DNA of 64,000 nucleotides. It comes from Butyrivibrio sp. (GTDB taxonomy: Bacteria; Bacillota; Clostridia; Lachnospirales; Lachnospiraceae). Shown here piece by piece: positions 1 through 64,000 of this stretch. Position numbers and translations under genes: made by a program. Numbering within the stretch: the first letter of the stretch is position 1; each line of letters opens with the position of its first letter. Location: contig NZ_JAFRGN010000031.1 of NCBI RefSeq assembly GCF_017433805.1, forward strand, positions 1-64,000, given 5' to 3'. The notes under the pieces are model-generated. The model did no database searches, was not told the DNA's origin, and saw nothing but the letters and a program-made list of their open reading frames with translations.

Positions 1-33
1 GTGACAGCTAAGGCCGTCATCATTGCAAGCTGA
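1..33 (+). CDS. 3' end of an unidentified CDS (partial)
   Basis: An open frame enters from the left edge and stops with TGA at 31-33, 17 bases before a strong terminator. Only ten codons are visible (ending Ile-Ile-Ala-Ser), so no family can be named. The short distance between stop and terminator is the only support. Confidence 0.35.
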   Translation: MTAKAVIIAS

Positions 34-50
34 ATATAATCTCGATAATC

Positions 51-90
51 AAAAAGGGTGACCACATCCTATGAAGTGATCACCTTTTTT
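51..90. terminator. Bidirectional Rho-independent terminator
   Basis: A-rich arm 51-65 and T-rich arm 76-90 pair over about 15 bp (AAAAAGGGTGACCAC with GTGATCACCTTTTTT, G-U pairs allowed). It has a T run on either strand, so it can end both the gene entering from the left and the minus-strand HerA-like gene that stops at 183. Confidence 0.85.
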
Positions 91-182
91 CTATGCTTAA
101 TTTGTTTATTTAACTTGTTTACTTGACAGACCCCTGTTCAAGCTCCTGGCTCTTAATTGTTTCCTTTAGTTTTCTGATTATA

Positions 183-1760
183 TTATGACTTGAAGAATGT
201 TGAAAGAATTCCACGTCCGAGAGATGCACCAAGGTTTCCACCAAGTGTCTTACCGAACTTACCGAATTTGCCACCAAGGGTTTTACCAACTTCTCGGCCG
301 ACGGTTCCAACAACAGCGTTGCCGACTGTCTTGGCAGCTTGTTTCTTCTTACGAGCTTCAGCAGCTTCTTCTTTAGCTTTAGCCTTTGCAGCAGCGGCTT
401 CCTCTTTTGCCTTAGCCTTAGCAGCTTCTTCCTCAGCCTTGAGTTTAGCAGCAGCTTCTGCATCAGCGATTCCCTTTCTCTCAAGGAATTCGTAAGCTGA
501 ATCTGGATCTTCTGGCTCGTAGTATTTGCTGTAGAGTACGCTCTGCTTGATCTCTTTTTCTCTGGTAGCTTCATCAATTCCGCCCATGAGATTCTGAGGA
601 GGAAGAATCTTGACTCTTTCTACAACAGTTGGAGTACCGGCCTCATCAAGGAATGAACATACAGCTTCACCAACGCCCAGTTCCTGAATGACATCAGCTG
701 TCTTGAAATTAGGATTCTCTCTGAAGGAATCAGCAGCAGCCTTAACAGCTTTCATATCAGAAGGAGTGTAAGCGTGAAGCGCGTGCTGAATCTTGTTACC
801 GAGCTGAGCAAGTACGCCGTCTGGAATATCTCTTGGATTCTGAGTTACAAAGTAAATACCAACGCCCTTGGATCTGATGAGCTTAACAACCTGCTCAATC
901 TTGTCCATGAGAAGCTTAGGAGCATCATCAAAAAGAAGGTGAGCTTCGTCAAAGAAAAATACCATCTTAGGTTTATCGAGATCACCAACCTCTGGAAGTG
1001 TCTCGAAGAGCTCAGACATCATCCACAGAAGGAAAGTGGCGTATAATTTACCGTTATTGATAAGGCTTGTGCTGTCGAGAATGTTGATCATTCCCTTACC
1101 GCCTTCGCCTGTTGTGAACCAGTCCTTGATATTTAGAGCAGGCTCAAAGAAGAACTTGTCGCCGCCAGCCATCTCGAGTGCAACGATAGCGCGAACGATA
1201 GCAGCAATAGAAACTTTGCTGATATTACCATAGGAAGCAGCGAACTCTTTGCTGTTCTCAGATATATAATTGAGCATTGCCTTCAGATCCTTGGTATCTA
1301 CAAGGAGCAGCTCATTGTCATCTGCAATCTTGAATGTAATTGTGAGAATATCACTCTGAAGATCATTAAGCCCCAGGATTCTTGCAAGAAGAAGTGGACC
1401 CATCTCTGAAACTGTGGTGCGAAGTGGAATACCATTTTCACCAAAGACATCCCAGAAAGTTGAAGGATATTTCTGATACTTAAAGCCAGCTTCGTCAAGG
1501 CCGAACTTCTGGATTCTCTTTTGCATATCCTCAGAATCTACACCTTCCTTGACCATTCCGGAAAGATCACCCTTAACATCAGCAAGGAATACTGGAACGC
1601 CCATATCACTGAAGGATTCAGCAAGAACCTTGAGTGTGATAGTTTTACCGGTACCTGTTGCACCAGCTACAAGACCATGTCTGTTTGCCATCTTAGGTAA
1701 AAGAAATACATTTTCCCCATTTTCGTTATTAGCTACCCAAATTTTCCCGTCTTTATACAT
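183..1760 (-). CDS. HerA/YjgR-like ATPase (DUF853 helicase family)
   Basis: A 525-residue P-loop ATPase of the HerA/FtsK-like DUF853 (YjgR) family, probably a cytoplasmic DNA-translocase-like enzyme with no established substrate. Walker A is GATGTGKT at residues 33-40, followed by the family-typical stretch ending FLADVKGDLSGM; the Walker B-type segment FFFDEAHLLF and a later FVTQNPRDIPD segment also match the family. Residues about 420-475 form an Ala/Lys/Glu-rich coiled coil, then a Gly-rich tail. An in-frame TTG at 1808 would extend it by 16 residues, but that codon sits inside the -10 box, so I chose ATG 1760, which has GGAG six bases upstream. Transcribed alone. Ala-rich low complexity at the end of the gene creates spurious open frames on both strands. 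Confidence 0.88.
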   Translation of the reverse strand: MYKDGKIWVANNENGENVFLLPKMANRHGLVAGATGTGKTITLKVLAESFSDMGVPVFLADVKGDLSGMVKEGVDSEDMQKRIQKFGLDEAGFKYQKYPSTFWDVFGENGIPLRTTVSEMGPLLLARILGLNDLQSDILTITFKIADDNELLLVDTKDLKAMLNYISENSKEFAASYGNISKVSIAAIVRAIVALEMAGGDKFFFEPALNIKDWFTTGEGGKGMINILDSTSLINNGKLYATFLLWMMSELFETLPEVGDLDKPKMVFFFDEAHLLFDDAPKLLMDKIEQVVKLIRSKGVGIYFVTQNPRDIPDGVLAQLGNKIQHALHAYTPSDMKAVKAAADSFRENPNFKTADVIQELGVGEAVCSFLDEAGTPTVVERVKILPPQNLMGGIDEATREKEIKQSVLYSKYYEPEDPDSAYEFLERKGIADAEAAAKLKAEEEAAKAKAKEEAAAAKAKAKEEAAEARKKKQAAKTVGNAVVGTVGREVGKTLGGKFGKFGKTLGGNLGASLGRGILSTFFKS

Positions 1761-1807
1761 ACCTTTCTCCATTCCGCCGAAAAAGTCGGCTAACACTCTT
1801 AAAGACA

Positions 1808-1835
1808 ATTATAGCACGGCTACAGCGGGATTGAA
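1808..1835 (-). promoter_or_regulatory. Promoter of HerA-like gene
   Basis: Minus strand reads TATAAT at 1813-1808 with TTCAAT at 1835-1830, spacer 16. The -10 is perfect, the -35 weak. The predicted start of transcription lies about 40 bases upstream of the chosen ATG at 1760. Confidence 0.6.
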
Positions 1836-1872
1836 GTACTTATGCACGAGAAAATCTCTATTAATAGGGAGT

Positions 1873-1901
1873 GCCGGAGTAGTATGAGGTTCTACTCCGG
1901 C
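1873..1901. other. Unexplained perfect hairpin
   Basis: GCCGGAGTAG (1873-1882) pairs perfectly with CTACTCCGGC (1892-1901) around a 9-base loop. There is no T run on the plus strand and no gene ends nearby, so it does not look like an ordinary terminator. It lies in the 540-base gap 1761-2300, which otherwise holds the HerA promoter and a probable minus-strand small RNA. Confidence 0.5.
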
Positions 1902-2084
1902 TGGTGTAAAAAAGTTGTTATGAAAGTGTTTATCCTTTCTGTATATAAATATAGATGGTTAACCTTAAAAATACCTAAAAATATTTTAGGAAAAACATTT
2001 TTTTTCCATATTTTTAAAACCATATGATATTAGTTGAAATTGGTACTTATGAGGATTATCATTGAAAAATGAAGTCTTTTTTTC

Positions 2085-2203
2085 CATAAAAAAACCACCT
2101 CGGAAGGTGGTGGATTTTTGGGAGGAGGGGTTGCCTAGTGGGGAACCAGACAACCCGTGTATGAAAAAAAGTATTGTTGGGGGTTCAGAAGGTATGTCCT
2201 TCT
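2085..2203 (-). ncRNA. Probable small RNA with C-rich loops (sRNA-1)
   Basis: On the minus strand a promoter-like pair (TTGGCA 2236-2231, TATACC 2213-2208, spacer 17) precedes about 118 bases of structured, non-coding sequence. It holds hairpin CAGAAGG/CCTTCTG (2204-2186), then hairpin GGGTTG/CAACCC (2156-2128) with an inner CTGG/CTAG helix and a CCCC-containing loop, then unpaired CCCCTCCTCCC (2130-2120). It ends in a strong terminator CCACCT/AGGTGG followed by seven T (2110-2088). No ORF with a ribosome site is present. C-rich single-stranded loops are typical of Gram-positive regulatory RNAs that pair with Shine-Dalgarno sequences; that function is inference. Confidence 0.55.
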
Positions 2204-2300
2204 GATAGGTATATATTACAAGGTAACTGTTGCCAAATTGTGACTGAACTCTAAAAGAAGTATGACCTATTCTAAATTATTTATAGGAGAATAAGAAAAA

Positions 2301-2738
2301 ATGTCAAAAAATAATCGAAATAAAACACATAAAAACACTGCAAAGGCCCATAAAAACAGCGGTTTTGGAAAGCTGATGATGTCACTTGTTATTTTGGGTG
2401 TGGTCGTTTTATTGTTCATAAATTACGCTTTACCAATGTTGAAAAGTTCATTTAAAAAAGCTGCAGCAGAAAAAACAGTAGAAGTTCTGACTGAGAATGC
2501 AGTAAAAGTTGCAGGAGAAGATTCTCAGGTGACGCAGATTCTGGAGAACTTATCTGAAGAAGATAAAGAAGTAGTTACTGAGATTGTAGAGAATCATATG
2601 GATGCTGAGTCTGTTTCTGAAGTTATGGGATATGTTTCTGACGGAGATAAAGACGGCCTTATGAAATATGCTGCAGAGAATCTATCACCGGAAGAGCTTG
2701 CACAGCTGGCGGAGTTATATGGTAAGTATGGTAATTAA
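2301..2738 (+). CDS. Small single-pass membrane protein, function unknown
   Basis: A 145-residue protein with a very basic Lys/Asn/His-rich N-terminus (residues 1-20), one hydrophobic segment at about 25-46 (MMSLVILGVVVLLFINYAL) and an acidic helical C-terminal part of about 95 residues. The charge pattern predicts N-in topology with the acidic domain outside. I do not recognise a family. GGAG lies 11 bases before the ATG, and the gene has its own terminator at 2767-2806. It is flanked on both sides by probable small RNAs on the opposite strand. Confidence 0.75.
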   Translation: MSKNNRNKTHKNTAKAHKNSGFGKLMMSLVILGVVVLLFINYALPMLKSSFKKAAAEKTVEVLTENAVKVAGEDSQVTQILENLSEEDKEVVTEIVENHMDAESVSEVMGYVSDGDKDGLMKYAAENLSPEELAQLAELYGKYGN

Positions 2739-2766
2739 TTAGATCTTTTTATTCTATATAAATATG

Positions 2767-2806
2767 AATGCCGATGATCAGAATTAATCTGGTCATCGGC
2801 ATTTTT
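2767..2806 (+). terminator. Rho-independent terminator
   Basis: ATGCCGATGATCAG pairs with CTGGTCATCGGCAT around a 7-base loop, followed by five T. It ends the small membrane protein gene. Confidence 0.9.
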
Positions 2807-2828
2807 AATATATTTATTCCTATAACGC

Positions 2829-2930
2829 AAAAACACCCACGGGGGGACGTGAGTGCCTGCGATTTTCTTATGAGGGGGAGATAGTGATTAGGTTCCGAAT
2901 AGATTCGTGAACCGAGCTGCATCACTAACT
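2829..2930 (-). ncRNA. Probable small RNA with C-rich loops (sRNA-2)
   Basis: The minus strand has TATAAT at 2941-2936 with TTTTGAAC at 2964-2957 (15-17 base spacer, depending on phase). The downstream 100 bases fold as TAGTGAT/ATCACTA (2927-2881) enclosing GGTTC/GAACC and a CGAA/TTCG tip, then an unpaired CTCCCCCTCA (2880-2871), then terminator stem CACTCACG/CGTGGGTG with loop TCCCCC and five T (2856-2832). No ribosome site or ORF is evident. The layout repeats that of the element at 2085-2203: hairpin, C-rich single strand, terminator. Regulation by pairing to Shine-Dalgarno sites is inference. Confidence 0.6.
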
Positions 2931-3099
2931 TGGTTATTATACTAAACCCTAATTGTGTTCAAAAAGTGAAGAAAATTATTATAAAATGTGAAAAATCGAC
3001 ATACATTCTATGAAGGCTGTCTGAGTGAATCTTAATTACAATACATGCCCATGAACAGTGAAATTGAGCTCCATTTTAGGCCTGATTTAATACTTATTT

Positions 3100-3105
3100 T
3101 ATAAT
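3100..3105 (+). promoter_or_regulatory. Candidate -10 box of the flagellin-like gene
   Basis: TATAAT at 3100-3105 lies 162 bases before the ATG. No convincing -35 is present at the right distance, and no sigma-28 type (TAAA, GCCGATAA) promoter was seen. Confidence 0.35.
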
Positions 3106-3144
3106 ATTTTGGACTTCATGGTGCTACGATGAGCTTAACAAGAA

Positions 3145-3249
3145 ATGGCATGGAGGCCATTTAGGTTTTTTGCAGGGATGCACAGCATGGATGCGTAAGT
3201 TATGCAGGGAAGCATGTTGCATGGATGGTTTGTTTTTGCAGGGATGCAA
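3145..3249 (+). promoter_or_regulatory. Leader with an array of GGA-loop hairpins (CsrA-like sites)
   Basis: Six GGA motifs of the form (G)CARGGAWGC lie in 105 bases just before the ribosome site. Five sit in the loop of a small perfect stem: ATGGC/GCCAT with loop ATGGAG (3145-3160), TGCA/TGCA with GGGA (3171-3182), GCA/TGC with TGGA (3185-3194), ATGC/GCAT with AGGGAA (3202-3215) and TTGCA/TGCAA with GGGA (3236-3249). A sixth, CATGGATG (3220-3227), is weakly paired. GGA in a hairpin loop is the known recognition element of CsrA. The gene's own AGGAGG is at 3257-3262. Confidence 0.65.
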
Positions 3250-3267
3250 GGAATCTAGGAGGTCTTT

Positions 3268-4032
3268 ATGAGTAGTATATCCTCTGTAGGCGGATATCAA
3301 GATTATTCCGCATATTCTACAATAGCCAGTGGTGGCAAAATAAATAAAGCAGCGGAAGATGCTGCAGGTCTCGCAATTCAGGAAAAGACACAGTCCCAGG
3401 TTAAAGGACTTGATGCCGGATCAGAAAATCTCACTTCAGCAAAATCAGCACTTAATATAGAAGAGGGAGCTCTTTCAGGAGTTGAAGATTATCTTCAGTC
3501 CATTAAAGAGTTATCTGTTAAGGCAATGAATGGAACTCTTTCACAAGATGATAAGGAGAGTATTCAGGCTCAGATAAAAGAATACTTAAAGGGCATCAAT
3601 GAGACAGCAGAGAGTACAACCTATAATGAAAAGAACCTTACTAATAATGATGGTTCTCTAAAGGTTGCTTCTGATGGAAATGGCTCAACAGAGACTGTTT
3701 CAACAAATAATGCTACAACAGATGCGCTTGGTATTACAGGGTATGATGTAACAGGCGATTTCGATATGAGCGTTATAGATAAGGCGCTCGAAAAGGTTTC
3801 TGGTCAGAGATCTGAAACTGGAGCTCAGACAAACGGCGTTGAGCATGCGCTTTCATATAATTCGCATGCCGCTATGGAGCTCAATGGTTATCAGATGGAC
3901 AAAGAAGAGGACAATGCAACAGCAGCTCTTCAGGAACTTAAGACCAAACAGGCTCTTGATTCCTATCAGGCTGTACTTCAGAAACAGCGTCAGGAAGACG
4001 AGCAGCAGAAATCCATGGCGATTTTTGCATAA
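3268..4032 (+). CDS. Short flagellin-like protein
   Basis: A 254-residue flagellin homologue. Residues about 20-125 match the conserved flagellin D1 region (GGKINKAAEDAAGLAIQEK, then an EEGALSGVEDYLQSIKELSVKAMNGT-like helix and a TTYNEKNL segment), and residues about 170-240 match the C-terminal D1 region (IDKALEKVSGQRSETGAQTN then EHAL). The first ~40 residues of a normal flagellin (the D0 helix beginning MxxxxN) are replaced by a short Ser/Tyr-rich start, and the last ~45 residues are Gln/Lys/Glu-rich and unlike the usual ILQQA-type end. Both D0 helices needed for filament packing therefore look altered. AGGAGG lies 5 bases before the ATG; the leader carries repeated GGA hairpins. A secreted or regulatory role is possible. 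Confidence 0.78.
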   Translation: MSSISSVGGYQDYSAYSTIASGGKINKAAEDAAGLAIQEKTQSQVKGLDAGSENLTSAKSALNIEEGALSGVEDYLQSIKELSVKAMNGTLSQDDKESIQAQIKEYLKGINETAESTTYNEKNLTNNDGSLKVASDGNGSTETVSTNNATTDALGITGYDVTGDFDMSVIDKALEKVSGQRSETGAQTNGVEHALSYNSHAAMELNGYQMDKEEDNATAALQELKTKQALDSYQAVLQKQRQEDEQQKSMAIFA

Positions 4033-4067
4033 TAACTTAGACCATTTTCTTAACATAACATTTTCCA

Positions 4068-4115
4068 GAATACGGAGAGAGCTGTCATTTCGGCTTTCTC
4101 CGTATTCCATTTTTT
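4068..4115 (+). terminator. Rho-independent terminator
   Basis: GAATACGGAGA (4068-4078) pairs with TCTCCGTATTC (4097-4107), followed by a T run at 4110-4115. It ends the flagellin-like gene. Confidence 0.9.
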
Positions 4116-4154
4116 GCTATACTTTATATGACTATTTTGCTTTCGGGGGTCAAT

Positions 4155-5099
4155 GTGAATAGATATAGGATTTATGGACTTATAGTAGAATCGGAAGTTG
4201 AGTTTATTCAGCTGGAAAGAGCCAGAGAGGATGAAGGCTCTTTAGATAATACTATTTATATCAAACAGGAAAAGTGCTCTGATGAAGTGATGGATGTTAT
4301 TACCAAGGCAGATGCGTTAGATAAGCAATATCATATCGCATCAGAAGCCTCATACTTTTTTAACAAGGGAGGCTTTTATGCAATCAAGAATGGCAGAGAT
4401 ATAATTTTTGAGACCAAAGAGGGCTATATGCCACAGACAGTATCAGCGTGGCTTCTGGGATATTGCATGGCTATTCTTTTATATGAGAGAAGAACAATTG
4501 CCATTCATTGCAGCGCAGTATCTGGCGAAAATGGTGCTTTCCTCATTTCTGGAGAGATGGGAGCAGGTAAATCATCTCTTACAAGGAAAATGCTCGAGAG
4601 AGGCTTCAAGATCATGGCTGATGATGTAGCAGCTGTCAGACTACAGACAGCTCCAGGTGAGGATAAAGAGAACGCTTTTGTATATCCGGCATTTCCATAT
4701 CAGAAGCTTTGCAGAAATGAAGTTGAGAGTAGAAACTTTAACATGGATGAGCTCATTTATATTGATGAGGCAAAAGATAAGTTTCTTGTCCCAGTTAAGG
4801 ATAAGTTTGTATCAGATCCGCAGAAACTTAAATTCCTCATTTTTCTGGTGGTTGCCACTAATGTTGATGACGTAGAAGTTCAGAAGATGACAGGCCTTAA
4901 CCAGCTGTTGTCTATCAGACAGAATGTTTTTCTTCATAGACTTAAGGGAGATTGGGAGAATAGTAAAGAGTATAGTGAGCTCTGCCTTAAGGTTGCAGCT
5001 AACTGTCCGGTATATCTGATTGCCAGACCAATAGAAGGCAATTCTCAGGAAAAAATAGCAGATATAGTTGAGAAAATTTATAGAGGCGAAGAAGTATAA
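4155..5099 (+). CDS. HPr-kinase-like protein of RiPP (lasso peptide) type
   Basis: A 314-residue P-loop kinase of the HprK C-terminal-like family that occurs in lasso-peptide loci, where members (PadeK/ThcoK type) phosphorylate the C-terminal serine of the precursor. Seen here: N-terminal YRIYGLIVESE start, the conserved IHCSAV segment, Walker A GEMGAGKS at residues 133-140, and the ADD acidic pair at 155-157. It is too short for, and lacks, the N-terminal domain of true HPr kinase. An in-frame ATG at 4128 lies within a few bases of a candidate -10 (TATACT 4118-4123) and has no ribosome site; GTG 4155 has GGGGG five to six bases upstream, so I prefer it. It converges with the precursor and cyclase genes on the minus strand. 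Confidence 0.8.
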   Translation: MNRYRIYGLIVESEVEFIQLERAREDEGSLDNTIYIKQEKCSDEVMDVITKADALDKQYHIASEASYFFNKGGFYAIKNGRDIIFETKEGYMPQTVSAWLLGYCMAILLYERRTIAIHCSAVSGENGAFLISGEMGAGKSSLTRKMLERGFKIMADDVAAVRLQTAPGEDKENAFVYPAFPYQKLCRNEVESRNFNMDELIYIDEAKDKFLVPVKDKFVSDPQKLKFLIFLVVATNVDDVEVQKMTGLNQLLSIRQNVFLHRLKGDWENSKEYSELCLKVAANCPVYLIARPIEGNSQEKIADIVEKIYRGEEV

Positions 5100-5102
5100 T
5101 AA

Positions 5103-5132
5103 AACAGCCACAGGAAAATTCCTGTGGCTGTT
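5103..5132. terminator. Bidirectional terminator between convergent genes
   Basis: AACAGCCACAGGAA (5103-5116) pairs perfectly with TTCCTGTGGCTGTT (5119-5132). It lies four bases after the kinase stop and 23 bases past the end of the minus-strand small ORF, so it can serve both. Confidence 0.85.
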
Positions 5133-5155
5133 ATCATTTGCATGTTAGATGTCGA

Positions 5156-5314
5156 TCATGACTGGATTTCAATATCTGATGATCCCTCTGATTTAACAAC
5201 TACAACATCCAAAGCAGTAGAAGGATCAGGACGACTGATCTTCTCAAGTGTCTTGAACACTTCTGTGTTCTCGATGCTGATAGAGTTGATTTCTGGCTTT
5301 GTCCAATTTTTCAT
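5156..5314 (-). CDS. Lasso-precursor-like small peptide A2
   Basis: A 52-residue ORF starting MKNWTKPEI and ending EIQS. Its first 18 residues align without gaps with the 71-residue peptide at 7463-7678: W4, E8, I9, T17 and E18 are shared. W4-x2-P7-x-I9-x7-T17 matches the Firmicutes lasso leader pattern (W/Y-x2-P-x-L, then a Thr at -2). Counting residue 19 as core position 1, there is no Asp/Glu at 7-9 (Glu is at 6), so a canonical macrolactam ring is not assured. The last residue is serine, the residue phosphorylated by lasso-type HprK-like kinases. GGGAG lies about 9 bases before the ATG. It follows the cyclase gene on the same strand after 103 bases. Confidence 0.65.
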   Translation of the reverse strand: MKNWTKPEINSISIENTEVFKTLEKISRPDPSTALDVVVVKSEGSSDIEIQS

Positions 5315-5417
5315 ACCGCATCTCTCCCTTCATAATAAAATCTTGGATAGAAACATTATCTGATAAAAACGCGTGGACGTAAACCTTTCTATCAAAATTG
5401 TAACAATAATAAACAGA

Positions 5418-7352
5418 TTATAAATTTTTGATCTTTTTTACAGTATTTTGAAACTGGTAGCATTTTGAAAGAAGTGATAAAACATTTTGATAGTGCATAA
5501 TATCTTCGTTAGTTGTCGGCATATCTGATTCTTTCAATTTATCTATTACATCAAAATCAAGGAATCTACCCCAAAAGTCTCTGTCGATTCTGTTGCATAG
5601 ATATTCTGCTGATTTTTTTTGTTCTTCAAACCAATCCTTGTCCTTACCATTGTCCTGTTCATCTTCTTCATCAACAGGGACGTCAGTACTGGGACTTATC
5701 TTGGATGTAAGTTCATAAAGAGATTTTGGAAAAATATCTTTAAAGGCCTGGCGGAAAATATACCTGTTCTGGTTATTCTTTATATACATATGACGCGGAA
5801 TAGAGACAGCATAATCTATTACTTCGTAGTCTAAATAAGGGAAGATATATCTCGCTCCGGAATAAGCACCAAATAAAGTAGCGACTCGTATTCTTACCTG
5901 AGTGGCTCCTGAGTTAATGTAACTGATGGCATCAAAGGGAAAATAAAATGGTGTAGCTTTATAGTCTGTGTATTTATCTTTGAAATCCTGTCTCAAAATA
6001 TCTGGAGCATTAAGGTATGATTTGTAAGGATCGTTCTGGTAGCTGTAACCTCGCGCTTTTTTATATCTGAATTGTTTTATGGTTTTAATTAGTCGGTTGC
6101 TCTGCCCTTTTGTCTGGTCATACAAGCATTTAAGACAATGGAAATATTCTTTATTGTATAAAAGCTCATAAGAATCAGCTCTGTGACTTACTCCTTCGTC
6201 ACCACCATGACCCGTGAAAACAACGTTACTACCGCTTTCGCTGATGAATTGTGCGGTCTGAGATAGAGCAGGAGTATCTATAAAAAGTGGAAGAGCACAG
6301 TTATCAACAAAGTTGCTATTGGGATTAATTGATAGCCCTGCTTCTTTATGACTTTTATATAAATTGGAATCCATATAATTATATTTCTTTCTTCTATAAT
6401 TACAGGATATATTTTCATGATCGCAGATATCCTGGATGATGAGACGCTCATCATTTGGAACAATTGGAACATCATTGGTATCAAATGACCAGGAGTAGAA
6501 AACCGCTTTTCTTCCAAATCTGTTAATCAGAATATCTATTGCTCCAGAATCAAGCCCTCCAGATAACTCTGCACCGATAAGACCAGGAAAAACTTCTAGT
6601 CTTTTTCGTATTGAGCCTGATATTAATTCTCTCATTTTTGAAATGTATTTTTTGTTGGATAGGTATTTGATTTTATGAGAGCCTAGCTTCCAATACGATT
6701 TTTCGGAGTAGCTGTATATGTCTTTAGATATATCGATTGTAAAATATGTGGCAGGTGTAACAATGTATATATCGGAATACTCAGTCTGATTGTGTGATGT
6801 TGTAGTATAACCATTGATCATATTAAATAGATATTCAGGATTAATATCAGCGCTTATATCAGGGAGCGCTATGAGTCCGCGTATGTCGGTTGAAAAAGAG
6901 ATACAAGAATCGGACTTATAATAATATAAGGGACGAATACCCATATGATCGGTGAAAAGAACCAGAGTTTTCGCTTGCGAGTCGTATAATGCTCCTGCAA
7001 AATCACCATTTACATGTCTCAGCTCATCTAATCCATATTTAGTAATCAATGCAAAGAGTAATTTTTCGTCTGAATAAGAGGAAGAAAGATTGTATTTGTA
7101 TATAAGATCATTTCTATTATATATAATCGTATCTATTACAGCTGTTACATTGTTCTCACTTATTATGGGGGTCTGATTGACTGGAGTATTAGTGATATGT
7201 TCAGTACTGATTCCTATTCCCAGATTAGGAGAAAAGTAAGAATTGATTGTATTATTTCCATAAGCCTTGTTCCAACTAGATAAATAATTCAAACAGGTCT
7301 CTGTTGTGGGCTGATCATATTGTTTGTTGATTATTCCATAAATTCCACTCAT
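5418..7352 (-). CDS. Asparagine-synthetase-like lasso cyclase (C protein)
   Basis: A 644-residue asparagine-synthetase-like protein: N-terminal glutaminase-type domain (about 1-215) and C-terminal ATP-pyrophosphatase domain with the loop LSGGLDSGA. The protein begins MSGIYGI, so the catalytic Cys2 of class-II glutamine amidotransferases is replaced by Ser; this is expected of lasso cyclases, which activate an Asp/Glu side chain with ATP instead of using glutamine. An upstream in-frame start at 7433 would run through the terminator hairpin; ATG 7352 has AAGGAG eight bases before it and gives the conserved N-terminus. It lies downstream of precursor-like A1 (7463-7678) on the same strand, with a terminator between them, and upstream of A2. 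Plain asparagine synthetase is less likely given Ser2 and the neighbours. Confidence 0.78.
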   Translation of the reverse strand: MSGIYGIINKQYDQPTTETCLNYLSSWNKAYGNNTINSYFSPNLGIGISTEHITNTPVNQTPIISENNVTAVIDTIIYNRNDLIYKYNLSSSYSDEKLLFALITKYGLDELRHVNGDFAGALYDSQAKTLVLFTDHMGIRPLYYYKSDSCISFSTDIRGLIALPDISADINPEYLFNMINGYTTTSHNQTEYSDIYIVTPATYFTIDISKDIYSYSEKSYWKLGSHKIKYLSNKKYISKMRELISGSIRKRLEVFPGLIGAELSGGLDSGAIDILINRFGRKAVFYSWSFDTNDVPIVPNDERLIIQDICDHENISCNYRRKKYNYMDSNLYKSHKEAGLSINPNSNFVDNCALPLFIDTPALSQTAQFISESGSNVVFTGHGGDEGVSHRADSYELLYNKEYFHCLKCLYDQTKGQSNRLIKTIKQFRYKKARGYSYQNDPYKSYLNAPDILRQDFKDKYTDYKATPFYFPFDAISYINSGATQVRIRVATLFGAYSGARYIFPYLDYEVIDYAVSIPRHMYIKNNQNRYIFRQAFKDIFPKSLYELTSKISPSTDVPVDEEDEQDNGKDKDWFEEQKKSAEYLCNRIDRDFWGRFLDFDVIDKLKESDMPTTNEDIMHYQNVLSLLSKCYQFQNTVKKIKNL

Positions 7353-7383
7353 GTAGAATTCTCCTTGCATAGTGAAAAGAACA

Positions 7384-7421
7384 GTAAAAAAGGATGTGTA
7401 AACCATAAGTTTACACATCCT
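7384..7421 (-). terminator. Terminator/attenuator between precursor A1 and cyclase
   Basis: On the minus strand a perfect 13-bp stem (AGGATGTGTAAAC at 7421-7409 with its complement at 7403-7391), 5-base loop, is followed at once by six T. Placed between a short precursor ORF and its enzyme gene, it would let the precursor be made in excess, as is common in RiPP operons. Confidence 0.85.
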
Positions 7422-7462
7422 CGATATTAACATGAAAACTAGTTTCTAACAAATAGTATCTA

Positions 7463-7678
7463 TTATGAAAGTCTATCTGTAGTTGTACCAGAATCGCCTG
7501 TAGGCTGATCACCTGTAGTCTGTGGTTCATTGCCAGTCTGAGTTGGAATATCTCCAGTTATTGCCTGATGTGGCCAAGGGATGCAAATGCATTCACCTTC
7601 TGTCCATAATTCATGCCAACCATTCTCTGTCTTGTTGAGATCAAGTGCAACGATCTCTGCGTTATTCCACTTTTTCAT
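7463..7678 (-). CDS. Lasso-precursor-like small peptide A1
   Basis: A 71-residue ORF starting MKKWNNAEIVALDL and ending DRLS. Leader residues W4, I9, T17 and E18 coincide with those of peptide A2 (5156-5314); the usual Pro7 is Ala here. If Thr17 is at -2, the core starts at Asn19 and Glu27 is core position 9, a suitable ring acceptor. Residues 29-37 (ECICIPWPH) contain two Cys. From residue 40 on there is a Thr/Gly/Asp/Gln tail with repeated TGD/TGN units, much longer than usual lasso cores. It ends in Ser, as kinase-modified lasso peptides do. AAGGAG lies about ten bases before the ATG. It is first in the minus-strand unit A1-terminator-cyclase-A2. An unrelated small secreted protein cannot be excluded. 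Confidence 0.65.
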   Translation of the reverse strand: MKKWNNAEIVALDLNKTENGWHELWTEGECICIPWPHQAITGDIPTQTGNEPQTTGDQPTGDSGTTTDRLS

Positions 7679-7861
7679 ACCTTTTTTTCTCCTTAATAAT
7701 CATAAAAAATATTCCCGACTTCATGTAATATACAATATTTGTTTCTGTATGTATCGAATTCTAACAAAAAAGTAACAAATGCTTTTTTATAAAGATAGAA
7801 TATTTCGACAATTTAGAGATTTGAGATATAACTTTTTGAAAACTAATGATGTATTTTTTTA

Positions 7862-7890
7862 TTGACCGCATTCATACATAGGACTATAAT
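7862..7890 (+). promoter_or_regulatory. Promoter of SulP gene
   Basis: TTGACC (7862-7867), 17-base spacer, TATAAT (7885-7890). The transcript start would be about 60 bases before the ATG; the leader contains the hairpin ATAACCGA/TCGGTTAT at 7901-7926. Confidence 0.8.
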
Positions 7891-7958
7891 TTCATAGGCT
7901 TTATAACCGATAATTGGCTCGGTTATATCGGGTTTATTGTAAATACTTGGAGGATATT

Positions 7959-9602
7959 ATGGAAAACGAGAGATTAAAGCCGATGCTGTTTACAGCCCTC
8001 AAGGGTTACACTCGTAAGCAGCTGGCACAGGATGTAGTAGCTGGTATTATTGTAGCTATCATTGCACTTCCTTTATCAATTGCTCTGGCGCTTACATCCG
8101 GAGTTGGCCCAGAGGAAGGTCTTTACACTGCAATTGTTGCAGGATTTATTATTTCATTCCTTGGTGGTAGCAGAGTTCAGATCGCCGGACCTACAGCTGC
8201 GTTCGCGACAATTGTTGCCGGCATTGTTGCTAATAAGGGAATGGAAGGGCTCGCTCTTGCAACTATTTTTGCCGGAGTTCTTCTTATCTTAATGGGGGTA
8301 TTCAAACTTGGATCACTTATCAAGTTTATTCCTTATACTATTACAACAGGTTTTACAGCCGGAATTGCTGTTACAATCGCTATCGGACAGGTTAAGGACT
8401 TCCTTGGACTTACTTATCCGGCTGGAACTGCTACTGTAGAGACAGTAGATAAGGCTTCTGCTATTGCACGCAATATCGGAACATTCAATTATCAGGCATT
8501 TATCGTAGGTATGGTATGTCTTGTTATTCAGATTGTATGGCCTAAGGTTAACAAGAAGATTCCTGGATCACTTATTGCAGTTATCGTGGGAATTCTTATG
8601 GTCAAGTTCCTTGGCATGAATGTTAATACAATTGGTGATCTCTATGAGATCAAGGGACAGCTCCCTAAGCTTACTATTCCAGAATTTAGTTTTAGTACAC
8701 TTACTTCTGTGGCAGGAGATGGTGTTACAATCGCTATCCTTGCTGCTATTGAGTCACTTCTTTCATGCGTTGTTGCTGACAGCATGATCGATTCCAAGCA
8801 CAGATCCAACATGGAGCTTGTAGCTCAAGGTGCTGGTAACATCGGTTCAGCTCTTTTTGGTGGTATTCCTGCAACTGGAGCTATTGCCCGTACAGCAGCT
8901 AATATCAAGAATGGTGGTAGAACACCTATAGCTGGTATGGTTCATTCTGTATGTCTTGTACTTGTACTTCTCGTACTCATGCCATATGCAGCACTTATTC
9001 CAATGCCTACTATTGCAGCTATTCTTTTCATGGTTGCTTATAATATGTGCCAGTATAAGACGTTCCTTCATCTGGTTAAGACTGCTCCTAAGAGCGATAT
9101 CATCGTACTTGTTACAACCTTTGTTCTTACAATCGTATTCGATCTTGTTGTAGCTATTGAGGTTGGTATGGTTCTTGCATGCCTCCTGTTCATGAAGAGA
9201 ATGAGCGAAGAGTCCAGAGTCCGTGGTTGGAAGTACTATGATCCAGAGGATGATCCAGACGGCCCAGGACTTAAGGATATTCCTAAGCACGTAAGAGTTT
9301 ATGAGATCAGTGGACCGATGTTCTTTGGTGATGCTGAGCAGATTGCTGCTATCAGCTTCAAGGACTTCACAAGAGCTCTTGTTATAAGAATGCGTGGTGT
9401 TCCAGCAATTGATGCAACAGCTATGCACTCATTTGAGCAGCTCTACGAGAGATGTCAGAAGAACGGCGTTCAGCTTGTCTTTTCACATGTTAATGAGCAG
9501 CCTATGAACACAATGGAAAAGGATGGATTTGTTGACCTTGTTGGTAGAGAGAACTTCCAGCCTCACATTGATGATGCGCTTAAGAGAGCAGCTGAGATTT
9601 GA
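7959..9602 (+). CDS. SulP family anion transporter with STAS domain
   Basis: A 547-residue inner-membrane transporter of the SulP (SLC26) family, which moves sulfate, bicarbonate or other anions. The long hydrophobic part (about 20-395) starts with the SulP signature region (DVVAGIIVAIIALPLSIALA then GVGPEEGLYTAIV) and includes QIAGPTAAF. A cytoplasmic STAS domain follows (about 425-547; SGPMFFGDAEQI and AIDATAMHSF). I chose ATG 7959, which has GGAGG five bases upstream; an in-frame start at 7914 lies too close to the promoter. Single-gene unit with its own promoter and terminator. The substrate cannot be told from sequence. Confidence 0.9.
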   Translation: MENERLKPMLFTALKGYTRKQLAQDVVAGIIVAIIALPLSIALALTSGVGPEEGLYTAIVAGFIISFLGGSRVQIAGPTAAFATIVAGIVANKGMEGLALATIFAGVLLILMGVFKLGSLIKFIPYTITTGFTAGIAVTIAIGQVKDFLGLTYPAGTATVETVDKASAIARNIGTFNYQAFIVGMVCLVIQIVWPKVNKKIPGSLIAVIVGILMVKFLGMNVNTIGDLYEIKGQLPKLTIPEFSFSTLTSVAGDGVTIAILAAIESLLSCVVADSMIDSKHRSNMELVAQGAGNIGSALFGGIPATGAIARTAANIKNGGRTPIAGMVHSVCLVLVLLVLMPYAALIPMPTIAAILFMVAYNMCQYKTFLHLVKTAPKSDIIVLVTTFVLTIVFDLVVAIEVGMVLACLLFMKRMSEESRVRGWKYYDPEDDPDGPGLKDIPKHVRVYEISGPMFFGDAEQIAAISFKDFTRALVIRMRGVPAIDATAMHSFEQLYERCQKNGVQLVFSHVNEQPMNTMEKDGFVDLVGRENFQPHIDDALKRAAEI

Positions 9603-9653
9603 TGTATTATTGTTCGTAAACATATTTTCATTAATATAGAATATTGAATATTA

Positions 9654-9689
9654 GAGGAGATACTGGTTTTATCCGGTATCTCCTTTATT
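9654..9689 (+). terminator. Rho-independent terminator
   Basis: GGAGATACTGG pairs with CCGGTATCTCC (one G-U pair), followed by a short T-rich tail; 50 bases after the SulP stop. Confidence 0.8.
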
Positions 9690-9713
9690 GATGTAAATTA
9701 ATATTTAGAGTTT

Positions 9714-9745
9714 TTGCCTTTTCGAAACACAAGATATGGTATAAT
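9714..9745 (+). promoter_or_regulatory. Promoter of PIN-PhoH gene
   Basis: TATAAT at 9740-9745 is a perfect -10. The -35 is poorly defined (TTGCCT at 9714-9719 with a long spacer, or TTTTCG at 9719-9724). Confidence 0.55.
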
Positions 9746-9781
9746 GAACATATAAGTCATACAAATAAGGGGGACCTACGC

Positions 9782-11173
9782 ATGAAGAAGATCTACGTAT
9801 TGGACACCAACGTTTTGATTCAGGCACCTCATGCTCTTAAGTGCTTTGATGATAACGAGGTCGTTCTTCCGCTGGTAGTCTTGGAGGAACTCGATGGCCA
9901 CAAGAGGGATGAGGGCGAGCGAGGAGCAAACGTCCGTGAGGCCATCAGGATTTTGGAGCAGCTAAGAGGCGCAGGGGATTTGGTCAAGGGCGTTGAACTT
10001 GACAATGGAGGTTTCCTTAGAGTTGAAAAGAACTTCAAGGATGTAGAACTTCCAAAGGATATGGCAGAGTACAAATCTGATAACCGTATTCTTAAGGTTT
10101 GTAAGGGACTTAGTGATAGTAGTAAGGAACAGGTAATTCTCGTAACCAAGGATATTCTGATGCGCATTAAGGCTCAGATCCTGGGAGTTAAATCAGAGGA
10201 CTTTACTACAGAGCAGGTAGCAGGAGAGGGCGAGCAGTACAGTGGCCGTATTACCGTATATGCACCTGAAGATGTATTCAAGGATTTCAAGAAAAAAGGA
10301 ATACCAGTTAGCAAAGTGTATTGCTGCGATGATGAGGGTATCGAGTATACACCAGAGCTATATGAGAATGAATTTGTAGTTATCAGAGCAGACCAGTCCA
10401 ACAACAAGACTCAGATGGGACGTGTCAGTGGCGGATTTATCAAGAAGCTCGAATATGAAAAGTGCCAGCCCTATGGTGTTAAGCCAAGAAATGCTGGACA
10501 GTATTTCCTCCAGGAAGCGCTTATGCAGCCTGCAGAGGTGGCACCACTTGTAATAGTCAAGGGTATGGCTGGAACAGCCAAGACATTCTATTCGCTGGCT
10601 GTAGGTCTTGAGAAGATGATCAACAGACCAACAGGAGAATACCGTAGGATTCTGGTCTGCAGGCCTAATTCACAGTTTGATGATGATATAGGTTTTTTAC
10701 CAGGTGATGAGCAGGAGAAGATTTCTCCTCTTATGAGACCTATTATCGATAACTTAGAACAGCTCATAGATTCCAACGAGGAAGAGCGCTACAAGGATGA
10801 AAAAGAATTGCAGGGTAAGACTGATGAGGTCTTCGAGAGGGGAATCGTACAGTGTGAGGCGCTTAACTTTATCCGAGGCAGATCTATTCTGAAGACCTTC
10901 CTTATAATAGATGAAGCGCAGAACATGACACCTACTCAGGCCAAGGGAATTATCACCAGAGCAGGTAAAGATACCAAGATCATTCTGTTGGGCGATCCTA
11001 ATCAGATAGACAGACCATTCCTTGATGAGAGGACCAATGGACTGTCCTATGCATCTGAACATATGAAGGGAAGCCCATTTGCATGGCAGATTTCTCTTTC
11101 TGCTTCAGAATGTGAGAGAAGTAAACTTGCAATGGATGCAATTAATAGGATGAAAGACAAGGAGAATTTCTAA
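9782..11173 (+). CDS. PIN domain-PhoH ATPase (YlaK/PhoH2-like)
   Basis: A 463-residue cytoplasmic protein fusing an N-terminal PIN nuclease domain (about 1-135, starting KKIYVLDTNVLI with the catalytic Asp8, and VVLEELDG) to a PhoH-type P-loop ATPase (about 225-463). Walker A is GMAGTAKT at 261-268, the PhoH-typical variant, and the Walker B segment IIDEAQ is at 375-380. This PhoH2 architecture has been described as an RNA helicase/RNase in other bacteria. GGGGG lies just before the ATG, and the gene stands alone between promoter and hairpin. The length is normal for the family. Confidence 0.92.
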   Translation: MKKIYVLDTNVLIQAPHALKCFDDNEVVLPLVVLEELDGHKRDEGERGANVREAIRILEQLRGAGDLVKGVELDNGGFLRVEKNFKDVELPKDMAEYKSDNRILKVCKGLSDSSKEQVILVTKDILMRIKAQILGVKSEDFTTEQVAGEGEQYSGRITVYAPEDVFKDFKKKGIPVSKVYCCDDEGIEYTPELYENEFVVIRADQSNNKTQMGRVSGGFIKKLEYEKCQPYGVKPRNAGQYFLQEALMQPAEVAPLVIVKGMAGTAKTFYSLAVGLEKMINRPTGEYRRILVCRPNSQFDDDIGFLPGDEQEKISPLMRPIIDNLEQLIDSNEEERYKDEKELQGKTDEVFERGIVQCEALNFIRGRSILKTFLIIDEAQNMTPTQAKGIITRAGKDTKIILLGDPNQIDRPFLDERTNGLSYASEHMKGSPFAWQISLSASECERSKLAMDAINRMKDKENF

Positions 11174-11200
11174 TATTTTTATTATATTTTGAACACATTT

Positions 11201-11229
11201 TTGACATATTTGGAAACTGAGTTTAAAAT
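11201..11229 (+). promoter_or_regulatory. Strong promoter not explained by a gene
   Basis: TTGACA (11201-11206), 17-base spacer, TAAAAT (11224-11229), located after the PhoH stop and before a terminator hairpin at 11297-11335. No ORF starts between them. Confidence 0.6.
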
Positions 11230-11235
11230 AATACG

Positions 11236-11335
11236 TAATAATGCTGATTATACTTATGTTCTAAGGATACAAATATTTTTTGCAAAGTGATTGTGTGGAC
11301 GGAGCCACTTTAAGGGTGGTTTCGTCCTTATTTTA
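11236..11335 (+). ncRNA. Candidate small RNA between phoH and sugar ABC operon
   Basis: A promoter at 11201-11229 would give a transcript of about 100 bases ending at the terminator 11297-11335. The interval holds no ORF beyond two codons. Alternatively the promoter is fortuitous and the hairpin only ends the PhoH transcript, which has no other terminator. Confidence 0.35.
11297..11335 (+). terminator. Rho-independent terminator
   Basis: GGACGGAGCCAC (11297-11308) pairs over 12 bp, with two G-U pairs, with GTGGTTTCGTCC (11316-11327), followed by a T-rich tail. Confidence 0.85.
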
Positions 11336-11374
11336 TGGGCGTTTTGGCCACTTTGTTAATTTGTTAATAAATAT

Positions 11375-11402
11375 TTTACAAATTGGGGATATATAGTATA
11401 AT
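11375..11402 (+). promoter_or_regulatory. Promoter of the sugar ABC operon
   Basis: TTTACA (11375-11380), 16-base spacer, TATAAT (11397-11402), 53 bases before the ATPase start. No clear operator palindrome was seen. Confidence 0.65.
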
Positions 11403-11455
11403 CTTCTTTGCGACTTTTAACACTTTTTTATTTTATTTAGAATTAGGGGTAAGAA

Positions 11456-12499
11456 ATGGACATTAGAATTGAGAATCTGACAAAAACATATGGTAATCTT
11501 AACGCAGTTGATCATATGAACCTCAGAATCAATGACGGCGAGCTTGTAGGCCTTCTTGGACCATCTGGTTGTGGTAAGTCTACAACACTTTTCATGCTGT
11601 CAGGACTTACAACACCTACAGAGGGTAAGATATTCTTTGGTGACAAGGATGTAACATCAATTCCTCCAGAGGACAGAGAGATTGGTCTTGTTTTCCAGAA
11701 CTATGCTCTTTATCCACACATGACAGTTGAGGATAATATTACATTCCCACTTATCAACCGTGGAGTTAAGAAGGCTCAGGCCAGAGAAGAGGCTCTTGAG
11801 ATTGCCAAAGTTGTTAAGATTGATCAATATATGAATAGAAAGCCTAGCGAGCTTTCAGGTGGTCAGCAGCAGAGAGTTGCTATTGCAAGAGCACTTGTTA
11901 AGAAGCCACAGGTACTTCTTCTTGATGAGCCTTTATCTAACCTTGATGCTAAGCTTCGTGTAGCAACAAGAGAAGAGATCAGACGTATTCAGCAGGAAGT
12001 TAAGATCACAACTATCTTCGTTACTCATGACCAGGAAGAGGCTATGAGTATTTCAGATCGTATCGCAGTTATGAAGGAAGGCGTTCTTCAGCAGTACGAG
12101 GTACCTCAGACAATGTACCTTAACCCAGCTAACGAGTTCGTTGCTAACTTCCTTGGAACTCCTGAGATCAACAACATTGAAGTTGACGTTAAGGATGGAG
12201 TTATTACAGCTGGCGATGCAGTTCTTAGAACTGGTGCTAAGCTTGCAGATGGTCATTATCATGCAGGTATCAGACCAGAATCCTTCTATGTAGATGAGAA
12301 TGGAATATCTTTTGCAGTTGATAACCTTCGTATGACAGGTCGTGACCTGCTTCTCTTCACTAAGCTTGGTCAGACAGTTGTTCGTGTTCTTGTTCACTCA
12401 TATATGCATGTGGCTGAGGGAGATGTTATCAAGGCTTCTGTTCGTGAGGGACATATCCTTGTATTTGATTCTTCAGAAAAGCTTATTGGTAGATTTTAA
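11456..12499 (+). CDS. Sugar ABC transporter ATPase (MalK/UgpC/MsmX type)
   Basis: A 347-residue ATPase of the CUT1 carbohydrate importer class. Walker A GPSGCGKST at 35-43, signature LSGGQQQ from 133, Walker B LLLDEPLSNLD, switch His in VTHDQEEAM, then a C-terminal TOBE-type regulatory domain (about 240-347; HAGIRPESF). It is the first gene of a four-gene unit, with a 22-base gap to the first permease. MsmX-type ATPases may serve several importers; having a dedicated copy in the operon suggests a specific pairing. No evidence identifies the sugar. Confidence 0.93.
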   Translation: MDIRIENLTKTYGNLNAVDHMNLRINDGELVGLLGPSGCGKSTTLFMLSGLTTPTEGKIFFGDKDVTSIPPEDREIGLVFQNYALYPHMTVEDNITFPLINRGVKKAQAREEALEIAKVVKIDQYMNRKPSELSGGQQQRVAIARALVKKPQVLLLDEPLSNLDAKLRVATREEIRRIQQEVKITTIFVTHDQEEAMSISDRIAVMKEGVLQQYEVPQTMYLNPANEFVANFLGTPEINNIEVDVKDGVITAGDAVLRTGAKLADGHYHAGIRPESFYVDENGISFAVDNLRMTGRDLLLFTKLGQTVVRVLVHSYMHVAEGDVIKASVREGHILVFDSSEKLIGRF

Positions 12500-12521
12500 T
12501 TGGTGAAAAAGGGAGAACAAA

Positions 12522-13397
12522 ATGGATAAGAAGAGCTTTAAGGGATATTTATATCTCCTTCCATCTATAATCATCATGTTAGCTTTCACAATTTACCCAT
12601 TGATCAGAGCTATCATCATGAGCTTTTTAGGTGATTACAGCATCATCAATCACGGATATTCATCAATTGGTTTTGACAATTACAAGGCACTTTTCGCTGA
12701 TCCTGATTTTGCACTTTCACTTAGAAATACATCTATTTATGTAATATGCGTGGTACCTGCATCAATCATTCTTTCACTGATCATTGCAGTACTTATTAAT
12801 AGCTGTAACAAGACTAAGGCATTTTTCCAGACAGTATATTTCCTTCCTTATGTAACCAGTGTTATTGCCATTGGTATCGTATGGAGATGGATGTTCAATA
12901 GTAACTATGGACTTATCAATTATTTTCTTGGATTCTTTGGAATTGATCCTATTCCATGGCTGAATCGTCCAGAGTATGCTATGCCAGCTCTTATCATCTT
13001 CGCTATTTGGAAGAGCATGGCGTTCAACATCCTTATTTTCCTTGCTGGTCTTCAGACTATTCCAGAGGACCTCTACAGAGCAGCTAGAATCGATTCAACA
13101 CCTAAGCTTCGTGTGTTTACCAGAATCACAGTTCCACAGCTTGCTCCTATGATCGTATATTCAAGCGTTATCGGTATGATCGGTGCGTTTAAGGTATATA
13201 ACGAAGTATTCTCACTTTTCCAAGGCAAGGCAGGCCCAGCCAACAAGGCTATGACTATTGTTTATTACATTTATGATAAATTCTACAATAGTTACAAGTA
13301 TGGCGTAGCTGCTGCTGGTTCAGTTGTACTGTTTATCATTATTCTTGTAATGACACAGATCCAGCTGAGAGTAACAGGTGAAAAGAAGAAAAAATAA
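12522..13397 (+). CDS. Sugar ABC transporter permease (MalF/UgpA type)
   Basis: A 291-residue membrane protein of the binding-protein-dependent transport family with about six transmembrane segments. The EAA-like loop for ATPase contact is present as EDLYRAARIDSTPKLRVF, around residues 187-204. GGGAG is six bases before the ATG, and the next permease starts 12 bases after the stop. With its partner it forms the CUT1 membrane pore. Confidence 0.92.
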   Translation: MDKKSFKGYLYLLPSIIIMLAFTIYPLIRAIIMSFLGDYSIINHGYSSIGFDNYKALFADPDFALSLRNTSIYVICVVPASIILSLIIAVLINSCNKTKAFFQTVYFLPYVTSVIAIGIVWRWMFNSNYGLINYFLGFFGIDPIPWLNRPEYAMPALIIFAIWKSMAFNILIFLAGLQTIPEDLYRAARIDSTPKLRVFTRITVPQLAPMIVYSSVIGMIGAFKVYNEVFSLFQGKAGPANKAMTIVYYIYDKFYNSYKYGVAAAGSVVLFIIILVMTQIQLRVTGEKKKK

Positions 13398-13409
13398 GAG
13401 GAAATAAAG

Positions 13410-14249
13410 ATGTCACAGAATAGAAAAGTAGGAAATATCATAGCTACTATATTAAAATATGCAGTTCTGATATTTGGTGCGGTATTTACAATCCTTCCTT
13501 TCGTGTGGATGATCTCATCTTCACTTAAGACACCAACAGAACTTGTACAGATTCCACCAAGTCTTTTCCCTGAAACTCCTCAGTGGAGCAACTATCAGGA
13601 GGCTTGGAAGGCAGCTCCTTTCGCAAGATATTTTGTTAATACACTTATTGTTACGTTCTGCACAACATGTGGAGTCCTTGTAACAACAGTACTTTCAGCC
13701 TTTGCTTTTTCAAGACTGAATTTCCCAGGAAAGAAGACAGTATTCTCACTGTTCCTTGCTACACTTATGATTCCTGGTGAGATGCTTATCATCACTAACT
13801 ATGAGACAATCATCAACCTTAAGTGGATTGATTCCTACAAGGCTATGATTATTCCTTGGATTTCAAGTGCTTTTTATATCTATCTTTTAACTCGTTTCTT
13901 TATGCAGGTTCCAGAATCTCTGTATCTTGCAGCTAAGGTAGATAAGTGCTCAGATTTCAAGTATATGATCAAGATCATGGTTCCTATGAACAAACAGGCT
14001 ATCTTCTCAATTGCAATCCTCAACATTATCAGTTCATGGAATGCATTCCTGTGGCCACTTCTTGTAACAAACTCACAGGAGATGAGAGTTTTGTCTAACG
14101 GACTTGTAAGATTCCAGACTGAGGCTGGTTCATCTACAGAGCTTATCATGGCAGCTTCATGTATGCTGGTTATGCCTATTATCATCATTTATCTGTTCCT
14201 TAGAAAGTATATCATTGAGGGTGTAACAAGGAGTGGACTTAAGGGATAA
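13410..14249 (+). CDS. Sugar ABC transporter permease (MalG/UgpE type)
   Basis: A 279-residue membrane protein, second permease of the importer. The EAA-like loop reads ESLYLAAKVDKCSDFKYM, and the protein ends in the family-typical LRKYIIEGVTRSGLKG. It is immediately downstream of the first permease and separated from the binding-protein gene by 109 bases containing a hairpin. Confidence 0.92.
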   Translation: MSQNRKVGNIIATILKYAVLIFGAVFTILPFVWMISSSLKTPTELVQIPPSLFPETPQWSNYQEAWKAAPFARYFVNTLIVTFCTTCGVLVTTVLSAFAFSRLNFPGKKTVFSLFLATLMIPGEMLIITNYETIINLKWIDSYKAMIIPWISSAFYIYLLTRFFMQVPESLYLAAKVDKCSDFKYMIKIMVPMNKQAIFSIAILNIISSWNAFLWPLLVTNSQEMRVLSNGLVRFQTEAGSSTELIMAASCMLVMPIIIIYLFLRKYIIEGVTRSGLKG

Positions 14250-14262
14250 TTTTTGTTATACT

Positions 14263-14316
14263 AAAGGGCTGATTTAGAGCTCATATTATGATCATTAAAG
14301 GTTTCTTCAGCCTTTT
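14263..14316 (+). terminator. Weak intra-operon stem-loop
   Basis: AAAGGGCTGA at the left end pairs with TCAGCCTTTT at the right end around a long loop. It lies between the permease and binding-protein genes and may trim transcripts or stabilise the downstream binding-protein mRNA. The stem is short and the loop large. Confidence 0.4.
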
Positions 14317-14358
14317 ATGATATATACGCTTTTTTTTAAGAAAGAGAGGGATTATGAA

Positions 14359-15684
14359 ATGAAGTTAAAGAAAATTGGTGCAAGCATCCTTGCGATGGCT
14401 ATGGCAACATCAATGCTCGCAGGTTGCGGACAGGCTAGCACAGAGGCTCCAGCAGAGACTCAGCCTACTGAGGCAGTTGAGACTCCAGCAGCTGAGGCTT
14501 CAACAGCTACAGAAGAGGCTGCTCCAGCTAGCGAAGCTAAGAACATCGAGGCTACAGAGGTAACATTCTGGCACGCTATGAATGGTAACCTTGAGGCAGT
14601 TCTTACAGAGATCACAGACGAGTTCAACAACTCAAACGAGTATGGTATCAAGGTTACTCTTGTTAACCAGGGTGCATACGGCGACCTTCAGACAAAGCTT
14701 CAGGCAAGTGCTGCAGCTGATGCGCTTCCAGATCTTGCACAGGCTTACAACAACTGGCTTACACCTTACCTTGATAAGATCGTTAAGCTTGATGATTTCG
14801 TAGCTAACGATTTTGACAACTGGGATGACGTAGTTGAGGCTTATCGTGATGAGTGCTCAGAGTTCGGTTTCATCCACGCTGTTCCTTACAACAAGTCAAC
14901 ATACGTTCTTTTCTACAATAAGACAATGTTCGATGAGCTCGGAATTTCTGTTCCTGAGACATGGGCTGATGTTGAGGCTGCTGCTAAGACAGTTTACGAT
15001 GCTAAGGGCATTTCTTTCATCGGTTATGATGACCTTGCTGGTGTAGTTGAGGCTTCTCTTCACCAGGATGGTGCTGACTATGTAGATGCTACAGGCGCTC
15101 TTTTCAACGACGAGAAGGGTCTTGAGACATTCACATACCTTTCAAACCTTTACAACAACGAGTACGCTCGTCTTGTAGGTGAGGATGGATACTTCTCAAA
15201 CGTAATCAGCAATCAGCAGATCGCTTCTTACGTTGGTTCTTCAGCTGGTGTTTCTTACATCAAGGCTGAGGGATGGGAACTCGGTGTAGCTCCACTTCCA
15301 GGAAACGTTAAGAAGGCAGCTAACATGGCTGGTACAAACATCGTTATGTTCGCTCAGGATTCTAACAAGCAGCTTGCAGCTTGGGAGTACCTCAAGTACA
15401 TCACAAGCACAGAGGCTATGACAAAGTGGGCTGTTGGTACAGGATACCTTCCAATCAGACAGTCAGCTTATGAGACAGCTGAGTACAAGACATACATGGA
15501 AGAGAACATCTGCGCTGCTGCATGCTATGAGCAGGCTAAGGACTTCTTCTTCTCACCTACATTTGAGGCTTCTAATGATATCAGATCAACAGTTCCTTCA
15601 ACTGTAGAGCAGCTTGTATATGACAAGGCTGATGCTCAGACATGGCTTGACACAATCGTTGAGGCTGTTAACGCTCAGTATTAA
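14359..15684 (+). CDS. Sugar-binding lipoprotein of the ABC importer
   Basis: A 441-residue extracellular solute-binding protein of the CUT1 class. It has a lipoprotein signal peptide with lipobox LAGC, Cys23 being the lipidated residue, then a Glu/Ala/Thr-rich linker (about 24-60) and the mature fold beginning EVTFWHAMNG. It is the last gene of the operon, an order less common than binding-protein-first. An upstream in-frame start at 14317 is possible, but the signal peptide begins at ATG 14359, which has AGAGGG upstream. The codon choice is strongly biased, as in highly expressed genes. Ligand unknown; a sugar or oligosaccharide by family. Confidence 0.92.
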   Translation: MKLKKIGASILAMAMATSMLAGCGQASTEAPAETQPTEAVETPAAEASTATEEAAPASEAKNIEATEVTFWHAMNGNLEAVLTEITDEFNNSNEYGIKVTLVNQGAYGDLQTKLQASAAADALPDLAQAYNNWLTPYLDKIVKLDDFVANDFDNWDDVVEAYRDECSEFGFIHAVPYNKSTYVLFYNKTMFDELGISVPETWADVEAAAKTVYDAKGISFIGYDDLAGVVEASLHQDGADYVDATGALFNDEKGLETFTYLSNLYNNEYARLVGEDGYFSNVISNQQIASYVGSSAGVSYIKAEGWELGVAPLPGNVKKAANMAGTNIVMFAQDSNKQLAAWEYLKYITSTEAMTKWAVGTGYLPIRQSAYETAEYKTYMEENICAAACYEQAKDFFFSPTFEASNDIRSTVPSTVEQLVYDKADAQTWLDTIVEAVNAQY

Positions 15685-15858
15685 TGATAAAGGGACTAAA
15701 AGTCCAAAGCACGTGCAAGCTTGCTTACTAAGTGCTTTGACTTTGAGGACCGAACAAGAATGAGGAATACAGATATACGAATGAAATGAGTATATCGTTT
15801 TCCGAATTCTTGTAGAATTACGAAAGTTGCGAAGCAACGGAGTAATTCGTTTATCATT
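15683..15858. repeat. Palindromic repeat element with inverted ends (MITE/REP-like)
   Basis: A 176-bp non-coding block bounded by AATGATAAA (15683-15691) and its inverse TTTATCATT (15850-15858). Inside are three consecutive hairpins: AAAGTCCAAAGCAC with GTGCTTTGACTTT (15699-15744, around the palindrome GCAAGCTTGC); ACAAGAAT with ATTCTTGT (15754-15813, inner ATATAC/GTATAT); and GAATTAC with GTAATTC (15815-15848, inner GTTGC/GCAAC). The left end overlaps the stop codon of the binding-protein gene. It resembles small dispersed palindromic elements; copies elsewhere in the genome cannot be checked here. Confidence 0.6.
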
Positions 15859-15859
15859 T

Positions 15860-15898
15860 TTAAGTGGTGAGAATCACATCTTAAAGTGGTGAGATTCA
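15860..15898 (+). repeat. Two direct 17-18 bp repeats
   Basis: TTAAGTGGTGAGAATCA (15860-15876) and TTAAAGTGGTGAGATTCA (15881-15898) are near-identical with a 21-base period, two helical turns. They may be a regulator binding site or a slipped duplication next to the palindromic element. Confidence 0.6.
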
Positions 15899-15936
15899 TT
15901 AATGAGTAGGGGAGACTCATCTTCCCTACTCATTTT
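15899..15936 (+). terminator. Rho-independent terminator of the sugar ABC operon
   Basis: AATGAGTAGGG (15901-15911) pairs perfectly with CCCTACTCATT (15924-15934), ending in TTTT. It lies about 215 bases after the stop of the binding-protein gene, because the repeat element sits between. Confidence 0.85.
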
Positions 15937-15965
15937 GTCTATAAACTTTTTTTAGAGGTGTCTTT

Positions 15966-17333
15966 ATGACTAAAATGAAGTTTTACAGTGGACTTAAGGA
16001 AATAGGCGGAACAGTCATTGGTGTTGAGACTGAAAATGCTATTTGTTTGTTTGATTTTGGATTTGCTTATGCTGATAGACTTGATAGTAAAATACCTTTG
16101 CGTAAAGGTTTGGAAGCTTATGATTATGTTAGGCTTGGTGTATTAAATTCGATAGATGGCATATATGAGCCAGATATTGCTCATAAACTTGGAATCAAGG
16201 GATTTGGCGAGATTGATAAGGAAATTTTTGCTATTATATCCCATATGCATATAGATCACATGGGCGGGCTTGGTGCACTTGACCAGAAGATGCCTGTGTA
16301 TATGAGTAGAGAATCAGCTACTCTTTATCATGAGCTTGGCGTTATGGATGAGCTCGAGATAAGAGAGCATGAGAATATAATTCCTATTGATTACGATGGA
16401 TCTGTTACGGTAGGAGATATTACAATTACCTGTGTACAGGTAGATCATGATGTAATAGGTGCTTGTGGATTTATGATACAGACTCCTGATGGCAGTATCT
16501 GCTATACAGGAGATTACAGATATCACGGATATCATCCGGAGATAAGCGCTGCATTTGCACAGAAGTGTAAGGGCGCTGATGTGATGATAAGTGAGGGTGT
16601 TACAATAAGTCACAATGACATTGATATACTTTCACTTGAAGGTCCAGTCAGAGAGAATAATGAGCATACTCTTCTTGAGAAGATGAAGGGATTTGCTCAG
16701 GATGAAGAAGGTCTTATTGTAATCAATAATTACAATAGAAATGTAGAACGTATTCATAACTTTGTCTCTGTAATAAAGGAAGCGGGAAGAGAACTGGTTC
16801 TTTCTCCAGTTCAGGCTGAATACGTAGCTGCATTTTATAAGGAAGATAAGTTTTCAGTTTATGTACCAGATGGAGGAAGCGTGAATGCACCTCTTGTACG
16901 TGACTTCCCAGTTGTTACCAGAAAAGACCTTATTTCTGATCCAGCTAAGTATGTGCTTCAGCAGGATTACAAGGATGCTTATGAGCTATTTGAGCTTGCA
17001 GATGTAATATCTGTATACCTTCATATGGATGGAGCTCCACTTGGTGATTATGATCCTTCATATGCCAAGTTCTATTCACTCCTTAATGCTGCTGGATTGA
17101 ATGTAGTAAGATGCGGACTTGGCGGACATGCAGAGCCGTATTATCTCAGGAAACAGGTAGATGATATCGCTCCTAGAACTCTTATTCCTCTTCATAGCTT
17201 CAGACCAGAACAGCTCCTGTCCAAGAAAGCTGGTAAGATTGTTCTTCCTAATATAAACGATACAATCGTTCTTGATAAGGGAGAGTGCTTCTATGAGAAC
17301 AACGCCTGGAGCTGGAGTTATAGTAGCAAGTAA
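15966..17333 (+). CDS. RNase J-like metallo-beta-lactamase-fold hydrolase
   Basis: A 455-residue MBL-fold protein of the beta-CASP/RNase J-like group. Zinc ligands are visible in SHMHIDHMGG (about residues 93-102), VDHDVIGACGF, TGDYRYHG and the C-terminal PLHSFRPE. True RNase J is about 555 residues with a further C-terminal domain that is absent here, so this is a shorter paralogue; RNA is the likely substrate but unproven. GAGG precedes the ATG. Single gene with terminators on both sides. The codon usage is less biased than in the preceding sugar operon. Confidence 0.8.
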   Translation: MTKMKFYSGLKEIGGTVIGVETENAICLFDFGFAYADRLDSKIPLRKGLEAYDYVRLGVLNSIDGIYEPDIAHKLGIKGFGEIDKEIFAIISHMHIDHMGGLGALDQKMPVYMSRESATLYHELGVMDELEIREHENIIPIDYDGSVTVGDITITCVQVDHDVIGACGFMIQTPDGSICYTGDYRYHGYHPEISAAFAQKCKGADVMISEGVTISHNDIDILSLEGPVRENNEHTLLEKMKGFAQDEEGLIVINNYNRNVERIHNFVSVIKEAGRELVLSPVQAEYVAAFYKEDKFSVYVPDGGSVNAPLVRDFPVVTRKDLISDPAKYVLQQDYKDAYELFELADVISVYLHMDGAPLGDYDPSYAKFYSLLNAAGLNVVRCGLGGHAEPYYLRKQVDDIAPRTLIPLHSFRPEQLLSKKAGKIVLPNINDTIVLDKGECFYENNAWSWSYSSK

Positions 17334-17354
17334 ATAATAATGATGAATTATCAC

Positions 17355-17389
17355 AAGAGCATGCAAAGAAAAATTTGCATGCTCTTTTT
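17355..17389 (+). terminator. Rho-independent terminator
   Basis: AGAGCATGCAAA pairs perfectly with TTTGCATGCTCT around a 6-base loop, followed by five T; 22 bases after the metallo-hydrolase stop. Confidence 0.92.
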
Positions 17390-17421
17390 GAAATTAATAT
17401 TAAATTGTGTAAAATACGTCG

Positions 17422-17450
17422 TTGACAATGTTTATCAGTTAGTCTAAACT
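17422..17450 (+). promoter_or_regulatory. feo promoter P1
   Basis: TTGACA (17422-17427), 17-base spacer, TAAACT (17445-17450). The -10 lies inside operator 1, so a bound repressor would block it. Confidence 0.65.
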
Positions 17451-17453
17451 AAC
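17438..17453. promoter_or_regulatory. DtxR-family operator 1 (GTTAG-N6-CTAAC)
   Basis: GTTAGTCTAAACTAAC is a palindrome of form GTTAG-N6-CTAAC overlapping the P1 -10. The same pattern occurs at 17504-17519 and 18029-18044. It resembles the TTAGG..CCTAA-type boxes of iron-responsive DtxR/IdeR regulators. Confidence 0.75.
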
Positions 17454-17463
17454 ATACGGTTAG

Positions 17464-17497
17464 CGGAGAGTAACAAAATGCTCCGCATATTTATAAT
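17464..17497 (+). promoter_or_regulatory. Hairpin and candidate second -10 in feo leader
   Basis: GCGGAG/CTCCGC (17464-17486) forms a short stem in the leader. TATAAT follows at 17492-17497, seven bases before operator 2, and could be a second -10 without a clear -35. Confidence 0.4.
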
Positions 17498-17502
17498 AGC
17501 GA

Positions 17503-17520
17503 GGTTAGCGATGTCTAACC
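17503..17520. promoter_or_regulatory. DtxR-family operator 2
   Basis: GGTTAGCGATGTCTAACC: the GTTAG-N6-CTAAC pattern with one extra paired base on each side. It lies 25 bases before the first feoA start. Confidence 0.75.
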
Positions 17521-17544
17521 TATCAAATATAAAAGGGGGTATTC

Positions 17545-17757
17545 ATGATGCCTTTATCAATGGCTAACGCTGGAGAAATCGTTAGTATCAAGAAAATTGC
17601 TGGTACAGATGAAGTCAGACAGCATCTTTTTGAACTGGGATTTGTTACTGGAGAGGAAGTATCAATTGTAAATAAGAATGGCGGTAATCTTATCATCAAT
17701 GTTAAGGACAGTAGAATTGCGCTGGACAAAACTTTGGCTAATCGCATTTTTATCTAA
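17545..17757 (+). CDS. feoA: FeoA family protein (first copy)
   Basis: A 70-residue SH3-like FeoA protein, small cytoplasmic partner of the ferrous iron transporter FeoB. Typical features are the N-terminal GEIVSIKKIAG, the central LFELGFVTGEEVSIV, and DSRIALDKTLANRIFI at the end. Two ATG codons are adjacent; 17545 has GGGGG five bases before it. First gene of the iron operon, behind two operators; the second feoA starts 31 bases later. Confidence 0.92.
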   Translation: MMPLSMANAGEIVSIKKIAGTDEVRQHLFELGFVTGEEVSIVNKNGGNLIINVKDSRIALDKTLANRIFI

Positions 17758-17788
17758 ATAATAAAAAGTAGAAAGGGAGATTTGAAAA

Positions 17789-18010
17789 GTGAAGACACTT
17801 AGAGATGTTGAAATCGGACAGAGTGCTACAATCAAGAAGTTGCATGGGGAAGGACCAACAAGACGCAGAATCATGGATATGGGGCTTACAAAGGGTGCGG
17901 ATGTTATCATACGTAAGGTTGCGCCTCTTGGAGATCCTATTGAATTAACCGTAAGAGGCTATGAATTGACAGTACGTAAGGCTGATGCTGAGTTTGTTGA
18001 GGTTGAGTAA
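17789..18010 (+). CDS. feoA: FeoA family protein (second copy)
   Basis: A 73-residue second FeoA domain protein starting at GTG, with GGGAG nine bases upstream. It shows the family core RRRIMDMGLTKGADVIIRKVAPLGDPIEL and the end LTVRKADAEFVEV. It is only distantly similar to the first copy, so this is an old pair rather than a recent duplication. Twin feoA genes ahead of feoB are common in Clostridia. The 70-base gap to feoB holds a third operator. Confidence 0.92.
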   Translation: MKTLRDVEIGQSATIKKLHGEGPTRRRIMDMGLTKGADVIIRKVAPLGDPIELTVRGYELTVRKADAEFVEVE

Positions 18011-18028
18011 TTATTTTTTTGAATAAAT

Positions 18029-18044
18029 GTTAGCTACATCTAAC
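18029..18044. promoter_or_regulatory. DtxR-family operator 3, ahead of feoB
   Basis: GTTAGCTACATCTAAC, the same GTTAG-N6-CTAAC pattern, inside the operon 37 bases before the feoB start. It could control an internal promoter, or block elongation. Confidence 0.7.
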
Positions 18045-18080
18045 ATGGACATAATTGTTTATAAGAAGCAGGAGGAAAAA

Positions 18081-20375
18081 ATGGAAATAAAGATTGCATT
18101 AGCGGGTAATCCAAATAGTGGTAAGACCACATTGTTTAATGATCTGACAGGAAGTAGACAGTACGTTGGTAACTGGCCTGGTGTTACTGTTGAAAAGAAA
18201 GAGGGTAAGCTTAAAGGAGCAGAGTATAAGGACGTTGTCATTCAGGATCTTCCTGGTATTTATTCTCTTTCACCATATACACTTGAGGAAGTGGTTTCTC
18301 GTACATACCTTGTTACAGAGAAGCCTGATGCCATCATCAATATCGTAGATGGAACTAATATTGAGCGTAATCTGTATCTTACAACACAGCTTCTGGAGCT
18401 GAATATTCCTATGATAATTGCACTTAACATGATGGACCTTGTTCGTAAGAATGGCGATAAGGTTGATGTTAAGGCTCTTTCAGATGCTCTTGGCTGCGAG
18501 GTAGTTGAGCTTTCAGCGCTTAAGAGTGAGGGAACAGATACTCTTATTAAGAAGGCTGTAGCGGCGGCCAAGAATAAAAAGGTACATGAACAGAAAAAGG
18601 TAATTACTGGAGAAGCGGCTTCTGCGGTTGAAAGAATTGAGGGGATTCTTAAAGGCTCAGTAGATGACAGTTTACTTCATTGGAGCGCCATCAAGGCCTT
18701 CGAACATGATGAAAAGGCCATGGAGACCATGAACATCACTGCAAGCACTAAGGCAGAAATCGATGCAGTGGTTAAAGAGTGTGAGAAAGCTCTTGATGAT
18801 GATGCTGAGTCTATCATCACTAACGAGAGATATAACTATATTACTGGTGTTACATCCAAGGCAGTCAAGAAAGGACGAGCTAAGGGAGAGCTTTCTACAT
18901 CAGATAAGATCGATAGGATCGTTACAAACCGTATTCTTGGTCTTCCTATCTTTGTAGTTATTATGTTCTTTATTTATGCAGTTGCTATGGGCGGTTGGAG
19001 CGTATCTATCGGTACAAGAGCTACTGACTTTACTAATGATGTTATCTTTGGTGAGTGGGTTCCAGATTTCTTTGCTACAATACTTGGTGCGCTTCATGTT
19101 GAAGAGGACACAGTTCTCTATGGACTCATTCAGGATGGTATCGTAGCTGGTGTTGGTGCAGTCATTGGTTTCGTTCCTCAGATGCTTGTTTTGTTCCTTC
19201 TTCTTTCTATTCTGGAAGATGTAGGTTACATGGCACGTGTAGCGTTCGTAATGGATCGTATCTTCAGACAGTTCGGCCTTTCAGGTAAGTCATTCATTCC
19301 TTGCCTTGTTGCTACAGGTTGTGGAGTTCCTGGCATTATGGCAAGCCGTACTATTGAGAATGAACGTGATCGTAGAATGACAATCATGACAACAACATTT
19401 ATGCCTTGCGGTGCTAAGCTTCCTATTATCGGACTTATTGCAGGTGCTGTATTTGGCGGATCACCATGGATCGCTACATCAGCTTACTTTATCGGAATTG
19501 GTTCTATCATTCTTTCAGGTATTATTTTAAAGAAGTTTAAGGCATTTGCAGGAATTCCAGCGCCTTTCGTTATGGAGCTTCCTACATACCACGTTCCTTC
19601 TTTTGTTGGTGTTCTTCGCGCTACCTGGGAGAGAGGCTGGTCATTTATTAAAAGAGCTGGATCAGTAATTGTTGTAGCATCTGTAATTATCTGGTTCTTA
19701 TCTGCTTTTGGTACAGTAAATGGTCACTTTGGGCTGGTAGATAACCTCTTTGAGGATGAAAGTATTGTAAACGATGAGTATGTCACTGAGCTGGCAGATA
19801 AAATGGATGTTTCTGAAGATGAAGTTAATCCTATGGATGCATCACTTCTGGCTGGAATTGGTAATTCATTCTCGTTTGTATTCAAGCCACTTGGATTTGG
19901 TAACTGGAAACCTGCTGTTGCGACAGTTACAGGTCTTGTAGCCAAAGAAAATGTTGTTGGAACTTTTGGAGTTCTATATAATTATGATAATGAAGCAGAG
20001 GAACTGGAAGAAAATGGCGATCAGATATGGGACAGAGTAGCAGCAGATTATACTCCAATCGCTGCATTCTCATTTATGATATTCAATCTTCTTTGTGCTC
20101 CATGCTTTGCAGCAATTGGTGCTATTAAGAGAGAGATGAATAATGCCAAGTGGACATGGGCAGCAATCGGTTATATGACAGGATGGGCTTATGTACTTGC
20201 TCTCATTGTTTATAACCTCGGAGGCTTAATTGTAGGAGAGGTTGCTTTTGGCTTTGGAACTATTGTTGCCATAGCTCTTTTAATTGGCCTTGTATATCTC
20301 ATTTTTAGAAATGGATATCAGGCAACAGAAGAGGACAAGAGAGGCAATATGAATTCTGTAAAAGCTACAGCTTGA
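18081..20375 (+). CDS. feoB: Ferrous iron transporter FeoB
   Basis: A 764-residue Fe(II) importer. The N-terminal GTPase domain has G1 GNPNSGKTT at 9-17, G3 DLPGIYSL, and G4 as NMMD, followed by a helical GDI domain and a membrane part with the two Gate motifs (for example ATGCGVPGIMASRTIENERDRR and a second Cys-containing FNLLCAPCFAAIGAIKREM segment). The N-terminal extension from an upstream start at 18027 would cross operator 3, so I chose ATG 18081, which has GGAGG five bases upstream. Followed by a Cys-rich membrane peptide gene 31 bases later. Confidence 0.95.
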   Translation: MEIKIALAGNPNSGKTTLFNDLTGSRQYVGNWPGVTVEKKEGKLKGAEYKDVVIQDLPGIYSLSPYTLEEVVSRTYLVTEKPDAIINIVDGTNIERNLYLTTQLLELNIPMIIALNMMDLVRKNGDKVDVKALSDALGCEVVELSALKSEGTDTLIKKAVAAAKNKKVHEQKKVITGEAASAVERIEGILKGSVDDSLLHWSAIKAFEHDEKAMETMNITASTKAEIDAVVKECEKALDDDAESIITNERYNYITGVTSKAVKKGRAKGELSTSDKIDRIVTNRILGLPIFVVIMFFIYAVAMGGWSVSIGTRATDFTNDVIFGEWVPDFFATILGALHVEEDTVLYGLIQDGIVAGVGAVIGFVPQMLVLFLLLSILEDVGYMARVAFVMDRIFRQFGLSGKSFIPCLVATGCGVPGIMASRTIENERDRRMTIMTTTFMPCGAKLPIIGLIAGAVFGGSPWIATSAYFIGIGSIILSGIILKKFKAFAGIPAPFVMELPTYHVPSFVGVLRATWERGWSFIKRAGSVIVVASVIIWFLSAFGTVNGHFGLVDNLFEDESIVNDEYVTELADKMDVSEDEVNPMDASLLAGIGNSFSFVFKPLGFGNWKPAVATVTGLVAKENVVGTFGVLYNYDNEAEELEENGDQIWDRVAADYTPIAAFSFMIFNLLCAPCFAAIGAIKREMNNAKWTWAAIGYMTGWAYVLALIVYNLGGLIVGEVAFGFGTIVAIALLIGLVYLIFRNGYQATEEDKRGNMNSVKATA

Positions 20376-20406
20376 TGTTTAGTGTGATTTATTTTGGAGG
20401 TGTGAT

Positions 20407-20586
20407 ATGTCACCTATTATTGGAAATGCTATAGTTATAGTAGTTTTAGCAATTGTGCTATTCTTTAGCGGAAGAAAATGTGTACAGATATTTAAAAATG
20501 AACTTGCTGGAAAAGGATGCTCTGGATGTTCTGGTGGTTGCAACTGTAATTGTCATAAAGACTCCGGATGCTCAGAATGTAAGTGA
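20407..20586 (+). CDS. FeoB-associated Cys-rich membrane protein
   Basis: A 59-residue protein with one transmembrane segment (about residues 3-20) followed by GRK and a Cys-rich tail with eight cysteines (Cys25, then CSGCSGGCNCNCH, and Cys56/Cys59-type CSEC at the end). It matches the small FeoB-associated Cys-rich proteins that follow feoB in many Firmicutes and may sense or deliver iron (inference). GGAGG lies six bases before the ATG. It is the last gene of the feo operon before the terminator at 20610. Confidence 0.88.
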   Translation: MSPIIGNAIVIVVLAIVLFFSGRKCVQIFKNELAGKGCSGCSGGCNCNCHKDSGCSECK

Positions 20587-20609
20587 TTAACGCTTTAGAA
20601 TGATCAGAT

Positions 20610-20652
20610 AACTGCCTTATAGATATGATTTCTGTAGGGCAGTTATTTTTTT
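20610..20652 (+). terminator. Terminator of the feo operon
   Basis: AACTGCC (20610-20616) pairs with GGCAGTT (20638-20644), with further pairing inside, followed by seven T. The stem overlaps the end of the minus-strand gene remnant at 20643-20801. Confidence 0.88.
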
Positions 20653-20801
20653 ACAAAAAGATAAAATGTGTCCGCGTCATACGGACATTTGTCTTTATGC
20701 ACAATCAATTCATAATTATCAAATAAAGATTGTGCAATATTTAATCCATAAGGGTCTTTTATATATCTTAAGTTTGCATTATAATCTTTTAAGACTTTAA
20801 C
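20643..20801 (-). pseudogene. C-terminal remnant of a decayed gene
   Basis: The minus strand is open for 52 codons (from the codon after a TAA at 20804-20802 to TAA at 20645-20643) and reads like real protein: IKDPYGLNIAQSL, then NYELIVHKDKCPYDAD and TFYLFVKK at the end. There is no ATG, GTG or TTG start and no ribosome site, and sequence upstream of the stop is AT-rich and non-coding. I take it as the tail of a lost gene of unknown family; chance is possible. Confidence 0.4.
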
Positions 20802-20821
20802 TTATAAAAGCATGGCTAAAC

Positions 20822-20854
20822 TGTATATATATACATCAGAGATTGTATTATACA
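20822..20854. promoter_or_regulatory. Two TGTAT..ATACA palindromes upstream of argH
   Basis: TGTATATATATACA (20822-20835) and TGTATTATACA (20844-20854) are perfect palindromes 22 bases apart. They are loosely like ArgR/AhrC ARG boxes (TGAAT..ATTCA) and sit where a repressor of an arginine gene could act. Being AT-rich, they could be fortuitous. Confidence 0.35.
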
Positions 20855-20906
20855 TTAGTTATTCATGACATATTCAAGAAATATACATTTTCCAGTTTCT
20901 TAACAT

Positions 20907-20912
20907 TATAAT
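20907..20912 (+). promoter_or_regulatory. Candidate -10 of argH
   Basis: TATAAT at 20907-20912, 60 bases before the argH start, without a good -35. The rest of the 386-base gap 20587-20972 holds the feo terminator, the gene remnant and the palindromes. Confidence 0.45.
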
Positions 20913-20972
20913 TTATCGCTAATCACAGCTTTTATTTAAACTAATTCTAATTTTTTATAGGAGATTTATATA

Positions 20973-22361
20973 ATGGCGCAGCTTTGGGGAGGAAGATTTA
21001 CCGGAAGTATAAATGAACTAGCTTGGAATTTTAATGCATCAATTACTTTTGATAAGAGATTTTTGGAAGTAGATGTTCGAGGTAGCAAGGCTCACGCAAC
21101 CATGCTTGCCAAGCAGGGCATTATTTCTGAGGAAGAGAAGGACCAGATAGTACAAGGGCTTGATTTTATTTTACAGGATGTTCTTGATGGTAAGCTTGAG
21201 ATCACAACCAAATATGAAGATATTCACAGCTTTTTGGAAGCTAATCTCATAGAGAGAATCGGCGATGCGGGTAAAAAGGTTCATACAGGGCGAAGTCGTA
21301 ATGATCAGGTAGCTCTTGATATGAGGCTTTATGCCAGGGGTGAAGTGGAACATATGTCAGAGCTTCTTATGAATATGCTAAAGTGTCTTCATAAGATAAT
21401 GGAAGATAATCTTGATACCTATATGCCAGGCTTTACGCATCTTCAGAAGGCTCAGCCGGTTACATTAGCTCATCATGTTGGAGCTTATTATGAAATGTTC
21501 AAAAGAGATCTCCTCAGGATGAAGGATATCTATAACAGGATGAACTATTGTCCGCTTGGAGCTGGAGCACTCGCTGGAACAACCTATCCACTTGATAGAG
21601 AGTATACAGCGCAGCTTCTTGATTTCTTTGGTCCAACACTAAACAGCATGGATTCTGTATCAGACAGAGATTACCTGATAGAGTTTATGTCAGCTCTTTC
21701 TACTATAATGATGCATCTCTCAAGGTTTTCAGAAGAAGTTATTATCTGGAATTCCAATGAGTACAGATTCGTAACAATAGATGATGCTTATTCTACAGGC
21801 AGTAGTATAATGCCTCAAAAGAAGAATCCTGATATCGCAGAGCTGGTTCGTGGTAAGACTGGAAGAGTTTACGGCGACCTGATGTCGCTTCTGACTACTA
21901 TGAAGGGCATACCACTTGCATATAACAAGGACATGCAGGAGGATAAGGAAGCGTTCTTTGATGCTATAGATAATACCTCCAATTGCCTTACTCTTTTTAC
22001 AGATATGCTTGCAACTATTAAATTCAATAAAGATGCAATGGAAAAGAGTGCGATGATGGGCTTTACCAATGCAACAGATGCAGCTGATTATCTGGTTAAT
22101 AAGGGAATGCCATTCAGGGATGCCCATTCAGTAATCGGAAGGCTCGTTTTGTACTGCATTGATAAGAATTGTGCTATAGATGATCTTGAAATCGAAGAGC
22201 TTAAGAGATTCTCAGAGATGTTCGATTCGGATATATATGATGCGATAAGCCTGCAGACATGCGTTAATAAGAGACTTACTATCGGGGCTCCAAGCCCAGA
22301 GGCTATGAAGCAGGTGTTAGAACTTGGCGACGAGTTCTTACATACATTTAAACTTAAGTAA
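20973..22361 (+). CDS. argH: Argininosuccinate lyase
   Basis: A 462-residue cytoplasmic enzyme of arginine synthesis that splits argininosuccinate to arginine and fumarate. It begins QLWGGRFTGS and has HTGRSRNDQVA, the HLQKAQPVTLAHH region, and the fumarase-superfamily signature GSSIMPQKKNP at 276-286. Full family length. GGAG is nine bases before the ATG. No other arginine gene is in the window; asd follows after 116 bases with its own leader. Confidence 0.96.
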   Translation: MAQLWGGRFTGSINELAWNFNASITFDKRFLEVDVRGSKAHATMLAKQGIISEEEKDQIVQGLDFILQDVLDGKLEITTKYEDIHSFLEANLIERIGDAGKKVHTGRSRNDQVALDMRLYARGEVEHMSELLMNMLKCLHKIMEDNLDTYMPGFTHLQKAQPVTLAHHVGAYYEMFKRDLLRMKDIYNRMNYCPLGAGALAGTTYPLDREYTAQLLDFFGPTLNSMDSVSDRDYLIEFMSALSTIMMHLSRFSEEVIIWNSNEYRFVTIDDAYSTGSSIMPQKKNPDIAELVRGKTGRVYGDLMSLLTTMKGIPLAYNKDMQEDKEAFFDAIDNTSNCLTLFTDMLATIKFNKDAMEKSAMMGFTNATDAADYLVNKGMPFRDAHSVIGRLVLYCIDKNCAIDDLEIEELKRFSEMFDSDIYDAISLQTCVNKRLTIGAPSPEAMKQVLELGDEFLHTFKLK

Positions 22362-22385
22362 TTATTTGGCAAAGTGAATGTACAG

Positions 22386-22456
22386 ATAAACCGATTTGAT
22401 GTGAAACATCATCGGAGGTTTATATGTATATTCATGTGCTGAAGATATATCTATGA
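22386..22456 (+). promoter_or_regulatory. Hairpin masking the ribosome site of a 10-codon leader ORF before asd
   Basis: ATAAACC-GAT (22386-22395) and GATGT (22398-22402) pair with ACATC-ATC (22406-22413) and GGTTTAT (22417-22423). The 3' arm contains GGAGG (22414-22418), which is five bases before ATG 22424; the ORF reads MYIHVLKIYL and stops at 22454-22456, 21 bases before asd. It has a good ribosome site but no run of regulatory codons. No T run follows the hairpin. Confidence 0.45.
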
Positions 22457-22477
22457 TAATTAAGGAGGAGTTTTATT

Positions 22478-23563
22478 ATGAGCGAGAAATTAAAAGTTGC
22501 AGTTCTTGGTGGAACTGGTATGGTAGGTCAGAGATTTATCTCTATTCTCAATAACCATCCATGGTTTGAGGTAACAACAGTTGCTGCAAGCCCACGTTCT
22601 GCTGGCCAGACTTATGAAGAGGCTGTAGGTGGCAGATGGAAGATGGATGAGCCTATTCCTGATTCTGTTAAGAACCTTGTTATTAAGGATGTTACTGATG
22701 TTGCTGGCGTTTCAGCAGACGTTGACTTTGTTCTTTCTGCTGTTAATATGTCCAAGGATGAGATCAAGCACATCGAGGAAGAGTATGCTAAGACAGAGAC
22801 TCCTGTAGTTTCTAATAACTCAGCTCACAGATGGACTCCTGATGTTCCTATGATCATTCCTGAGATAAACCCTCAGCACATGGATGTAATTGAGTTCCAG
22901 AAGAAGAGACTTGGAACAACAAACGGCTTTATCGCTGTTAAGCCTAACTGCTCAATTCAGAGCTATACACCAGCTCTTACAGCTTGGAAAGAGTATGAGC
23001 CATACGAGGTTGTAGCTACAACATACCAGGCTATTTCAGGTGCTGGTAAGAACTTCGAAGAGTGGCCAGAGATGGTAGGTAACGTTATTCCTTTCATTTC
23101 AGGTGAGGAAGAGAAGTCAGAAAAAGAGCCACTTAGAATCTGGGGTAAGATTGAGAATGGCGTTATTGTTCCAGCTGACGATGTTAAGATCACATGTCAG
23201 TGTATCAGAATTCCAGTGCTCTATGGTCACACAGCAGCAGCTTTTGTTAAGTTTAAGAAGAACCCAACAAAGGAAGAGCTTGTTGAGAAGCTTGAGAAGT
23301 TCTCAGGACTTCCACAGCAGCTTGGACTTCCTAGCGCTCCTAAGCAGTTTATTCAGTACATGCAGGAGGACAACAGACCACAGATCACTCTTGATGTTAA
23401 CTATGAGAATGGTATGGGTGTCAGCATCGGCAGACTTCGTGAAGATACAGTATATGACTGGAAGTTTGTTGGACTTTCACACAACACTCTTCGTGGAGCA
23501 GCAGGTGGTGCTGTTGAGTGTGCTGAACTTCTTAAAGCAAGTGGATTTATTAATGCAAAATAA
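22478..23563 (+). CDS. asd: Aspartate-semialdehyde dehydrogenase
   Basis: A 361-residue NADP-dependent enzyme reducing aspartyl phosphate to aspartate semialdehyde, the branch point to lysine, threonine, methionine and diaminopimelate. N-terminal nucleotide-binding loop GGTGMVGQRF (residues about 11-20), catalytic Cys158 in KPNCSIQ, and the C-terminal VSIGRLRED-HNTLRGAAGGAVECAELL region of the archaeal/Firmicute-type branch. AAGGAGG precedes the ATG. Codon usage is strongly biased, as expected for high expression. Confidence 0.95.
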   Translation: MSEKLKVAVLGGTGMVGQRFISILNNHPWFEVTTVAASPRSAGQTYEEAVGGRWKMDEPIPDSVKNLVIKDVTDVAGVSADVDFVLSAVNMSKDEIKHIEEEYAKTETPVVSNNSAHRWTPDVPMIIPEINPQHMDVIEFQKKRLGTTNGFIAVKPNCSIQSYTPALTAWKEYEPYEVVATTYQAISGAGKNFEEWPEMVGNVIPFISGEEEKSEKEPLRIWGKIENGVIVPADDVKITCQCIRIPVLYGHTAAAFVKFKKNPTKEELVEKLEKFSGLPQQLGLPSAPKQFIQYMQEDNRPQITLDVNYENGMGVSIGRLREDTVYDWKFVGLSHNTLRGAAGGAVECAELLKASGFINAK

Positions 23564-23639
23564 TGTTGTAAAATATAATTGAATACTAGTAACTGTAAAC
23601 TCAAAGGTTTTATCCACACAAATTATTGATTGGGGATTT

Positions 23640-25016
23640 ATGGAAGCAACCAGACAGAAAGATCTTGATTTTTTGAACCGTTACTATGAAAGTGGCCTAT
23701 CTAATATTCTTGTTATTTATGGACATAAGAATATAGAAGATAGTGAACTTATTGATAGGTTCATTGAGAACAGAAGAAGCGCTAGCTATGTTGCTAGGTC
23801 AGCTTCTGAGAGGGAACAGCTTTTTTTATGGGGGAAAGAACTAAGAGATCAGGGAGCAAGTATAAGTCAGAATCCTTCTTATTCTGAGATTTTTGAGACC
23901 TGTCTTAATCTGAATGGCAAAAATTCTGTAATTTTTGTGATTCGTAACTTTGAGTGTATTTTAAAATTATCTGATCAGTTTATGCAGGAACTGAATGAGT
24001 TTGTTGACCAATATGGCAAACAGAGACAGGTTCTTGTATTGCTGGTGAGCCATGATATTAACTGGGTAGAGAATAGCATGGTTTCTAATCTTGGCAAGCT
24101 TGCTGCTTCTATAGCAGACTTTAGGAAGATTAAGCCTCTTTCTTTTGCTGAGGTAAGAGCTTATTTCTCAAATATGTCTTACAAGGACGCTGTAATGGCA
24201 TTTTCGGTTCTTGGAGGCAGAACGAGACTTTGGAAGTACTTTGATGGCAATCTTTCTTTCAAGGAGAATATCTGTAAGAATCTTTTGAATGATGATTCGT
24301 TCCTTTACGGAGAAGCTATCAGACTTACAGAGCAAAACCTCAGAGAGACAGCTGTTTATCATACGCTTTTATCTGAGATGTCTAGAGGTGTTAATAAGCT
24401 CAATGACCTGTATCATGCAACGGGCTTTTCAAGAGCTAAGATTTCTGTATACCTTAAGACTTTGATCCATCACGATTTTGTTTATAAGGCATTTTCTTTT
24501 GGAAATGCTGGACGAGAGAACGTCATGAAGGGCGTTTACAAGATCAAGGACCCTATGGTCAATTTCTTCTTCAGATTTATTTATCCTAATGAAAGTAATC
24601 TGCTGCAGATGTCCAAAGATAAATTTTATGATATATTTATATCTGCGGGAATGCAAGATTATGTTCATGAAGCTTTCAAAGAGGTTTGTAGGGAATATAT
24701 CTTCAAGTTAGAAGAGCGGGGTCAGTTCCCATTCGAAATTGATGAAGAAGGCGAATGGATAGGCAAGGAAGGCAATATCGATATTATCGCTCAGAGCGAT
24801 ACTGGAGAGACTGCTCTTGCAATGTGCTTCTGGGGTAAACAGGCAACCCATGCAGATTATGTTAAATTGCATTCTGACGCAAGAAAAGCAAGACTTGAGG
24901 GAGATGTTATCTATCTCTTTTCAACGGGCGGCTTTGATGCGTGGCTAACAGATGCAGCTATGAAATCATCAGAGAGCCTTAAGTTGATTGGAATAGATGA
25001 ATTAACGAATGGCTAA
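23640..25016 (+). CDS. Degenerate archaeal-type ATPase/DUF234 protein
   Basis: A 458-residue protein with the fold order of the ATPase-DUF234 family: N-terminal AAA-like domain, a winged helix (about 235-295, where YHATGFSRAKISVYLKTL lies), then a C-terminal PD-(D/E)XK-like DUF234 domain. The catalytic motifs are lost: Walker A reads GHKNIEDS instead of GxxxxGKT, Walker B reads FVIRNFE instead of a hydrophobic-DE(F) motif, and the nuclease motif has NIDIIA but AMCFW in place of the usual GECKW. The ORF is nonetheless intact and long. Its stop overlaps the topB start by 8 bases, so the two are likely co-translated. Confidence 0.75.
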   Translation: MEATRQKDLDFLNRYYESGLSNILVIYGHKNIEDSELIDRFIENRRSASYVARSASEREQLFLWGKELRDQGASISQNPSYSEIFETCLNLNGKNSVIFVIRNFECILKLSDQFMQELNEFVDQYGKQRQVLVLLVSHDINWVENSMVSNLGKLAASIADFRKIKPLSFAEVRAYFSNMSYKDAVMAFSVLGGRTRLWKYFDGNLSFKENICKNLLNDDSFLYGEAIRLTEQNLRETAVYHTLLSEMSRGVNKLNDLYHATGFSRAKISVYLKTLIHHDFVYKAFSFGNAGRENVMKGVYKIKDPMVNFFFRFIYPNESNLLQMSKDKFYDIFISAGMQDYVHEAFKEVCREYIFKLEERGQFPFEIDEEGEWIGKEGNIDIIAQSDTGETALAMCFWGKQATHADYVKLHSDARKARLEGDVIYLFSTGGFDAWLTDAAMKSSESLKLIGIDELTNG

Positions 25017-28000
25017 AAAACTGATTATCACAGAGAAACCTTCAGTTGCAAGAGATTTTGCGAGAGTTCTGAATGTTTCTGGCAATAATAACGGGTATAT
25101 CGAGAATGACCAGTACGTAATTTCCTGGTGCTTTGGTCACTTGGTAGAGATGGTATATCCGGAAGAGTACGATCCTAAGTACAAAAAATGGAGGCTGGAA
25201 GATTTACCTTTTCTTCCAGCCAATTATAAGTATGGAGTAATTAAAAATAGTGCAGACCAATACAAGCTGATCAATAACCTTCTCCACAGAGAAGATATTG
25301 ATACGGTTTACTGGGCAGGAGACTCGGGAAAAGAAGGACAGACCATTGAAGAGAACATCAGAAATTATGGTGGCGTCAGAGATGGTATGACAGAGCTGAG
25401 AGTCTGGATCGATTCTATGACCGACGAAGAGGTCAGAAGAGGAATCGAAGAGGCTAAGCCAATGTCAGATTATGCACTTCTTGGTGAGTCAGGTATCATG
25501 CGTGCGATTGAGGACTACAGCCTTGGAATCAATTTTTCAAGAGCCTTGTCGGTCAAATATGGCAAGCTGATCAACGATGCTGCAGCAACCAAGTCTTACA
25601 CAGCTATAGCTATTGGTCGAGTAATGACCTGCGTTTTGGGAATGGTAGTTCGAAGAGAAAGAGAGATCAGGAACTTCGAGAAGACTCCATTTTACAGAAT
25701 TGTAGGTTCTTTTTCTGATGCCAATATTCTGGCTGAATGGAAGGCCGTTAATGGTTCGGCTTATTTCGAATCCCCACTTTTATACAAAGAAAATGGATTT
25801 AAAAAGGAAGAAGACGCAAGGAATCTCATAGATAGTCTCAAGGGAAAAGAGGCTGTGATTGACAGCATAGAGACTGGCAATTCCAAGAAAAGAGCGCCTC
25901 TTTTGTATAACCTTACTGAGCTTCAGGCGGATTGTACCAAGCGCTTCAAGATAAGCCCTTCTCAGACTCTTGAAATAGCACAGGAGCTCTACGAGAAGAA
26001 ACTGACTACATATCCCAGAACTGATGCCAGAGTTCTCACAACTGCAGTAGCCAAGGAGATTTACAAAAATGTAAAAGGCTTATCTGCAGTAAATGAGGTT
26101 TCAGGTTTTGTGGAGCATGTACTCAAGAATGGCTTGTATAAGGGTATAGAAAAGTCTCCTTATACAGATGATTCCAAGGTTACAGATCACTATGCGATCA
26201 TACCTACAGGTCAGACAGGAGCTATTAACTCTTTGTCACCTCTGGCCAAGAATGTATATCTTTTGATTTGCAGAAGATTTATATCTATTTTCTATCCATC
26301 TGCTGAGTACAAGACTGCCAAGCTTCAGATTGCAGTTGGCGGCGAGAAGTTTTTTGCATCAGCCAAGGTGCTCGCAGCGCCAGGATATCTTTTGGTTGCT
26401 GGAATACCAGGTGACAAGAAGACAGAAGATAAAAAGAATGAGGCAGATGGCTCGTCTTCAGAAGATGAAGAGGATGTAGGAATTTCTAAAGAGGAGTTCC
26501 TTAAGTTCGTGGAAAATGCTCACCAGGGCGATGTTATTAACGTCAATGACTTTATGCTCAAAGAGGGCGCTACACAGCCTCCTAAGAGATATACCTCTGG
26601 CGATCTTGTAATTGCTATGGAGAACGCAGGAAATCTCATCGAGGATGAGGAGCTTCGCGAGACTATCAAGAAAAAGGGCATTGGTACAGCAGCCACAAGA
26701 GCAGCTATTATCCAGAAGCTCATTGATAACAAGTACTTGAGCCAGAGTAAGAGCCAGATCATAACTCCTGAAAATCTGGGAGAGATGATCTACGAAGTAG
26801 TATATCTGTCAGTTCCTACACTTCTTAACCCAGAGATGACAGCCAGCTGGGAGAAGGGGCTTGAAGGTATCTATAACGGCTCTGTTAATGGCAAGGAATA
26901 CAGAGTAAAGCTTGAGGACTATATCAGGAGAGAGACTGGTAAGCTTATAGAAAAAGACTTAACCCATGAGATTGTTGGACGCATCAACCAGTTTACTGGT
27001 AAAGAGTCCAAGGGCCTTGCATCCAGAAAGCCTATTGGTGTTAAGTGCCCTGTATGTGGTGGAGATATAACAACCACATCCTTTGGCTATGGTTGTAGTA
27101 ATTATTTCAATGACCAGATAAAGTGTTCCTTCTCAGTTGGGAGAATAGCTGGCAAGGATCTTGATGAAGAGACAGTTAAGCAGCTGATAACAGAAGGTAA
27201 GACTGGAGTTTTAGAAGGCTTTTCTGGTAAGAACAAAACAAGCTTTAAGGCAAGCCTCGTACTTGGCAAGGATGAAGCAGGTAAGTATTCAATAAGCTTT
27301 AATTTTGATGATGTTCCTACTGAGTATGTTGAGAATCTTAATTGCCCTGCCTGTGGTGGCAGAATGATCAGAACTGGCAATGGTTTCGCTTGTGAGAATC
27401 GCAATAAGGAAGAAGGCGGATGCTATTTCTATATAGGAGAGATTGCGGGTAAAAAGCTTACAGAGGACCAGGTTCGAACGATCATTGCGGGCCAGGAAAC
27501 TGAGGCTATCAAGGGCTTTAAGTCCAAGACTAACAAGCCTTTTAGTGCTAAGCTGGTCATGAAGACAGCTGAGGATGGCAAGAAGGAGATAACCTTTGAC
27601 TTTGAAGGAATCGAGCCTGATTATCTGCCTGAGGTTGTATGCCCTGACTGTGGAGGTAGGATTATCAAGAAGACTGTTGGCTTTGGCTGTGAGAACTTCA
27701 AGGCTGATGATCCACAGTCCTGTAAGTTCTTTATTGGTAAGATAGCTCAGAAGCAGCTCTCTGAAGCCAATGTAATAGAACTTCTTAAAGAGGGCAAAAC
27801 TGGAACTATCCGTGGTTTTAAGAATAAAGATAAGAAGTCTTTTGACGCATGTCTTGTAATGAAAAAGAATGAGCAAGGCATAAGCGAGATTTCTTTTGAC
27901 TTTGAAAATGTAGAAGCCAAGAAGGTCAAAGACGTAGTGTGTCCTCTTTGCGGAGGAGAGATTGTTAAGACACCTTTTGGCTATGGCTGCAGCAATTACA

Positions 28001-28500
28001 AGAAGGATGATCCTGAGAACAGCTGTAAGTTCAATATAGGGGCAATCGCTGGCAAGAACCTCAAGGATGCTCAGATAAAAGAGCTGCTCCTTACTGGAGA
28101 AACTTCCAAAATATCAGGCTTTAAATCCAAGAGTGGCAAGACCTTTGAAGCTAAACTTGGACTTGATAAGGATGAAGAAGGTAAGGTTAAGGGAATCAAG
28201 TTTGTCTTTGAAAGCGAAGATGAAGTCATGGAAGGCGTTAAGTGTCCTGTCTGTGGCAAAGCTATTATAAAGGGACATATGGGCTATCGCTGTGAGGATT
28301 ACAAGAAGGGCGATGAAGGCTGTAAGTTCTTTGTTGGTAAGATTGCTGGAGTATCCCTTAGTAAAGAAGACTTTACCAAGCTCATCAATGAGAAGAAGAC
28401 AGATAAGATCGCAGGCTTTATGAGTAAAAAAGGCAGCACTTTTGATGCAAGGTTGACTCTTAATGAAAATCACAATATAGTTTTCGATTTTGATAATTGA
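25009..28500 (+). CDS. topB: DNA topoisomerase III with five C-terminal zinc repeats
   Basis: A 1163-residue type IA topoisomerase, far longer than usual TopB (about 650-730). The N-terminal Toprim domain starts KKLIITEKPSVARDFARVL and has the acidic WAGDSGKEGQ motif; the active-site Tyr335 lies in TTYPRTDAR. The C-terminus has five tandem units of about 100 residues, starting near 680, 778, 877, 977 and 1078. Each has a CPxCGG pair, a second Cys pair (GYGCSN...CKF type) and an IAGK-LTEEQV-L-GKT-I-GFKSK segment. The second unit keeps the Cys pattern but differs most. Single-strand passage/decatenation is the known role. It overlaps the upstream degenerate ATPase gene. Confidence 0.93.
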   Translation: MAKKLIITEKPSVARDFARVLNVSGNNNGYIENDQYVISWCFGHLVEMVYPEEYDPKYKKWRLEDLPFLPANYKYGVIKNSADQYKLINNLLHREDIDTVYWAGDSGKEGQTIEENIRNYGGVRDGMTELRVWIDSMTDEEVRRGIEEAKPMSDYALLGESGIMRAIEDYSLGINFSRALSVKYGKLINDAAATKSYTAIAIGRVMTCVLGMVVRREREIRNFEKTPFYRIVGSFSDANILAEWKAVNGSAYFESPLLYKENGFKKEEDARNLIDSLKGKEAVIDSIETGNSKKRAPLLYNLTELQADCTKRFKISPSQTLEIAQELYEKKLTTYPRTDARVLTTAVAKEIYKNVKGLSAVNEVSGFVEHVLKNGLYKGIEKSPYTDDSKVTDHYAIIPTGQTGAINSLSPLAKNVYLLICRRFISIFYPSAEYKTAKLQIAVGGEKFFASAKVLAAPGYLLVAGIPGDKKTEDKKNEADGSSSEDEEDVGISKEEFLKFVENAHQGDVINVNDFMLKEGATQPPKRYTSGDLVIAMENAGNLIEDEELRETIKKKGIGTAATRAAIIQKLIDNKYLSQSKSQIITPENLGEMIYEVVYLSVPTLLNPEMTASWEKGLEGIYNGSVNGKEYRVKLEDYIRRETGKLIEKDLTHEIVGRINQFTGKESKGLASRKPIGVKCPVCGGDITTTSFGYGCSNYFNDQIKCSFSVGRIAGKDLDEETVKQLITEGKTGVLEGFSGKNKTSFKASLVLGKDEAGKYSISFNFDDVPTEYVENLNCPACGGRMIRTGNGFACENRNKEEGGCYFYIGEIAGKKLTEDQVRTIIAGQETEAIKGFKSKTNKPFSAKLVMKTAEDGKKEITFDFEGIEPDYLPEVVCPDCGGRIIKKTVGFGCENFKADDPQSCKFFIGKIAQKQLSEANVIELLKEGKTGTIRGFKNKDKKSFDACLVMKKNEQGISEISFDFENVEAKKVKDVVCPLCGGEIVKTPFGYGCSNYKKDDPENSCKFNIGAIAGKNLKDAQIKELLLTGETSKISGFKSKSGKTFEAKLGLDKDEEGKVKGIKFVFESEDEVMEGVKCPVCGKAIIKGHMGYRCEDYKKGDEGCKFFVGKIAGVSLSKEDFTKLINEKKTDKIAGFMSKKGSTFDARLTLNENHNIVFDFDN

Positions 28501-28518
28501 TATAATGATAATGGATCA

Positions 28519-28568
28519 GTGGGGTGGGGATATGGGACCAAAAATTGGACCACAAACCCCGTCCCCAC
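28519..28568 (+). promoter_or_regulatory. G-rich hairpin in leader of the acyltransferase-like gene
   Basis: GTGGGGTGGGG (28519-28529) pairs with CCCC-GT-CCCCAC (28557-28568) around a loop with repeated GGACC. A TATAAT (28501-28506) immediately after the topB stop would put the hairpin at the start of a transcript. There is no T run. It could be a structured leader or a G-quadruplex-prone site. Confidence 0.4.
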
Positions 28569-28601
28569 GGTCCATTAGGTAGAAAAAGAAAGGATATGGA
28601 A

Positions 28602-29276
28602 ATGGAAGAATTTAAGATTTCTAACATGTATGATTTGAATGAGACTATTGCAGCAGATTATATGAGAACCAAGGAATACCCTTGGGAGCTCCTTGCTGGA
28701 ATTAAGGATTATATTATTGAACTTGGTAACAAGCTTCCAGCTGACAAGTTCGAAAAAAGAGGAGAGAATGTCTGGGTAGCTAAGAGTGCCAAGGTGTTTG
28801 ACTCAGCTTATATTGGCGGTCCTTGTATCATTGATGAGGAAGCAGAGGTAAGACAGTGTGCATTCATCAGAGGAAGCGCTATTGTTGGTAAGGGGGCTGT
28901 TGTAGGCAATTCTACAGAGCTCAAAAACGTAATTCTCTTTAACAAGGTTCAGGTTCCACATTACAACTATGTTGGCGATTCAATCCTTGGATTTAAGGCT
29001 CACATGGGAGCTGGCTCTATCACATCTAATGTTAAGAGCGATAAGAAGCTCATCGTAGTTAAGAATGGTCCTGACGATCAGGTTGAGACCGGCCTTAAGA
29101 AGATGGGAGCAATGCTCGGCGATAATGTTGAGGTTGGCTGTAACAGTGTACTTAATCCTGGAACAGTAATTGGAAGATGGTGCAATGTTTATCCTCTTTC
29201 AAGCGTTCGTGGATGTATTCCGGATCATCATATCTTCAAGGATAAGGATCACATTGTTAAAAAGGTAGAAGACTGA
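28602..29276 (+). CDS. Left-handed beta-helix (hexapeptide) acyltransferase-like protein
   Basis: A 224-residue protein whose residues about 60-210 form hexapeptide repeats (for example VWVAKSAKVFDSAYIGGPCIID, EVRQCAFIRGSAIVGKGAVVGN). It resembles the acyltransferase domain of UDP-N-acetylglucosamine/glucose-1-phosphate pyrophosphorylases without the nucleotidyltransferase domain. The HMGAGSITSNVKSDK and NPGTVIG-R-C-VYPLSSVRG segments are well kept. ATG codons are at 28596 and 28602; the latter is seven bases from AAAGGA and is preferred. Substrate unknown. Confidence 0.78.
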   Translation: MEEFKISNMYDLNETIAADYMRTKEYPWELLAGIKDYIIELGNKLPADKFEKRGENVWVAKSAKVFDSAYIGGPCIIDEEAEVRQCAFIRGSAIVGKGAVVGNSTELKNVILFNKVQVPHYNYVGDSILGFKAHMGAGSITSNVKSDKKLIVVKNGPDDQVETGLKKMGAMLGDNVEVGCNSVLNPGTVIGRWCNVYPLSSVRGCIPDHHIFKDKDHIVKKVED

Positions 29277-29296
29277 TCTTTTGATACTAATAGGAC

Positions 29297-29327
29297 AGGA
29301 GCAGTGGATTTTTCCCTGCTCCTTTAT
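29297..29327 (+). terminator. Rho-independent terminator
   Basis: GGAGCAG pairs with CTGCTCC around an 11-base loop, followed by TTTAT. Confidence 0.75.
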
Positions 29328-29390
29328 CTATAATACGAATACTTTAGCACTGTAAAATGGTGCGAGTTTAAAGTCTAAAAGAATTTCTTG

Positions 29391-29418
29391 TTGACATGGT
29401 ACAAATGAGTGGTATAAT
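29391..29418 (+). promoter_or_regulatory. Promoter of ilvN-ilvC
   Basis: TTGACA (29391-29396), 16-base spacer, TATAAT (29413-29418). A 145-base leader follows before ilvN. Confidence 0.85.
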
Positions 29419-29430
29419 TTGATTTAATTA

Positions 29431-29477
29431 GTTCAAATTCAGTAACTAATATACAAAATAATGGTTCAAAATTCAGT
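29431..29477 (+). repeat. Direct repeats in the ilvN leader
   Basis: GTTCAAATTCAGT (29431-29443) and GTTCAAAATTCAGT (29464-29477) repeat with a 33-base period just downstream of the promoter. They may be a binding site. No T-box motif and no leucine/valine-rich leader peptide was seen. Confidence 0.5.
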
Positions 29478-29563
29478 GAGACAATGTAATAAAATCTAGC
29501 ACTTTAAAGCGCTAAAGGACAAGCTTCATAACTGGGTTTGAACCGGCTCAAAGGAGAGCAAAA

Positions 29564-30067
29564 ATGCAGAAAAAAGTATTTCAGCTTTTAGTTGATAATA
29601 CCTCAGGTGTTCTTTCAAGAATCTCTGGTCTGTTTTCCAGAAGAGGATACAACATCGAGAGTATTACGGCGGGAGTAACAGCTGATCCTAGATTTACCAG
29701 AATCACGATCGTAGCTTCTGGTGATGATGTGATACTGGATCAGATCGAGAAGCAGGTAGCCAAGCTTGTCGATGTCAGAGACATTCATGAGCTCATACCT
29801 GAGGACAGCGTTTACAGAGAACTTGCCATGGTCAAGGTCAGAGCAGCTGCAGAGGACAGACAGAGTATTCTGGCAACAGCCAATATCTTCAGAGGCAATA
29901 TTGTAGATGTCAGCCCTGATTCACTTATTATCGAGATCACTGGTAACCAGTCCAAGATTGATGCCTTCCTCAGACTCTTAGAGGGCAGAGAGATACTGGA
30001 ACTTGCCAGAACAGGTATTGCAGGCCTTGGAAGAGGCACAGACAACATCATCTATCTGGATGAATGA
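29564..30067 (+). CDS. ilvN: Acetolactate synthase small (regulatory) subunit
   Basis: A 167-residue regulatory subunit that confers valine feedback on acetolactate synthase, first step of valine/leucine/isoleucine synthesis. It has an N-terminal ACT domain (QLLVDNTSGVLSRISGLFSRRGYNIESITAG) and a C-terminal ACT-like domain. AAGGAG is seven bases before the ATG. No large subunit (ilvB) gene is in the window; ilvC follows after 81 bases. Confidence 0.95.
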   Translation: MQKKVFQLLVDNTSGVLSRISGLFSRRGYNIESITAGVTADPRFTRITIVASGDDVILDQIEKQVAKLVDVRDIHELIPEDSVYRELAMVKVRAAAEDRQSILATANIFRGNIVDVSPDSLIIEITGNQSKIDAFLRLLEGREILELARTGIAGLGRGTDNIIYLDE

Positions 30068-30127
30068 TATGGAATAAACAGACTATATGTCTTTTATTAT
30101 TGAGGAGTAATCAGAAAATAAGATTAA

Positions 30128-31177
<1,050 letters not shown>

Positions 31178-31214
31178 TTACGTTTTTGTAATAATCCCTT
31201 TATTTTTTTCATAT

Positions 31215-31255
31215 AATCCTCCCTGTATCTGGTGTGCAGGGAGGATTACTTTTTG
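31215..31255 (+). terminator. Rho-independent terminator
   Basis: AATCCTCCCTG pairs perfectly with CAGGGAGGATT around an 11-base loop, then a T run. Ends ilvN-ilvC. Confidence 0.92.
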
Positions 31256-31352
31256 TAGCAGGCGTAACTTCGCATGAATCCACACGTTGTAAAAAGAACG
31301 TAATAGAGATATCATGGTACTAGTGGAAAAATGCAGTTTAGGAAGTGAGAAA

Positions 31353-33809
31353 ATGTCTGATACAAAGGTTTATTATAGAGAAAATGAAAAGAAGTGGTAT
31401 GTACCGGTGATTGTGTTCTTTAGCGCATTCCTGATGTACGTGATATCGGTACTGCCTATTTTTATAAAGAGAGGACTTCCATTTTTTTATTACGGAGATT
31501 ATAACGTTCAGCAGATACCATTCTATATTGCAGCACATAGAGCAGTAGAGAACGGTGATTTTTTCTGGAACTGGAATATTGATCTCGGCGGCACTATGGC
31601 TGGAGATTTTTCTTTTTATCTGTGGGGAAGTCCATTCTTTTGGATAACCATGCTCTTTGATGAGAGCATGATTCCTTATCTTATGCCATTTTTGATGGCT
31701 CTTAAGTATGCAACTGCAGCTACCTGTGCGTATCTGTATATCAGAAGATATGTACATAAGTACAGCTATGCTATGGTAGGTGGTTATCTTTATGCATTTT
31801 CCGGTTTTAATGCATGTAACATTGTATTTAACCATTTTACTGATTCTGTGGCATTCTTCCCACTTTATCTTTTAACATTTGAAGAGCTTATGTCAGTGGA
31901 TGACAGGCAGGAGAAGGGATATAGGTATTCTGGCTGGAAGTTTGTGGCATTTGCTGTTATGACGGCTTTTATGGCTACAGTTAACTATTATTTCTTCTTT
32001 GGCCAGGTTGTCTTTCTTGTTGTATATTTTGTGGTCAGATATTCCAGAAATAATAAGCCTGCAACTGTGCTTATCATGTTTAACAAGGCTTTGGCGGGCG
32101 GAGTAGTCGGCATTTTGATCGCAGGCTTTTTCCTTCTGCAGGCTTATGCAGGCATCAAGGGTAACACAAGACTTGATAACTTCATAAACGGCTACAATAT
32201 GCTGATCTATCCAAGCGAGAAGCTTCTGTGGGATATTGTTAAGAGTGTTTCTATGCTGCCAGATATCATTGGTAAGGGCACTTTGTTCTACACAGGAACT
32301 GTCAAGAATGCATCACTTGCAGCTTACATTCCTATGTTTGGAATGTCTGGCGTTATAGCATTTTTCCTTCTCAATAAGAGAAAGAAAAACTGGGAAAAGA
32401 CAATGCTGGTTATCAGCTTTGTGACAGCATTTATGCCTGTTCTCAATGCAGCGTTTTCAATGTTTAATTCATCATATTATGCAAGATGGTACTACATGCC
32501 AATCCTTATCATGTGCCTTATGACTGCACAGGTAGCTGAGAGGGGCAAGTCTCCTCAGCTTAAAAAGGGAGCTGTAGCAGCAGTTTTAATGTTCCTGTTC
32601 TTCCTTGGAGTGTATTTCCTTCCATCCAAGAATGACGATGGTGAAATAGTCATGTTCAACATGACTGAGAATAACACTATCTTCTTAAGGGATGTACTTG
32701 GAACAGCGATTCTATGCCTGATGCTTCTTCTTGTTGTCTTTGTTGTGCCCAAGAACTTTAAGTGGACAGATAAAAATGGCAAAAAGAATTTGGGCAGAGG
32801 CATAAGAGACCAGATCATTTTAGGAGCTGTAGTTGTCAGCTGTATTATTTCTACATTTGTTCCGATCAAGAACGGTAGTGGCATCATAAGCGACAGAGGC
32901 AAAACAATGTGGCAGGAGCAGATGCTCTTTAACAAGGTAGAGGTTGATCAGAGCGATTTCTGCAGGGGCGAAGTAGACAGCACATCAACCAACTACGATA
33001 TGGTATGGGGAATCCCTTCAATCCACTGTTTCCTTAGTACTGTTCCATCAGAGATATTCGATTTCCTTGAAGGAAGCTGTGGCATTACAAGAACTGTAGA
33101 AACCAATCTTCCTGTAGACAGAAGCGGAGCAAGAGCTATCCTGTCAGGTAAGTATTATTTTGAAAATGCTGAGATCAGCAAGAACCGTGTATTCCACAAC
33201 GGCGAAGGTACAGATGGATATTTTTATCTCAAGAATGAGAATGGTTTTGACGTATTTGAGAACCTTAACTTCATTCCTATGGGATTTACCTTTGATTATT
33301 ACATCACAGAGTCAGAATGGGAGGATCTTGAGGCAAAAGAGCATGACCTTGATCTTACAAGGGTTCTGATAATTCCAGATGAGGTTGCTTATGAGTATGG
33401 CGATAAACTCATTATGAATGAGATGACTTCTGAGGATATAGAGGCCAGTCCTATTTCGTATCTGGAATTTACAGATGAGTGTACTAAGCGTGCAGCTACC
33501 TCCTGCACAGAGTTTGTTACTGATACTTATGGTTTTACTGCCAAGACAGCAATGCTAAGGGACAATACACTTGTCTTTTTCTCAGTTCCATATACTGAAG
33601 GCTTTAGCTGCACTGTAGATGGCGTAGATACAGAGATAATAAAGGCTGATTATGGCCTTATGGCTATTCCTGTAGCTGGTGGTAGCCATGAGATAAGGGT
33701 AACTTATACACCAGAAGGCTTTAGTTCAGGCATGATCATGAGTGCTATGGGCTTGTTACTTCTGGCTTTCCATATGCTTGTGTTAAAAAACATCAAGAAA
33801 AACGATTAA
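31353..33809 (+). CDS. YfhO family membrane protein
   Basis: An 818-residue protein with a dozen or so transmembrane segments in the first two thirds and an extracytoplasmic C-terminal domain before a last membrane helix. The N-terminal region (FYYGDYNVQQIPFY, NWNIDLGGTMAGDFSF) and the C-terminal SVPYTEGFSCTVDGV segment match YfhO-like proteins (GT-C-like fold), which take part in glycosylation of lipoteichoic acid in other Firmicutes. An in-frame ATG at 31314 has no ribosome site; ATG 31353 has AGGAAG. Single-gene unit. Confidence 0.82.
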   Translation: MSDTKVYYRENEKKWYVPVIVFFSAFLMYVISVLPIFIKRGLPFFYYGDYNVQQIPFYIAAHRAVENGDFFWNWNIDLGGTMAGDFSFYLWGSPFFWITMLFDESMIPYLMPFLMALKYATAATCAYLYIRRYVHKYSYAMVGGYLYAFSGFNACNIVFNHFTDSVAFFPLYLLTFEELMSVDDRQEKGYRYSGWKFVAFAVMTAFMATVNYYFFFGQVVFLVVYFVVRYSRNNKPATVLIMFNKALAGGVVGILIAGFFLLQAYAGIKGNTRLDNFINGYNMLIYPSEKLLWDIVKSVSMLPDIIGKGTLFYTGTVKNASLAAYIPMFGMSGVIAFFLLNKRKKNWEKTMLVISFVTAFMPVLNAAFSMFNSSYYARWYYMPILIMCLMTAQVAERGKSPQLKKGAVAAVLMFLFFLGVYFLPSKNDDGEIVMFNMTENNTIFLRDVLGTAILCLMLLLVVFVVPKNFKWTDKNGKKNLGRGIRDQIILGAVVVSCIISTFVPIKNGSGIISDRGKTMWQEQMLFNKVEVDQSDFCRGEVDSTSTNYDMVWGIPSIHCFLSTVPSEIFDFLEGSCGITRTVETNLPVDRSGARAILSGKYYFENAEISKNRVFHNGEGTDGYFYLKNENGFDVFENLNFIPMGFTFDYYITESEWEDLEAKEHDLDLTRVLIIPDEVAYEYGDKLIMNEMTSEDIEASPISYLEFTDECTKRAATSCTEFVTDTYGFTAKTAMLRDNTLVFFSVPYTEGFSCTVDGVDTEIIKADYGLMAIPVAGGSHEIRVTYTPEGFSSGMIMSAMGLLLLAFHMLVLKNIKKND

Positions 33810-33889
33810 ATTTGTTATGTGTTTTTAATTAAATGACTATGTTATATTTGCTATAATTATTTTGATATTAATTAAGGAGACATGAGTGT

Positions 33890-35161
33890 ATGAGCAAGAT
33901 GACCATGAGCCAAAAGATTCTGGCAGCCCATGCGGGACTTCCAGAGGTACATGCAGGACAGCTTATAGAGGCTGATCTTGATCTGGTGTTGGGGAATGAT
34001 ATCACCAGTCCGGTAGCAATTAACGAGTTACATAAGTTTACAAAAGAAGGCGTATTTGATAAGGATAAGATTGCGCTTGTTCCAGACCATTTTGTTCCTA
34101 ATAAAGATATTAAATCAGCTGAGAACTGCAAATGTGTCAGAGAGTTCGCAATTAAGAATAAGATTACCAATTACTTTGAAGTAGGTAAGATGGGTATCGA
34201 GCATGCTCTTTTACCAGAGCAGGGGCTGACTGTTGCTGGAGACCTTATTATTGGTGCTGATTCTCATACCTGTACCTATGGCGCTCTCGGAGCATTTTCT
34301 ACTGGTATCGGTTCAACTGATATGGCAGCTGGAATGGCAACTGGTAAGGCATGGTTTAAGGTTCCTTCAGCTATCAGGTTTAATATCGTAGGTAAGCCAT
34401 CCAAGTGGGTGAGTGGCAAAGATGTAATCCTTCATATCATCGGTATGATCGGTGTTGATGGAGCTCTTTATAAATCAATGGAATTCGTAGGAGAGGGAAT
34501 CAAGAACCTTTCTATGGATGACAGATTTACAATTGCCAATATGGCTATTGAGGCCGGTGGCAAAAATGGTATCTTCCCTGTTGATGATATTGCCATCGCA
34601 TATATGAAGGAGCACGCTCCTAACAAGAAATATGTTGTATACGAAGCTGACGAAGATGCAGAGTATGATGAGGAGTACACTATCGATCTTAGTACTCTTA
34701 CTCCAACTGTTTCTTTCCCTCATCTTCCTGAGAATACACATACCTTTGATAATATTGATGATATCGAGATTGATCAGGTTGTTATTGGCTCCTGCACTAA
34801 TGGTCGTATTGACGATCTTAGAATTGCAGCTGAGGTTCTCACAGATCACCATGTAGCTGATGGCGTTAGATGTATTGTTATTCCGGCTACTCAGAAGATT
34901 TATCTTCAGGCTATGGAAGAGGGACTTATCAAGACCTTCATTGAAGCTGGAGCTATTGTGTCTACTCCAACATGTGGCCCATGTCTTGGTGGTTATATGG
35001 GAGTTCTTGCTTCCAAAGAAAGATGCGTATCTACTACAAACAGAAACTTTGTAGGTAGAATGGGTGCGATTGATTCAGAGATTTACCTTGCTTCTCCTGC
35101 TGTTGCAGCAGCAAGTGCAGTTAAGGGCAAGATTGCGCAGCCATCAGAGCTGGGATTATAA
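33890..35161 (+). CDS. leuC: 3-isopropylmalate dehydratase large subunit
   Basis: A 423-residue aconitase-family subunit of the short LeuC/HacA type. Fe-S ligands are visible in VIGSCTNGR and [10 protein letters not shown]; the N-terminal [11 protein letters not shown] and [18 protein letters not shown] are well conserved. With the small subunit it isomerises 2- to 3-isopropylmalate in leucine synthesis. The gene has AAGGAG ten bases upstream and leuD starts 13 bases after its stop. TATAAT at 33852-33857 is a probable -10. Confidence 0.94.
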
Positions 35162-35174
35162 GGAGGATAAAGAC

Positions 35175-35666
35175 ATGAAGGCTGCAAAAGGAACAGTATT
35201 CAGATATGGGGACAACGTTGATACAGATGTAATCATTCCTGCAAGATATCTTAACAGCACAGAAGCTTCAGAGCTTGCTGCACATTGCATGGAGGATATA
35301 GATAAGGATTTTGCCAAGAAAGTTAAGACTGGCGATATTATCGTTGCTGACAAGAACTTTGGCTGCGGATCATCCAGAGAACATGCGCCAATTGCTATTA
35401 AGGCAAGCGGAGTCAGCTGCGTAATAGCCAAGAGCTTTGCGCGAATCTTTTATAGAAACAGCATTAATATCGGACTTCCGATCATTGAATGCGAAGAAGC
35501 TGCTGATGCCATCAAGGCTGGTGACACAGTTAGCATAGACTTTGACAGCGGTATCATCACTGATGAAACTACTGGAAAGAGTTTTCAGGGACAGGCTTTT
35601 CCTCCTTTTATGCAGAAGATAATTGATTCTGAAGGCTTAATCAATTATATTAATGCTAAGGACTAA
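35175..35666 (+). CDS. leuD: 3-isopropylmalate dehydratase small subunit
   Basis: A 163-residue swivel-domain subunit: [22 protein letters not shown] at the N-terminus, and the [18 protein letters not shown] loop. ATG 35175 has AGGAGG eight bases upstream; an open frame extending further 5' overlaps leuC in another frame and is not used. Pairs with leuC; the next gene starts 21 bases downstream. Confidence 0.94.
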
Positions 35667-35687
35667 TTTTTGGAGGAGATTTTTTTA

Positions 35688-36671
35688 ATGAATAGGTTGT
35701 TCTGCGTTATTCCCTGCTACAACGAGCAGGAAGTCTTGCCTGAAACATCTAGAAGGCTAAGAGAGAAAATGGAAAGCCTTATCAGAAGTGGCAAGATTTC
35801 AGAGGATAGCAGAGTTGTTTATGTAAATGATGGCTCCAGAGATAATACCTGGAATATGATTCAGGAGCTCCACAGGGAGAATCCTCTTTTTCAGGGAATT
35901 AATTTATCCAAGAATATGGGACATCAGAACGCTCTTCTTGCAGGTCTTTTAACTGCTAAGGATGTGTGTGATGCAGCGATATCAATGGATGCAGATCTAC
36001 AGGATGATATCAATGCTATTGACGAAATGGTTGATAAGTTTCTTGAGGGTGCGGATGTTGTTTATGGCGTCCGCTCCAAGAGAACTACTGATACTTTCTT
36101 TAAAAGATTTACAGCTGAGAGCTATTACAAGCTTGTAAATGCTTTAGGTGCCAAGACGGTTTATAACCATGCAGATTTCAGACTTATGAGCAGACGTGCT
36201 TTGTTGGGACTTGCTGAGTTTGGCGAAGTAAATCTTTTTCTTAGAGGTATTGTACCAATGGTTGGCTACAATACAGAAATTGTCTATTACGAGAGAGCAG
36301 AGCGCTTTGCAGGTGAGAGCAAGTATCCACTTAAGAAGATGCTCAGCTTTGCTGTCGAAGGCATTACCAGCCTTAGCACCAAGCCTATCAAGATGATCAC
36401 AGGACTTGGAATTTTTATTTTCTTCGTGAGTATTTTGGTTTTGATCTATAGTCTGGTGAGATACTTTACAGGCCACACAATCACAGGATGGACAACAACA
36501 GTTATTTCTGTGTGGGCTATTGGAGGTCTTATGATGATCTCTCTTGGCGTTATTGGTGAGTATGTTGGCAAGATATATCTTGAGACCAAGAACAGACCAA
36601 GATTTATAATTGAATCTTATATAGCTGATGAAAAAGATGAAGCTATATTTAAAGATAACGAGCACAGGTAA
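35688..36671 (+). CDS. Family 2 glycosyltransferase (GtrB/DPM1-like)
   Basis: A 327-residue enzyme with an N-terminal GT-A domain (VIPCYNEQEVLPE, VNDGSRDNTW, acidic motif SMDADLQDD) and two C-terminal membrane helices (about 230-255 and 270-290). This is the layout of polyprenyl-phosphate glycosyltransferases such as GtrB. An upstream in-frame start at 35670 is before the GGAGGAG ribosome site, so ATG 35688 is used. It follows leuD by 21 bases, although the function is unrelated. A terminator hairpin overlaps its stop. Confidence 0.88.
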   Translation: MNRLFCVIPCYNEQEVLPETSRRLREKMESLIRSGKISEDSRVVYVNDGSRDNTWNMIQELHRENPLFQGINLSKNMGHQNALLAGLLTAKDVCDAAISMDADLQDDINAIDEMVDKFLEGADVVYGVRSKRTTDTFFKRFTAESYYKLVNALGAKTVYNHADFRLMSRRALLGLAEFGEVNLFLRGIVPMVGYNTEIVYYERAERFAGESKYPLKKMLSFAVEGITSLSTKPIKMITGLGIFIFFVSILVLIYSLVRYFTGHTITGWTTTVISVWAIGGLMMISLGVIGEYVGKIYLETKNRPRFIIESYIADEKDEAIFKDNEHR

Positions 36672-36687
36672 TTACTTGTGCTCTTTA
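36660..36687 (+). terminator. Terminator overlapping the GT2 stop codon
   Basis: GAGCACA...TGTGCTC (36660-36683) with GGTAATTACT between, then TTTAT. The stop codon TAA (36669-36671) sits in the loop region. Confidence 0.65.
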
Positions 36688-36736
36688 TGTGCGTGTGCAC
36701 AAATTATTATTTTGAAAGTAGGTATATTATTTAGAA

Positions 36737-37567
36737 ATGGCAAATGGACACGGAAAAAAACCAGAGGACTTTAAAAAGCAGATGGAGGATAATTTTAAAG
36801 TCGCTCCTTCAGATTATTCACATGTAAAAAAGGTTATTGGTATTGTCAGCGGTAAGGGCGGCGTAGGAAAGAGCCTTGTTACAGGTCTTTCAGCTACAGC
36901 TATGAGCAAAAAAGGCTACAAGACAGCAATTATGGACGCTGATATTACAGGACCTTCAATTCCTAAGATGTTCGGTATTGGTAAGGCTAACTATGCTGAT
37001 GAGAATCAGCTTCTTATTCCAGCTACTACTGAGGGTGGAATCAAGATCATGTCACTTAATATGCTGATGGATAATGAGACTGATCCAGTTGTTTGGAGAG
37101 GCCCTGTTATCGCAGGTATTGTTAAGCAGTTCTGGTCAGATGTTAACTGGGGCGATGTAGACTTTATGTTTGTTGATATGCCTCCAGGAACTGGAGATGT
37201 ACCTCTTACTGTATTCCAGTCACTCCCAGTTGACGGTATCATCGTTGTTTCTACACCTCAGGAGCTTGTTGAGATGATTGTTGAGAAGGCAATCAACATG
37301 GCTAACATGATGAACATTCCTGTTCTTGGTGTTGTAGAGAATATGAGCTATATGAAGTGCCCTCATTGCGGAGAGCCAATCAACGTATTTGGTGAGAGCG
37401 GAATCGAGAAATATGCTGCTTCCAAGGGACTTGATGTTCTTGGAAGACTTCCTCTTGATCCAACTATCGCTGGCCTTTGCGATGCTGGTAAGGCTGAAGA
37501 TATCGAGAACGAGTATATGGACAGCCTTGTATATGTTCTTGAAGGAATGATTGGTGCTGAGGAATAA
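36737..37567 (+). CDS. Mrp/NBP35-type Fe-S cluster carrier ATPase
   Basis: A 276-residue ParA/MinD-superfamily ATPase (ApbC/Mrp). Deviant Walker A GKGGVGKS at 39-46, then DADITGPSIPKMFG and FVDMPPGTGDVPLT. The C-terminal CPHC pair (in YMKCPHCGEPI) bridges a cluster between subunits in characterised members. It delivers Fe-S clusters in the cytoplasm; LeuC, encoded nearby, is a plausible client (inference). The ribosome site is weak. Confidence 0.92.
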   Translation: MANGHGKKPEDFKKQMEDNFKVAPSDYSHVKKVIGIVSGKGGVGKSLVTGLSATAMSKKGYKTAIMDADITGPSIPKMFGIGKANYADENQLLIPATTEGGIKIMSLNMLMDNETDPVVWRGPVIAGIVKQFWSDVNWGDVDFMFVDMPPGTGDVPLTVFQSLPVDGIIVVSTPQELVEMIVEKAINMANMMNIPVLGVVENMSYMKCPHCGEPINVFGESGIEKYAASKGLDVLGRLPLDPTIAGLCDAGKAEDIENEYMDSLVYVLEGMIGAEE

Positions 37568-37604
37568 TTTCTTTTAACCAAAAGAAAGTATTGGGGTAAT
37601 CTGT

Positions 37605-38987
37605 ATGAAAATGAAACCTGAGAAAAACCAAGTGACTTGGGGAATCACCATCTTTGTGGTATGCGTATGCCTTATGTTGGCATACTATGTCATTTTTGAT
37701 GGAATGACAATTGCCAGGAACCTGGGGAATATCGTCGATTCATTATCTGGTATTATTATCGGAATTGTTATCGCCTATATTCTGATTCCTCTCCTGGAAG
37801 GCGTAGAACACAGAATACTCATGCCAATTTATAAAAAGCACGGATATGACGTATCTATCGCCAAGACAGCAGATAAGAAAAAGAGATCACAGATGCGTAA
37901 GATTTCTATTCTTATCACAATGACAGTATTTCTTATTTTGCTGTATAGCCTTTTTAGAGTCATTATCCCTCAGCTTGTCAGCAGTATACGAGAAATTGCC
38001 AATAATCTGCCTATGTATATCAAGAATATAGATGATTATTCCAATCTTTTCCTGGCAAATAATCCTGATCTTCAACAGATCATTGACTCACAGCTTGATA
38101 ATTACTATGAAACACTTAGTAGTTACCTGACTCAGAAGCTTCTTCCGCTTCTTCCGGGTAACGTCAACACTATTGTCAGATATGCTTCCAGAAGCTTTAT
38201 CTCGGGTATCAAGATAGTTTTTGATCTTGTTGTAGGTTTGATCGTTGCGATATATGTCCTTAATTCCAAGGAGCGCTTCACAACAAAAGGTAAAAAGATG
38301 GCTTATGCTGTTCTCAAGGAAGATGCGGCAAATGAGCTCATCAGCGGCTTTAGATTTGTGAACTATACATTCCAGGGATTTATTGGTGGTAAGCTTGTAG
38401 ACTCACTTATTATCGGTGTTATCTGCTATATTGGCTGTATAATGCTCAAAATCCCATATCCAGTGCTGATTTCAGTTGTTGTTGGCGCTACCAATGTAAT
38501 TCCTTTCTTTGGACCTTACATTGGAGGCGGCGTTGGTGCTTTGATCCTTGTGTTGATCAATCCTGTTAAGGCGCTGGTATTCCTTATTTTTGTAATTGTT
38601 CTGCAGCAGTTTGATGGAAATATCCTTGGACCTACAATTCTTGGTAACTCAACAGGTCTTTCAAGCTTTTGGGTTATCTTTGCAATCACCCTGTTTGGTG
38701 GATTGTGGGGAGTTGTTGGACTGTTTATTGGAGTTCCTATTTTTGCTGTATTCTATGCATTTGTTTCAAGGATCACTAATGTTCTTTTGGCTAGGAGGGG
38801 ACTTGATACGCGCACCAATGAGTACGCGGATCTTGCGTACATAGAAGATGGAGAGTACAAGCTTCTTAGTGACAAGAATAATACCAAGCATAATGCCAGA
38901 AAGAACAGCTCTGCATTTAAAAAGCTGTTTCACTTTGATGTTAAAGCCAAGAAAAATGACAAAAAAACAGAGGATGAAACTAAGTAA
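37605..38987 (+). CDS. AI-2E family transporter
   Basis: A 460-residue membrane protein of the AI-2E (YdiK/PerM-like) family with about eight transmembrane segments and a soluble insert around 85-190. The C-terminal half has the conserved GNSTGLSSFWVIFAITLFGG-type region preceded by FDGNILGPTIL. A basic/acidic cytoplasmic tail of about 60 residues follows (ending KKTEDETK). Substrate unknown; AI-2 export is shown only for a few members. Confidence 0.88.
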   Translation: MKMKPEKNQVTWGITIFVVCVCLMLAYYVIFDGMTIARNLGNIVDSLSGIIIGIVIAYILIPLLEGVEHRILMPIYKKHGYDVSIAKTADKKKRSQMRKISILITMTVFLILLYSLFRVIIPQLVSSIREIANNLPMYIKNIDDYSNLFLANNPDLQQIIDSQLDNYYETLSSYLTQKLLPLLPGNVNTIVRYASRSFISGIKIVFDLVVGLIVAIYVLNSKERFTTKGKKMAYAVLKEDAANELISGFRFVNYTFQGFIGGKLVDSLIIGVICYIGCIMLKIPYPVLISVVVGATNVIPFFGPYIGGGVGALILVLINPVKALVFLIFVIVLQQFDGNILGPTILGNSTGLSSFWVIFAITLFGGLWGVVGLFIGVPIFAVFYAFVSRITNVLLARRGLDTRTNEYADLAYIEDGEYKLLSDKNNTKHNARKNSSAFKKLFHFDVKAKKNDKKTEDETK

Positions 38988-39005
38988 TTGTATTGAAATT
39001 GTGGC

Positions 39006-39054
39006 TTGACGTAGATAAGTAAAGGGTTATAATGGATACTAATTAGTACGTCAA
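39006..39054 (+). promoter_or_regulatory. ilvE promoter framed by an inverted repeat
   Basis: TTGACG (39006-39011), 16-base spacer, TATAAT (39028-39033). The -35 belongs to an inverted repeat TTGACGTA (39006-39013)/TACGTCAA (39047-39054), and the palindrome ACTAATTAGT (39038-39047) lies at the expected transcription start. Confidence 0.7.
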
Positions 39055-39116
39055 CGCATTAAAGTATGACAATAAAAACTGGGTATTTTATCCGGGTTTT
39101 GGAAGGGGATAGGAAG

Positions 39117-40148
39117 ATGAGTAAAAAGAATTTGGACTGGGCAAATATTGGCTTTAGCTATATGGTTGCTGACAAGCGCTATGTATCTAATTTCAAAGAT
39201 GGTAAGTGGGATGAAGGTACTCTTACAGAGGATTCAATGATCACTATCAGTGAGGATGCAGGCGTTCTTCATTATGCACAGGAGTGTTTTGAGGGACTTA
39301 AGGCTTACGAGACAGAGGACGGCAGAATCGTAACCTTCAGACCTGATCTCAACGCTAAGAGAATGGTTGATTCTGCAGAGAGACTTGAGATGCCTCCTTT
39401 CCCAGAGGATAGATTTATCAAGGCTGTAGAAGAGGTTGTAGCAGCTAATAAGGACTGGGTTCCACCTTATGGAAGTGGTGCTACACTTTATGTAAGACCT
39501 GTAATGTTCGCAACAGGTAATGTTATCGGTGTTAAGCCTGCTGATGAGTATCAGTTCAGAATCTTTGTTACTCCTGTAGGACCTTACTTCAAGGGCGGCG
39601 CTAAGCCAATCGTTGTTAAGATTTCTGACTTCGACAGAGCAGCTCCTCACGGAACAGGTAACATCAAGGCTGGTCTTAACTATGCTATGAGTCTTCACGC
39701 TATTGTGACTGCTCATGAAGAAGGTTTTGCTGAGAATGTATACCTTGATGCTGAGAGCAGAACATACATCGAGGAGACTGGTGGAGCTAACATCATCTTC
39801 GTAACTAAGGACGGAGGACTTGTAGTTCCTAAGTCACATACAGATTCAATTCTTCCTTCTATCACCAGAAGATCAATAGTTCATGTAGCTAAAGAAATTC
39901 TTGGCCTCAATGTAGAGGAGAGACCTGTTAAGCTTTCTGAGGTTCCTGAGTTCGTAGAGATGGGTCTTTGCGGAACAGCTGCTGTTATCAGCCCTGTTGG
40001 CAAGATCAATGACCACGGCAAGGAAATCTGCTTTGCAAGCGGAATGGACGATATGGGTCCTGTAATGAAGAAGCTTTACGACACACTTACTGGTATTCAG
40101 ATGGGTACAGTACCTGCACCAGAGGGATGGATTCACGAGATTAAATAA
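39117..40148 (+). CDS. ilvE: Branched-chain amino acid aminotransferase
   Basis: A 343-residue class IV PLP-dependent aminotransferase, last step in leucine, isoleucine and valine synthesis. It carries the ALHYAQECFEGLKAY-like N-terminal motif (here VLHYAQECFEGLKAYE), the PLP lysine at about 184 in NIKAGLNYA, and EETGGANIIFV. ATG 39117 is preceded by AGGAAG; an upstream in-frame start at 39066 lacks a ribosome site. Monocistronic with its own promoter and terminator. Confidence 0.95.
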   Translation: MSKKNLDWANIGFSYMVADKRYVSNFKDGKWDEGTLTEDSMITISEDAGVLHYAQECFEGLKAYETEDGRIVTFRPDLNAKRMVDSAERLEMPPFPEDRFIKAVEEVVAANKDWVPPYGSGATLYVRPVMFATGNVIGVKPADEYQFRIFVTPVGPYFKGGAKPIVVKISDFDRAAPHGTGNIKAGLNYAMSLHAIVTAHEEGFAENVYLDAESRTYIEETGGANIIFVTKDGGLVVPKSHTDSILPSITRRSIVHVAKEILGLNVEERPVKLSEVPEFVEMGLCGTAAVISPVGKINDHGKEICFASGMDDMGPVMKKLYDTLTGIQMGTVPAPEGWIHEIK

Positions 40149-40160
40149 ATATTGACAGCT

Positions 40161-40213
40161 TAGGTGGGTCGAGACATGCATTGAAGGATGTTAGTCTCGA
40201 CCTATTTTGTTTT
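40161..40213 (+). terminator. Rho-independent terminator
   Basis: GGTCGAGAC (40167-40175) pairs with GTCTCGACC (40194-40202), followed by a T-rich tail. Confidence 0.85.
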
Positions 40214-40236
40214 TACGACAGTTTTGAGGGCATCAT

Positions 40237-41193
40237 ATGCTAAGGGCTATAAAGTCATTTATTCATATGCTTTCTTTGGGTCAGAAATCCTGTGAAGAAT
40301 ATTGCCGCCAAAGGCGTTTACTACGCTTTGAAAAGTATGGAGGCAGAATGAACTTTCTTGCGCTTCATAACTTAGCGCATAGGATACTTGTGCCTTTTAC
40401 TAAGCTATATTTAGCTGGGGAAAAGAAAAAGCTCATTATTGTAAAAGATAGTAGAAAAAAGACTGATAAGCCAAAGATTTTTTGTCCTACCCATATAGGT
40501 GGCATGGATGTAGAAATGTCTTTTATAGCAATAAAAGAACCATGTATCTTTCTATTAGGAGATCCAAGAGAATTGTATAGAACCATGGATGGCTTTATGC
40601 TGCAACTAAGCGGAGTTATCCCTGTAGATGTAGATAGTAAGGAAGATAGAGCTGCTGCTAAGGCTACTATGGTTGATGTACTGCGAAAAGGTGGGAATCT
40701 GTTTCTTTTTCCTGAGGGCGTGCAGAATATCAGCCCTAATGCGCTATTGGGCAAGCTTTTTCCTGGGGCAGTTGAACTGGCTATCACTTGCGGGGCTGAA
40801 ATAGTTCCGATTGCTATACATAAAGATAAGGGCACCTATTATGTAAGCATTGGCGAAAACATCAGCTATGAAGGTTATAGCGTGGAAGATAAGATTAAGC
40901 TGACTAGAGAGCTACGTGATCATATGGCTACACTTAAATGGGAGATTATTGAGTCACTTCCTATGATTGACCATAGCGATGTCACTCAGAAGGTATATGA
41001 GGAAATGATAAATGACATCTTCAACATGAACACAGAGTATACGTGGACTATGGAAGATATCAAGAAGGGCATGTATAGAGAAGAAGGCGTTACACCGCCT
41101 GAAGAGGCGTTCGCATTTATGGATAAGCTGGTTCCAAGCAAAGATAATGCTTTTTTATATAATGAAACATCTGTTCCCTATTTCGAAGCGTAA
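40237..41193 (+). CDS. PlsC-like 1-acyl-glycerol-3-phosphate acyltransferase family protein
   Basis: A 318-residue member of the PlsC family. The catalytic H-x4-D motif is HIGGMD (the usual NHxSxxD is altered), and the second motif reads FLFPEGVQN (FPEG). GAGGG lies six bases before the ATG. It probably acylates a lipid or carrier at the membrane; the substrate is not clear since the H-x4-D surroundings are atypical. Next gene is ruvA, 53 bases on. Confidence 0.78.
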   Translation: MLRAIKSFIHMLSLGQKSCEEYCRQRRLLRFEKYGGRMNFLALHNLAHRILVPFTKLYLAGEKKKLIIVKDSRKKTDKPKIFCPTHIGGMDVEMSFIAIKEPCIFLLGDPRELYRTMDGFMLQLSGVIPVDVDSKEDRAAAKATMVDVLRKGGNLFLFPEGVQNISPNALLGKLFPGAVELAITCGAEIVPIAIHKDKGTYYVSIGENISYEGYSVEDKIKLTRELRDHMATLKWEIIESLPMIDHSDVTQKVYEEMINDIFNMNTEYTWTMEDIKKGMYREEGVTPPEEAFAFMDKLVPSKDNAFLYNETSVPYFEA

Positions 41194-41246
41194 TGTGGTA
41201 AAATAATTAAGAGTTTGAAATAGTATTTAGTCGGGGGACTTTTAAT

Positions 41247-41870
41247 TTGATCGCTTATGTAAATGGGATTCTTGAGAATCTAGAAGAAGGCAATGCTGTC
41301 ATTGATGTGAATGGCATTGGCTATAATGTTAATATTTCAGGATCCACAATGGATAGAATGCCTGGTATTGGAGAAATGGTTAAGCTTTACACATATACCA
41401 ATGTCAAAGAAGATGCATTCACATTGTTCGGATTTCTTTCCAGAGATGAACTTAATCTTTTTAAGATGCTTATAACAGTGAATGGAATAGGCCCCAAAGG
41501 GGGACTATCCATTCTCTCTGTTATGACGCCTGATGATCTGAGGTTTGCTATTATGGCTGGAGACAGTAAGTCACTTGCCAAGGCCCCGGGAATCGGCAAG
41601 AAGACCGCTGAGAGAATCACACTTGAGCTCAGAGATAAGCTTAAGGTTTCTGAGGATGAGCTTCTTGGTGGAGGCTCTGTTGCTTCTGGTGATGCTCTTG
41701 TATCAGAAGGCGAGAATAGCGCTAGAGACGAGGCTGTTGCTGCGCTTGTGGCACTTGGCTATAACTCAGCTGATGCCATGAAGGCAGTCAGAAAGGTTCT
41801 TGCTTCTGACAAAGCAGCCGGAGAAGACACAGAGAAGCTTCTCAAGCTGGCTCTAAAAGAAATGTTCTAA
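41247..41870 (+). CDS. ruvA: Holliday junction branch migration protein RuvA
   Basis: A 207-residue subunit that binds four-way junctions. The N-terminal OB fold starts IAYVNGILENLEEG, with helix-hairpin-helix motifs LLITVNGIGPKGGLSIL-like and KAPGIGKKTAERI, and a C-terminal RuvB-contact domain (about 155-207). Start is TTG with GGGGG nine bases before it; TTG also gives the conserved first residues. Co-directional with ruvB 38 bases downstream. Confidence 0.95.
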   Translation: MIAYVNGILENLEEGNAVIDVNGIGYNVNISGSTMDRMPGIGEMVKLYTYTNVKEDAFTLFGFLSRDELNLFKMLITVNGIGPKGGLSILSVMTPDDLRFAIMAGDSKSLAKAPGIGKKTAERITLELRDKLKVSEDELLGGGSVASGDALVSEGENSARDEAVAALVALGYNSADAMKAVRKVLASDKAAGEDTEKLLKLALKEMF

Positions 41871-41908
41871 GTCATAGACTATTATTGTAGATTGAACGGA
41901 AACTTACT

Positions 41909-42940
41909 ATGGAAAAGAGAAAGATTAACACAACTGCAAGGGGAATAGATACGGCGGCTAATCAGGAAGATGCCAAGATAGAAGGATCTCTTCGCCCTAA
42001 GCGTCTTGATAATTATATTGGACAGAAGAAGATCAAGGAGAGCCTCAAGATTTATATAGAGGCTGCCAAGAAAAGAGGAGACTGCCTAGATCACCTTCTC
42101 TTTTACGGGCCTCCCGGACTTGGTAAGACTACACTTGCCGGCATTATAGCTGCAGAGATGGGAGTTAACATCAAGATCACCAGTGGACCGGCTATTGAGA
42201 AGCCTGGAGATATGGCTGCGATTCTCAATAACCTTCAGGAGGGAGATGTGCTCTTTGTAGACGAGATACATCGCCTCAACAGGCAGGTTGAGGAAGTTCT
42301 TTATCCTGCTATGGAGGACTATGCTATAGATATTATGATCGGTAAGGGGCCTACGGCGAGATCTATCAGACTTGATCTTCCTCATTTTACTCTTATCGGA
42401 GCAACGACACGAGCAGGAATGCTCTCAGCCCCACTTCGTGACAGATTTGGAATGATCCATAGGATGGAGTTTTATGATATCGACGAGTTATCTACGATTA
42501 TCATGCAGTCCGCAGGTGTACTTGGAGTTGAGGTTGATGAAAAGGGCGCTGTAGAGATGGCTAGGCGCAGCCGTGGAACACCAAGACTTGCTAACAGAAT
42601 CCTTAAGAGAGTCCGAGATTTTGCTGAGGTTAAGTATGATGGCAGGATCACTGAGGATGTGGCAGTTACAGCCCTTGATCTTATGGATGTAGATAAGATG
42701 GGTCTTGACCATACTGACAGAAACCTTCTCATGACGATGATCGGTAAGTTTTCAGGTGGGCCTGTTGGTCTTGATACTCTGGCAGCTGCCATCGGAGAGG
42801 ATGCAGGCACTATAGAGGATGTCTATGAGCCTTATCTTATCAAGAACGGATTCATCAACAGAACGCCCAGAGGCCGCGTGGTTACTGAGCAGGCGTATCA
42901 TCATTTAGGGCTTGAAATGCCTGATACTAGTGAAGTATAA
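41909..42940 (+). CDS. ruvB: Holliday junction helicase RuvB
   Basis: A 343-residue AAA+ motor of branch migration. Walker [10 protein letters not shown] at 67-75, Walker B FVDEIHRL, sensor GATTRAGML, and a C-terminal winged helix ending with [15 protein letters not shown]. It works with RuvA; no ruvC is in the window, as is usual for Firmicutes, which use RecU. Confidence 0.97.
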
Positions 42941-42977
42941 TGGGTTGTAGTTGTAGATATTTGAGAGGGGATTTACT

Positions 42978-43391
42978 ATGGCATCTAAGACTGATACCGA
43001 GGTAATAATCGGGGGAAAGGTTTTTACCTTAAGTGGATATGAGAGCGAGGAGTACCTTCAGAAGGTAGCATCCTATATCAATAACAAGATTGCTGAATAC
43101 AACAAGATCGATGGGTTCAAGAGACAGCCGATTGATACTCAGAACGTTCTTTTGCAGCTGAATATTGCAGATGACTATTTTAAGTCCAAGAAGCAGATTG
43201 AGCTGATGGAGGAGCAGCTTTCTGAGAAAGAGAAGGAGCTCTATGACCTCAAACATGAGCTGATCGCTACACAGATCAAACTTGAGAACACTGAGAAGAA
43301 TGGCAAGAACCTTCAGACCAAGCTTGATGATTCATCCAAGAAGATTATTCAGCTTGAGACTCAGATCAAGGGAACAGGTAGTAAAAAATAA
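42978..43391 (+). CDS. zapA: Cell division protein ZapA
   Basis: A 137-residue FtsZ-ring-associated protein: the N-terminal globular part (TEVIIGGKVFTLSGYESEEYLQKVASYIN) followed by a long coiled coil from about residue 70 to the end. GAGGGG lies seven bases before the ATG. Terminator directly downstream. Confidence 0.9.
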   Translation: MASKTDTEVIIGGKVFTLSGYESEEYLQKVASYINNKIAEYNKIDGFKRQPIDTQNVLLQLNIADDYFKSKKQIELMEEQLSEKEKELYDLKHELIATQIKLENTEKNGKNLQTKLDDSSKKIIQLETQIKGTGSKK

Positions 43392-43396
43392 GATTC

Positions 43397-43424
43397 TTAA
43401 GGCTGTCCTAGTGACAGCCTTTAT
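43397..43424 (+). terminator. Rho-independent terminator
   Basis: AAGGCTGTC pairs with GACAGCCTT around CTAGT, then TATTATT. It ends the ruvA-ruvB-zapA run. Confidence 0.8.
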
Positions 43425-43465
43425 TATTGCAGAGCCTCTGTAGATTTTAGATAAGGAAGTAAGAA

Positions 43466-45787
43466 ATGCAGAAAAGAGTAGAGTTACTGGCACCAGCTGG
43501 TGGATATGAGACAATGGTGGGAGCTTTCAATGCGGGAGCTGACGCCGTATATCTTGGTGGATCCAAATTTGGTGCAAGAGCATATGCTGATAATTTTGAC
43601 ACCCAGCAGGTTCTGGATGCTATTTCTTATGCCCATTTACATGGTAAGAAGATATATATGACGGTCAACACTCTGGTCAAAGAAAAAGAGTTTGGCCAGG
43701 TGTATGATTTTATGCTTCCTTTTGCAGAGAAGAATCTGGACGGTGTAATAGTTCAGGACTATGGCGTTATGCGTCTGATAAGGGATGAGTTCCCAAATAT
43801 TGAACTTCATGCCAGCACTCAGCAGACAGTTACAGGCGTGTACGGAGCAAGACTGTTAAAAGAGCTTGGATGTTGCCGAGTAGTACCTGCCAGAGAGCTT
43901 AGCCTTATGGAGATGAAGGCTATCAGAGAAAAGGCTGATGTAGAGGTAGAGGCATTTATCCACGGAGCTATGTGTTACTGCTATTCAGGTGTATGTCTTT
44001 TCAGCAGTATGGTTGGAGAGCGTAGTGGTAACAGAGGAAGATGCGCTCAGCCATGCAGACTCCCATATCAGCTGCAAGGGAAAGGTGGCGTAGAAGCCTA
44101 TCCTCTTAGTCTTAAGGATATGTGCACTATAGATATGATTCCTGAGCTGATTAAGGCGGGAATTGATTCTTTCAAGATAGAAGGAAGAATGAAGAAGCCT
44201 GAGTATGCAGCAGGAGTTACAGCTTTATATCGCAAATATATAGATATGTACTACGCAGATCCATCAAAAGATATAAAGGTTTCTGATGAAGATATGGAGA
44301 TACTTAAGGGACTGTATCTCAGAACTGGTATAAGTGAAGGCTATTATCATCAGCATAATGGCAGGAATATGGTGACTATTTCATCACCTGCATATAACGG
44401 AACCTCTGACAAGGTTTTGGCTATGGTTAAGGACAAGTTCCTTCAGGGAGAACAGAAGATTAAATGCACAATTGATGCATATCTTACCCTTGACGAAACA
44501 GCTGTTATTACTATGACAGTTAATAAAGATGGCGAGGAGCTTGTAGAGACTGTTACTGGAAGTGACGTGCAGGCAGCTTCCAAGAGACCAATGGATGAAG
44601 CGGCAGTTATCAAGCAGCTGGACAGGCTGGGGAATACTCCTTTTGTGTCAGAAGCTATAAATGTCACTATAGAGGACAAGGGAACAGGAACAGGCATATT
44701 TGTTCCTGCAAGTGAACTTAATGAGCTTAGAAGAGTATTGACAGAACAGATGCTGCAGAGACTTTCACAGGATGCTGAAGCTATTAAGGCGACCGATGTG
44801 GCTGGAAGTGCAGGTAAGGGAAAAGAGTCTTGTGTAACATTCAGCGACGAATTGAACAATAAGCTTTATGGTGGTGCTATTTCTGAGCGCAAGGGAGACT
44901 ATCACATTCTTGTTAATACAAGACCACAACTCAAGGCAGCTCTTAATGCCATTTCTGAGTATGGTGCAAAAGTCAGAATATATGTTGACTCAGATCTGTA
45001 TTTTAATTTAGATGATTCTTTGGCTGACAAGGTGATTTCTTTTGTCAGGGAAGATAGAGCGGAGTTTATTGTTGCACTTCCATATGTGACTAGAGAAGAA
45101 GAGTTTGATGGAACCATAGACATTCTTGATGTTATTGAGAATGCAGATTCCAGGGGATTTACCGGAGTTTTGGTCAGAAACCTTGAACAGCTTGGTTTTA
45201 TCAGGGAACATGAATATAAGGGAACTATAATTCTTGATTACGGCGTTTATGTATGGAATCAGAATGCAGCAGCTCTTTTATCAGAGCTTAATAGTGAGAA
45301 CGGCATTACAATAGATGAGACTTCAGTTCCACTTGAGCTGACTATACATGAAGCCAAAGAGTTGGCTAAAGCTTTGGATAGCAAGAGCCTTATGCCAAGG
45401 ACTTATAACATCTACGGCAGAACACCTATGATGGTGAGTGCTGGCTGTGTCAAGAAAACTATGGATAAATGCAGCGGTAAGTTGCATGAGTTTAACCGCG
45501 AAGAGATGAAGCTTGTAGACAGAATGGGGAATGTACTTCCTGTAACTACCAATTGCAGGAACTGTCTGAATGTGATTTGGAATGCTCATCCGACATCACT
45601 TCACAAGAAACTTGATAATATTAGGAATATGCAGCTGTTTGATCATTTCAGGATTGATCTTACAACTGAAAGTATGGAGGAGAGTGCTTTAGTTCTTGGG
45701 GCCTTTTTGAACGGGGATAGACAAGCTTTTGAGACTATTGAACAAAAAGGGTATACAACAGGTCACTTTAAGCGCGAAGTAGAATAG
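43466..45787 (+). CDS. U32 family peptidase-like protein (tRNA/rRNA hydroxylation type)
   Basis: A 773-residue U32 protein with an N-terminal TIM-barrel-like domain (ELLAPAGGYETMVGAFNAGADAVYLGG). The Cys-rich signature is HGAMCYCYSGVCLFSS followed by GRCAQPCRLPY, and a second, collagenase-like half follows with further Cys (CVKKTMDKC, NCRNC). Members such as TrhP/RlhA take part in RNA hydroxylation and bind an Fe-S cluster; the 'peptidase' label is historical. AAGGAAG precedes the ATG. RodA starts four bases after its stop. Confidence 0.9.
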   Translation: MQKRVELLAPAGGYETMVGAFNAGADAVYLGGSKFGARAYADNFDTQQVLDAISYAHLHGKKIYMTVNTLVKEKEFGQVYDFMLPFAEKNLDGVIVQDYGVMRLIRDEFPNIELHASTQQTVTGVYGARLLKELGCCRVVPARELSLMEMKAIREKADVEVEAFIHGAMCYCYSGVCLFSSMVGERSGNRGRCAQPCRLPYQLQGKGGVEAYPLSLKDMCTIDMIPELIKAGIDSFKIEGRMKKPEYAAGVTALYRKYIDMYYADPSKDIKVSDEDMEILKGLYLRTGISEGYYHQHNGRNMVTISSPAYNGTSDKVLAMVKDKFLQGEQKIKCTIDAYLTLDETAVITMTVNKDGEELVETVTGSDVQAASKRPMDEAAVIKQLDRLGNTPFVSEAINVTIEDKGTGTGIFVPASELNELRRVLTEQMLQRLSQDAEAIKATDVAGSAGKGKESCVTFSDELNNKLYGGAISERKGDYHILVNTRPQLKAALNAISEYGAKVRIYVDSDLYFNLDDSLADKVISFVREDRAEFIVALPYVTREEEFDGTIDILDVIENADSRGFTGVLVRNLEQLGFIREHEYKGTIILDYGVYVWNQNAAALLSELNSENGITIDETSVPLELTIHEAKELAKALDSKSLMPRTYNIYGRTPMMVSAGCVKKTMDKCSGKLHEFNREEMKLVDRMGNVLPVTTNCRNCLNVIWNAHPTSLHKKLDNIRNMQLFDHFRIDLTTESMEESALVLGAFLNGDRQAFETIEQKGYTTGHFKREVE

Positions 45788-45791
45788 ACTA

Positions 45792-47222
45792 ATGGAATTA
45801 TATGTGACTGAAATTTCTAAATATGTGATAACTCTTTTTCTTTTCCTGTATACGCTGGAGGCGTTTCTTGTTTTTACAAAGAAAACGGAGGAAAAGAGAA
45901 AGGGGATATATATCAGGCAGATAATCTGCATGTTTGCTGTGCAGATTGCCTGTTTTGTGCAGATCCTTGCCAGAACTGGTAAGGTTCGTTACGCTTTCTT
46001 TTTTGCATTTCAAATAATAGTGTTTGCATCTGCAATAACACTTTTTTATCTGATCTATCCAGATGGTAATAAGCTGATAATGAACAACTGCGTAATGCTG
46101 CTGATGATCGGTATGATCATACTGACCAGACTATCCTATGACAAAGCAATGAAGCAGTTCTTCATCATAACAGCTTCATTTATCATCGGATTCTTTGTGC
46201 CTGAGATGATTTTCAGGTTCAATTTCCTCAAGAAGTTTACTTGGATATATGCAGGTGTTGGAATACTTGCCATAGGTATAGTTCTGATACTTGGAGCAAC
46301 CGTCAATGGATCCAAGATCAATTATTCCTTTGCTGGTATTACCTTCCAGCCTTCAGAAGTGGTCAAGATAGTATTTCTGTTCTATATGGCTGCGGCCCTT
46401 AATCAGGTGGAGGGACTATTTGACCTGTTCCTTTTATCTGTTATATCTGCAGCACACGTTATTATTCTTGTGTTATCCAAGGATCTCGGAAGTGCACTGA
46501 TTTTCTTTGTGATATATCTGGCACTTATTTATATTGCTACTGAGAATATCGGATATTTGGGAATAGGCCTTGCGGCGGGAGCTATAGCGAGTGTTGTTGC
46601 CTACAAGCTCTTTTCCCATATTCAGGTCAGAGTTAAGGCATTTATTGATCCATTTAGTGATATAGAAAAGTCAGGCTATCAGCTGTCACAGTCGCTGTTT
46701 GGAATTAGTAGTGGCTGCTGGTTCGGACTAGGACTATACGGTGGCTCACCTCAGTCCATTCCTTATGTTGAGCAGGACTTTATTTTCTCTGCAATTGCAG
46801 AGGAGTTGGGCGTAATATTTGCAGTACTGATGATACTCATATGCGTTAGCTCCTTTATTATGATGCTTCAGGAAGGCTATTTTATCAGAGACAAATTCTA
46901 CAGACTTGTTATAACAGGAACAGCTGTGGCTTACATATTCCAGACATTTCTCACAATCGGCGGAGGATCCAAGTTTATTCCACTGACCGGTGTAACACTG
47001 CCACTTGTAAGTTATGGCGGAACTTCAGTACTGGTGACGATCATTATGATCATGATTGCTGAAGGCGTCTGTATGATAAGGCAGGACGAGATTTATGAAG
47101 CCAGAGAAAAGAGACGTAGAAAGTTGGAGGCGCAGAGGCGTGGACAGGATAAGGGATACGAGAGAAGAACAGATCAGGCCAGAGAGATCAGACAGGCCGG
47201 ACAGAGCTTCGAGAATAGATAA
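45792..47222 (+). CDS. FtsW/RodA/SpoVE family glycosyltransferase
   Basis: A 476-residue SEDS-family peptidoglycan polymerase with about ten transmembrane segments; the C-terminal half has GGSPQSIPYVEQDFIFSAIAEELG and the PLTGVTLPLVSYGGTSVL signature. The cytoplasmic tail (about 430-476) is rich in Arg, Glu and Gln, and its coding DNA overlaps the start of the penicillin-binding protein gene. It has no ribosome site of its own and follows the U32 stop by 4 bases, implying translational coupling. With the next gene it forms a cell-wall synthase pair. Confidence 0.92.
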   Translation: MELYVTEISKYVITLFLFLYTLEAFLVFTKKTEEKRKGIYIRQIICMFAVQIACFVQILARTGKVRYAFFFAFQIIVFASAITLFYLIYPDGNKLIMNNCVMLLMIGMIILTRLSYDKAMKQFFIITASFIIGFFVPEMIFRFNFLKKFTWIYAGVGILAIGIVLILGATVNGSKINYSFAGITFQPSEVVKIVFLFYMAAALNQVEGLFDLFLLSVISAAHVIILVLSKDLGSALIFFVIYLALIYIATENIGYLGIGLAAGAIASVVAYKLFSHIQVRVKAFIDPFSDIEKSGYQLSQSLFGISSGCWFGLGLYGGSPQSIPYVEQDFIFSAIAEELGVIFAVLMILICVSSFIMMLQEGYFIRDKFYRLVITGTAVAYIFQTFLTIGGGSKFIPLTGVTLPLVSYGGTSVLVTIIMIMIAEGVCMIRQDEIYEAREKRRRKLEAQRRGQDKGYERRTDQAREIRQAGQSFENR

Positions 47223-48663
47223 AAGAGATAATTCAAAGCGTAAGAAAAAGAAAATAAGATCAAAGCCTATTATTGTTCTGGGAAGCTTTTATTCAGTGCT
47301 GTTTGCTGCGCTTATTATTTATATCTGCAACTATGCTTATAGTAACAGGCAGGTACTTCTTAATAACAGCTATAACACAAGACAGCAGATACTTCTGGCT
47401 CAGAACTACAGAGGCCAGATACTTTCAAGAGACGGCGATGTTCTTGCATATACTACTACAGGAGAAGATGGTAAGGATAAAAGAGTATATCCCTACGAAA
47501 GAGAATTTGCTCATGTAGTAGGATATTCTACAAATGGTAAGGCTGGAATAGAGTCAGCTGCCAATTACTATCTCATCAATACCAGTATTGACCTTCAAGA
47601 TAAGGTTAAGCTTGATGCACAAGGCTCCAAATATCCTGGAGATAACGTATATACAACTCTTGATGTTAAGCTTCAGGAGGTTGCATTTAATGCCCTTTCT
47701 GCCAGAAAGGGAGCTATTGTTGTAACTAATCCCAAGACTGGTGAGGTACTGGCTATGGTTTCCAAGCCGGATTATGATCCTAACACTATCGCTCAGGATT
47801 GGGACAGCCTGATTGCTGATAAATCTCCTGATGCCAAGCTCCTTAACAGAGCGACTCAGGGGGTATATCCTCCGGGATCTACCTTCAAGATTGTTACAGC
47901 CCTTGCATATTTAAGAGATCATCCAAACAATTATCAGGACTACAGATTTAGCTGTAACGGAAGATTCACCTATGAAGGCAATACGATTCAGTGCTTCCAT
48001 GGTGAGAATCACGGAGCAGTGAACTTCACAAGCTCTTTTGCTAAATCCTGTAATTCATCCTTTGCAAATATGGGCGTTGATATAAAGAGATCTACCTTTA
48101 ACGATACACTCAAGTATCTTTTGTTCAACACTGAGCTTCCCATTACAACTCTTTATTCAAAGAGCTCAGCTGTTTATGATGCATCCACAACTACTGACGA
48201 TGTAATGCAGCTCTCTATTGGACAGGGAACAACTACTGTAACACCAATGCACATGAATATGATCACCTGTGCTATTGCTAATGACGGCGTACTCATGAAG
48301 CCATACCTTGTTTCATCTGTTAAAAGTGATACTGGTAAGCTTGTTAAGAGCTTCTCATCTGAGAGCTACAAGAGACTGATCTCACAGAATGAGTCTGATA
48401 TTCTCACAGAGATGATGGAGCAGGTTGTACAGTCAGGAACAGCTAGCAAATTAAAAGGTCTTTCCTATACAGCAGCTGGTAAGACAGGTTCTGCTGAGTA
48501 TAACACATCAACTTCAGATTCACATGCCTGGTTTACTGGATTTGCGCCTGCTGATGATCCTGAAATATGCGTGACTATCATAGTTGAAGATGCTGGTAGT
48601 GGCGGAAGCTATGCTGTACCTATTGCAAAAAGAATATTTGATGCATACTTCGGTGTCGAATAA
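47140..48663 (+). CDS. Class B penicillin-binding protein (transpeptidase)
   Basis: A 507-residue transpeptidase partner of the upstream SEDS protein: very basic N-terminus, one membrane anchor (SKPIIVLGSFYSVLFAALIIY), then a transpeptidase domain with the three active-site motifs STFK (in PPGSTFKIVTAL), SCN (in AKSCNSSF) and KTG (in AAGKTGSAEY). An in-frame ATG at 47095 would lengthen it to 522 residues, but lacks a ribosome site; GTG 47140 has GGAGG nine bases before it and is preferred. Either start lies inside the RodA gene (83- or 128-base overlap in a different frame). Lacks PASTA domains. Confidence 0.9.
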   Translation: MDRIRDTREEQIRPERSDRPDRASRIDKRDNSKRKKKKIRSKPIIVLGSFYSVLFAALIIYICNYAYSNRQVLLNNSYNTRQQILLAQNYRGQILSRDGDVLAYTTTGEDGKDKRVYPYEREFAHVVGYSTNGKAGIESAANYYLINTSIDLQDKVKLDAQGSKYPGDNVYTTLDVKLQEVAFNALSARKGAIVVTNPKTGEVLAMVSKPDYDPNTIAQDWDSLIADKSPDAKLLNRATQGVYPPGSTFKIVTALAYLRDHPNNYQDYRFSCNGRFTYEGNTIQCFHGENHGAVNFTSSFAKSCNSSFANMGVDIKRSTFNDTLKYLLFNTELPITTLYSKSSAVYDASTTTDDVMQLSIGQGTTTVTPMHMNMITCAIANDGVLMKPYLVSSVKSDTGKLVKSFSSESYKRLISQNESDILTEMMEQVVQSGTASKLKGLSYTAAGKTGSAEYNTSTSDSHAWFTGFAPADDPEICVTIIVEDAGSGGSYAVPIAKRIFDAYFGVE

Positions 48664-48752
48664 TTTTGTGTTATCATAGATAATATGATGAAATTACAGA
48701 AATGCTTTTGGGGCTGTGATTTCGTTTATGAGTTATATGGGGAAGAGCGGTA

Positions 48753-49082
48753 ATGAAAAAAGGCGGATTTTGCCAGTTTTACAGGAATTTATATTGGGGT
48801 AATAATGTCAAAAAGAGAACGCTTGTTAAGTGGAAACTCTATACCGGAAGTGGGCAGTTCAATATCTACTGCGTCACCAAGGCTATGGATGATAATGACC
48901 AGCTTGATATTATTCATTGTGCGTTTCTCAAACAGCAGTATTATCGCAAGCATCCCGTTTTGATCTATGGAATAGCCTCAAGCTATGAGGAAGCTGTTGA
49001 TATAGTACTGAGAATATCACAGGAAGCTTCCAATGTCGGAATGGATGGAAGGCTTTTGGACTATTTACTTTTAGAAGAATAA
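48753..49082 (+). CDS. Conserved small protein, function unknown
   Basis: A 109-residue soluble protein, starting MKKGGFCQFYRN and ending LLDYLLLEE. It contains the segment YGIASSYEEAVDIVLRISQEA, predicted helical. No family recognised. Start supported by GGGGAAGAG upstream. It sits 18 bases ahead of the DUF2953 gene and may be co-transcribed with it. The 89-base gap before it has a stem-loop GAAAT/ATTTC around 48690-48725. Confidence 0.7.
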   Translation: MKKGGFCQFYRNLYWGNNVKKRTLVKWKLYTGSGQFNIYCVTKAMDDNDQLDIIHCAFLKQQYYRKHPVLIYGIASSYEEAVDIVLRISQEASNVGMDGRLLDYLLLEE

Positions 49083-49100
49083 TTTTGTTGTGAGCAGTTT

Positions 49101-50105
49101 ATGCTTACGGGGATACTAACTGTACTTAAGATAATTGGAATAACACTGCTAGTGATTCTGGCAGTTGTGCTTCTCATATTGATTCTTGTTTTGTTTGTTC
49201 CTGTCAGGTATCGCCTTGATGGAACCATTCCGGAAACGGACCTTGAGCAGGGCTTTGATCTGGAGAAGATAATAGGCTCTGCCAGATTCTCCTGGCTCCT
49301 TCATTTTGTCAGCGGTGGAATCGAATATCCTGAGAAAAAGGAATTTACGGTCAAGGTTCTTGGAATGCAGATTTTACCTAAGAAAGAGAAGCTTGATAAA
49401 AAGAAAGACAAGAAAAAGAAAAAAGAGGATAAGTCTGAAGAAATTATAGAAGAAGCAGCCGAAGATACCACAGAAGTCGAAGCTACTGAGACTGTCGGGG
49501 AAAATACAGAGAATGAGGTAATTCAGAATTCTGAAGCTACTGAATCAGACGACACAGAAAATGCTTCAGAAAATGATAAAGAATCAGAGTCAGAATCCGA
49601 TACAAATACTAGAAACGATTCAGAAGATAAAGCGCTGATAGAAATTGTATGGGACATTATTGAAAAGGTTGAAAATATTCTAAAAACGCCACAAAATGTG
49701 CTTGGAAAAATCCAATATACAACATCTAGAGTTTGTGGTAAGATAGGGATGATAAAAACTACACTTGAAAACGATATTTTCAAGCGGGCATTTGAGCTGG
49801 TTAAGGGCAAACTTATCAAACTTATCAAGATGATCTTACCGGATAAATCCAAGGTGGATTTGATGCTTGGACTTGGAGATCCTGCAGATACAGCGCAGGC
49901 CATGGCAGCTTATGGAGCTCTTTATCCTGTCCTTTTTAAGAGCGTAACATTCAGACCTGATTTTGACAGGAAAGTTATTTATGCAGATGCTCATTTTAAG
50001 GGGCACATTACACTGTTTACAGTACTGTATTGTGTGTGCGTCTGCTACTTTAATAAAGATGTGAAAAAAGTCATCAAAAGATTTAAAAAGATTTTAAATT
50101 CTTGA
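49101..50105 (+). CDS. DUF2953 domain protein (YtfI-like)
   Basis: A 334-residue protein with an N-terminal membrane anchor (about 5-36), a Lys-rich then Glu/Thr/Ser-rich low-complexity insert (about 95-170), and the DUF2953 part (about 190-330, with LMLGLGDPADTAQAMAAYGAL). In Bacillus the same protein (YtfI) precedes YtfJ, as here with a 21-base gap. Function unproven. Confidence 0.83.
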   Translation: MLTGILTVLKIIGITLLVILAVVLLILILVLFVPVRYRLDGTIPETDLEQGFDLEKIIGSARFSWLLHFVSGGIEYPEKKEFTVKVLGMQILPKKEKLDKKKDKKKKKEDKSEEIIEEAAEDTTEVEATETVGENTENEVIQNSEATESDDTENASENDKESESESDTNTRNDSEDKALIEIVWDIIEKVENILKTPQNVLGKIQYTTSRVCGKIGMIKTTLENDIFKRAFELVKGKLIKLIKMILPDKSKVDLMLGLGDPADTAQAMAAYGALYPVLFKSVTFRPDFDRKVIYADAHFKGHITLFTVLYCVCVCYFNKDVKKVIKRFKKILNS

Positions 50106-50126
50106 TGGAATCGTTGGAGGTGTATA

Positions 50127-50510
50127 GTGAGTAATTTTAATGAGGTTGTGGAGTCTTTACTTGGAGGAATGAACAAAATTATGGCAGCCAAGACCGTTGT
50201 AGGTGAGGCTACCAAGGTTGGTGATACAATAATTGTTCCACTTGTTGATGTATCTTTTGGAGTAGGAGCAGGTTCTTCAGAAGCCGACAAGAAGAATGGC
50301 GGCTGCGGAGGCTTTGGTGCAAAGATGTCACCAAGCGCAGTTCTTGTTATCAAGAATGGTTCAACTAAGCTTGTTAATATCAAGAACCAGGATGCTGTTA
50401 CCAAGGTACTTGATATGGTGCCAGATATTGTAGACCGTTTTTCAGCCAAGAAAGAAAACATGATGGATGATGATGAGGCGGTAGATATAGCTTTCCCAGA
50501 CGAGGAATAG
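50127..50510 (+). CDS. ytfJ: YtfJ/GerW family protein
   Basis: A 127-residue GerW-type protein: VVGEATKVGDTIIVPLVDVSFGVGAGSS, a Gly-rich NGGCGGFGAKMSPSAVLVI strand, and an acidic end. Start is GTG behind GGAGG. In spore formers the family supports germination, but it is also present in non-sporulating Lachnospiraceae. It follows the DUF2953 gene as in Bacillus. Confidence 0.9.
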   Translation: MSNFNEVVESLLGGMNKIMAAKTVVGEATKVGDTIIVPLVDVSFGVGAGSSEADKKNGGCGGFGAKMSPSAVLVIKNGSTKLVNIKNQDAVTKVLDMVPDIVDRFSAKKENMMDDDEAVDIAFPDEE

Positions 50511-50538
50511 TTTGTGCCTCTTCTTAGGGGGTATCCAT

Positions 50539-51075
50539 ATGGATGAAAGAAGAAACATTGAAGAAATTATCTTAAACGGAACAGAGGATGATCTTGCACA
50601 GCTCCGTTTATGGCTCTTTAAAGAGAGTGTGAGACTTGAGAATCAGGAGAGTGCTCTTGAGGACAAGTATGCCAGATTAGAAGCGGATGAGATGGCGTTT
50701 AAAGAGAGAATGGACGCTCTTGAGCGTAAGCTTGAGACTGCTACCAAGAAACTGGATACTGACAAGGCTTTGTTTGATCAGAGACTTCGCATTCTTAATA
50801 ATGGCTTTGCTCAGCTCAACAGCGATAAAAAGAAGCTTGAGGCTGATTTCATGAGGCTTGAGAGAGAGAAAGCCTACCAGAGACAGAATGAGTATGATGC
50901 TCTTGATCTTTTATTCAGAGGCGTAGACAGTGCACTTACTCTTAAAAAGAGATATAAAGATCTTATGAAAATGTTTCATCCTGATAATATTTCTGGCGAT
51001 GAAGAGATGGTTCAGCTTATCAATGCTGAATATGCAGCTCTTTGCAGACAGTTTAATATCAGTATTATCAATTAA
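50539..51075 (+). CDS. Coiled-coil protein with C-terminal J-domain-like motif
   Basis: A 178-residue protein: a coiled coil from about 25 to 120 (heptad-rich Leu/Glu/Lys), then a short C-terminal segment LKKRYKDLMKMFHPDNIS followed by MVQLINAEYAAL that looks like helices II and III of a J domain, with the HPD motif in place. An Hsp70 co-chaperone role is inferred only from HPD. ATG 50539 has GGGGG seven bases before it; an upstream in-frame start at 50512 is less likely. Confidence 0.7.
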   Translation: MDERRNIEEIILNGTEDDLAQLRLWLFKESVRLENQESALEDKYARLEADEMAFKERMDALERKLETATKKLDTDKALFDQRLRILNNGFAQLNSDKKKLEADFMRLEREKAYQRQNEYDALDLLFRGVDSALTLKKRYKDLMKMFHPDNISGDEEMVQLINAEYAALCRQFNISIIN

Positions 51076-51160
51076 AAATACATGTTGTGTAGCTAATTGA
51101 TACACATAATTGCGACATACATAAAATATTAATTTGTTTGGTGGGGAATAATATGGTATC

Positions 51161-51206
51161 GTTAACAAGTCATTGCTCATTAGGGCAATGACTTGTATAT
51201 GTTAAC
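51161..51206 (+). terminator. Long hairpin (possible terminator)
   Basis: ACAAGTCATTGC (51165-51176) pairs perfectly with GCAATGACTTGT (51185-51196), flanked by GTTAAC on both sides. T run is delayed (51212-51217). It separates the J-like gene from recA. Confidence 0.6.
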
Positions 51207-51288
51207 AGGGGATTTTTGCAGTATTACTGCGGTGTAATGCTGTGTCTGGCGATTCTGCCGGAATTTTCAAAAAATTAAAATTATTATA

Positions 51289-51317
51289 TTGACACACCCG
51301 AACGTTTGTTTTATTAT
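51289..51317 (+). promoter_or_regulatory. recA promoter
   Basis: TTGACA (51289-51294), 17-base spacer, TATTAT (51312-51317); the spacer contains LexA box 1. Confidence 0.85.
51299..51312. promoter_or_regulatory. LexA (SOS) box 1
   Basis: CGAACGTTTGTTTT fits the Gram-positive SOS consensus CGAACRNRYGTTYC at 12 of 14 positions, with the central GAAC-N4-GTT core intact. It lies between -35 and -10. Confidence 0.8.
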
Positions 51318-51328
51318 TTTAAATATAC

Positions 51329-51342
51329 AGAACGGGTGTTCT
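51329..51342. promoter_or_regulatory. LexA (SOS) box 2
   Basis: AGAACGGGTGTTCT has a complete GAAC-N4-GTTC palindrome, just downstream of the predicted transcription start and 16 bases before the recA ATG. Confidence 0.8.
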
Positions 51343-51357
51343 TGGAAGGAGATTAGT

Positions 51358-52434
51358 ATGGAAAGAGAAGATAAACAAAAAGCATTAGAGGCAGCTCTTG
51401 GACAGATTGAGAAGCAGTTTGGTAAGGGCGCTGTTATGAAGCTTGGAGATTCATCTGATACTATGAATGTCGAGACAATCCCAACAGGATCACTTAGTCT
51501 TGATATTGCACTTGGCCTTGGTGGAATTCCTAAGGGCAGAATTATTGAGATTTATGGACCAGAGTCCAGTGGTAAGACCACTGTAACTTTACATATGATT
51601 GCAGAAGTACAGAAGAGAGGCGGTATTGCAGGTTTCATCGATGCTGAGCATGCTCTTGATCCTGTATATGCCAAGAATATCGGCGTAGATGTTGATAACC
51701 TCTATATTTCACAGCCAGATAGTGGTGAGCAGGCTCTTGAGATTACAGAGACAATGGTACGTTCAGGTGCTATTGATATCGTAGTAGTTGACTCAGTTGC
51801 AGCTCTTGTTCCTAAGGCTGAGATTGATGGAGATATGGGTGATTCACATGTAGGTCTTCAGGCAAGACTTATGTCACAGGCTCTTCGTAAGCTTACAGCT
51901 GTAATCAGTAAGTCTAACTGTACTGTAGTATTTATCAACCAGCTTCGTGAGAAGGTTGGTGTTATGTTTGGTAATCCAGAGACAACTACTGGTGGACGTG
52001 CTCTTAAGTTCTATTCTTCAGTACGTATGGATGTTCGTCGTATCGAGGCCATCAAGCAGAACGGTGAAGTAATTGGTAACAGAACACGAGTTAAGGTTGT
52101 TAAGAATAAGATTGCACCTCCATTCAAGGAGGCTGAATTCGATATCATGTTTGGTAAGGGAATCTCAGCTACTGGTGATATCCTTGATCTTGCTGCTGGC
52201 GTTGATATTGTCAATAAGAGCGGCGCTTGGTACCAGTATGAAGGTGAGAAGATTGGACAGGGTAGAGAGAATGCTAAGCTTTATCTCGAGAATAACCCGG
52301 CTATCCTTACAGAGATTGATGCCAAGGTAAGAGCTCGTTATGGTCTTCCTGTTGACGGCGCTGTTGCAGCTAAGGCAGATGAAGCTGATGAGCCAGCAAC
52401 ATCCTCAGCTAAGAGAGCAAAAGCATCTAAATAA
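51358..52434 (+). CDS. recA: Recombinase RecA
   Basis: A 358-residue strand-exchange protein and SOS co-protease. Walker [10 protein letters not shown] at 67-75, Walker [10 protein letters not shown], and the L2 loop [21 protein letters not shown]. Ends in an acidic-Ala tail. ATG 51358 has AAGGAG six bases before it; the longer in-frame open region (from 51289) covers the promoter and SOS boxes and is not coding. Strongly biased codons. Confidence 0.98.
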
Positions 52435-52453
52435 TAGTACTCGGCAATTGATG

Positions 52454-52482
52454 AATCGGTGACCTTATGGTCACCGATTTTT
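52454..52482 (+). terminator. Terminator between recA and recX
   Basis: AATCGGTGACC pairs perfectly with GGTCACCGATT around TTAT, followed by TTT. It would limit read-through from recA into recX. Confidence 0.88.
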
Positions 52483-52509
52483 ACTAAAAGCCTTAATATA
52501 GGAGACAGT

Positions 52510-53133
52510 ATGATAGTTACAGATGTAGCTGAACTTGATAAGAAGCGTTGCAAGATATTTATAGATGGCGAATTTGCCTTTGTTTTATATAAGGGTGAGC
52601 TTCGAGAGTATGGAATTAAGGCTGATACAGAGGTGTCTTTGCATAATTATGAAGAGATTATGGGAGTCCTTTTACCTAAAAGGGCCAAACTAAGAGCAAT
52701 GAACCTTCTCCAAAAGAAGGACTACACTGAGAAACAGCTTCGTGACAAGCTTCATGAAGGATTATACCCCTCAGATATTGTTGATGATGCCATTACTTAT
52801 GTGAAATCCTACAGATACCTTGATGATGAGCGCTTTGCCAGAGACTATATTACCTATCACATGGAGATGCGTAGCAGGAGCAGAATCATTCAGGATCTGA
52901 CAGGTAAGGGAATTAGTAAGGATGTTATACTTCCCATCATAGAAGAGTTATATGAACAGGCGAATGAAGCATCTGATACTGATATAGAGCAGGAACAGAT
53001 TGCTAAACTCCTTGAGAAAAAACATTATAGTGATGACATGGAATACAAAGAGAAGCAGAAGATTATGGGCTTTTTATTAAGACGAGGGTACTCTATGGAT
53101 AGCATTAGAAAAGCCATGAATCAATACGATTGA
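52510..53133 (+). CDS. recX: Regulatory protein RecX
   Basis: A 207-residue helical-repeat modulator of RecA (three-helix RecX repeats, for example MNLLQKKDYTEKQLRDKL and VKSYRYLDDERFARDYI). ATG 52510 follows GGAG by five bases; an in-frame start at 52459 lies in the terminator hairpin. Located just downstream of recA, as is common. Expression probably depends on read-through from recA. Confidence 0.9.
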   Translation: MIVTDVAELDKKRCKIFIDGEFAFVLYKGELREYGIKADTEVSLHNYEEIMGVLLPKRAKLRAMNLLQKKDYTEKQLRDKLHEGLYPSDIVDDAITYVKSYRYLDDERFARDYITYHMEMRSRSRIIQDLTGKGISKDVILPIIEELYEQANEASDTDIEQEQIAKLLEKKHYSDDMEYKEKQKIMGFLLRRGYSMDSIRKAMNQYD

Positions 53134-53157
53134 TGATTTTATAAATAAGAGATAAAG

Positions 53158-53210
53158 AAAACCGCAATTTCGTAAAAAAAGGATTAAATATACGAAAAAG
53201 CGGTTTTTTT
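53158..53210 (+). terminator. Rho-independent terminator
   Basis: AAAACCGC...GCGGTTTT with inner TTCGTA/TACGAA, followed by seven T. It ends recX. Confidence 0.9.
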
Positions 53211-53280
53211 CTATGCCCAAAAGCGTGATAATAATTGTGCACTGTTTAATTGATGTTTTGCATATTTATTAGGAGGTATC

Positions 53281-54732
53281 ATGAATAGGAAGAGACCGAC
53301 TATAATTTGCGCTGTATTATTAGCAGGAATCTTAACAGCCTGTGGAAGTACTACAGCTGCAACAGTCAGCGTAGGCATGACTGGCTCAGATGTAATTGGC
53401 AGTGGCAATGCGTCTTATACTAAGCCTTCTTCCATTACAATTATGGTAGATGGAACGCTTGTCACACAGGAAAACGGTAGAGATGAGTTTGAAAAACAGT
53501 GGGAGGCTTTGACTGGAATAGACCTTATAATTATTCAGCCAGAGCATGATGTATATTACGAAGAGGTTACAAAAGCATTTGAATCAGGTGATTTGCCGGA
53601 CGCAGTACTTCTGAGTTCGACATATTACACTTCTTATGCTGCAAAAAATTATCTTGCTGATTTATCCACCTATTATCAGGGCTCTGACCTTCAGGCAAGA
53701 ATCCAGGCTGAAGGAAAGGAAAGCCTTATCGATGGTATCAGGATCAACGGTAAGCTTTATGGTATCAGCCCTACAAGAGGTAATGGATGTATTACCTATA
53801 TTAAGAAAGCCTGGCTTGATAATGTAGGAATGAGTGCGCCTACTAATTATGATGAATATCTTGCTATGCTGAAGGCCTTTACTGAAGAGGATCCAGACGG
53901 GGATGGAATTAGAGGCAATACTTATGGCGTTTCAGCTGCAGGTATTATCAATAATGAGGCACCTTATACTAACTATCTTCCAGAGTTTTACCAGGATGCA
54001 TATCCATCTTTTTATCAGAAGGATGATGGTACCTGGGTTGATGGCTTTATGGAAGACAGTATGAAAGCGGCTCTGACAAGAATTCGCGATGCTTATTCTA
54101 AAGGCTATATCGATAAGGATATTGTTGATAATGGCACCGGAGATTGTAGAGATAAGTTCTATGCCAATGAATACGGCGTATTTACTTATTGGGCAGGTAA
54201 CTGGGCACAGACGCTTGCTAATAAGCTTAAAGAAGCAGAGGTTGATAGTGAACTTGTAGCACTTCCTCCTATAGCAGAGACCGGAGCATATCTTGAAAGA
54301 GTAGCTCCGGTATGGTGCATTACTTCAGCCTGCAAGAATCCATCAGGTGTCTACAAGTATTTCCTTGAGACAATGAATGATGGCGGAGAAATGGAGCTCC
54401 TTTGGACCTATAGTCCTATTTCAGACAGTTATGCCAAAAACCATATTGATCATTTGATCGCTACTGTAACACTGGCTAATGACCCAGGTAAGGTTACAGA
54501 GAAACAGGCAGAAGCTTTGAAACTCTTTAATGAAAATAGTGTTATGGCAGATCTTCCATATGGTACAGAAGCATTTTCTATTTATAACGATGATCTGATG
54601 GCTCTTAAGAAAGAGTTAGTTAAAAAGGTGGTAATTGACGGGGCTGATATGGACTCAGCATATGCAGAATTCGAAGCAGCAAATGGAGTATATATGTCCC
54701 AGGCAATAGTGGATTCACTGAATGCTGAGTAA
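53281..54732 (+). CDS. Solute-binding lipoprotein without a transporter
   Basis: A 483-residue extracellular binding protein (family 1-like). Signal peptide with lipobox LTAC, lipidated Cys21. It carries a Ca-binding-loop-like DPDGDGIRGNTYG, as seen in several sugar-binding proteins of this group. No permease or ATPase gene is adjacent; instead a chemoreceptor gene starts 12 bases after its stop, so ligand sensing rather than uptake is suggested. AGGAGG precedes the ATG by five bases. Confidence 0.85.
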   Translation: MNRKRPTIICAVLLAGILTACGSTTAATVSVGMTGSDVIGSGNASYTKPSSITIMVDGTLVTQENGRDEFEKQWEALTGIDLIIIQPEHDVYYEEVTKAFESGDLPDAVLLSSTYYTSYAAKNYLADLSTYYQGSDLQARIQAEGKESLIDGIRINGKLYGISPTRGNGCITYIKKAWLDNVGMSAPTNYDEYLAMLKAFTEEDPDGDGIRGNTYGVSAAGIINNEAPYTNYLPEFYQDAYPSFYQKDDGTWVDGFMEDSMKAALTRIRDAYSKGYIDKDIVDNGTGDCRDKFYANEYGVFTYWAGNWAQTLANKLKEAEVDSELVALPPIAETGAYLERVAPVWCITSACKNPSGVYKYFLETMNDGGEMELLWTYSPISDSYAKNHIDHLIATVTLANDPGKVTEKQAEALKLFNENSVMADLPYGTEAFSIYNDDLMALKKELVKKVVIDGADMDSAYAEFEAANGVYMSQAIVDSLNAE

Positions 54733-54744
54733 GGAGGCAAATCG

Positions 54745-56469
54745 ATGAAGAACAAGAGAGGTTTTAGATGTAGTATTAAGGCCAAAATTCTTATTGGTAG
54801 TGTTCTTATCAATATTATCGTATGTACAGTAATGGGTATTGCAATCTACCGCTCAGTACAGGATAGTTACGTACAGTCAGCTGCCAAGAATACGCTTTCA
54901 ATATGTCAGATTGCAGCTAAACAGATCAATGGTAATCTGCTTAGCCTTTTGGACACTGGAGGCGATGAGAGCTATGCTAATACTGTTATGAGAGAAGATA
55001 TGGCAGTTGTAGCTGATTCTGCTAATATCAGTTCTATCTATACTGCTGGAGAAAGAGGCGGATCACTTGTTTATCTGTCAACTCCTGCATCAGAGGGCAT
55101 TTCAATTGGATCACCAATTGATGGCGCTGATACTGATAGTATTAACAAAGCAATGAGTTCAGATGGCTATGTTTCAACAACAGTTGATAAAAATGCGTCT
55201 GGTGTAGATTATATTACAGCGTTTGCTCCAATTAAGGATGCATCAGGAAAGGTAGTAGGTGTTCTTGGCATCGATTATATCGTTTCGGATCTGACTGCTT
55301 CTTTAAAGAGTATAGTTGAAAAGATCATTATCATTGCTGCAGTAATGGCTGTTATTTCCGCTGTTATTTCATTCATCATGGCTAATGGTATCGGTTATGG
55401 CCTTGGCGTTGTTGATAAGAAGATTTCTGATCTTGTTAATAACAATGGTGACCTTACTCAGAAGATTGAAATCAAGGGTAATGATGAGGTATCAGATATT
55501 GCAGATAGTATCAATGAACTTCTGGAATATATCAGAGGCGTAGTACATTCTATCTTTGATAGTTCAAATAAGCTTTCAGGCTCTGTAGAAACAGCACTTG
55601 ATACTACAGTAAGAACTAACGATCAGCTTGATGGCGTTTCTGCAACCATGGAGCAGATGAGTGCAGCAATGGAAGAAACTGCAGCTTCACTTGCACAGGT
55701 TCAGGGTTCTACTAACAAGATTAAAGAAGATGTACAGGGAATGTACAGTAGTGTTCGTGAAGGCACTGATTACGCAAGTGAGATGGAAGAGCGTGCTAAG
55801 GAAATGAGAAAGCATGCTGAGGAAGAGACAGATGCAGCAAGAGAAGCGGCTGACAACATGACAGAAGGTCTTAATGATAAGATTGAAAAATCTAAGGCCG
55901 TTGAACAGATCAGTGGTCTTACTCAGACAATCCTTGAGATTGCATCTCAGACTAACCTTCTTTCACTTAATGCAAGTATTGAGGCAGCAAGAGCTGGTGA
56001 ACATGGTAAAGGCTTTGCGGTTGTTGCTGGAGAAATCAGCAGTCTTGCTACAAGTTCAGCTGATACAGCCAAGAAGATTCAGGTTATTTCTGAAGAAGTT
56101 ATTGGAAATGTTAAGGAACTTGCAGATGAAGCGACCAAGATGGTTGACTTTGTAAGAGAAAAGACAATCGGTGGATATCAGCAGCTGATGGATACCGGTG
56201 TTCAGTATCAGGATGATGCTCAAAAGATTTCTGAAATGCTCCGCAATGTAGAAAATGCTTCACAGAACATCGAGAATTCAATGAATTTCGTATCTCAGGC
56301 AATGAGCGATGTTGCTACAGCAGTTGATGAAAGTGCTAAGGGAATTGGAGATGTAGCAGGTGCTGTTACTGAGATGTCAGATAACATGAAGGAAAATAAA
56401 GCTGTTGTAAATGAGAATGCACAGATTGCTCAGCAGCTTGATGGAGAGGTTAATAAATTCAAATTCTGA
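54745..56469 (+). CDS. Methyl-accepting chemotaxis protein
   Basis: A 574-residue transmembrane chemoreceptor: TM1 at about 14-35, extracellular sensor domain (about 36-190), TM2 at about 195-217, HAMP (about 218-265), then a long coiled coil with the signalling tip [49 protein letters not shown] is seven bases before the ATG. The short stretch between the two halves of the cytoplasmic coil (around 370) reads [18 protein letters not shown]. Operonic with the lipoprotein gene. Confidence 0.95.
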
Positions 56470-56518
56470 CAGGCATTTGAATAGATTTTTTCTATATTTT
56501 CTTGTGTGTGAATGCTGA

Positions 56519-56562
56519 AGATGGCCGTATTTCCTCGCTTTTGGGAATGCGGCCATCTCTTT
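56519..56562 (+). terminator. Rho-independent terminator
   Basis: AGATGGCCGTATTTCC pairs with GGGAATGCGGCCATCT (two G-U pairs), followed by CTTT. It ends the binding-protein/chemoreceptor operon. Confidence 0.85.
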
Positions 56563-56579
56563 AATTGAAGTTTATCTTC

Positions 56580-56608
56580 TTGACACTGCACTTTATAAAA
56601 GGTAAAAT
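56580..56608 (+). promoter_or_regulatory. Promoter of rny
   Basis: TTGACA (56580-56585), 17-base spacer, TAAAAT (56603-56608), about 105 bases before the ATG. Confidence 0.75.
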
Positions 56609-56712
56609 TTAAGTGTTGTAAAATTGTATTTATGTGCGTTATTTATGGGTGTTTTATAGCACACTATACAAAATATTGTACAATGAAAATTGAATAAGGA
56701 GGTGCTCCTGTA

Positions 56713-58260
56713 ATGCCAGGTATTATTATTGCAGTAGTAGCAACTCTTGTCATTTCTGTACTTGTAACTTGGGTTTTGTCAAACTCATACCATAAAAAGG
56801 TAACTGAGGGGAAAATCGGAAGTGCTGAGGAAAGGGCAAGAAAGATTATTGACGAAGCACTCAAAACTGCTGAGGAGACAAAGCGTGAGAAACTTTTGGA
56901 AGCCAAGGAAGAAGCGTTAAAGACACGTAACGAATTGGAAAAGGAAGTTAAGGACCGTAGAAACGAGGTTCAGCGCTCTGAGAGAAGAGTTCAGCAGAAA
57001 GAGGAAAACGTCGAGAAGAGATCGGAAGCGATTGAGAAGAAAGAGCAGAGTCTTAATGCTCGCGAAGAGGCGCTTAACAAGAAGAGTGAAGAGGTTGCTA
57101 AGCTGAATGAACAAAGGCTACAGGAACTTGAGAAAATCTCTGGCTTAACCTCCGAGCAGGCAAAAGAGTATCTTTTAAAGATCGTTGAGGATGATGTTAA
57201 ACATGAATCAGCTGTCATGATCAAGAACATGGAAGCTGAGGCAAAAGAGGAAGCAGATAAGAGAGCTAAGGAAATCGTAGTAAACGCTATTCAGCGTTGT
57301 TCTGCAGATCATGTTTCTGAGACTACAATATCTGTTGTACAGCTACCTAATGATGAAATGAAGGGTAGAATCATTGGTAGAGAAGGAAGAAACATTAGAA
57401 CACTTGAGACAATGACTGGTGTGGATCTCATTATTGATGATACACCGGAGGCAGTTGTTATCTCTGGCTTTGATCCAATCCGTAGAGAGGTTGCTCGTAT
57501 AGCTCTTGAGAAGCTTATTGTAGATGGTCGTATCCATCCTGCAAGAATCGAGGAAATGGTTGAGAAGGCACAGAAGGAAGTAGCTGCCAAGATCAAGGAG
57601 GAAGGTGAGAATGCCGCTATCGAGGCTGGTGTTCACGGACTTCATCCAGAAGTTATCAAGATTCTTGGTCGTATGAAGTTTAGAACAAGTTACGGCCAGA
57701 ACTGTTTGAAGCATTCTGTAGAGGTTGCACAGCTGTGCGGACTTCTTGCTTCAGAACTTGGACTTGATGTGAGAGTTGCTAAGAGAGCAGGTCTTTTACA
57801 TGATATTGGTAAGGCTGTTGATCATGAGCTTGAAGGCTCACATATCCAGCTTGGTGTTGATATCTGTAAGAAGTACAAGGAATCACAGATTGTTATCAAT
57901 GCAGTTGAGGCTCATCACGGTGACGTAGAGCCACAGTCTCTTATAGCAGTTCTTGTACAGGCTGCTGATACAATTTCATCAGCAAGACCAGGTGCTAGAA
58001 GAGAGACACTTGAAACATACACATCCAGATTAAAAGAACTCGAAGAAATCACCAATAGCTTTAAGGGTGTTGATCACTCATTTGCTATTCAGGCTGGTCG
58101 AGAAGTCAGAGTAATGGTTGTTCCTGAGCAGGTTTCTGATGCAGATATGGTGCTCATGGCTCGTGATATTGCCAAGAAGATTGAGGACGAGATGGAATAT
58201 CCCGGACAGATCAAGGTTAATATTATCAGAGAGAGTAGAGCAACAGATTACGCGAAGTAA
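56713..58260 (+). CDS. rny: Ribonuclease Y
   Basis: A 515-residue membrane-anchored endoribonuclease that initiates mRNA decay. N-terminal membrane helix (about 2-22), a long coiled coil (about 35-200), KH domain with [11 protein letters not shown], and HD domain with [12 protein letters not shown] and AHHGDVEP. Full length. Ribosome site AAGGAGG ten bases before the ATG. Monocistronic. Confidence 0.97.
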
Positions 58261-58266
58261 AAAATT

Positions 58267-58299
58267 AAGAGGTTATCCTTATTGGATAGCCTCTTTTTT
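58267..58299. terminator. Terminator between convergent genes
   Basis: AAGAGGTTATCC pairs with GGATAGCCTCTT, followed by T run on the plus strand. Its right arm lies inside the last codons of the minus-strand acyltransferase gene. Confidence 0.88.
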
Positions 58300-59346
58300 G
58301 ATGTTTTTAAGATTTTTTAGATTGATTATGTATTTAAGAAGTATGCTAAGAACTGTAGTTAACAAAATCTCTTCTACAAACAGAAGAAGAACCTGAGCGT
58401 TGCTGAAAGCAGAATTAAGTCCCTGCTTGGATAGATACAGTATAACTGCGTGATGAATAAGGAAATATTCATAGCTGTAGGATGCCAGAATATCAACCAC
58501 CTTCATTACCTTAGGTGCTTTGGAGAAAACACCCTCAAGGCTTTCGAATATCAGATATACAGACAGGCACTGTATCGGAATCTGGAAATCTTCAGTTCCT
58601 GCCATTCTTGTAGGATACAAGAGGAAGAACAGGAAGATGGCGCCTGCTATAAAAGGCGTATATTTCTTTCTGTCTGAAATAGTCAGGGCCAGGTTCATTC
58701 CCAAGATAAAATCAAAGATTTTAAGTGCCATATTCATATATGGTGGTACTTCTATGAAGCCTGGAACATAGAAATAAAAAATACAAATAAATACAAAATA
58801 GATTATGGAAGTGGTCAATGTGATCAGTCTGTTTTTCAGTATACAGAATCTCATTATTGGGAAGAGAATGTATATCAGAATGAGACAGCCTAAAAACCAC
58901 TCCCCAATTCCGAGAGAGCACGTAGGAATACCAAAGTTCTCTAGATAAGCGTCCATACCAAGCAGCGTAAATACAAAACTGTAGGGCTTTAGCACTTTAT
59001 CTCCGAATGGGGCTTTGATAGACATATCACCAATACCCAGTAAAAAGATAAAGTAGCAGACATAAACAATATAAAAAGGAATGAGAATCTTGGTAAATCT
59101 CTTTACATAGAAGTCCTTGATATTAAAGTTGTCCTTGGTGGCAAGCATGAGGCCTGCTCCAGACAACATAAAGAAGAGACCAACGCCGATCTTGGCGATA
59201 TGCATATTGGCATTTTCAAATAAAAAGCTAATACTTTCGTGCTGCCTGATTCCATATATATAAAGAGTTATCAACATGTGATAGAATACTATAGAGATCA
59301 TTGATAAGACTCTTAGTATATTCATAAAGTTATATCTTTTTTTCAT
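58279..59346 (-). CDS. Acyltransferase-3 family membrane protein
   Basis: A 355-residue membrane protein of the acyltransferase-3 (OafA-like/DUF33-type) family with about ten membrane segments. It starts MKKRYNFMNILRVLSMISIVFYHMLI, the typical first helix with the conserved His; later GVGLFFMLSGAGLM and FYVKRFTKILIPFYIVY follow the family pattern. Such enzymes acylate surface sugars or cell-wall components. Transcribed alone against its neighbours. Confidence 0.85.
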   Translation of the reverse strand: MKKRYNFMNILRVLSMISIVFYHMLITLYIYGIRQHESISFLFENANMHIAKIGVGLFFMLSGAGLMLATKDNFNIKDFYVKRFTKILIPFYIVYVCYFIFLLGIGDMSIKAPFGDKVLKPYSFVFTLLGMDAYLENFGIPTCSLGIGEWFLGCLILIYILFPIMRFCILKNRLITLTTSIIYFVFICIFYFYVPGFIEVPPYMNMALKIFDFILGMNLALTISDRKKYTPFIAGAIFLFFLLYPTRMAGTEDFQIPIQCLSVYLIFESLEGVFSKAPKVMKVVDILASYSYEYFLIHHAVILYLSKQGLNSAFSNAQVLLLFVEEILLTTVLSILLKYIINLKNLKNIKKEAIQ

Positions 59347-59430
59347 ACATCACTCCAAGTGTTTTGACTTTGTCATATTATGATACATCAATACATGGGG
59401 CTAGTTCAATAAATAAGAGCAGTTAAGCAC

Positions 59431-59459
59431 TTGAAAGAATAAATTGCACGCAATATAAT
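59431..59459 (+). promoter_or_regulatory. Promoter of the DtxR-like gene
   Basis: TTGAAA (59431-59436), 17-base spacer, TATAAT (59454-59459). No GTTAG-N6-CTAAC operator lies near it. Confidence 0.75.
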
Positions 59460-59493
59460 ATAATCTTAATACAATAATTATGGAGGAGATGCT

Positions 59494-59865
59494 ATGCACG
59501 AATCAGGTGAAGATTACATCGAGACAATATACCTTTTGAAAAAGAAAAAGGGAACAGTCCGTTCAATAGATGTAGCTAATGAACTTGGCTTTTCAAGACC
59601 TAGTGTTTCAAGGGCTGTAGGTATTCTCAAGGAGAATGGTCTTATCACAGTTGAGCAGGATGGAGAGCTTACTCTTACAGAGGAAGGACTTAAGACTGCC
59701 AAGCATGTATATGAGAAGCACACTAACCTTACTAAGTTTCTCATGATGACAGCTGGAGTCAGCGCTGAGGTTGCAGAGAATGATGCATGCAGAATCGAGC
59801 ACATCATCAGTCCTGAGACTTTCAGAGGAATTAAAAAGTATATGAAGGAACATAAGGAACAGTAA
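59494..59865 (+). CDS. DtxR/MntR-family metal-dependent repressor
   Basis: A 123-residue regulator: N-terminal winged helix (HESGEDYIETIYLLKKK, then RSIDVANELGFSRPSVSRAVGIL as recognition helix) and a metal-binding/dimerisation domain (LTKFLMMTAGV, ENDACRIEHIISPETF). Metal-ligand residues of the family (Cys/Glu/His of ACRIEH) are present. It lacks the SH3-like third domain, so it is MntR-sized. GGAGG precedes the ATG. The window's feo operators (17.4-18.0 kb) are of the type this family binds; that this protein is their regulator is inference. Confidence 0.9.
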   Translation: MHESGEDYIETIYLLKKKKGTVRSIDVANELGFSRPSVSRAVGILKENGLITVEQDGELTLTEEGLKTAKHVYEKHTNLTKFLMMTAGVSAEVAENDACRIEHIISPETFRGIKKYMKEHKEQ

Positions 59866-59867
59866 AT

Positions 59868-61349
59868 ATGTTACCAGAACAATTTTGCATTAGAATGCAG
59901 GGACTTCTTGGTGAAGATGAGTATGACAGCTTCATCAGGAGTTTTGGTGAGAATGACGAAAGATACCATGCCCTTAGAATAAACAGGCTCAAAGCCGGGG
60001 ATGCTGTAGATGCTGAACTTGCTGCAATAGGAATCAGCACAGAGCAGGTCCCATGGGAAGAAGATGGCTATTACTATGAAGGCGAAGCTACTCCCGGTAA
60101 GAGTCCATATCATGAGGCAGGGCTGTATTATATTCAGGAACCAAGTGCTATGGCGCCTGTCCACTTTCTTGATCCAAGGCCTGGCGACAGGATTCTTGAT
60201 CTGTGTGCAGCTCCTGGTGGCAAGTCTACTCAGATTGCTACCAAGATGGCAGGAGAAGGACTTCTTATCACCAATGAGATAAACAGGGATAGAGCCAGGA
60301 TTCTTTCGCTTAATGTTGAGAGACTTGGAATCAGAAATGCGCTTGTGCTTAATGAGACACCAGAGAGCCTTTCAGGCGTATTTGAAGGTTATTTTGATAA
60401 GATTCTGGTGGATGCACCATGTTCAGGTGAGGGCATGTTCAGGAAGAACGAGAACGCATCCTCTGAATGGAGTCCTGAAAATGTTGAACTATGCGGAGAC
60501 AGGCAAAAAGGAATACTGGAGCATGCAGCTATGATGCTGCTTCCAGGGGGACGCCTTGTGTATTCCACCTGTACCTTTGCAGTCAGAGAAAATGAAGAGT
60601 CTATCTTCAGATTCCTTGCAACTCACCCTGATTTCCATGTTAAAAAGGTGGAATTGTTTGAGGGAATGGCAAATGGCAATCCTTCCTGGATATCTGATAA
60701 GTGCCTTGCAGAAGCAGGACTATCAGAGGAAGAGTCAAAGCGTATCCTTGCAGAAGTAGGCGATTCAATAAGGCTATGGCCTCACAAACTAAGAGGAGAG
60801 GGCCATTTCTTATGTGTGCTTGAAAGGGAAGGACAGCTCCTTGACAGGGAAAAAGATAATTATGTCCCTGGAGGTCGTAACCTCCCAGCCAAAAAAGAAA
60901 TCCAAAAGCTCTTTGCAGAGTTTGCAAGTGAAGCGCTTGTGTTTGCTGATAAGGATAAGATGCTGCTTAAAAGTGGCATCAGTCTTGCTGGCACACTCTT
61001 TATGTTTGGAGAACAGCTCTATCTGTGTGATGACAGGATGCCTGGAATAAATGGCCTTAAGTGCATGAGGCCAGGACTTCACCTTGGCACTGTCAAAAAA
61101 GACAGATTCGAGCCATCACATGCACTAGCTCTTGCTATCAGAAGTGAGGATGCAGTGAACACTATTTCTTTTGCTGAGGACAGCGCTGATATCAGGCAGT
61201 TTCTCAATGGACAGACTCTTAGATGTGACAAGAGTGCAGCAAAGGGGTGGACTCTTATTACAGTAGGACAGTACAGCATCGGCTGGGCTAAGCAGGCTTC
61301 AGGCATGCTCAAGAATCACTATCCAAAGGGACTTAGAATTAATTACTGA
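59868..61349 (+). CDS. RsmF/NSUN-type RNA m5C methyltransferase
   Basis: A 493-residue SAM-dependent RNA cytosine-C5 methyltransferase: N-terminal RNA-binding part, SAM motif DLCAAPGGKSTQIA, catalytic Cys185 in DAPCSGEGMFRK, and second Cys in VYSTCTF, followed by a C-terminal domain like that of RsmF/YebU. It starts two bases after the DtxR-like gene, so the two are probably translationally coupled, an unusual pairing. Confidence 0.92.
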   Translation: MLPEQFCIRMQGLLGEDEYDSFIRSFGENDERYHALRINRLKAGDAVDAELAAIGISTEQVPWEEDGYYYEGEATPGKSPYHEAGLYYIQEPSAMAPVHFLDPRPGDRILDLCAAPGGKSTQIATKMAGEGLLITNEINRDRARILSLNVERLGIRNALVLNETPESLSGVFEGYFDKILVDAPCSGEGMFRKNENASSEWSPENVELCGDRQKGILEHAAMMLLPGGRLVYSTCTFAVRENEESIFRFLATHPDFHVKKVELFEGMANGNPSWISDKCLAEAGLSEEESKRILAEVGDSIRLWPHKLRGEGHFLCVLEREGQLLDREKDNYVPGGRNLPAKKEIQKLFAEFASEALVFADKDKMLLKSGISLAGTLFMFGEQLYLCDDRMPGINGLKCMRPGLHLGTVKKDRFEPSHALALAIRSEDAVNTISFAEDSADIRQFLNGQTLRCDKSAAKGWTLITVGQYSIGWAKQASGMLKNHYPKGLRINY

Positions 61350-61410
61350 TTATTTAGATGTAGATCTATTTTCTTTATGAGGGAGATTATAGATTCAGGG
61401 GTTTAGTAAA

Positions 61411-63129
61411 TTGCGTAAGTTATTAGTATATCTTAAGGACTACAGAAAAGAAACAATATTAGGACCACTTTTTAAGCTGCTTGAGGCATCCTTTGAGCTC
61501 ATGGTGCCTCTTGTAATCGCAGCAATGATCGATAAGGGAATTGCTAATGGGGATAAAGGGTTTGTTATCAGAATGTGCCTTATCCTCATTTTACTTTGCT
61601 TTGTGGGCTTTATCAGTGCAGTAACTGCACAGTATTTTGCAGCCAAGGCCGCTGCAGGTTTTGCCAAGAAGACCAAGAAAGCTCTGTTTGATAATATTCA
61701 GAAGCTCTCTTATTCTGATATGGACAGAGTAGGAACTGCTGCCATGATCACCAGAATGACCAGTGACATGAACCAGGTACAGCAGGGCGTTAACATGACT
61801 ATAAGGCTGCTGCTTCGTTCGCCATTCGTTGTATTTGGCGCACTTATTATGGCGTTTACGATCGATGTAAGGCAGGCAGCTATCTTTGCTGTGACTATTG
61901 TCCTTTTGTTCATAGTTGTGGCATCTATTACAGCCTGGAGTATCCCCAGATATGAGAAGATTCAGAGTAGTCTCGATGTGCTTCTTAGATTCACAAGAGA
62001 GAATCATACAGGTGTAAGGGTTATCAGAGCCTTCGGACTAGAATCAGAGGAAAAAGACAAATTTAATAAGCATAGTAATATTCTCATGGGTATGCAGAAA
62101 TTCGTTGGTGGCATAACAGCCCTTATGAATCCTGTTACTTATGCTATTCTCAACCTGTCTATTGCTTACCTTATTTACAAAGGAGCTTTCTATGTTAATT
62201 CAGGAGAGCTTACACAGGGTCAGGTTGTAGCTCTTTATAACTATATGTCACAGATTCTTGTTGAGCTTATTAAGCTTGCCAACCTTGTAGTTACTATTAC
62301 CAAGGCTGTTGCCTGCGGTAACAGAGTTCAGGAGCTTATGGAGCTCAAGTCATCCATGCAGGATGGAACTATTACAACCTTTGAAACTACTGAAAACCAC
62401 GTTGTATTTGATAACGTCTGCATGCGCTATGAGGGCGACAGTGCAGATTCACTTGAGAATATTTCTTTTACCGCTAAAAGAGGTGAGAAGATCGGTGTCA
62501 TTGGTGGAACCGGTAGTGGTAAGTCTTCTCTTATAAATCTTATCCCAAGATTCTATGACACAAGAGAAGGAAGTGTTACAGTCGATGGCAGGGATGTCAG
62601 AGAATATAACATGGAAGTTCTCAGGGAGAGAATTGGTATAGTTCCTCAGAAGGCAGTTCTTTTCCATGGAACAATCAGAGATAACATGAAGTGGGGTAAG
62701 GCTGACGCCACAGATGAAGATATTTATCAGGCACTTACAATTGCCCAGGCCAAAGAGGTTGTAGATGGCAAGGAAGGCGGACTTGACTTTATGGTTGCCC
62801 AGGGAGGAAGAAACTTCTCAGGCGGCCAGAAGCAGAGACTTACAATAGCAAGGGCACTTGTCAGAAAGCCAGAAATCCTTATTCTGGATGATAGCGCTTC
62901 TGCTCTTGATTACCTCACAGACAAGAATCTCAGGGCGGCTATTGCTGGTATGGATAATCCTCCGACCACATTTATAGTATCTCAGAGAACTTCAGCAGTT
63001 ATGGGCTGTGACAAAATAATTGTTCTTGATAACGGAGTAGTGGCCGGAATTGGAAGTCACGAAGAGCTCCTTGATAGCTGTGAACTCTACAAAGAAATCT
63101 ATGATTCACAGTTTAAGAAGGAGGCGTGA
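61411..63129 (+). CDS. ABC exporter half-transporter, degenerate ATP site
   Basis: A 572-residue ABC exporter subunit: six transmembrane helices (about 15-300), then the nucleotide-binding domain with Walker A GGTGSGKSS at 365-373, signature FSGGQKQR and Walker B ILILDDSASALD. The catalytic glutamate after Walker B is Asp494, the pattern of the non-catalytic half of heterodimeric exporters (TM287/BmrC type). Start is TTG at 61411. The partner gene begins one base after the stop. Likely an export pump; substrate unknown. Confidence 0.93.
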   Translation: MRKLLVYLKDYRKETILGPLFKLLEASFELMVPLVIAAMIDKGIANGDKGFVIRMCLILILLCFVGFISAVTAQYFAAKAAAGFAKKTKKALFDNIQKLSYSDMDRVGTAAMITRMTSDMNQVQQGVNMTIRLLLRSPFVVFGALIMAFTIDVRQAAIFAVTIVLLFIVVASITAWSIPRYEKIQSSLDVLLRFTRENHTGVRVIRAFGLESEEKDKFNKHSNILMGMQKFVGGITALMNPVTYAILNLSIAYLIYKGAFYVNSGELTQGQVVALYNYMSQILVELIKLANLVVTITKAVACGNRVQELMELKSSMQDGTITTFETTENHVVFDNVCMRYEGDSADSLENISFTAKRGEKIGVIGGTGSGKSSLINLIPRFYDTREGSVTVDGRDVREYNMEVLRERIGIVPQKAVLFHGTIRDNMKWGKADATDEDIYQALTIAQAKEVVDGKEGGLDFMVAQGGRNFSGGQKQRLTIARALVRKPEILILDDSASALDYLTDKNLRAAIAGMDNPPTTFIVSQRTSAVMGCDKIIVLDNGVVAGIGSHEELLDSCELYKEIYDSQFKKEA

Positions 63130-63130
63130 C

Positions 63131-64000
63131 ATGAAAAAAGGTACACTTAAAAAAGTCCTGAGATATGCGGGCAAATATCGTTTCCTTATTTTTGTTTCCA
63201 TGACACTTGCCATTGTGACAGCTCTTTTGTCACTGTATGTGCCTATTCTGGCAGGACGTGCAATTGACCATGTTGTAGGACAGGGAAATGTAGATTTTGA
63301 AACAGTAATTAAGATACTGACAAATATGGCAGTAAGTGTTGCGCTTATTTCTATATGTCAGTGGATAATGAATAAAGCTAATAACAGGATTACTTTTTCT
63401 GTAGTTAGAGACGTTAGAACAGAAGCTTTTGAGAAGCTTCAGAAACTTCCATTCGAGTATCTTGATGCCAAGCAGACAGGAGATATAGTTTCAAGGATTA
63501 TCTCAGATGTTGATCTGTTTTCTGATGGATTACTTATGGGCTTTACTCAGCTCTTTACAGGAGTTGTGACTATCGTTGGAACTTTGGTGTTCATGTTCTA
63601 TCTGAACTTCAAGATAGCAATCGTAGTTGTTGTGCTGACTCCGCTTTCTCTTTTTGTAGCTAAGTTTGTCGCAGACAGATCCTTTAAGCTTTTCAAGGTT
63701 CAGAGTGAAGCACGTGGAGATCAGACTTCCTTTATAGACGAGATGGTTGGAAATCTTTCAGTTGTTAAGGCTTTTGCTCATGAAGATGAGAATATGGAAG
63801 TGTTTGATGGAATCAATGACAGGCTTGAAACAGCCAGCATTAAAGCCACATTTATTTCTTCACTTACCAATCCTGGAACCAGATTTATCAACAATATAGT
63901 TTATGCCGCGGTTGCTCTGTTTGGAGCTTTTGCCTGCATCGCAGGTGGAATGACTATAGGAGGACTTACAATCTTCCTTAGTTATGCTAACCAGTACACT
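63131..64000 (+). CDS. ABC exporter second half-transporter (partial, runs off window)
   Basis: The frame starts at ATG 63131 (ribosome site GGAGG, seven bases upstream) and stays open for 290 codons to the end of the window. The visible part is an ABC exporter membrane domain (GKYRFLIFVSMTLAIVTALL, then AKQTGDIVSRIISDVDLFSDG and DEMVGNLSVVKAFAHEDEN). The nucleotide-binding domain lies outside. As heterodimer partner it should carry the catalytic glutamate. Confidence 0.93.
   Translation, partial: MKKGTLKKVLRYAGKYRFLIFVSMTLAIVTALLSLYVPILAGRAIDHVVGQGNVDFETVIKILTNMAVSVALISICQWIMNKANNRITFSVVRDVRTEAFEKLQKLPFEYLDAKQTGDIVSRIISDVDLFSDGLLMGFTQLFTGVVTIVGTLVFMFYLNFKIAIVVVVLTPLSLFVAKFVADRSFKLFKVQSEARGDQTSFIDEMVGNLSVVKAFAHEDENMEVFDGINDRLETASIKATFISSLTNPGTRFINNIVYAAVALFGAFACIAGGMTIGGLTIFLSYANQYT

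Follow-up and report, generated by a model that had tools for sequence, protein, structure and literature searches.

How might a locus that encodes a putative lasso-type cyclase, a kinase and candidate precursors yield a product when the genes for binding and cutting the leader are missing from it? The question is posed by positions 4155-7678 of the window, a 64,000-nucleotide stretch from a contig of Butyrivibrio sp. (NZ_JAFRGN010000031.1). The source bacterium is of rumen type. An initial annotation had described an HprK-like kinase, an asparagine-synthetase-like cyclase and two adjoining short ORFs at this locus, and an ORF check recovered all four, both short ORFs resembling precursors and ending in Ser. 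Neither B1, B2 nor an exporter is encoded between 4155 and 7678.

The first short ORF, A1 (7463..7678, minus strand; 71 aa), is a predicted lasso precursor with the ribosome site AAGGAG upstream. Its leader (residues 1-18; 7625..7678, minus strand) carries W4, A7, I9, L12 and T17 and resembles the leaders of core-cluster precursors, a likeness to which a scan that itself required part of the pattern contributed. From the T(-2) rule we infer that the leader is cut after residue 18, which would leave the long core noted earlier: 53 residues, including the two Cys of GECIC, three TGD units and one TGN. The predicted ring, residues 19-27 (NGWHELWTE; 7598..7624, minus strand), has the form x-G-x6-E with Glu at +9, and A1 fits the lasso precursor pattern in having T17 near the leader end and the acidic E27 in the ring. 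The C-terminal Ser codon (7466..7468, minus strand) is a predicted phosphorylation site by analogy with PadeK (PMC9266682). Between A1 and the cyclase lies a hairpin with a T-tail (7390..7422, read from 7422 to 7390 on the minus strand), a possible terminator or attenuator whose 13-bp stem is indeed perfect, as had been stated, and extends to 15 pairs with G-T allowed. A promoter scan returned 17 sites against 16.3 expected.

The second precursor-like ORF, A2 (5156..5314, minus strand; 52 aa), shares W4, I9, T17, E18 and the final Ser with A1, as annotated, its leader being of the WxxP and that of A1 of the WxxA form. No NCBIfam family matched A1 or A2 at E<=0.1. Because A2 lacks the x-G-x6-acid ring motif of A1, its proposed status as a lasso precursor is unproven, and it may instead be a linear phosphopeptide. 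Its counterpart in Butyrivibrio sp. VCB2006 (locus L021, 2910-3071) is 44% identical (dN 0.53, dS 1.65); dS between the window and L021 was saturated for A1 and the cyclase, so that dN/dS has a value for A2 only. A terminator-like hairpin (5103..5132, minus strand; 13 pairs, 7 G-C) separates A2 from the convergent kinase gene (4155..5099, plus strand). The kinase, a predicted lasso tailoring enzyme, has HprK-type HMM matches that all fall below curated cut-offs. Its frame is open from ATG 4128, and the alternative start GTG 4155, behind GGGGG, is the likelier one, since the L021 relative aligns from VNRYRIYG onward. H127, K148, D165 and D166 (4128-frame numbering) are common to the kinase of contig C4 (see below) and are taken to be the His-Lys-Asp-Asp set of HprK-like kinases. 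Such a kinase together with a Ser-ended precursor, a paeninodin-family feature, is thus present at the window locus. The L021 kinase, which has the same neighbour genes, is 72% identical.

The cyclase gene (5418..7352, minus strand; 644 aa, beginning MSGIYGI) encodes a predicted lasso-type macrolactam cyclase with Pfam Asn_synthase and GATase_7 matches. It was compared with related cyclases that likewise stand with a precursor in what we call satellite loci. All 28 satellite-type cyclases have Ser for the glutaminase Cys2 and Asp for the N of NGE, positions whose original residues lasso-cyclase references have lost too, and all keep the four tested positions of SGGxDS (SGGLDS in the window). 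The Cys2 loss to which the initial annotation had drawn attention is therefore real, Ser2 being present, and not special: Cys at position 2 is also missing from three Bacillota references and from 17/17 core cyclases. The plasmid collection that supplied these three references contained no close relative of the satellite cyclase (290 records, all <60%; the top among the matches listed was 25.5%). The lasso-cyclase model NF033535 gave the window cyclase 173 bits, under its cut-off of 525, and the C4 cyclase 132; in a comparison within the genome, several ordinary Asn synthetases scored up to 299 bits with this model and the window cyclase 144, so that it is not decisive here. The asparagine synthetase model TIGR01536 gave 134.6 bits against a cut-off of 267.1.

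In a phylogenetic tree from which L038, L040 and L095 were left out as too short, the satellite cyclases formed one clade (SH-aLRT 100; stem 2.06), and the core cyclases with the paeninodin-family reference (L118/L119) formed a separate one (SH-aLRT 99); the tree was rooted on the genome's own seven Asn synthetases and does not itself assign the satellites to lasso cyclases or to Asn synthetases. These other cyclase-like genes, on contigs C57, C38 and C56, were set aside and served as the outgroup; Cys2 and NGE are kept in 7/7, and MCGI or MCAI stands at or near the start. By eye, several stand among polysaccharide-type genes. Mean identity of the satellite cyclases is 18.1% to core lasso cyclases and likewise 18.1% to Asn synthetases. 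The lasso reading of the window locus is instead supported by residues, neighbours and precursors. The alternative of a divergent class is right in part, in that the satellite cyclases branch deeply and separately from core and paeninodin-type enzymes.

A search of the whole genome for B1 and B2, as had been suggested, returned one PqqD/B1 match and one Transglut_core3/B2 match above cut-off, both on contig C4, with about 2% of the genome missing from the assembly; the stretch itself thus has neither, as annotated. A further Transglut_core3 match on C23 was set aside as weak (23 bits, 357-aa frame). C4 bears a complete lasso cluster of B1, B2, precursor, cyclase, kinase, NTP_transf_5 and ABC exporter, and the leader of its precursor is of the same kind as those of A1 and A2. 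Two more satellites of precursor and cyclase lie on C28 and C33, and C51 carries an orphan precursor. The notion that the C4 kinase is kept for phosphorylating satellite precursors was rejected because HprK-like kinases also occur in core clusters of genomes free of satellites (L099, L100, L101 and others), where the precursors are not Ser-ended.

Recurrence of the precursors was assessed in two ways. In 23 of the 24 related loci, more often than chance would give, a motif-based scan found a same-leader ORF <=700 bp from the cyclase; hits had to contain M[KRN], P/A/S/E, hydrophobics, T and an aromatic residue, with Glu, Gly and the final Ser left free, so that T17 is 100% by construction and the likeness of leaders partly so. 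A motif-blind scan started from the 28 cyclases, of which L022 had no recognised start, and no ORF was obtained from L026, truncated by the contig end, or from L021, whose A1 lies on the opposite strand. Among the 25 ORFs obtained upstream of satellite cyclases, 23 have both a W-x12-T leader and an x-G-x6-Glu ring motif; the others are L018, where the true precursor lost out to a longer overlapping frame, and L039. Homologous small ORFs thus do stand beside homologous cyclases. The ring Glu is at +9 in 26/26 upstream satellite precursors, E making up 8% of core letters; 24 of the 26 are Ser-ended, and 18 are followed 3' by a hairpin of the A1 type. Median core length in satellite precursors is 45 residues against a comparison value of 32, and none matches NCBIfam or Pfam models. 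W4 occurs in all 29 precursors of a set selected by Gly and Glu (P7 in 23, A7 in 6), the scan having allowed W/Y/F and P/A/S/E. Four rows were dropped as repeats (L080, L082, L085 and L092, of L021, L027, L033 and L044), and L024 hardly differs from L041. Because the A3 family search scored no more than four candidates per genome, its count is a lower bound. In VCB2006, A1, cyclase, A2 and kinase again stand together, with A1 on the other strand and a cyclase 52% identical to that of the window.

Satellite cyclases occur in 9 of 79 Butyrivibrio genomes, and B1 and B2 are both present in 9/9 of these versus 15/70 others (p=6e-6). For genomes >=90% complete and <=5% contaminated the counts are 7/7 versus 12/40 (p=8e-4); both p-values are optimistic because related genomes are not independent. 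Matches with stops (G026 B2, internal stops; G019 B1, one stop), both from genomes lacking satellites, were counted as present. In seven of the nine, the satellite and B1/B2 are on separate contigs or, in G006, on one contig 0.88 Mb apart; in the other two (G014 and G052) they share a contig at 12-29 kb. L024, L026, L028 and L041 each combine one B1/B2 pair, a core cyclase and a satellite. At L036 and L040 a satellite-type cyclase, assigned at L040 by HMM score only and outside the tree, is the only one seen alongside one B1, one B2, a kinase and an ABC gene. A counter-example is L035 (G338, also G093; 93% complete), in which a satellite is present and neither B1 nor B2 was detected. Among the 23 genomes behind L021-L044, whose completeness is not given, six have no B2 match and five no B1 match >=65 bits. 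Since both genes accompany satellites in 9/9 genomes, mostly unlinked, action of the B proteins in trans, one of the options first put forward, is the best-supported reading; the single B1 and B2 on C4 and the leader kind found there agree with it, although co-occurrence alone is not proof that these proteins act on A1.

Several lasso peptides thus appear to be made from scattered genes, with one distant cluster supplying the docking and cutting proteins, and we consider it probable that the window locus is a lasso satellite served in trans by the B1 and B2 of C4. A1 would be made with its Trp-type leader, which B1, the single discrete RRE of the genome, would bind and B2, its single B2 peptidase, would remove. 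The window cyclase would then form a ring of 8 or 9 residues by linking the freed N-terminus with Glu27, a long acidic tail being enclosed by this ring, the HprK-like kinase would phosphorylate the C-terminal Ser, and export would probably use the C4 ABC transporter. The sequences themselves show the genes, motifs, counts, clade and co-occurrence, while binding and cleavage of the leader, closure and threading of the ring, phosphorylation and export are inferred. The C4 hub would also serve at least two further satellites (C28 and C33), its own precursor and the C51 orphan. A broader proposal, to which we give somewhat less than an even chance, is a hub-and-spoke RiPP network in which four dedicated cyclases and six scattered precursors all share a single RRE, leader peptidase and exporter. 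In this proposal the spokes use Glu-linking lasso cyclases from a deep clade that is new, and at the window locus the hub would also feed a linear, non-lasso phosphopeptide, A2, via the same leader.

Other explanations of the locus were weighed against service in trans. The satellite might work without B1/B2, with an unrelated protease or another route exposing the core and the cyclase taking a leaderless peptide. The pseudomycoidin work of Zyubko (2019) reportedly offers a precedent, its title indicating a cyclase that acts on a leaderless peptide, and L035 with no detected B1/B2 points the same way. We nevertheless regard this as unlikely: conservation of W-x12-T in 23/25 motif-blind ORFs is hard to explain if the leader is unread, and both B genes are kept in all nine genus genomes with satellites. 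Decay of a complete cluster after loss of B1/B2 would account for their absence and that of the exporter, and is very improbable given four intact ORFs, SGGxDS in 28/28 cyclases and recurrence of the gene set in VCB2006 with a cyclase 52% and a kinase 72% identical.

The nature of the ring is a separate matter. The product could be a RiPP other than a lasso, with an unthreaded Glu-linked macrolactam or another amide, as might be suspected from the depth of the satellite clade (stem 2.06), the 18-19% identity of its members to core and reference cyclases, and the long cores (median 45 vs 32 residues). We find this quite unlikely, as the glutaminase losses are identical to those of lasso references, the x-G-x6-acid spacing recurs in the L118 precursor annotated as paeninodin-family (LGGSGEYTD), and a satellite-type cyclase is the sole one seen at L036 and L040, two clusters complete in other respects. 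It is scarcely credible that the enzyme is an ordinary asparagine synthetase next to unrelated small ORFs: its Pfam matches and the equal mean identities would allow this, but none of the 28 satellite-type cyclases retains Cys2 or the N of NGE, motif-bearing precursors adjoin the cyclase, and in the tree it stands apart from the seven Asn synthetases of its own genome.

With service in trans as the preferred reading, the closest known systems are the paeninodin-type lasso peptides of Bacillota (PadeA/B1/B2/C/K, PbaA and pseudomycoidin). Satellites share with them the Trp-type leader, T before the cut, the x-G-x6-acid spacing (as in the L118 precursor), an HprK-like kinase and a C-terminal Ser, and the hub shares discrete B1 and B2, NTP_transf_5 and an ABC exporter. 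Satellites differ in their Glu acceptor (26/26, versus Asp in the paeninodin family), a cyclase in a separate deep clade, a locus without B1, B2 or exporter, long cores, and precursors without NCBIfam or Pfam matches. Linear polyphosphorylated peptides (PMC13381572) are alike in their HprK-like kinase, RRE-read leader and phosphorylated Ser, and A2 likewise has no ring motif; they have a YxxP leader, a SipW-like peptidase and no cyclase, whereas A1 and A2 have Trp. Maturation enzymes far from the precursor are also known from lanthipeptide proteases (PMC8960859) and the citrulassin PAD (PMC12971885), but there a protease or tailoring enzyme is unlinked, whereas here several cyclase loci would share a docking protein and a leader peptidase. 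In the literature searched, we found no description of scattered lasso loci sharing one distant docking and cutting cluster. Should B1 and B2 indeed work in trans, a single RRE-peptidase pair could sustain an expanding range of products, RRE specificity and pathway sharing would become directly testable, and Glu-linking cyclases with long tails would be new parts.

The C4 hub is of the kind catalogued for Butyrivibrio in the rumen survey of Sabino et al. 2020 (PMC7533575), Table 3 of which gives one precursor each for B. proteoclasticus B316 and Butyrivibrio sp. MC2021. These are identical to the core precursors of G006 (L084) and G024 (L088), respectively; that table does not include the satellite precursors at L083 and L087. 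Genome mining that demands B2 next to the cyclase would miss dispersed precursor-cyclase pairs, and G006, which bears the single precursor listed for B316, encodes, at a distance of 0.88 Mb from B1/B2, another precursor accompanied by a cyclase of its own.

In our assessment, the window locus is genuine and conserved: a lasso-like satellite within a distributed system. Satellite here denotes a precursor and cyclase locus of the kind seen in the window, where genes for the discrete PqqD-like RRE protein (B1) and the transglutaminase-like leader peptidase (B2) are absent locally. The host genus appears to be Butyrivibrio. All four genes proposed in the initial annotation are present as ORFs: precursor A1 (7678-7463), the cyclase (7352-5418) and precursor A2 (5314-5156) on the minus strand, and the kinase (4155-5099), which converges with A2, on the plus strand. 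A hairpin with a T-tail separates A1 from the cyclase (7422-7390, minus strand) and a second hairpin lies between A2 and the kinase (5132-5103). Terminator-like sites numbered 4 against 1.9 expected, and promoter-like sites occurred at chance (17 found, 16.3 expected). As had been annotated, B1 and B2 are missing near the locus, with none detected in an HMM scan of window positions 1-14000. A short flagellin-like ORF of 254 aa (3268-4032) adjoins the kinase; its Flagellin_N match starts only at profile position 26.

The precursors are conserved together with the cyclase. GTDB yielded 24 strong matches (L021-L044, E of 7e-96 or better; next match 2e-27), and homologous small ORFs do sit beside these homologous cyclases, with a same-leader ORF within 700 bp in 23 of the 24. 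The motif x-G-x6-E occurs in a same-leader ORF at 21 loci; L026 and L038 have their upstream side cut by a contig end, and L039 has a downstream ORF only, with the motif absent. Among 26 upstream same-strand satellite precursors drawn from the own genome, genus genomes and GTDB loci, core position 9 was Glu in every case (E being 8% of core letters), 24 ended in Ser, and a hairpin with a T-tail was found at 18. Because the scan behind this set demanded part of the leader pattern, it was redone without any motif, and both W-x12-T and x-G-x6-E were recovered in 23 of 25 upstream ORFs. A Ser end characterized 27/29 ring-motif satellite precursors versus 8/20 precursors of complete lasso (core) clusters. 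Read with the T(-2) rule of lasso precursors and paeninodin ring numbering, A1-type precursors would be cut after residue 18 (9-ring) or after residue 19 (8-ring, Gly first). The Priestia paeninodin-family precursor, T-M-LGGSGEYTD, shares the satellite ring spacing but has Asp as the acid. L031 and L032 each carry a near-copy of the core of the satellite precursor on contig C28. Co-transcription of A1 and cyclase is not universal: in Butyrivibrio sp. VCB2006 (L021), the two genes (376-627 and 837-2816, respectively) are on opposite strands. Hairpin stems in precursor-cyclase gaps share a similar word (about CCTTGTCAA) across several species (L024, L025, L027, L028, L041, L042, L043 and L083), and such hairpins might be more than plain terminators.

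As to whether the cyclase is of lasso type or an asparagine synthetase, the lasso-cyclase model does not discriminate, because it gives ordinary Asn synthetases as much as 299 bits in the genome search, against 144 for the window cyclase. Reading the 23 places that it marked in the own genome left four Ser2 cyclases, on the window, C28, C33 and C4. The annotated loss of Cys2 was upheld: counting those of the window, C28 and C33, all 28 satellite cyclases have Ser there and Asp for the N of NGE, as do 3/3 Bacillota reference cyclases, and C, N, G and E are kept by 7/7 Asn synthetases of the own genome. The SGGxDS positions are intact in satellites, Asn synthetases and references alike. In a 55-row tree, the satellite cyclases formed a single clade (SH-aLRT 100, stem 2.06) and 17 core cyclases a separate one (SH-aLRT 99), with which grouped the annotated lasso cyclase of Priestia aryabhattai (L118), next to a gene for a "paeninodin family lasso peptide". 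Since the root was placed on Asn synthetases and two rows have long branches, the tree is silent on satellites being nearer lasso cyclases; mean satellite identity is 18.1% to core lasso cyclases and 18.1% to Asn synthetases. At L036 and L040 (the latter assigned by HMM score alone), no cyclase other than a satellite-type one was seen; a precursor and genes for B1, B2, a kinase, an ABC protein and an NTP-transferase accompany it.

The whole-genome search that the initial annotation had proposed located one B1 and one B2, both on contig C4 and outside the window. In the own genome (G000; 3.45 Mb, 74 contigs, 98% complete), where the window is C27:1-64000, PqqD matched once (C4:33511-33711) and Transglut_core3 once over cut-off (C4:26594-26863). 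A complete lasso cluster surrounds them, comprising an ABC exporter, B2 (NF033537, whose cut-off it exceeds with 68 bits), a precursor encoded on the other strand, cyclase, kinase, NTP_transf_5 and Gly_transf_sug genes, a glycosyltransferase-like gene judged by eye, and B1 (NF033536, 81 bits, cut-off 80). The window satellite lies 4 kb, and the C4 pair 26-34 kb, from a contig end, so they are at least about 30 kb apart even with abutting contigs. The C4 B1 matches 9x90 (56 bits), which from its name and residue numbering we infer to be PbaB1. By our count it has Lys and Ser at the PbaB1 Gly42 and Gln79 positions, and thus is without both the Asn and the Asp that PMC13381572 ties to Tyr leaders. 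The window and C4 each encode a lasso-type kinase, the only two in the genome; a weak further match (28 bits) on C56 may be HprK.

The C28 and C33 satellites have same-leader precursors 92 and 76 bp upstream of their cyclases, respectively, and scans of 15 and 13 kb around them gave no B1, B2 or kinase matches. A profile built from 18 precursors found six places in the own genome: A1, A2 and the C28, C33 and C4 precursors, which were all used to build it, and an orphan on C51, which was not. This orphan (MKTWNTPEIKELKLSGTQLSGDD..., L123:8733-8921, minus strand) resembles the C4 precursor and has a ribosome site and a terminator-like hairpin; no cyclase, kinase, B1 or B2 matched in the 19 kb around it. 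The C4 cyclase may act on it in trans.

For the missing B proteins, action in trans or a divergent class had been suggested. Of 79 genus genomes, 9 have satellite cyclases, 24 have B2 over cut-off, and the same 24 have B1 (E<=0.001), with the curated B1 cut-off passed in 9. Both proteins are present in 9/9 satellite genomes versus 15/70 others (Fisher p=6e-6, kin genomes not being independent), and among good-quality genomes in 7/7 versus 12/40 (p=8e-4). Satellite and B1/B2 are on separate contigs in six genomes (G000, G010, G012, G021, G024 and G054, the last with only a contig-end fragment of the satellite), 0.88 Mb apart in G006, and 12-29 kb apart on one contig in G014 and G052. Single B1/B2 pairs stand beside both cyclase types at L024, L026, L028 and L041. 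Of 298 family genomes (>=90% completeness asked for), 4 have satellites, 9 have B2 and 3 have both (p=8e-5); besides our own, G180 and G199 carry B2 on the satellite contig and G338 is without B2. L021-L044 come from 23 genomes, of which four also belong to the genus set; 17 of the 23 have B2 and 18 have B1 (>=65 bits), and the L022 genome has B1, with B2 not found. In G338 (also G093; L035 = L122), neither B1 nor B2 was found despite a satellite precursor and cyclase, which is either a counter-example or an assembly gap. Given the co-occurrence, the separation and the pairs beside both cyclase types, the simplest reading of these sequences, though short of proof, is that B1/B2 would act on satellites in trans. 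At seven loci (L022, L023, L024, L026, L028, L041 and L121), satellite and core cyclases lie close together with one B1. At L106 (G026), a lasso B2 homologue contains internal stop codons, and B1 is still in the genome.

A2 stood only in part as a second precursor: it has the leader and final Ser, but VFKTLEKIS replaces the ring motif. Its L021 counterpart (44% identity, dN 0.53, dS 1.65) has Glu at residue 27, but Gly20 is missing, as in A2. By analogy with the LPP peptides (PMC13381572), A2 may be a linear kinase substrate; LPP peptides, however, have Tyr in the leader, unlike A2. Leader-bearing ORFs with an LS end and no ring motif also lie beside core cyclases at L096:12617-12790 and L107:17607-17810, and are possible linear kinase substrates like A2.

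Among the open-access papers listed by our searches, we found no report of a B1/B2 pair common to dispersed lasso cyclase loci, a weak negative. In a survey of 425 rumen genomes (PMC7533575), Table 3 includes the core precursor of G006 and that of G024, and not the satellite precursors of either. The core lasso cluster L099 (G001:C2) sits on a 242,710-base contig, and Butyrivibrio fibrisolvens plasmid NZ_CP146964.1, also 242,710 bases, carries a similar cyclase; thus, a complete cluster of this kind can be plasmid-borne.
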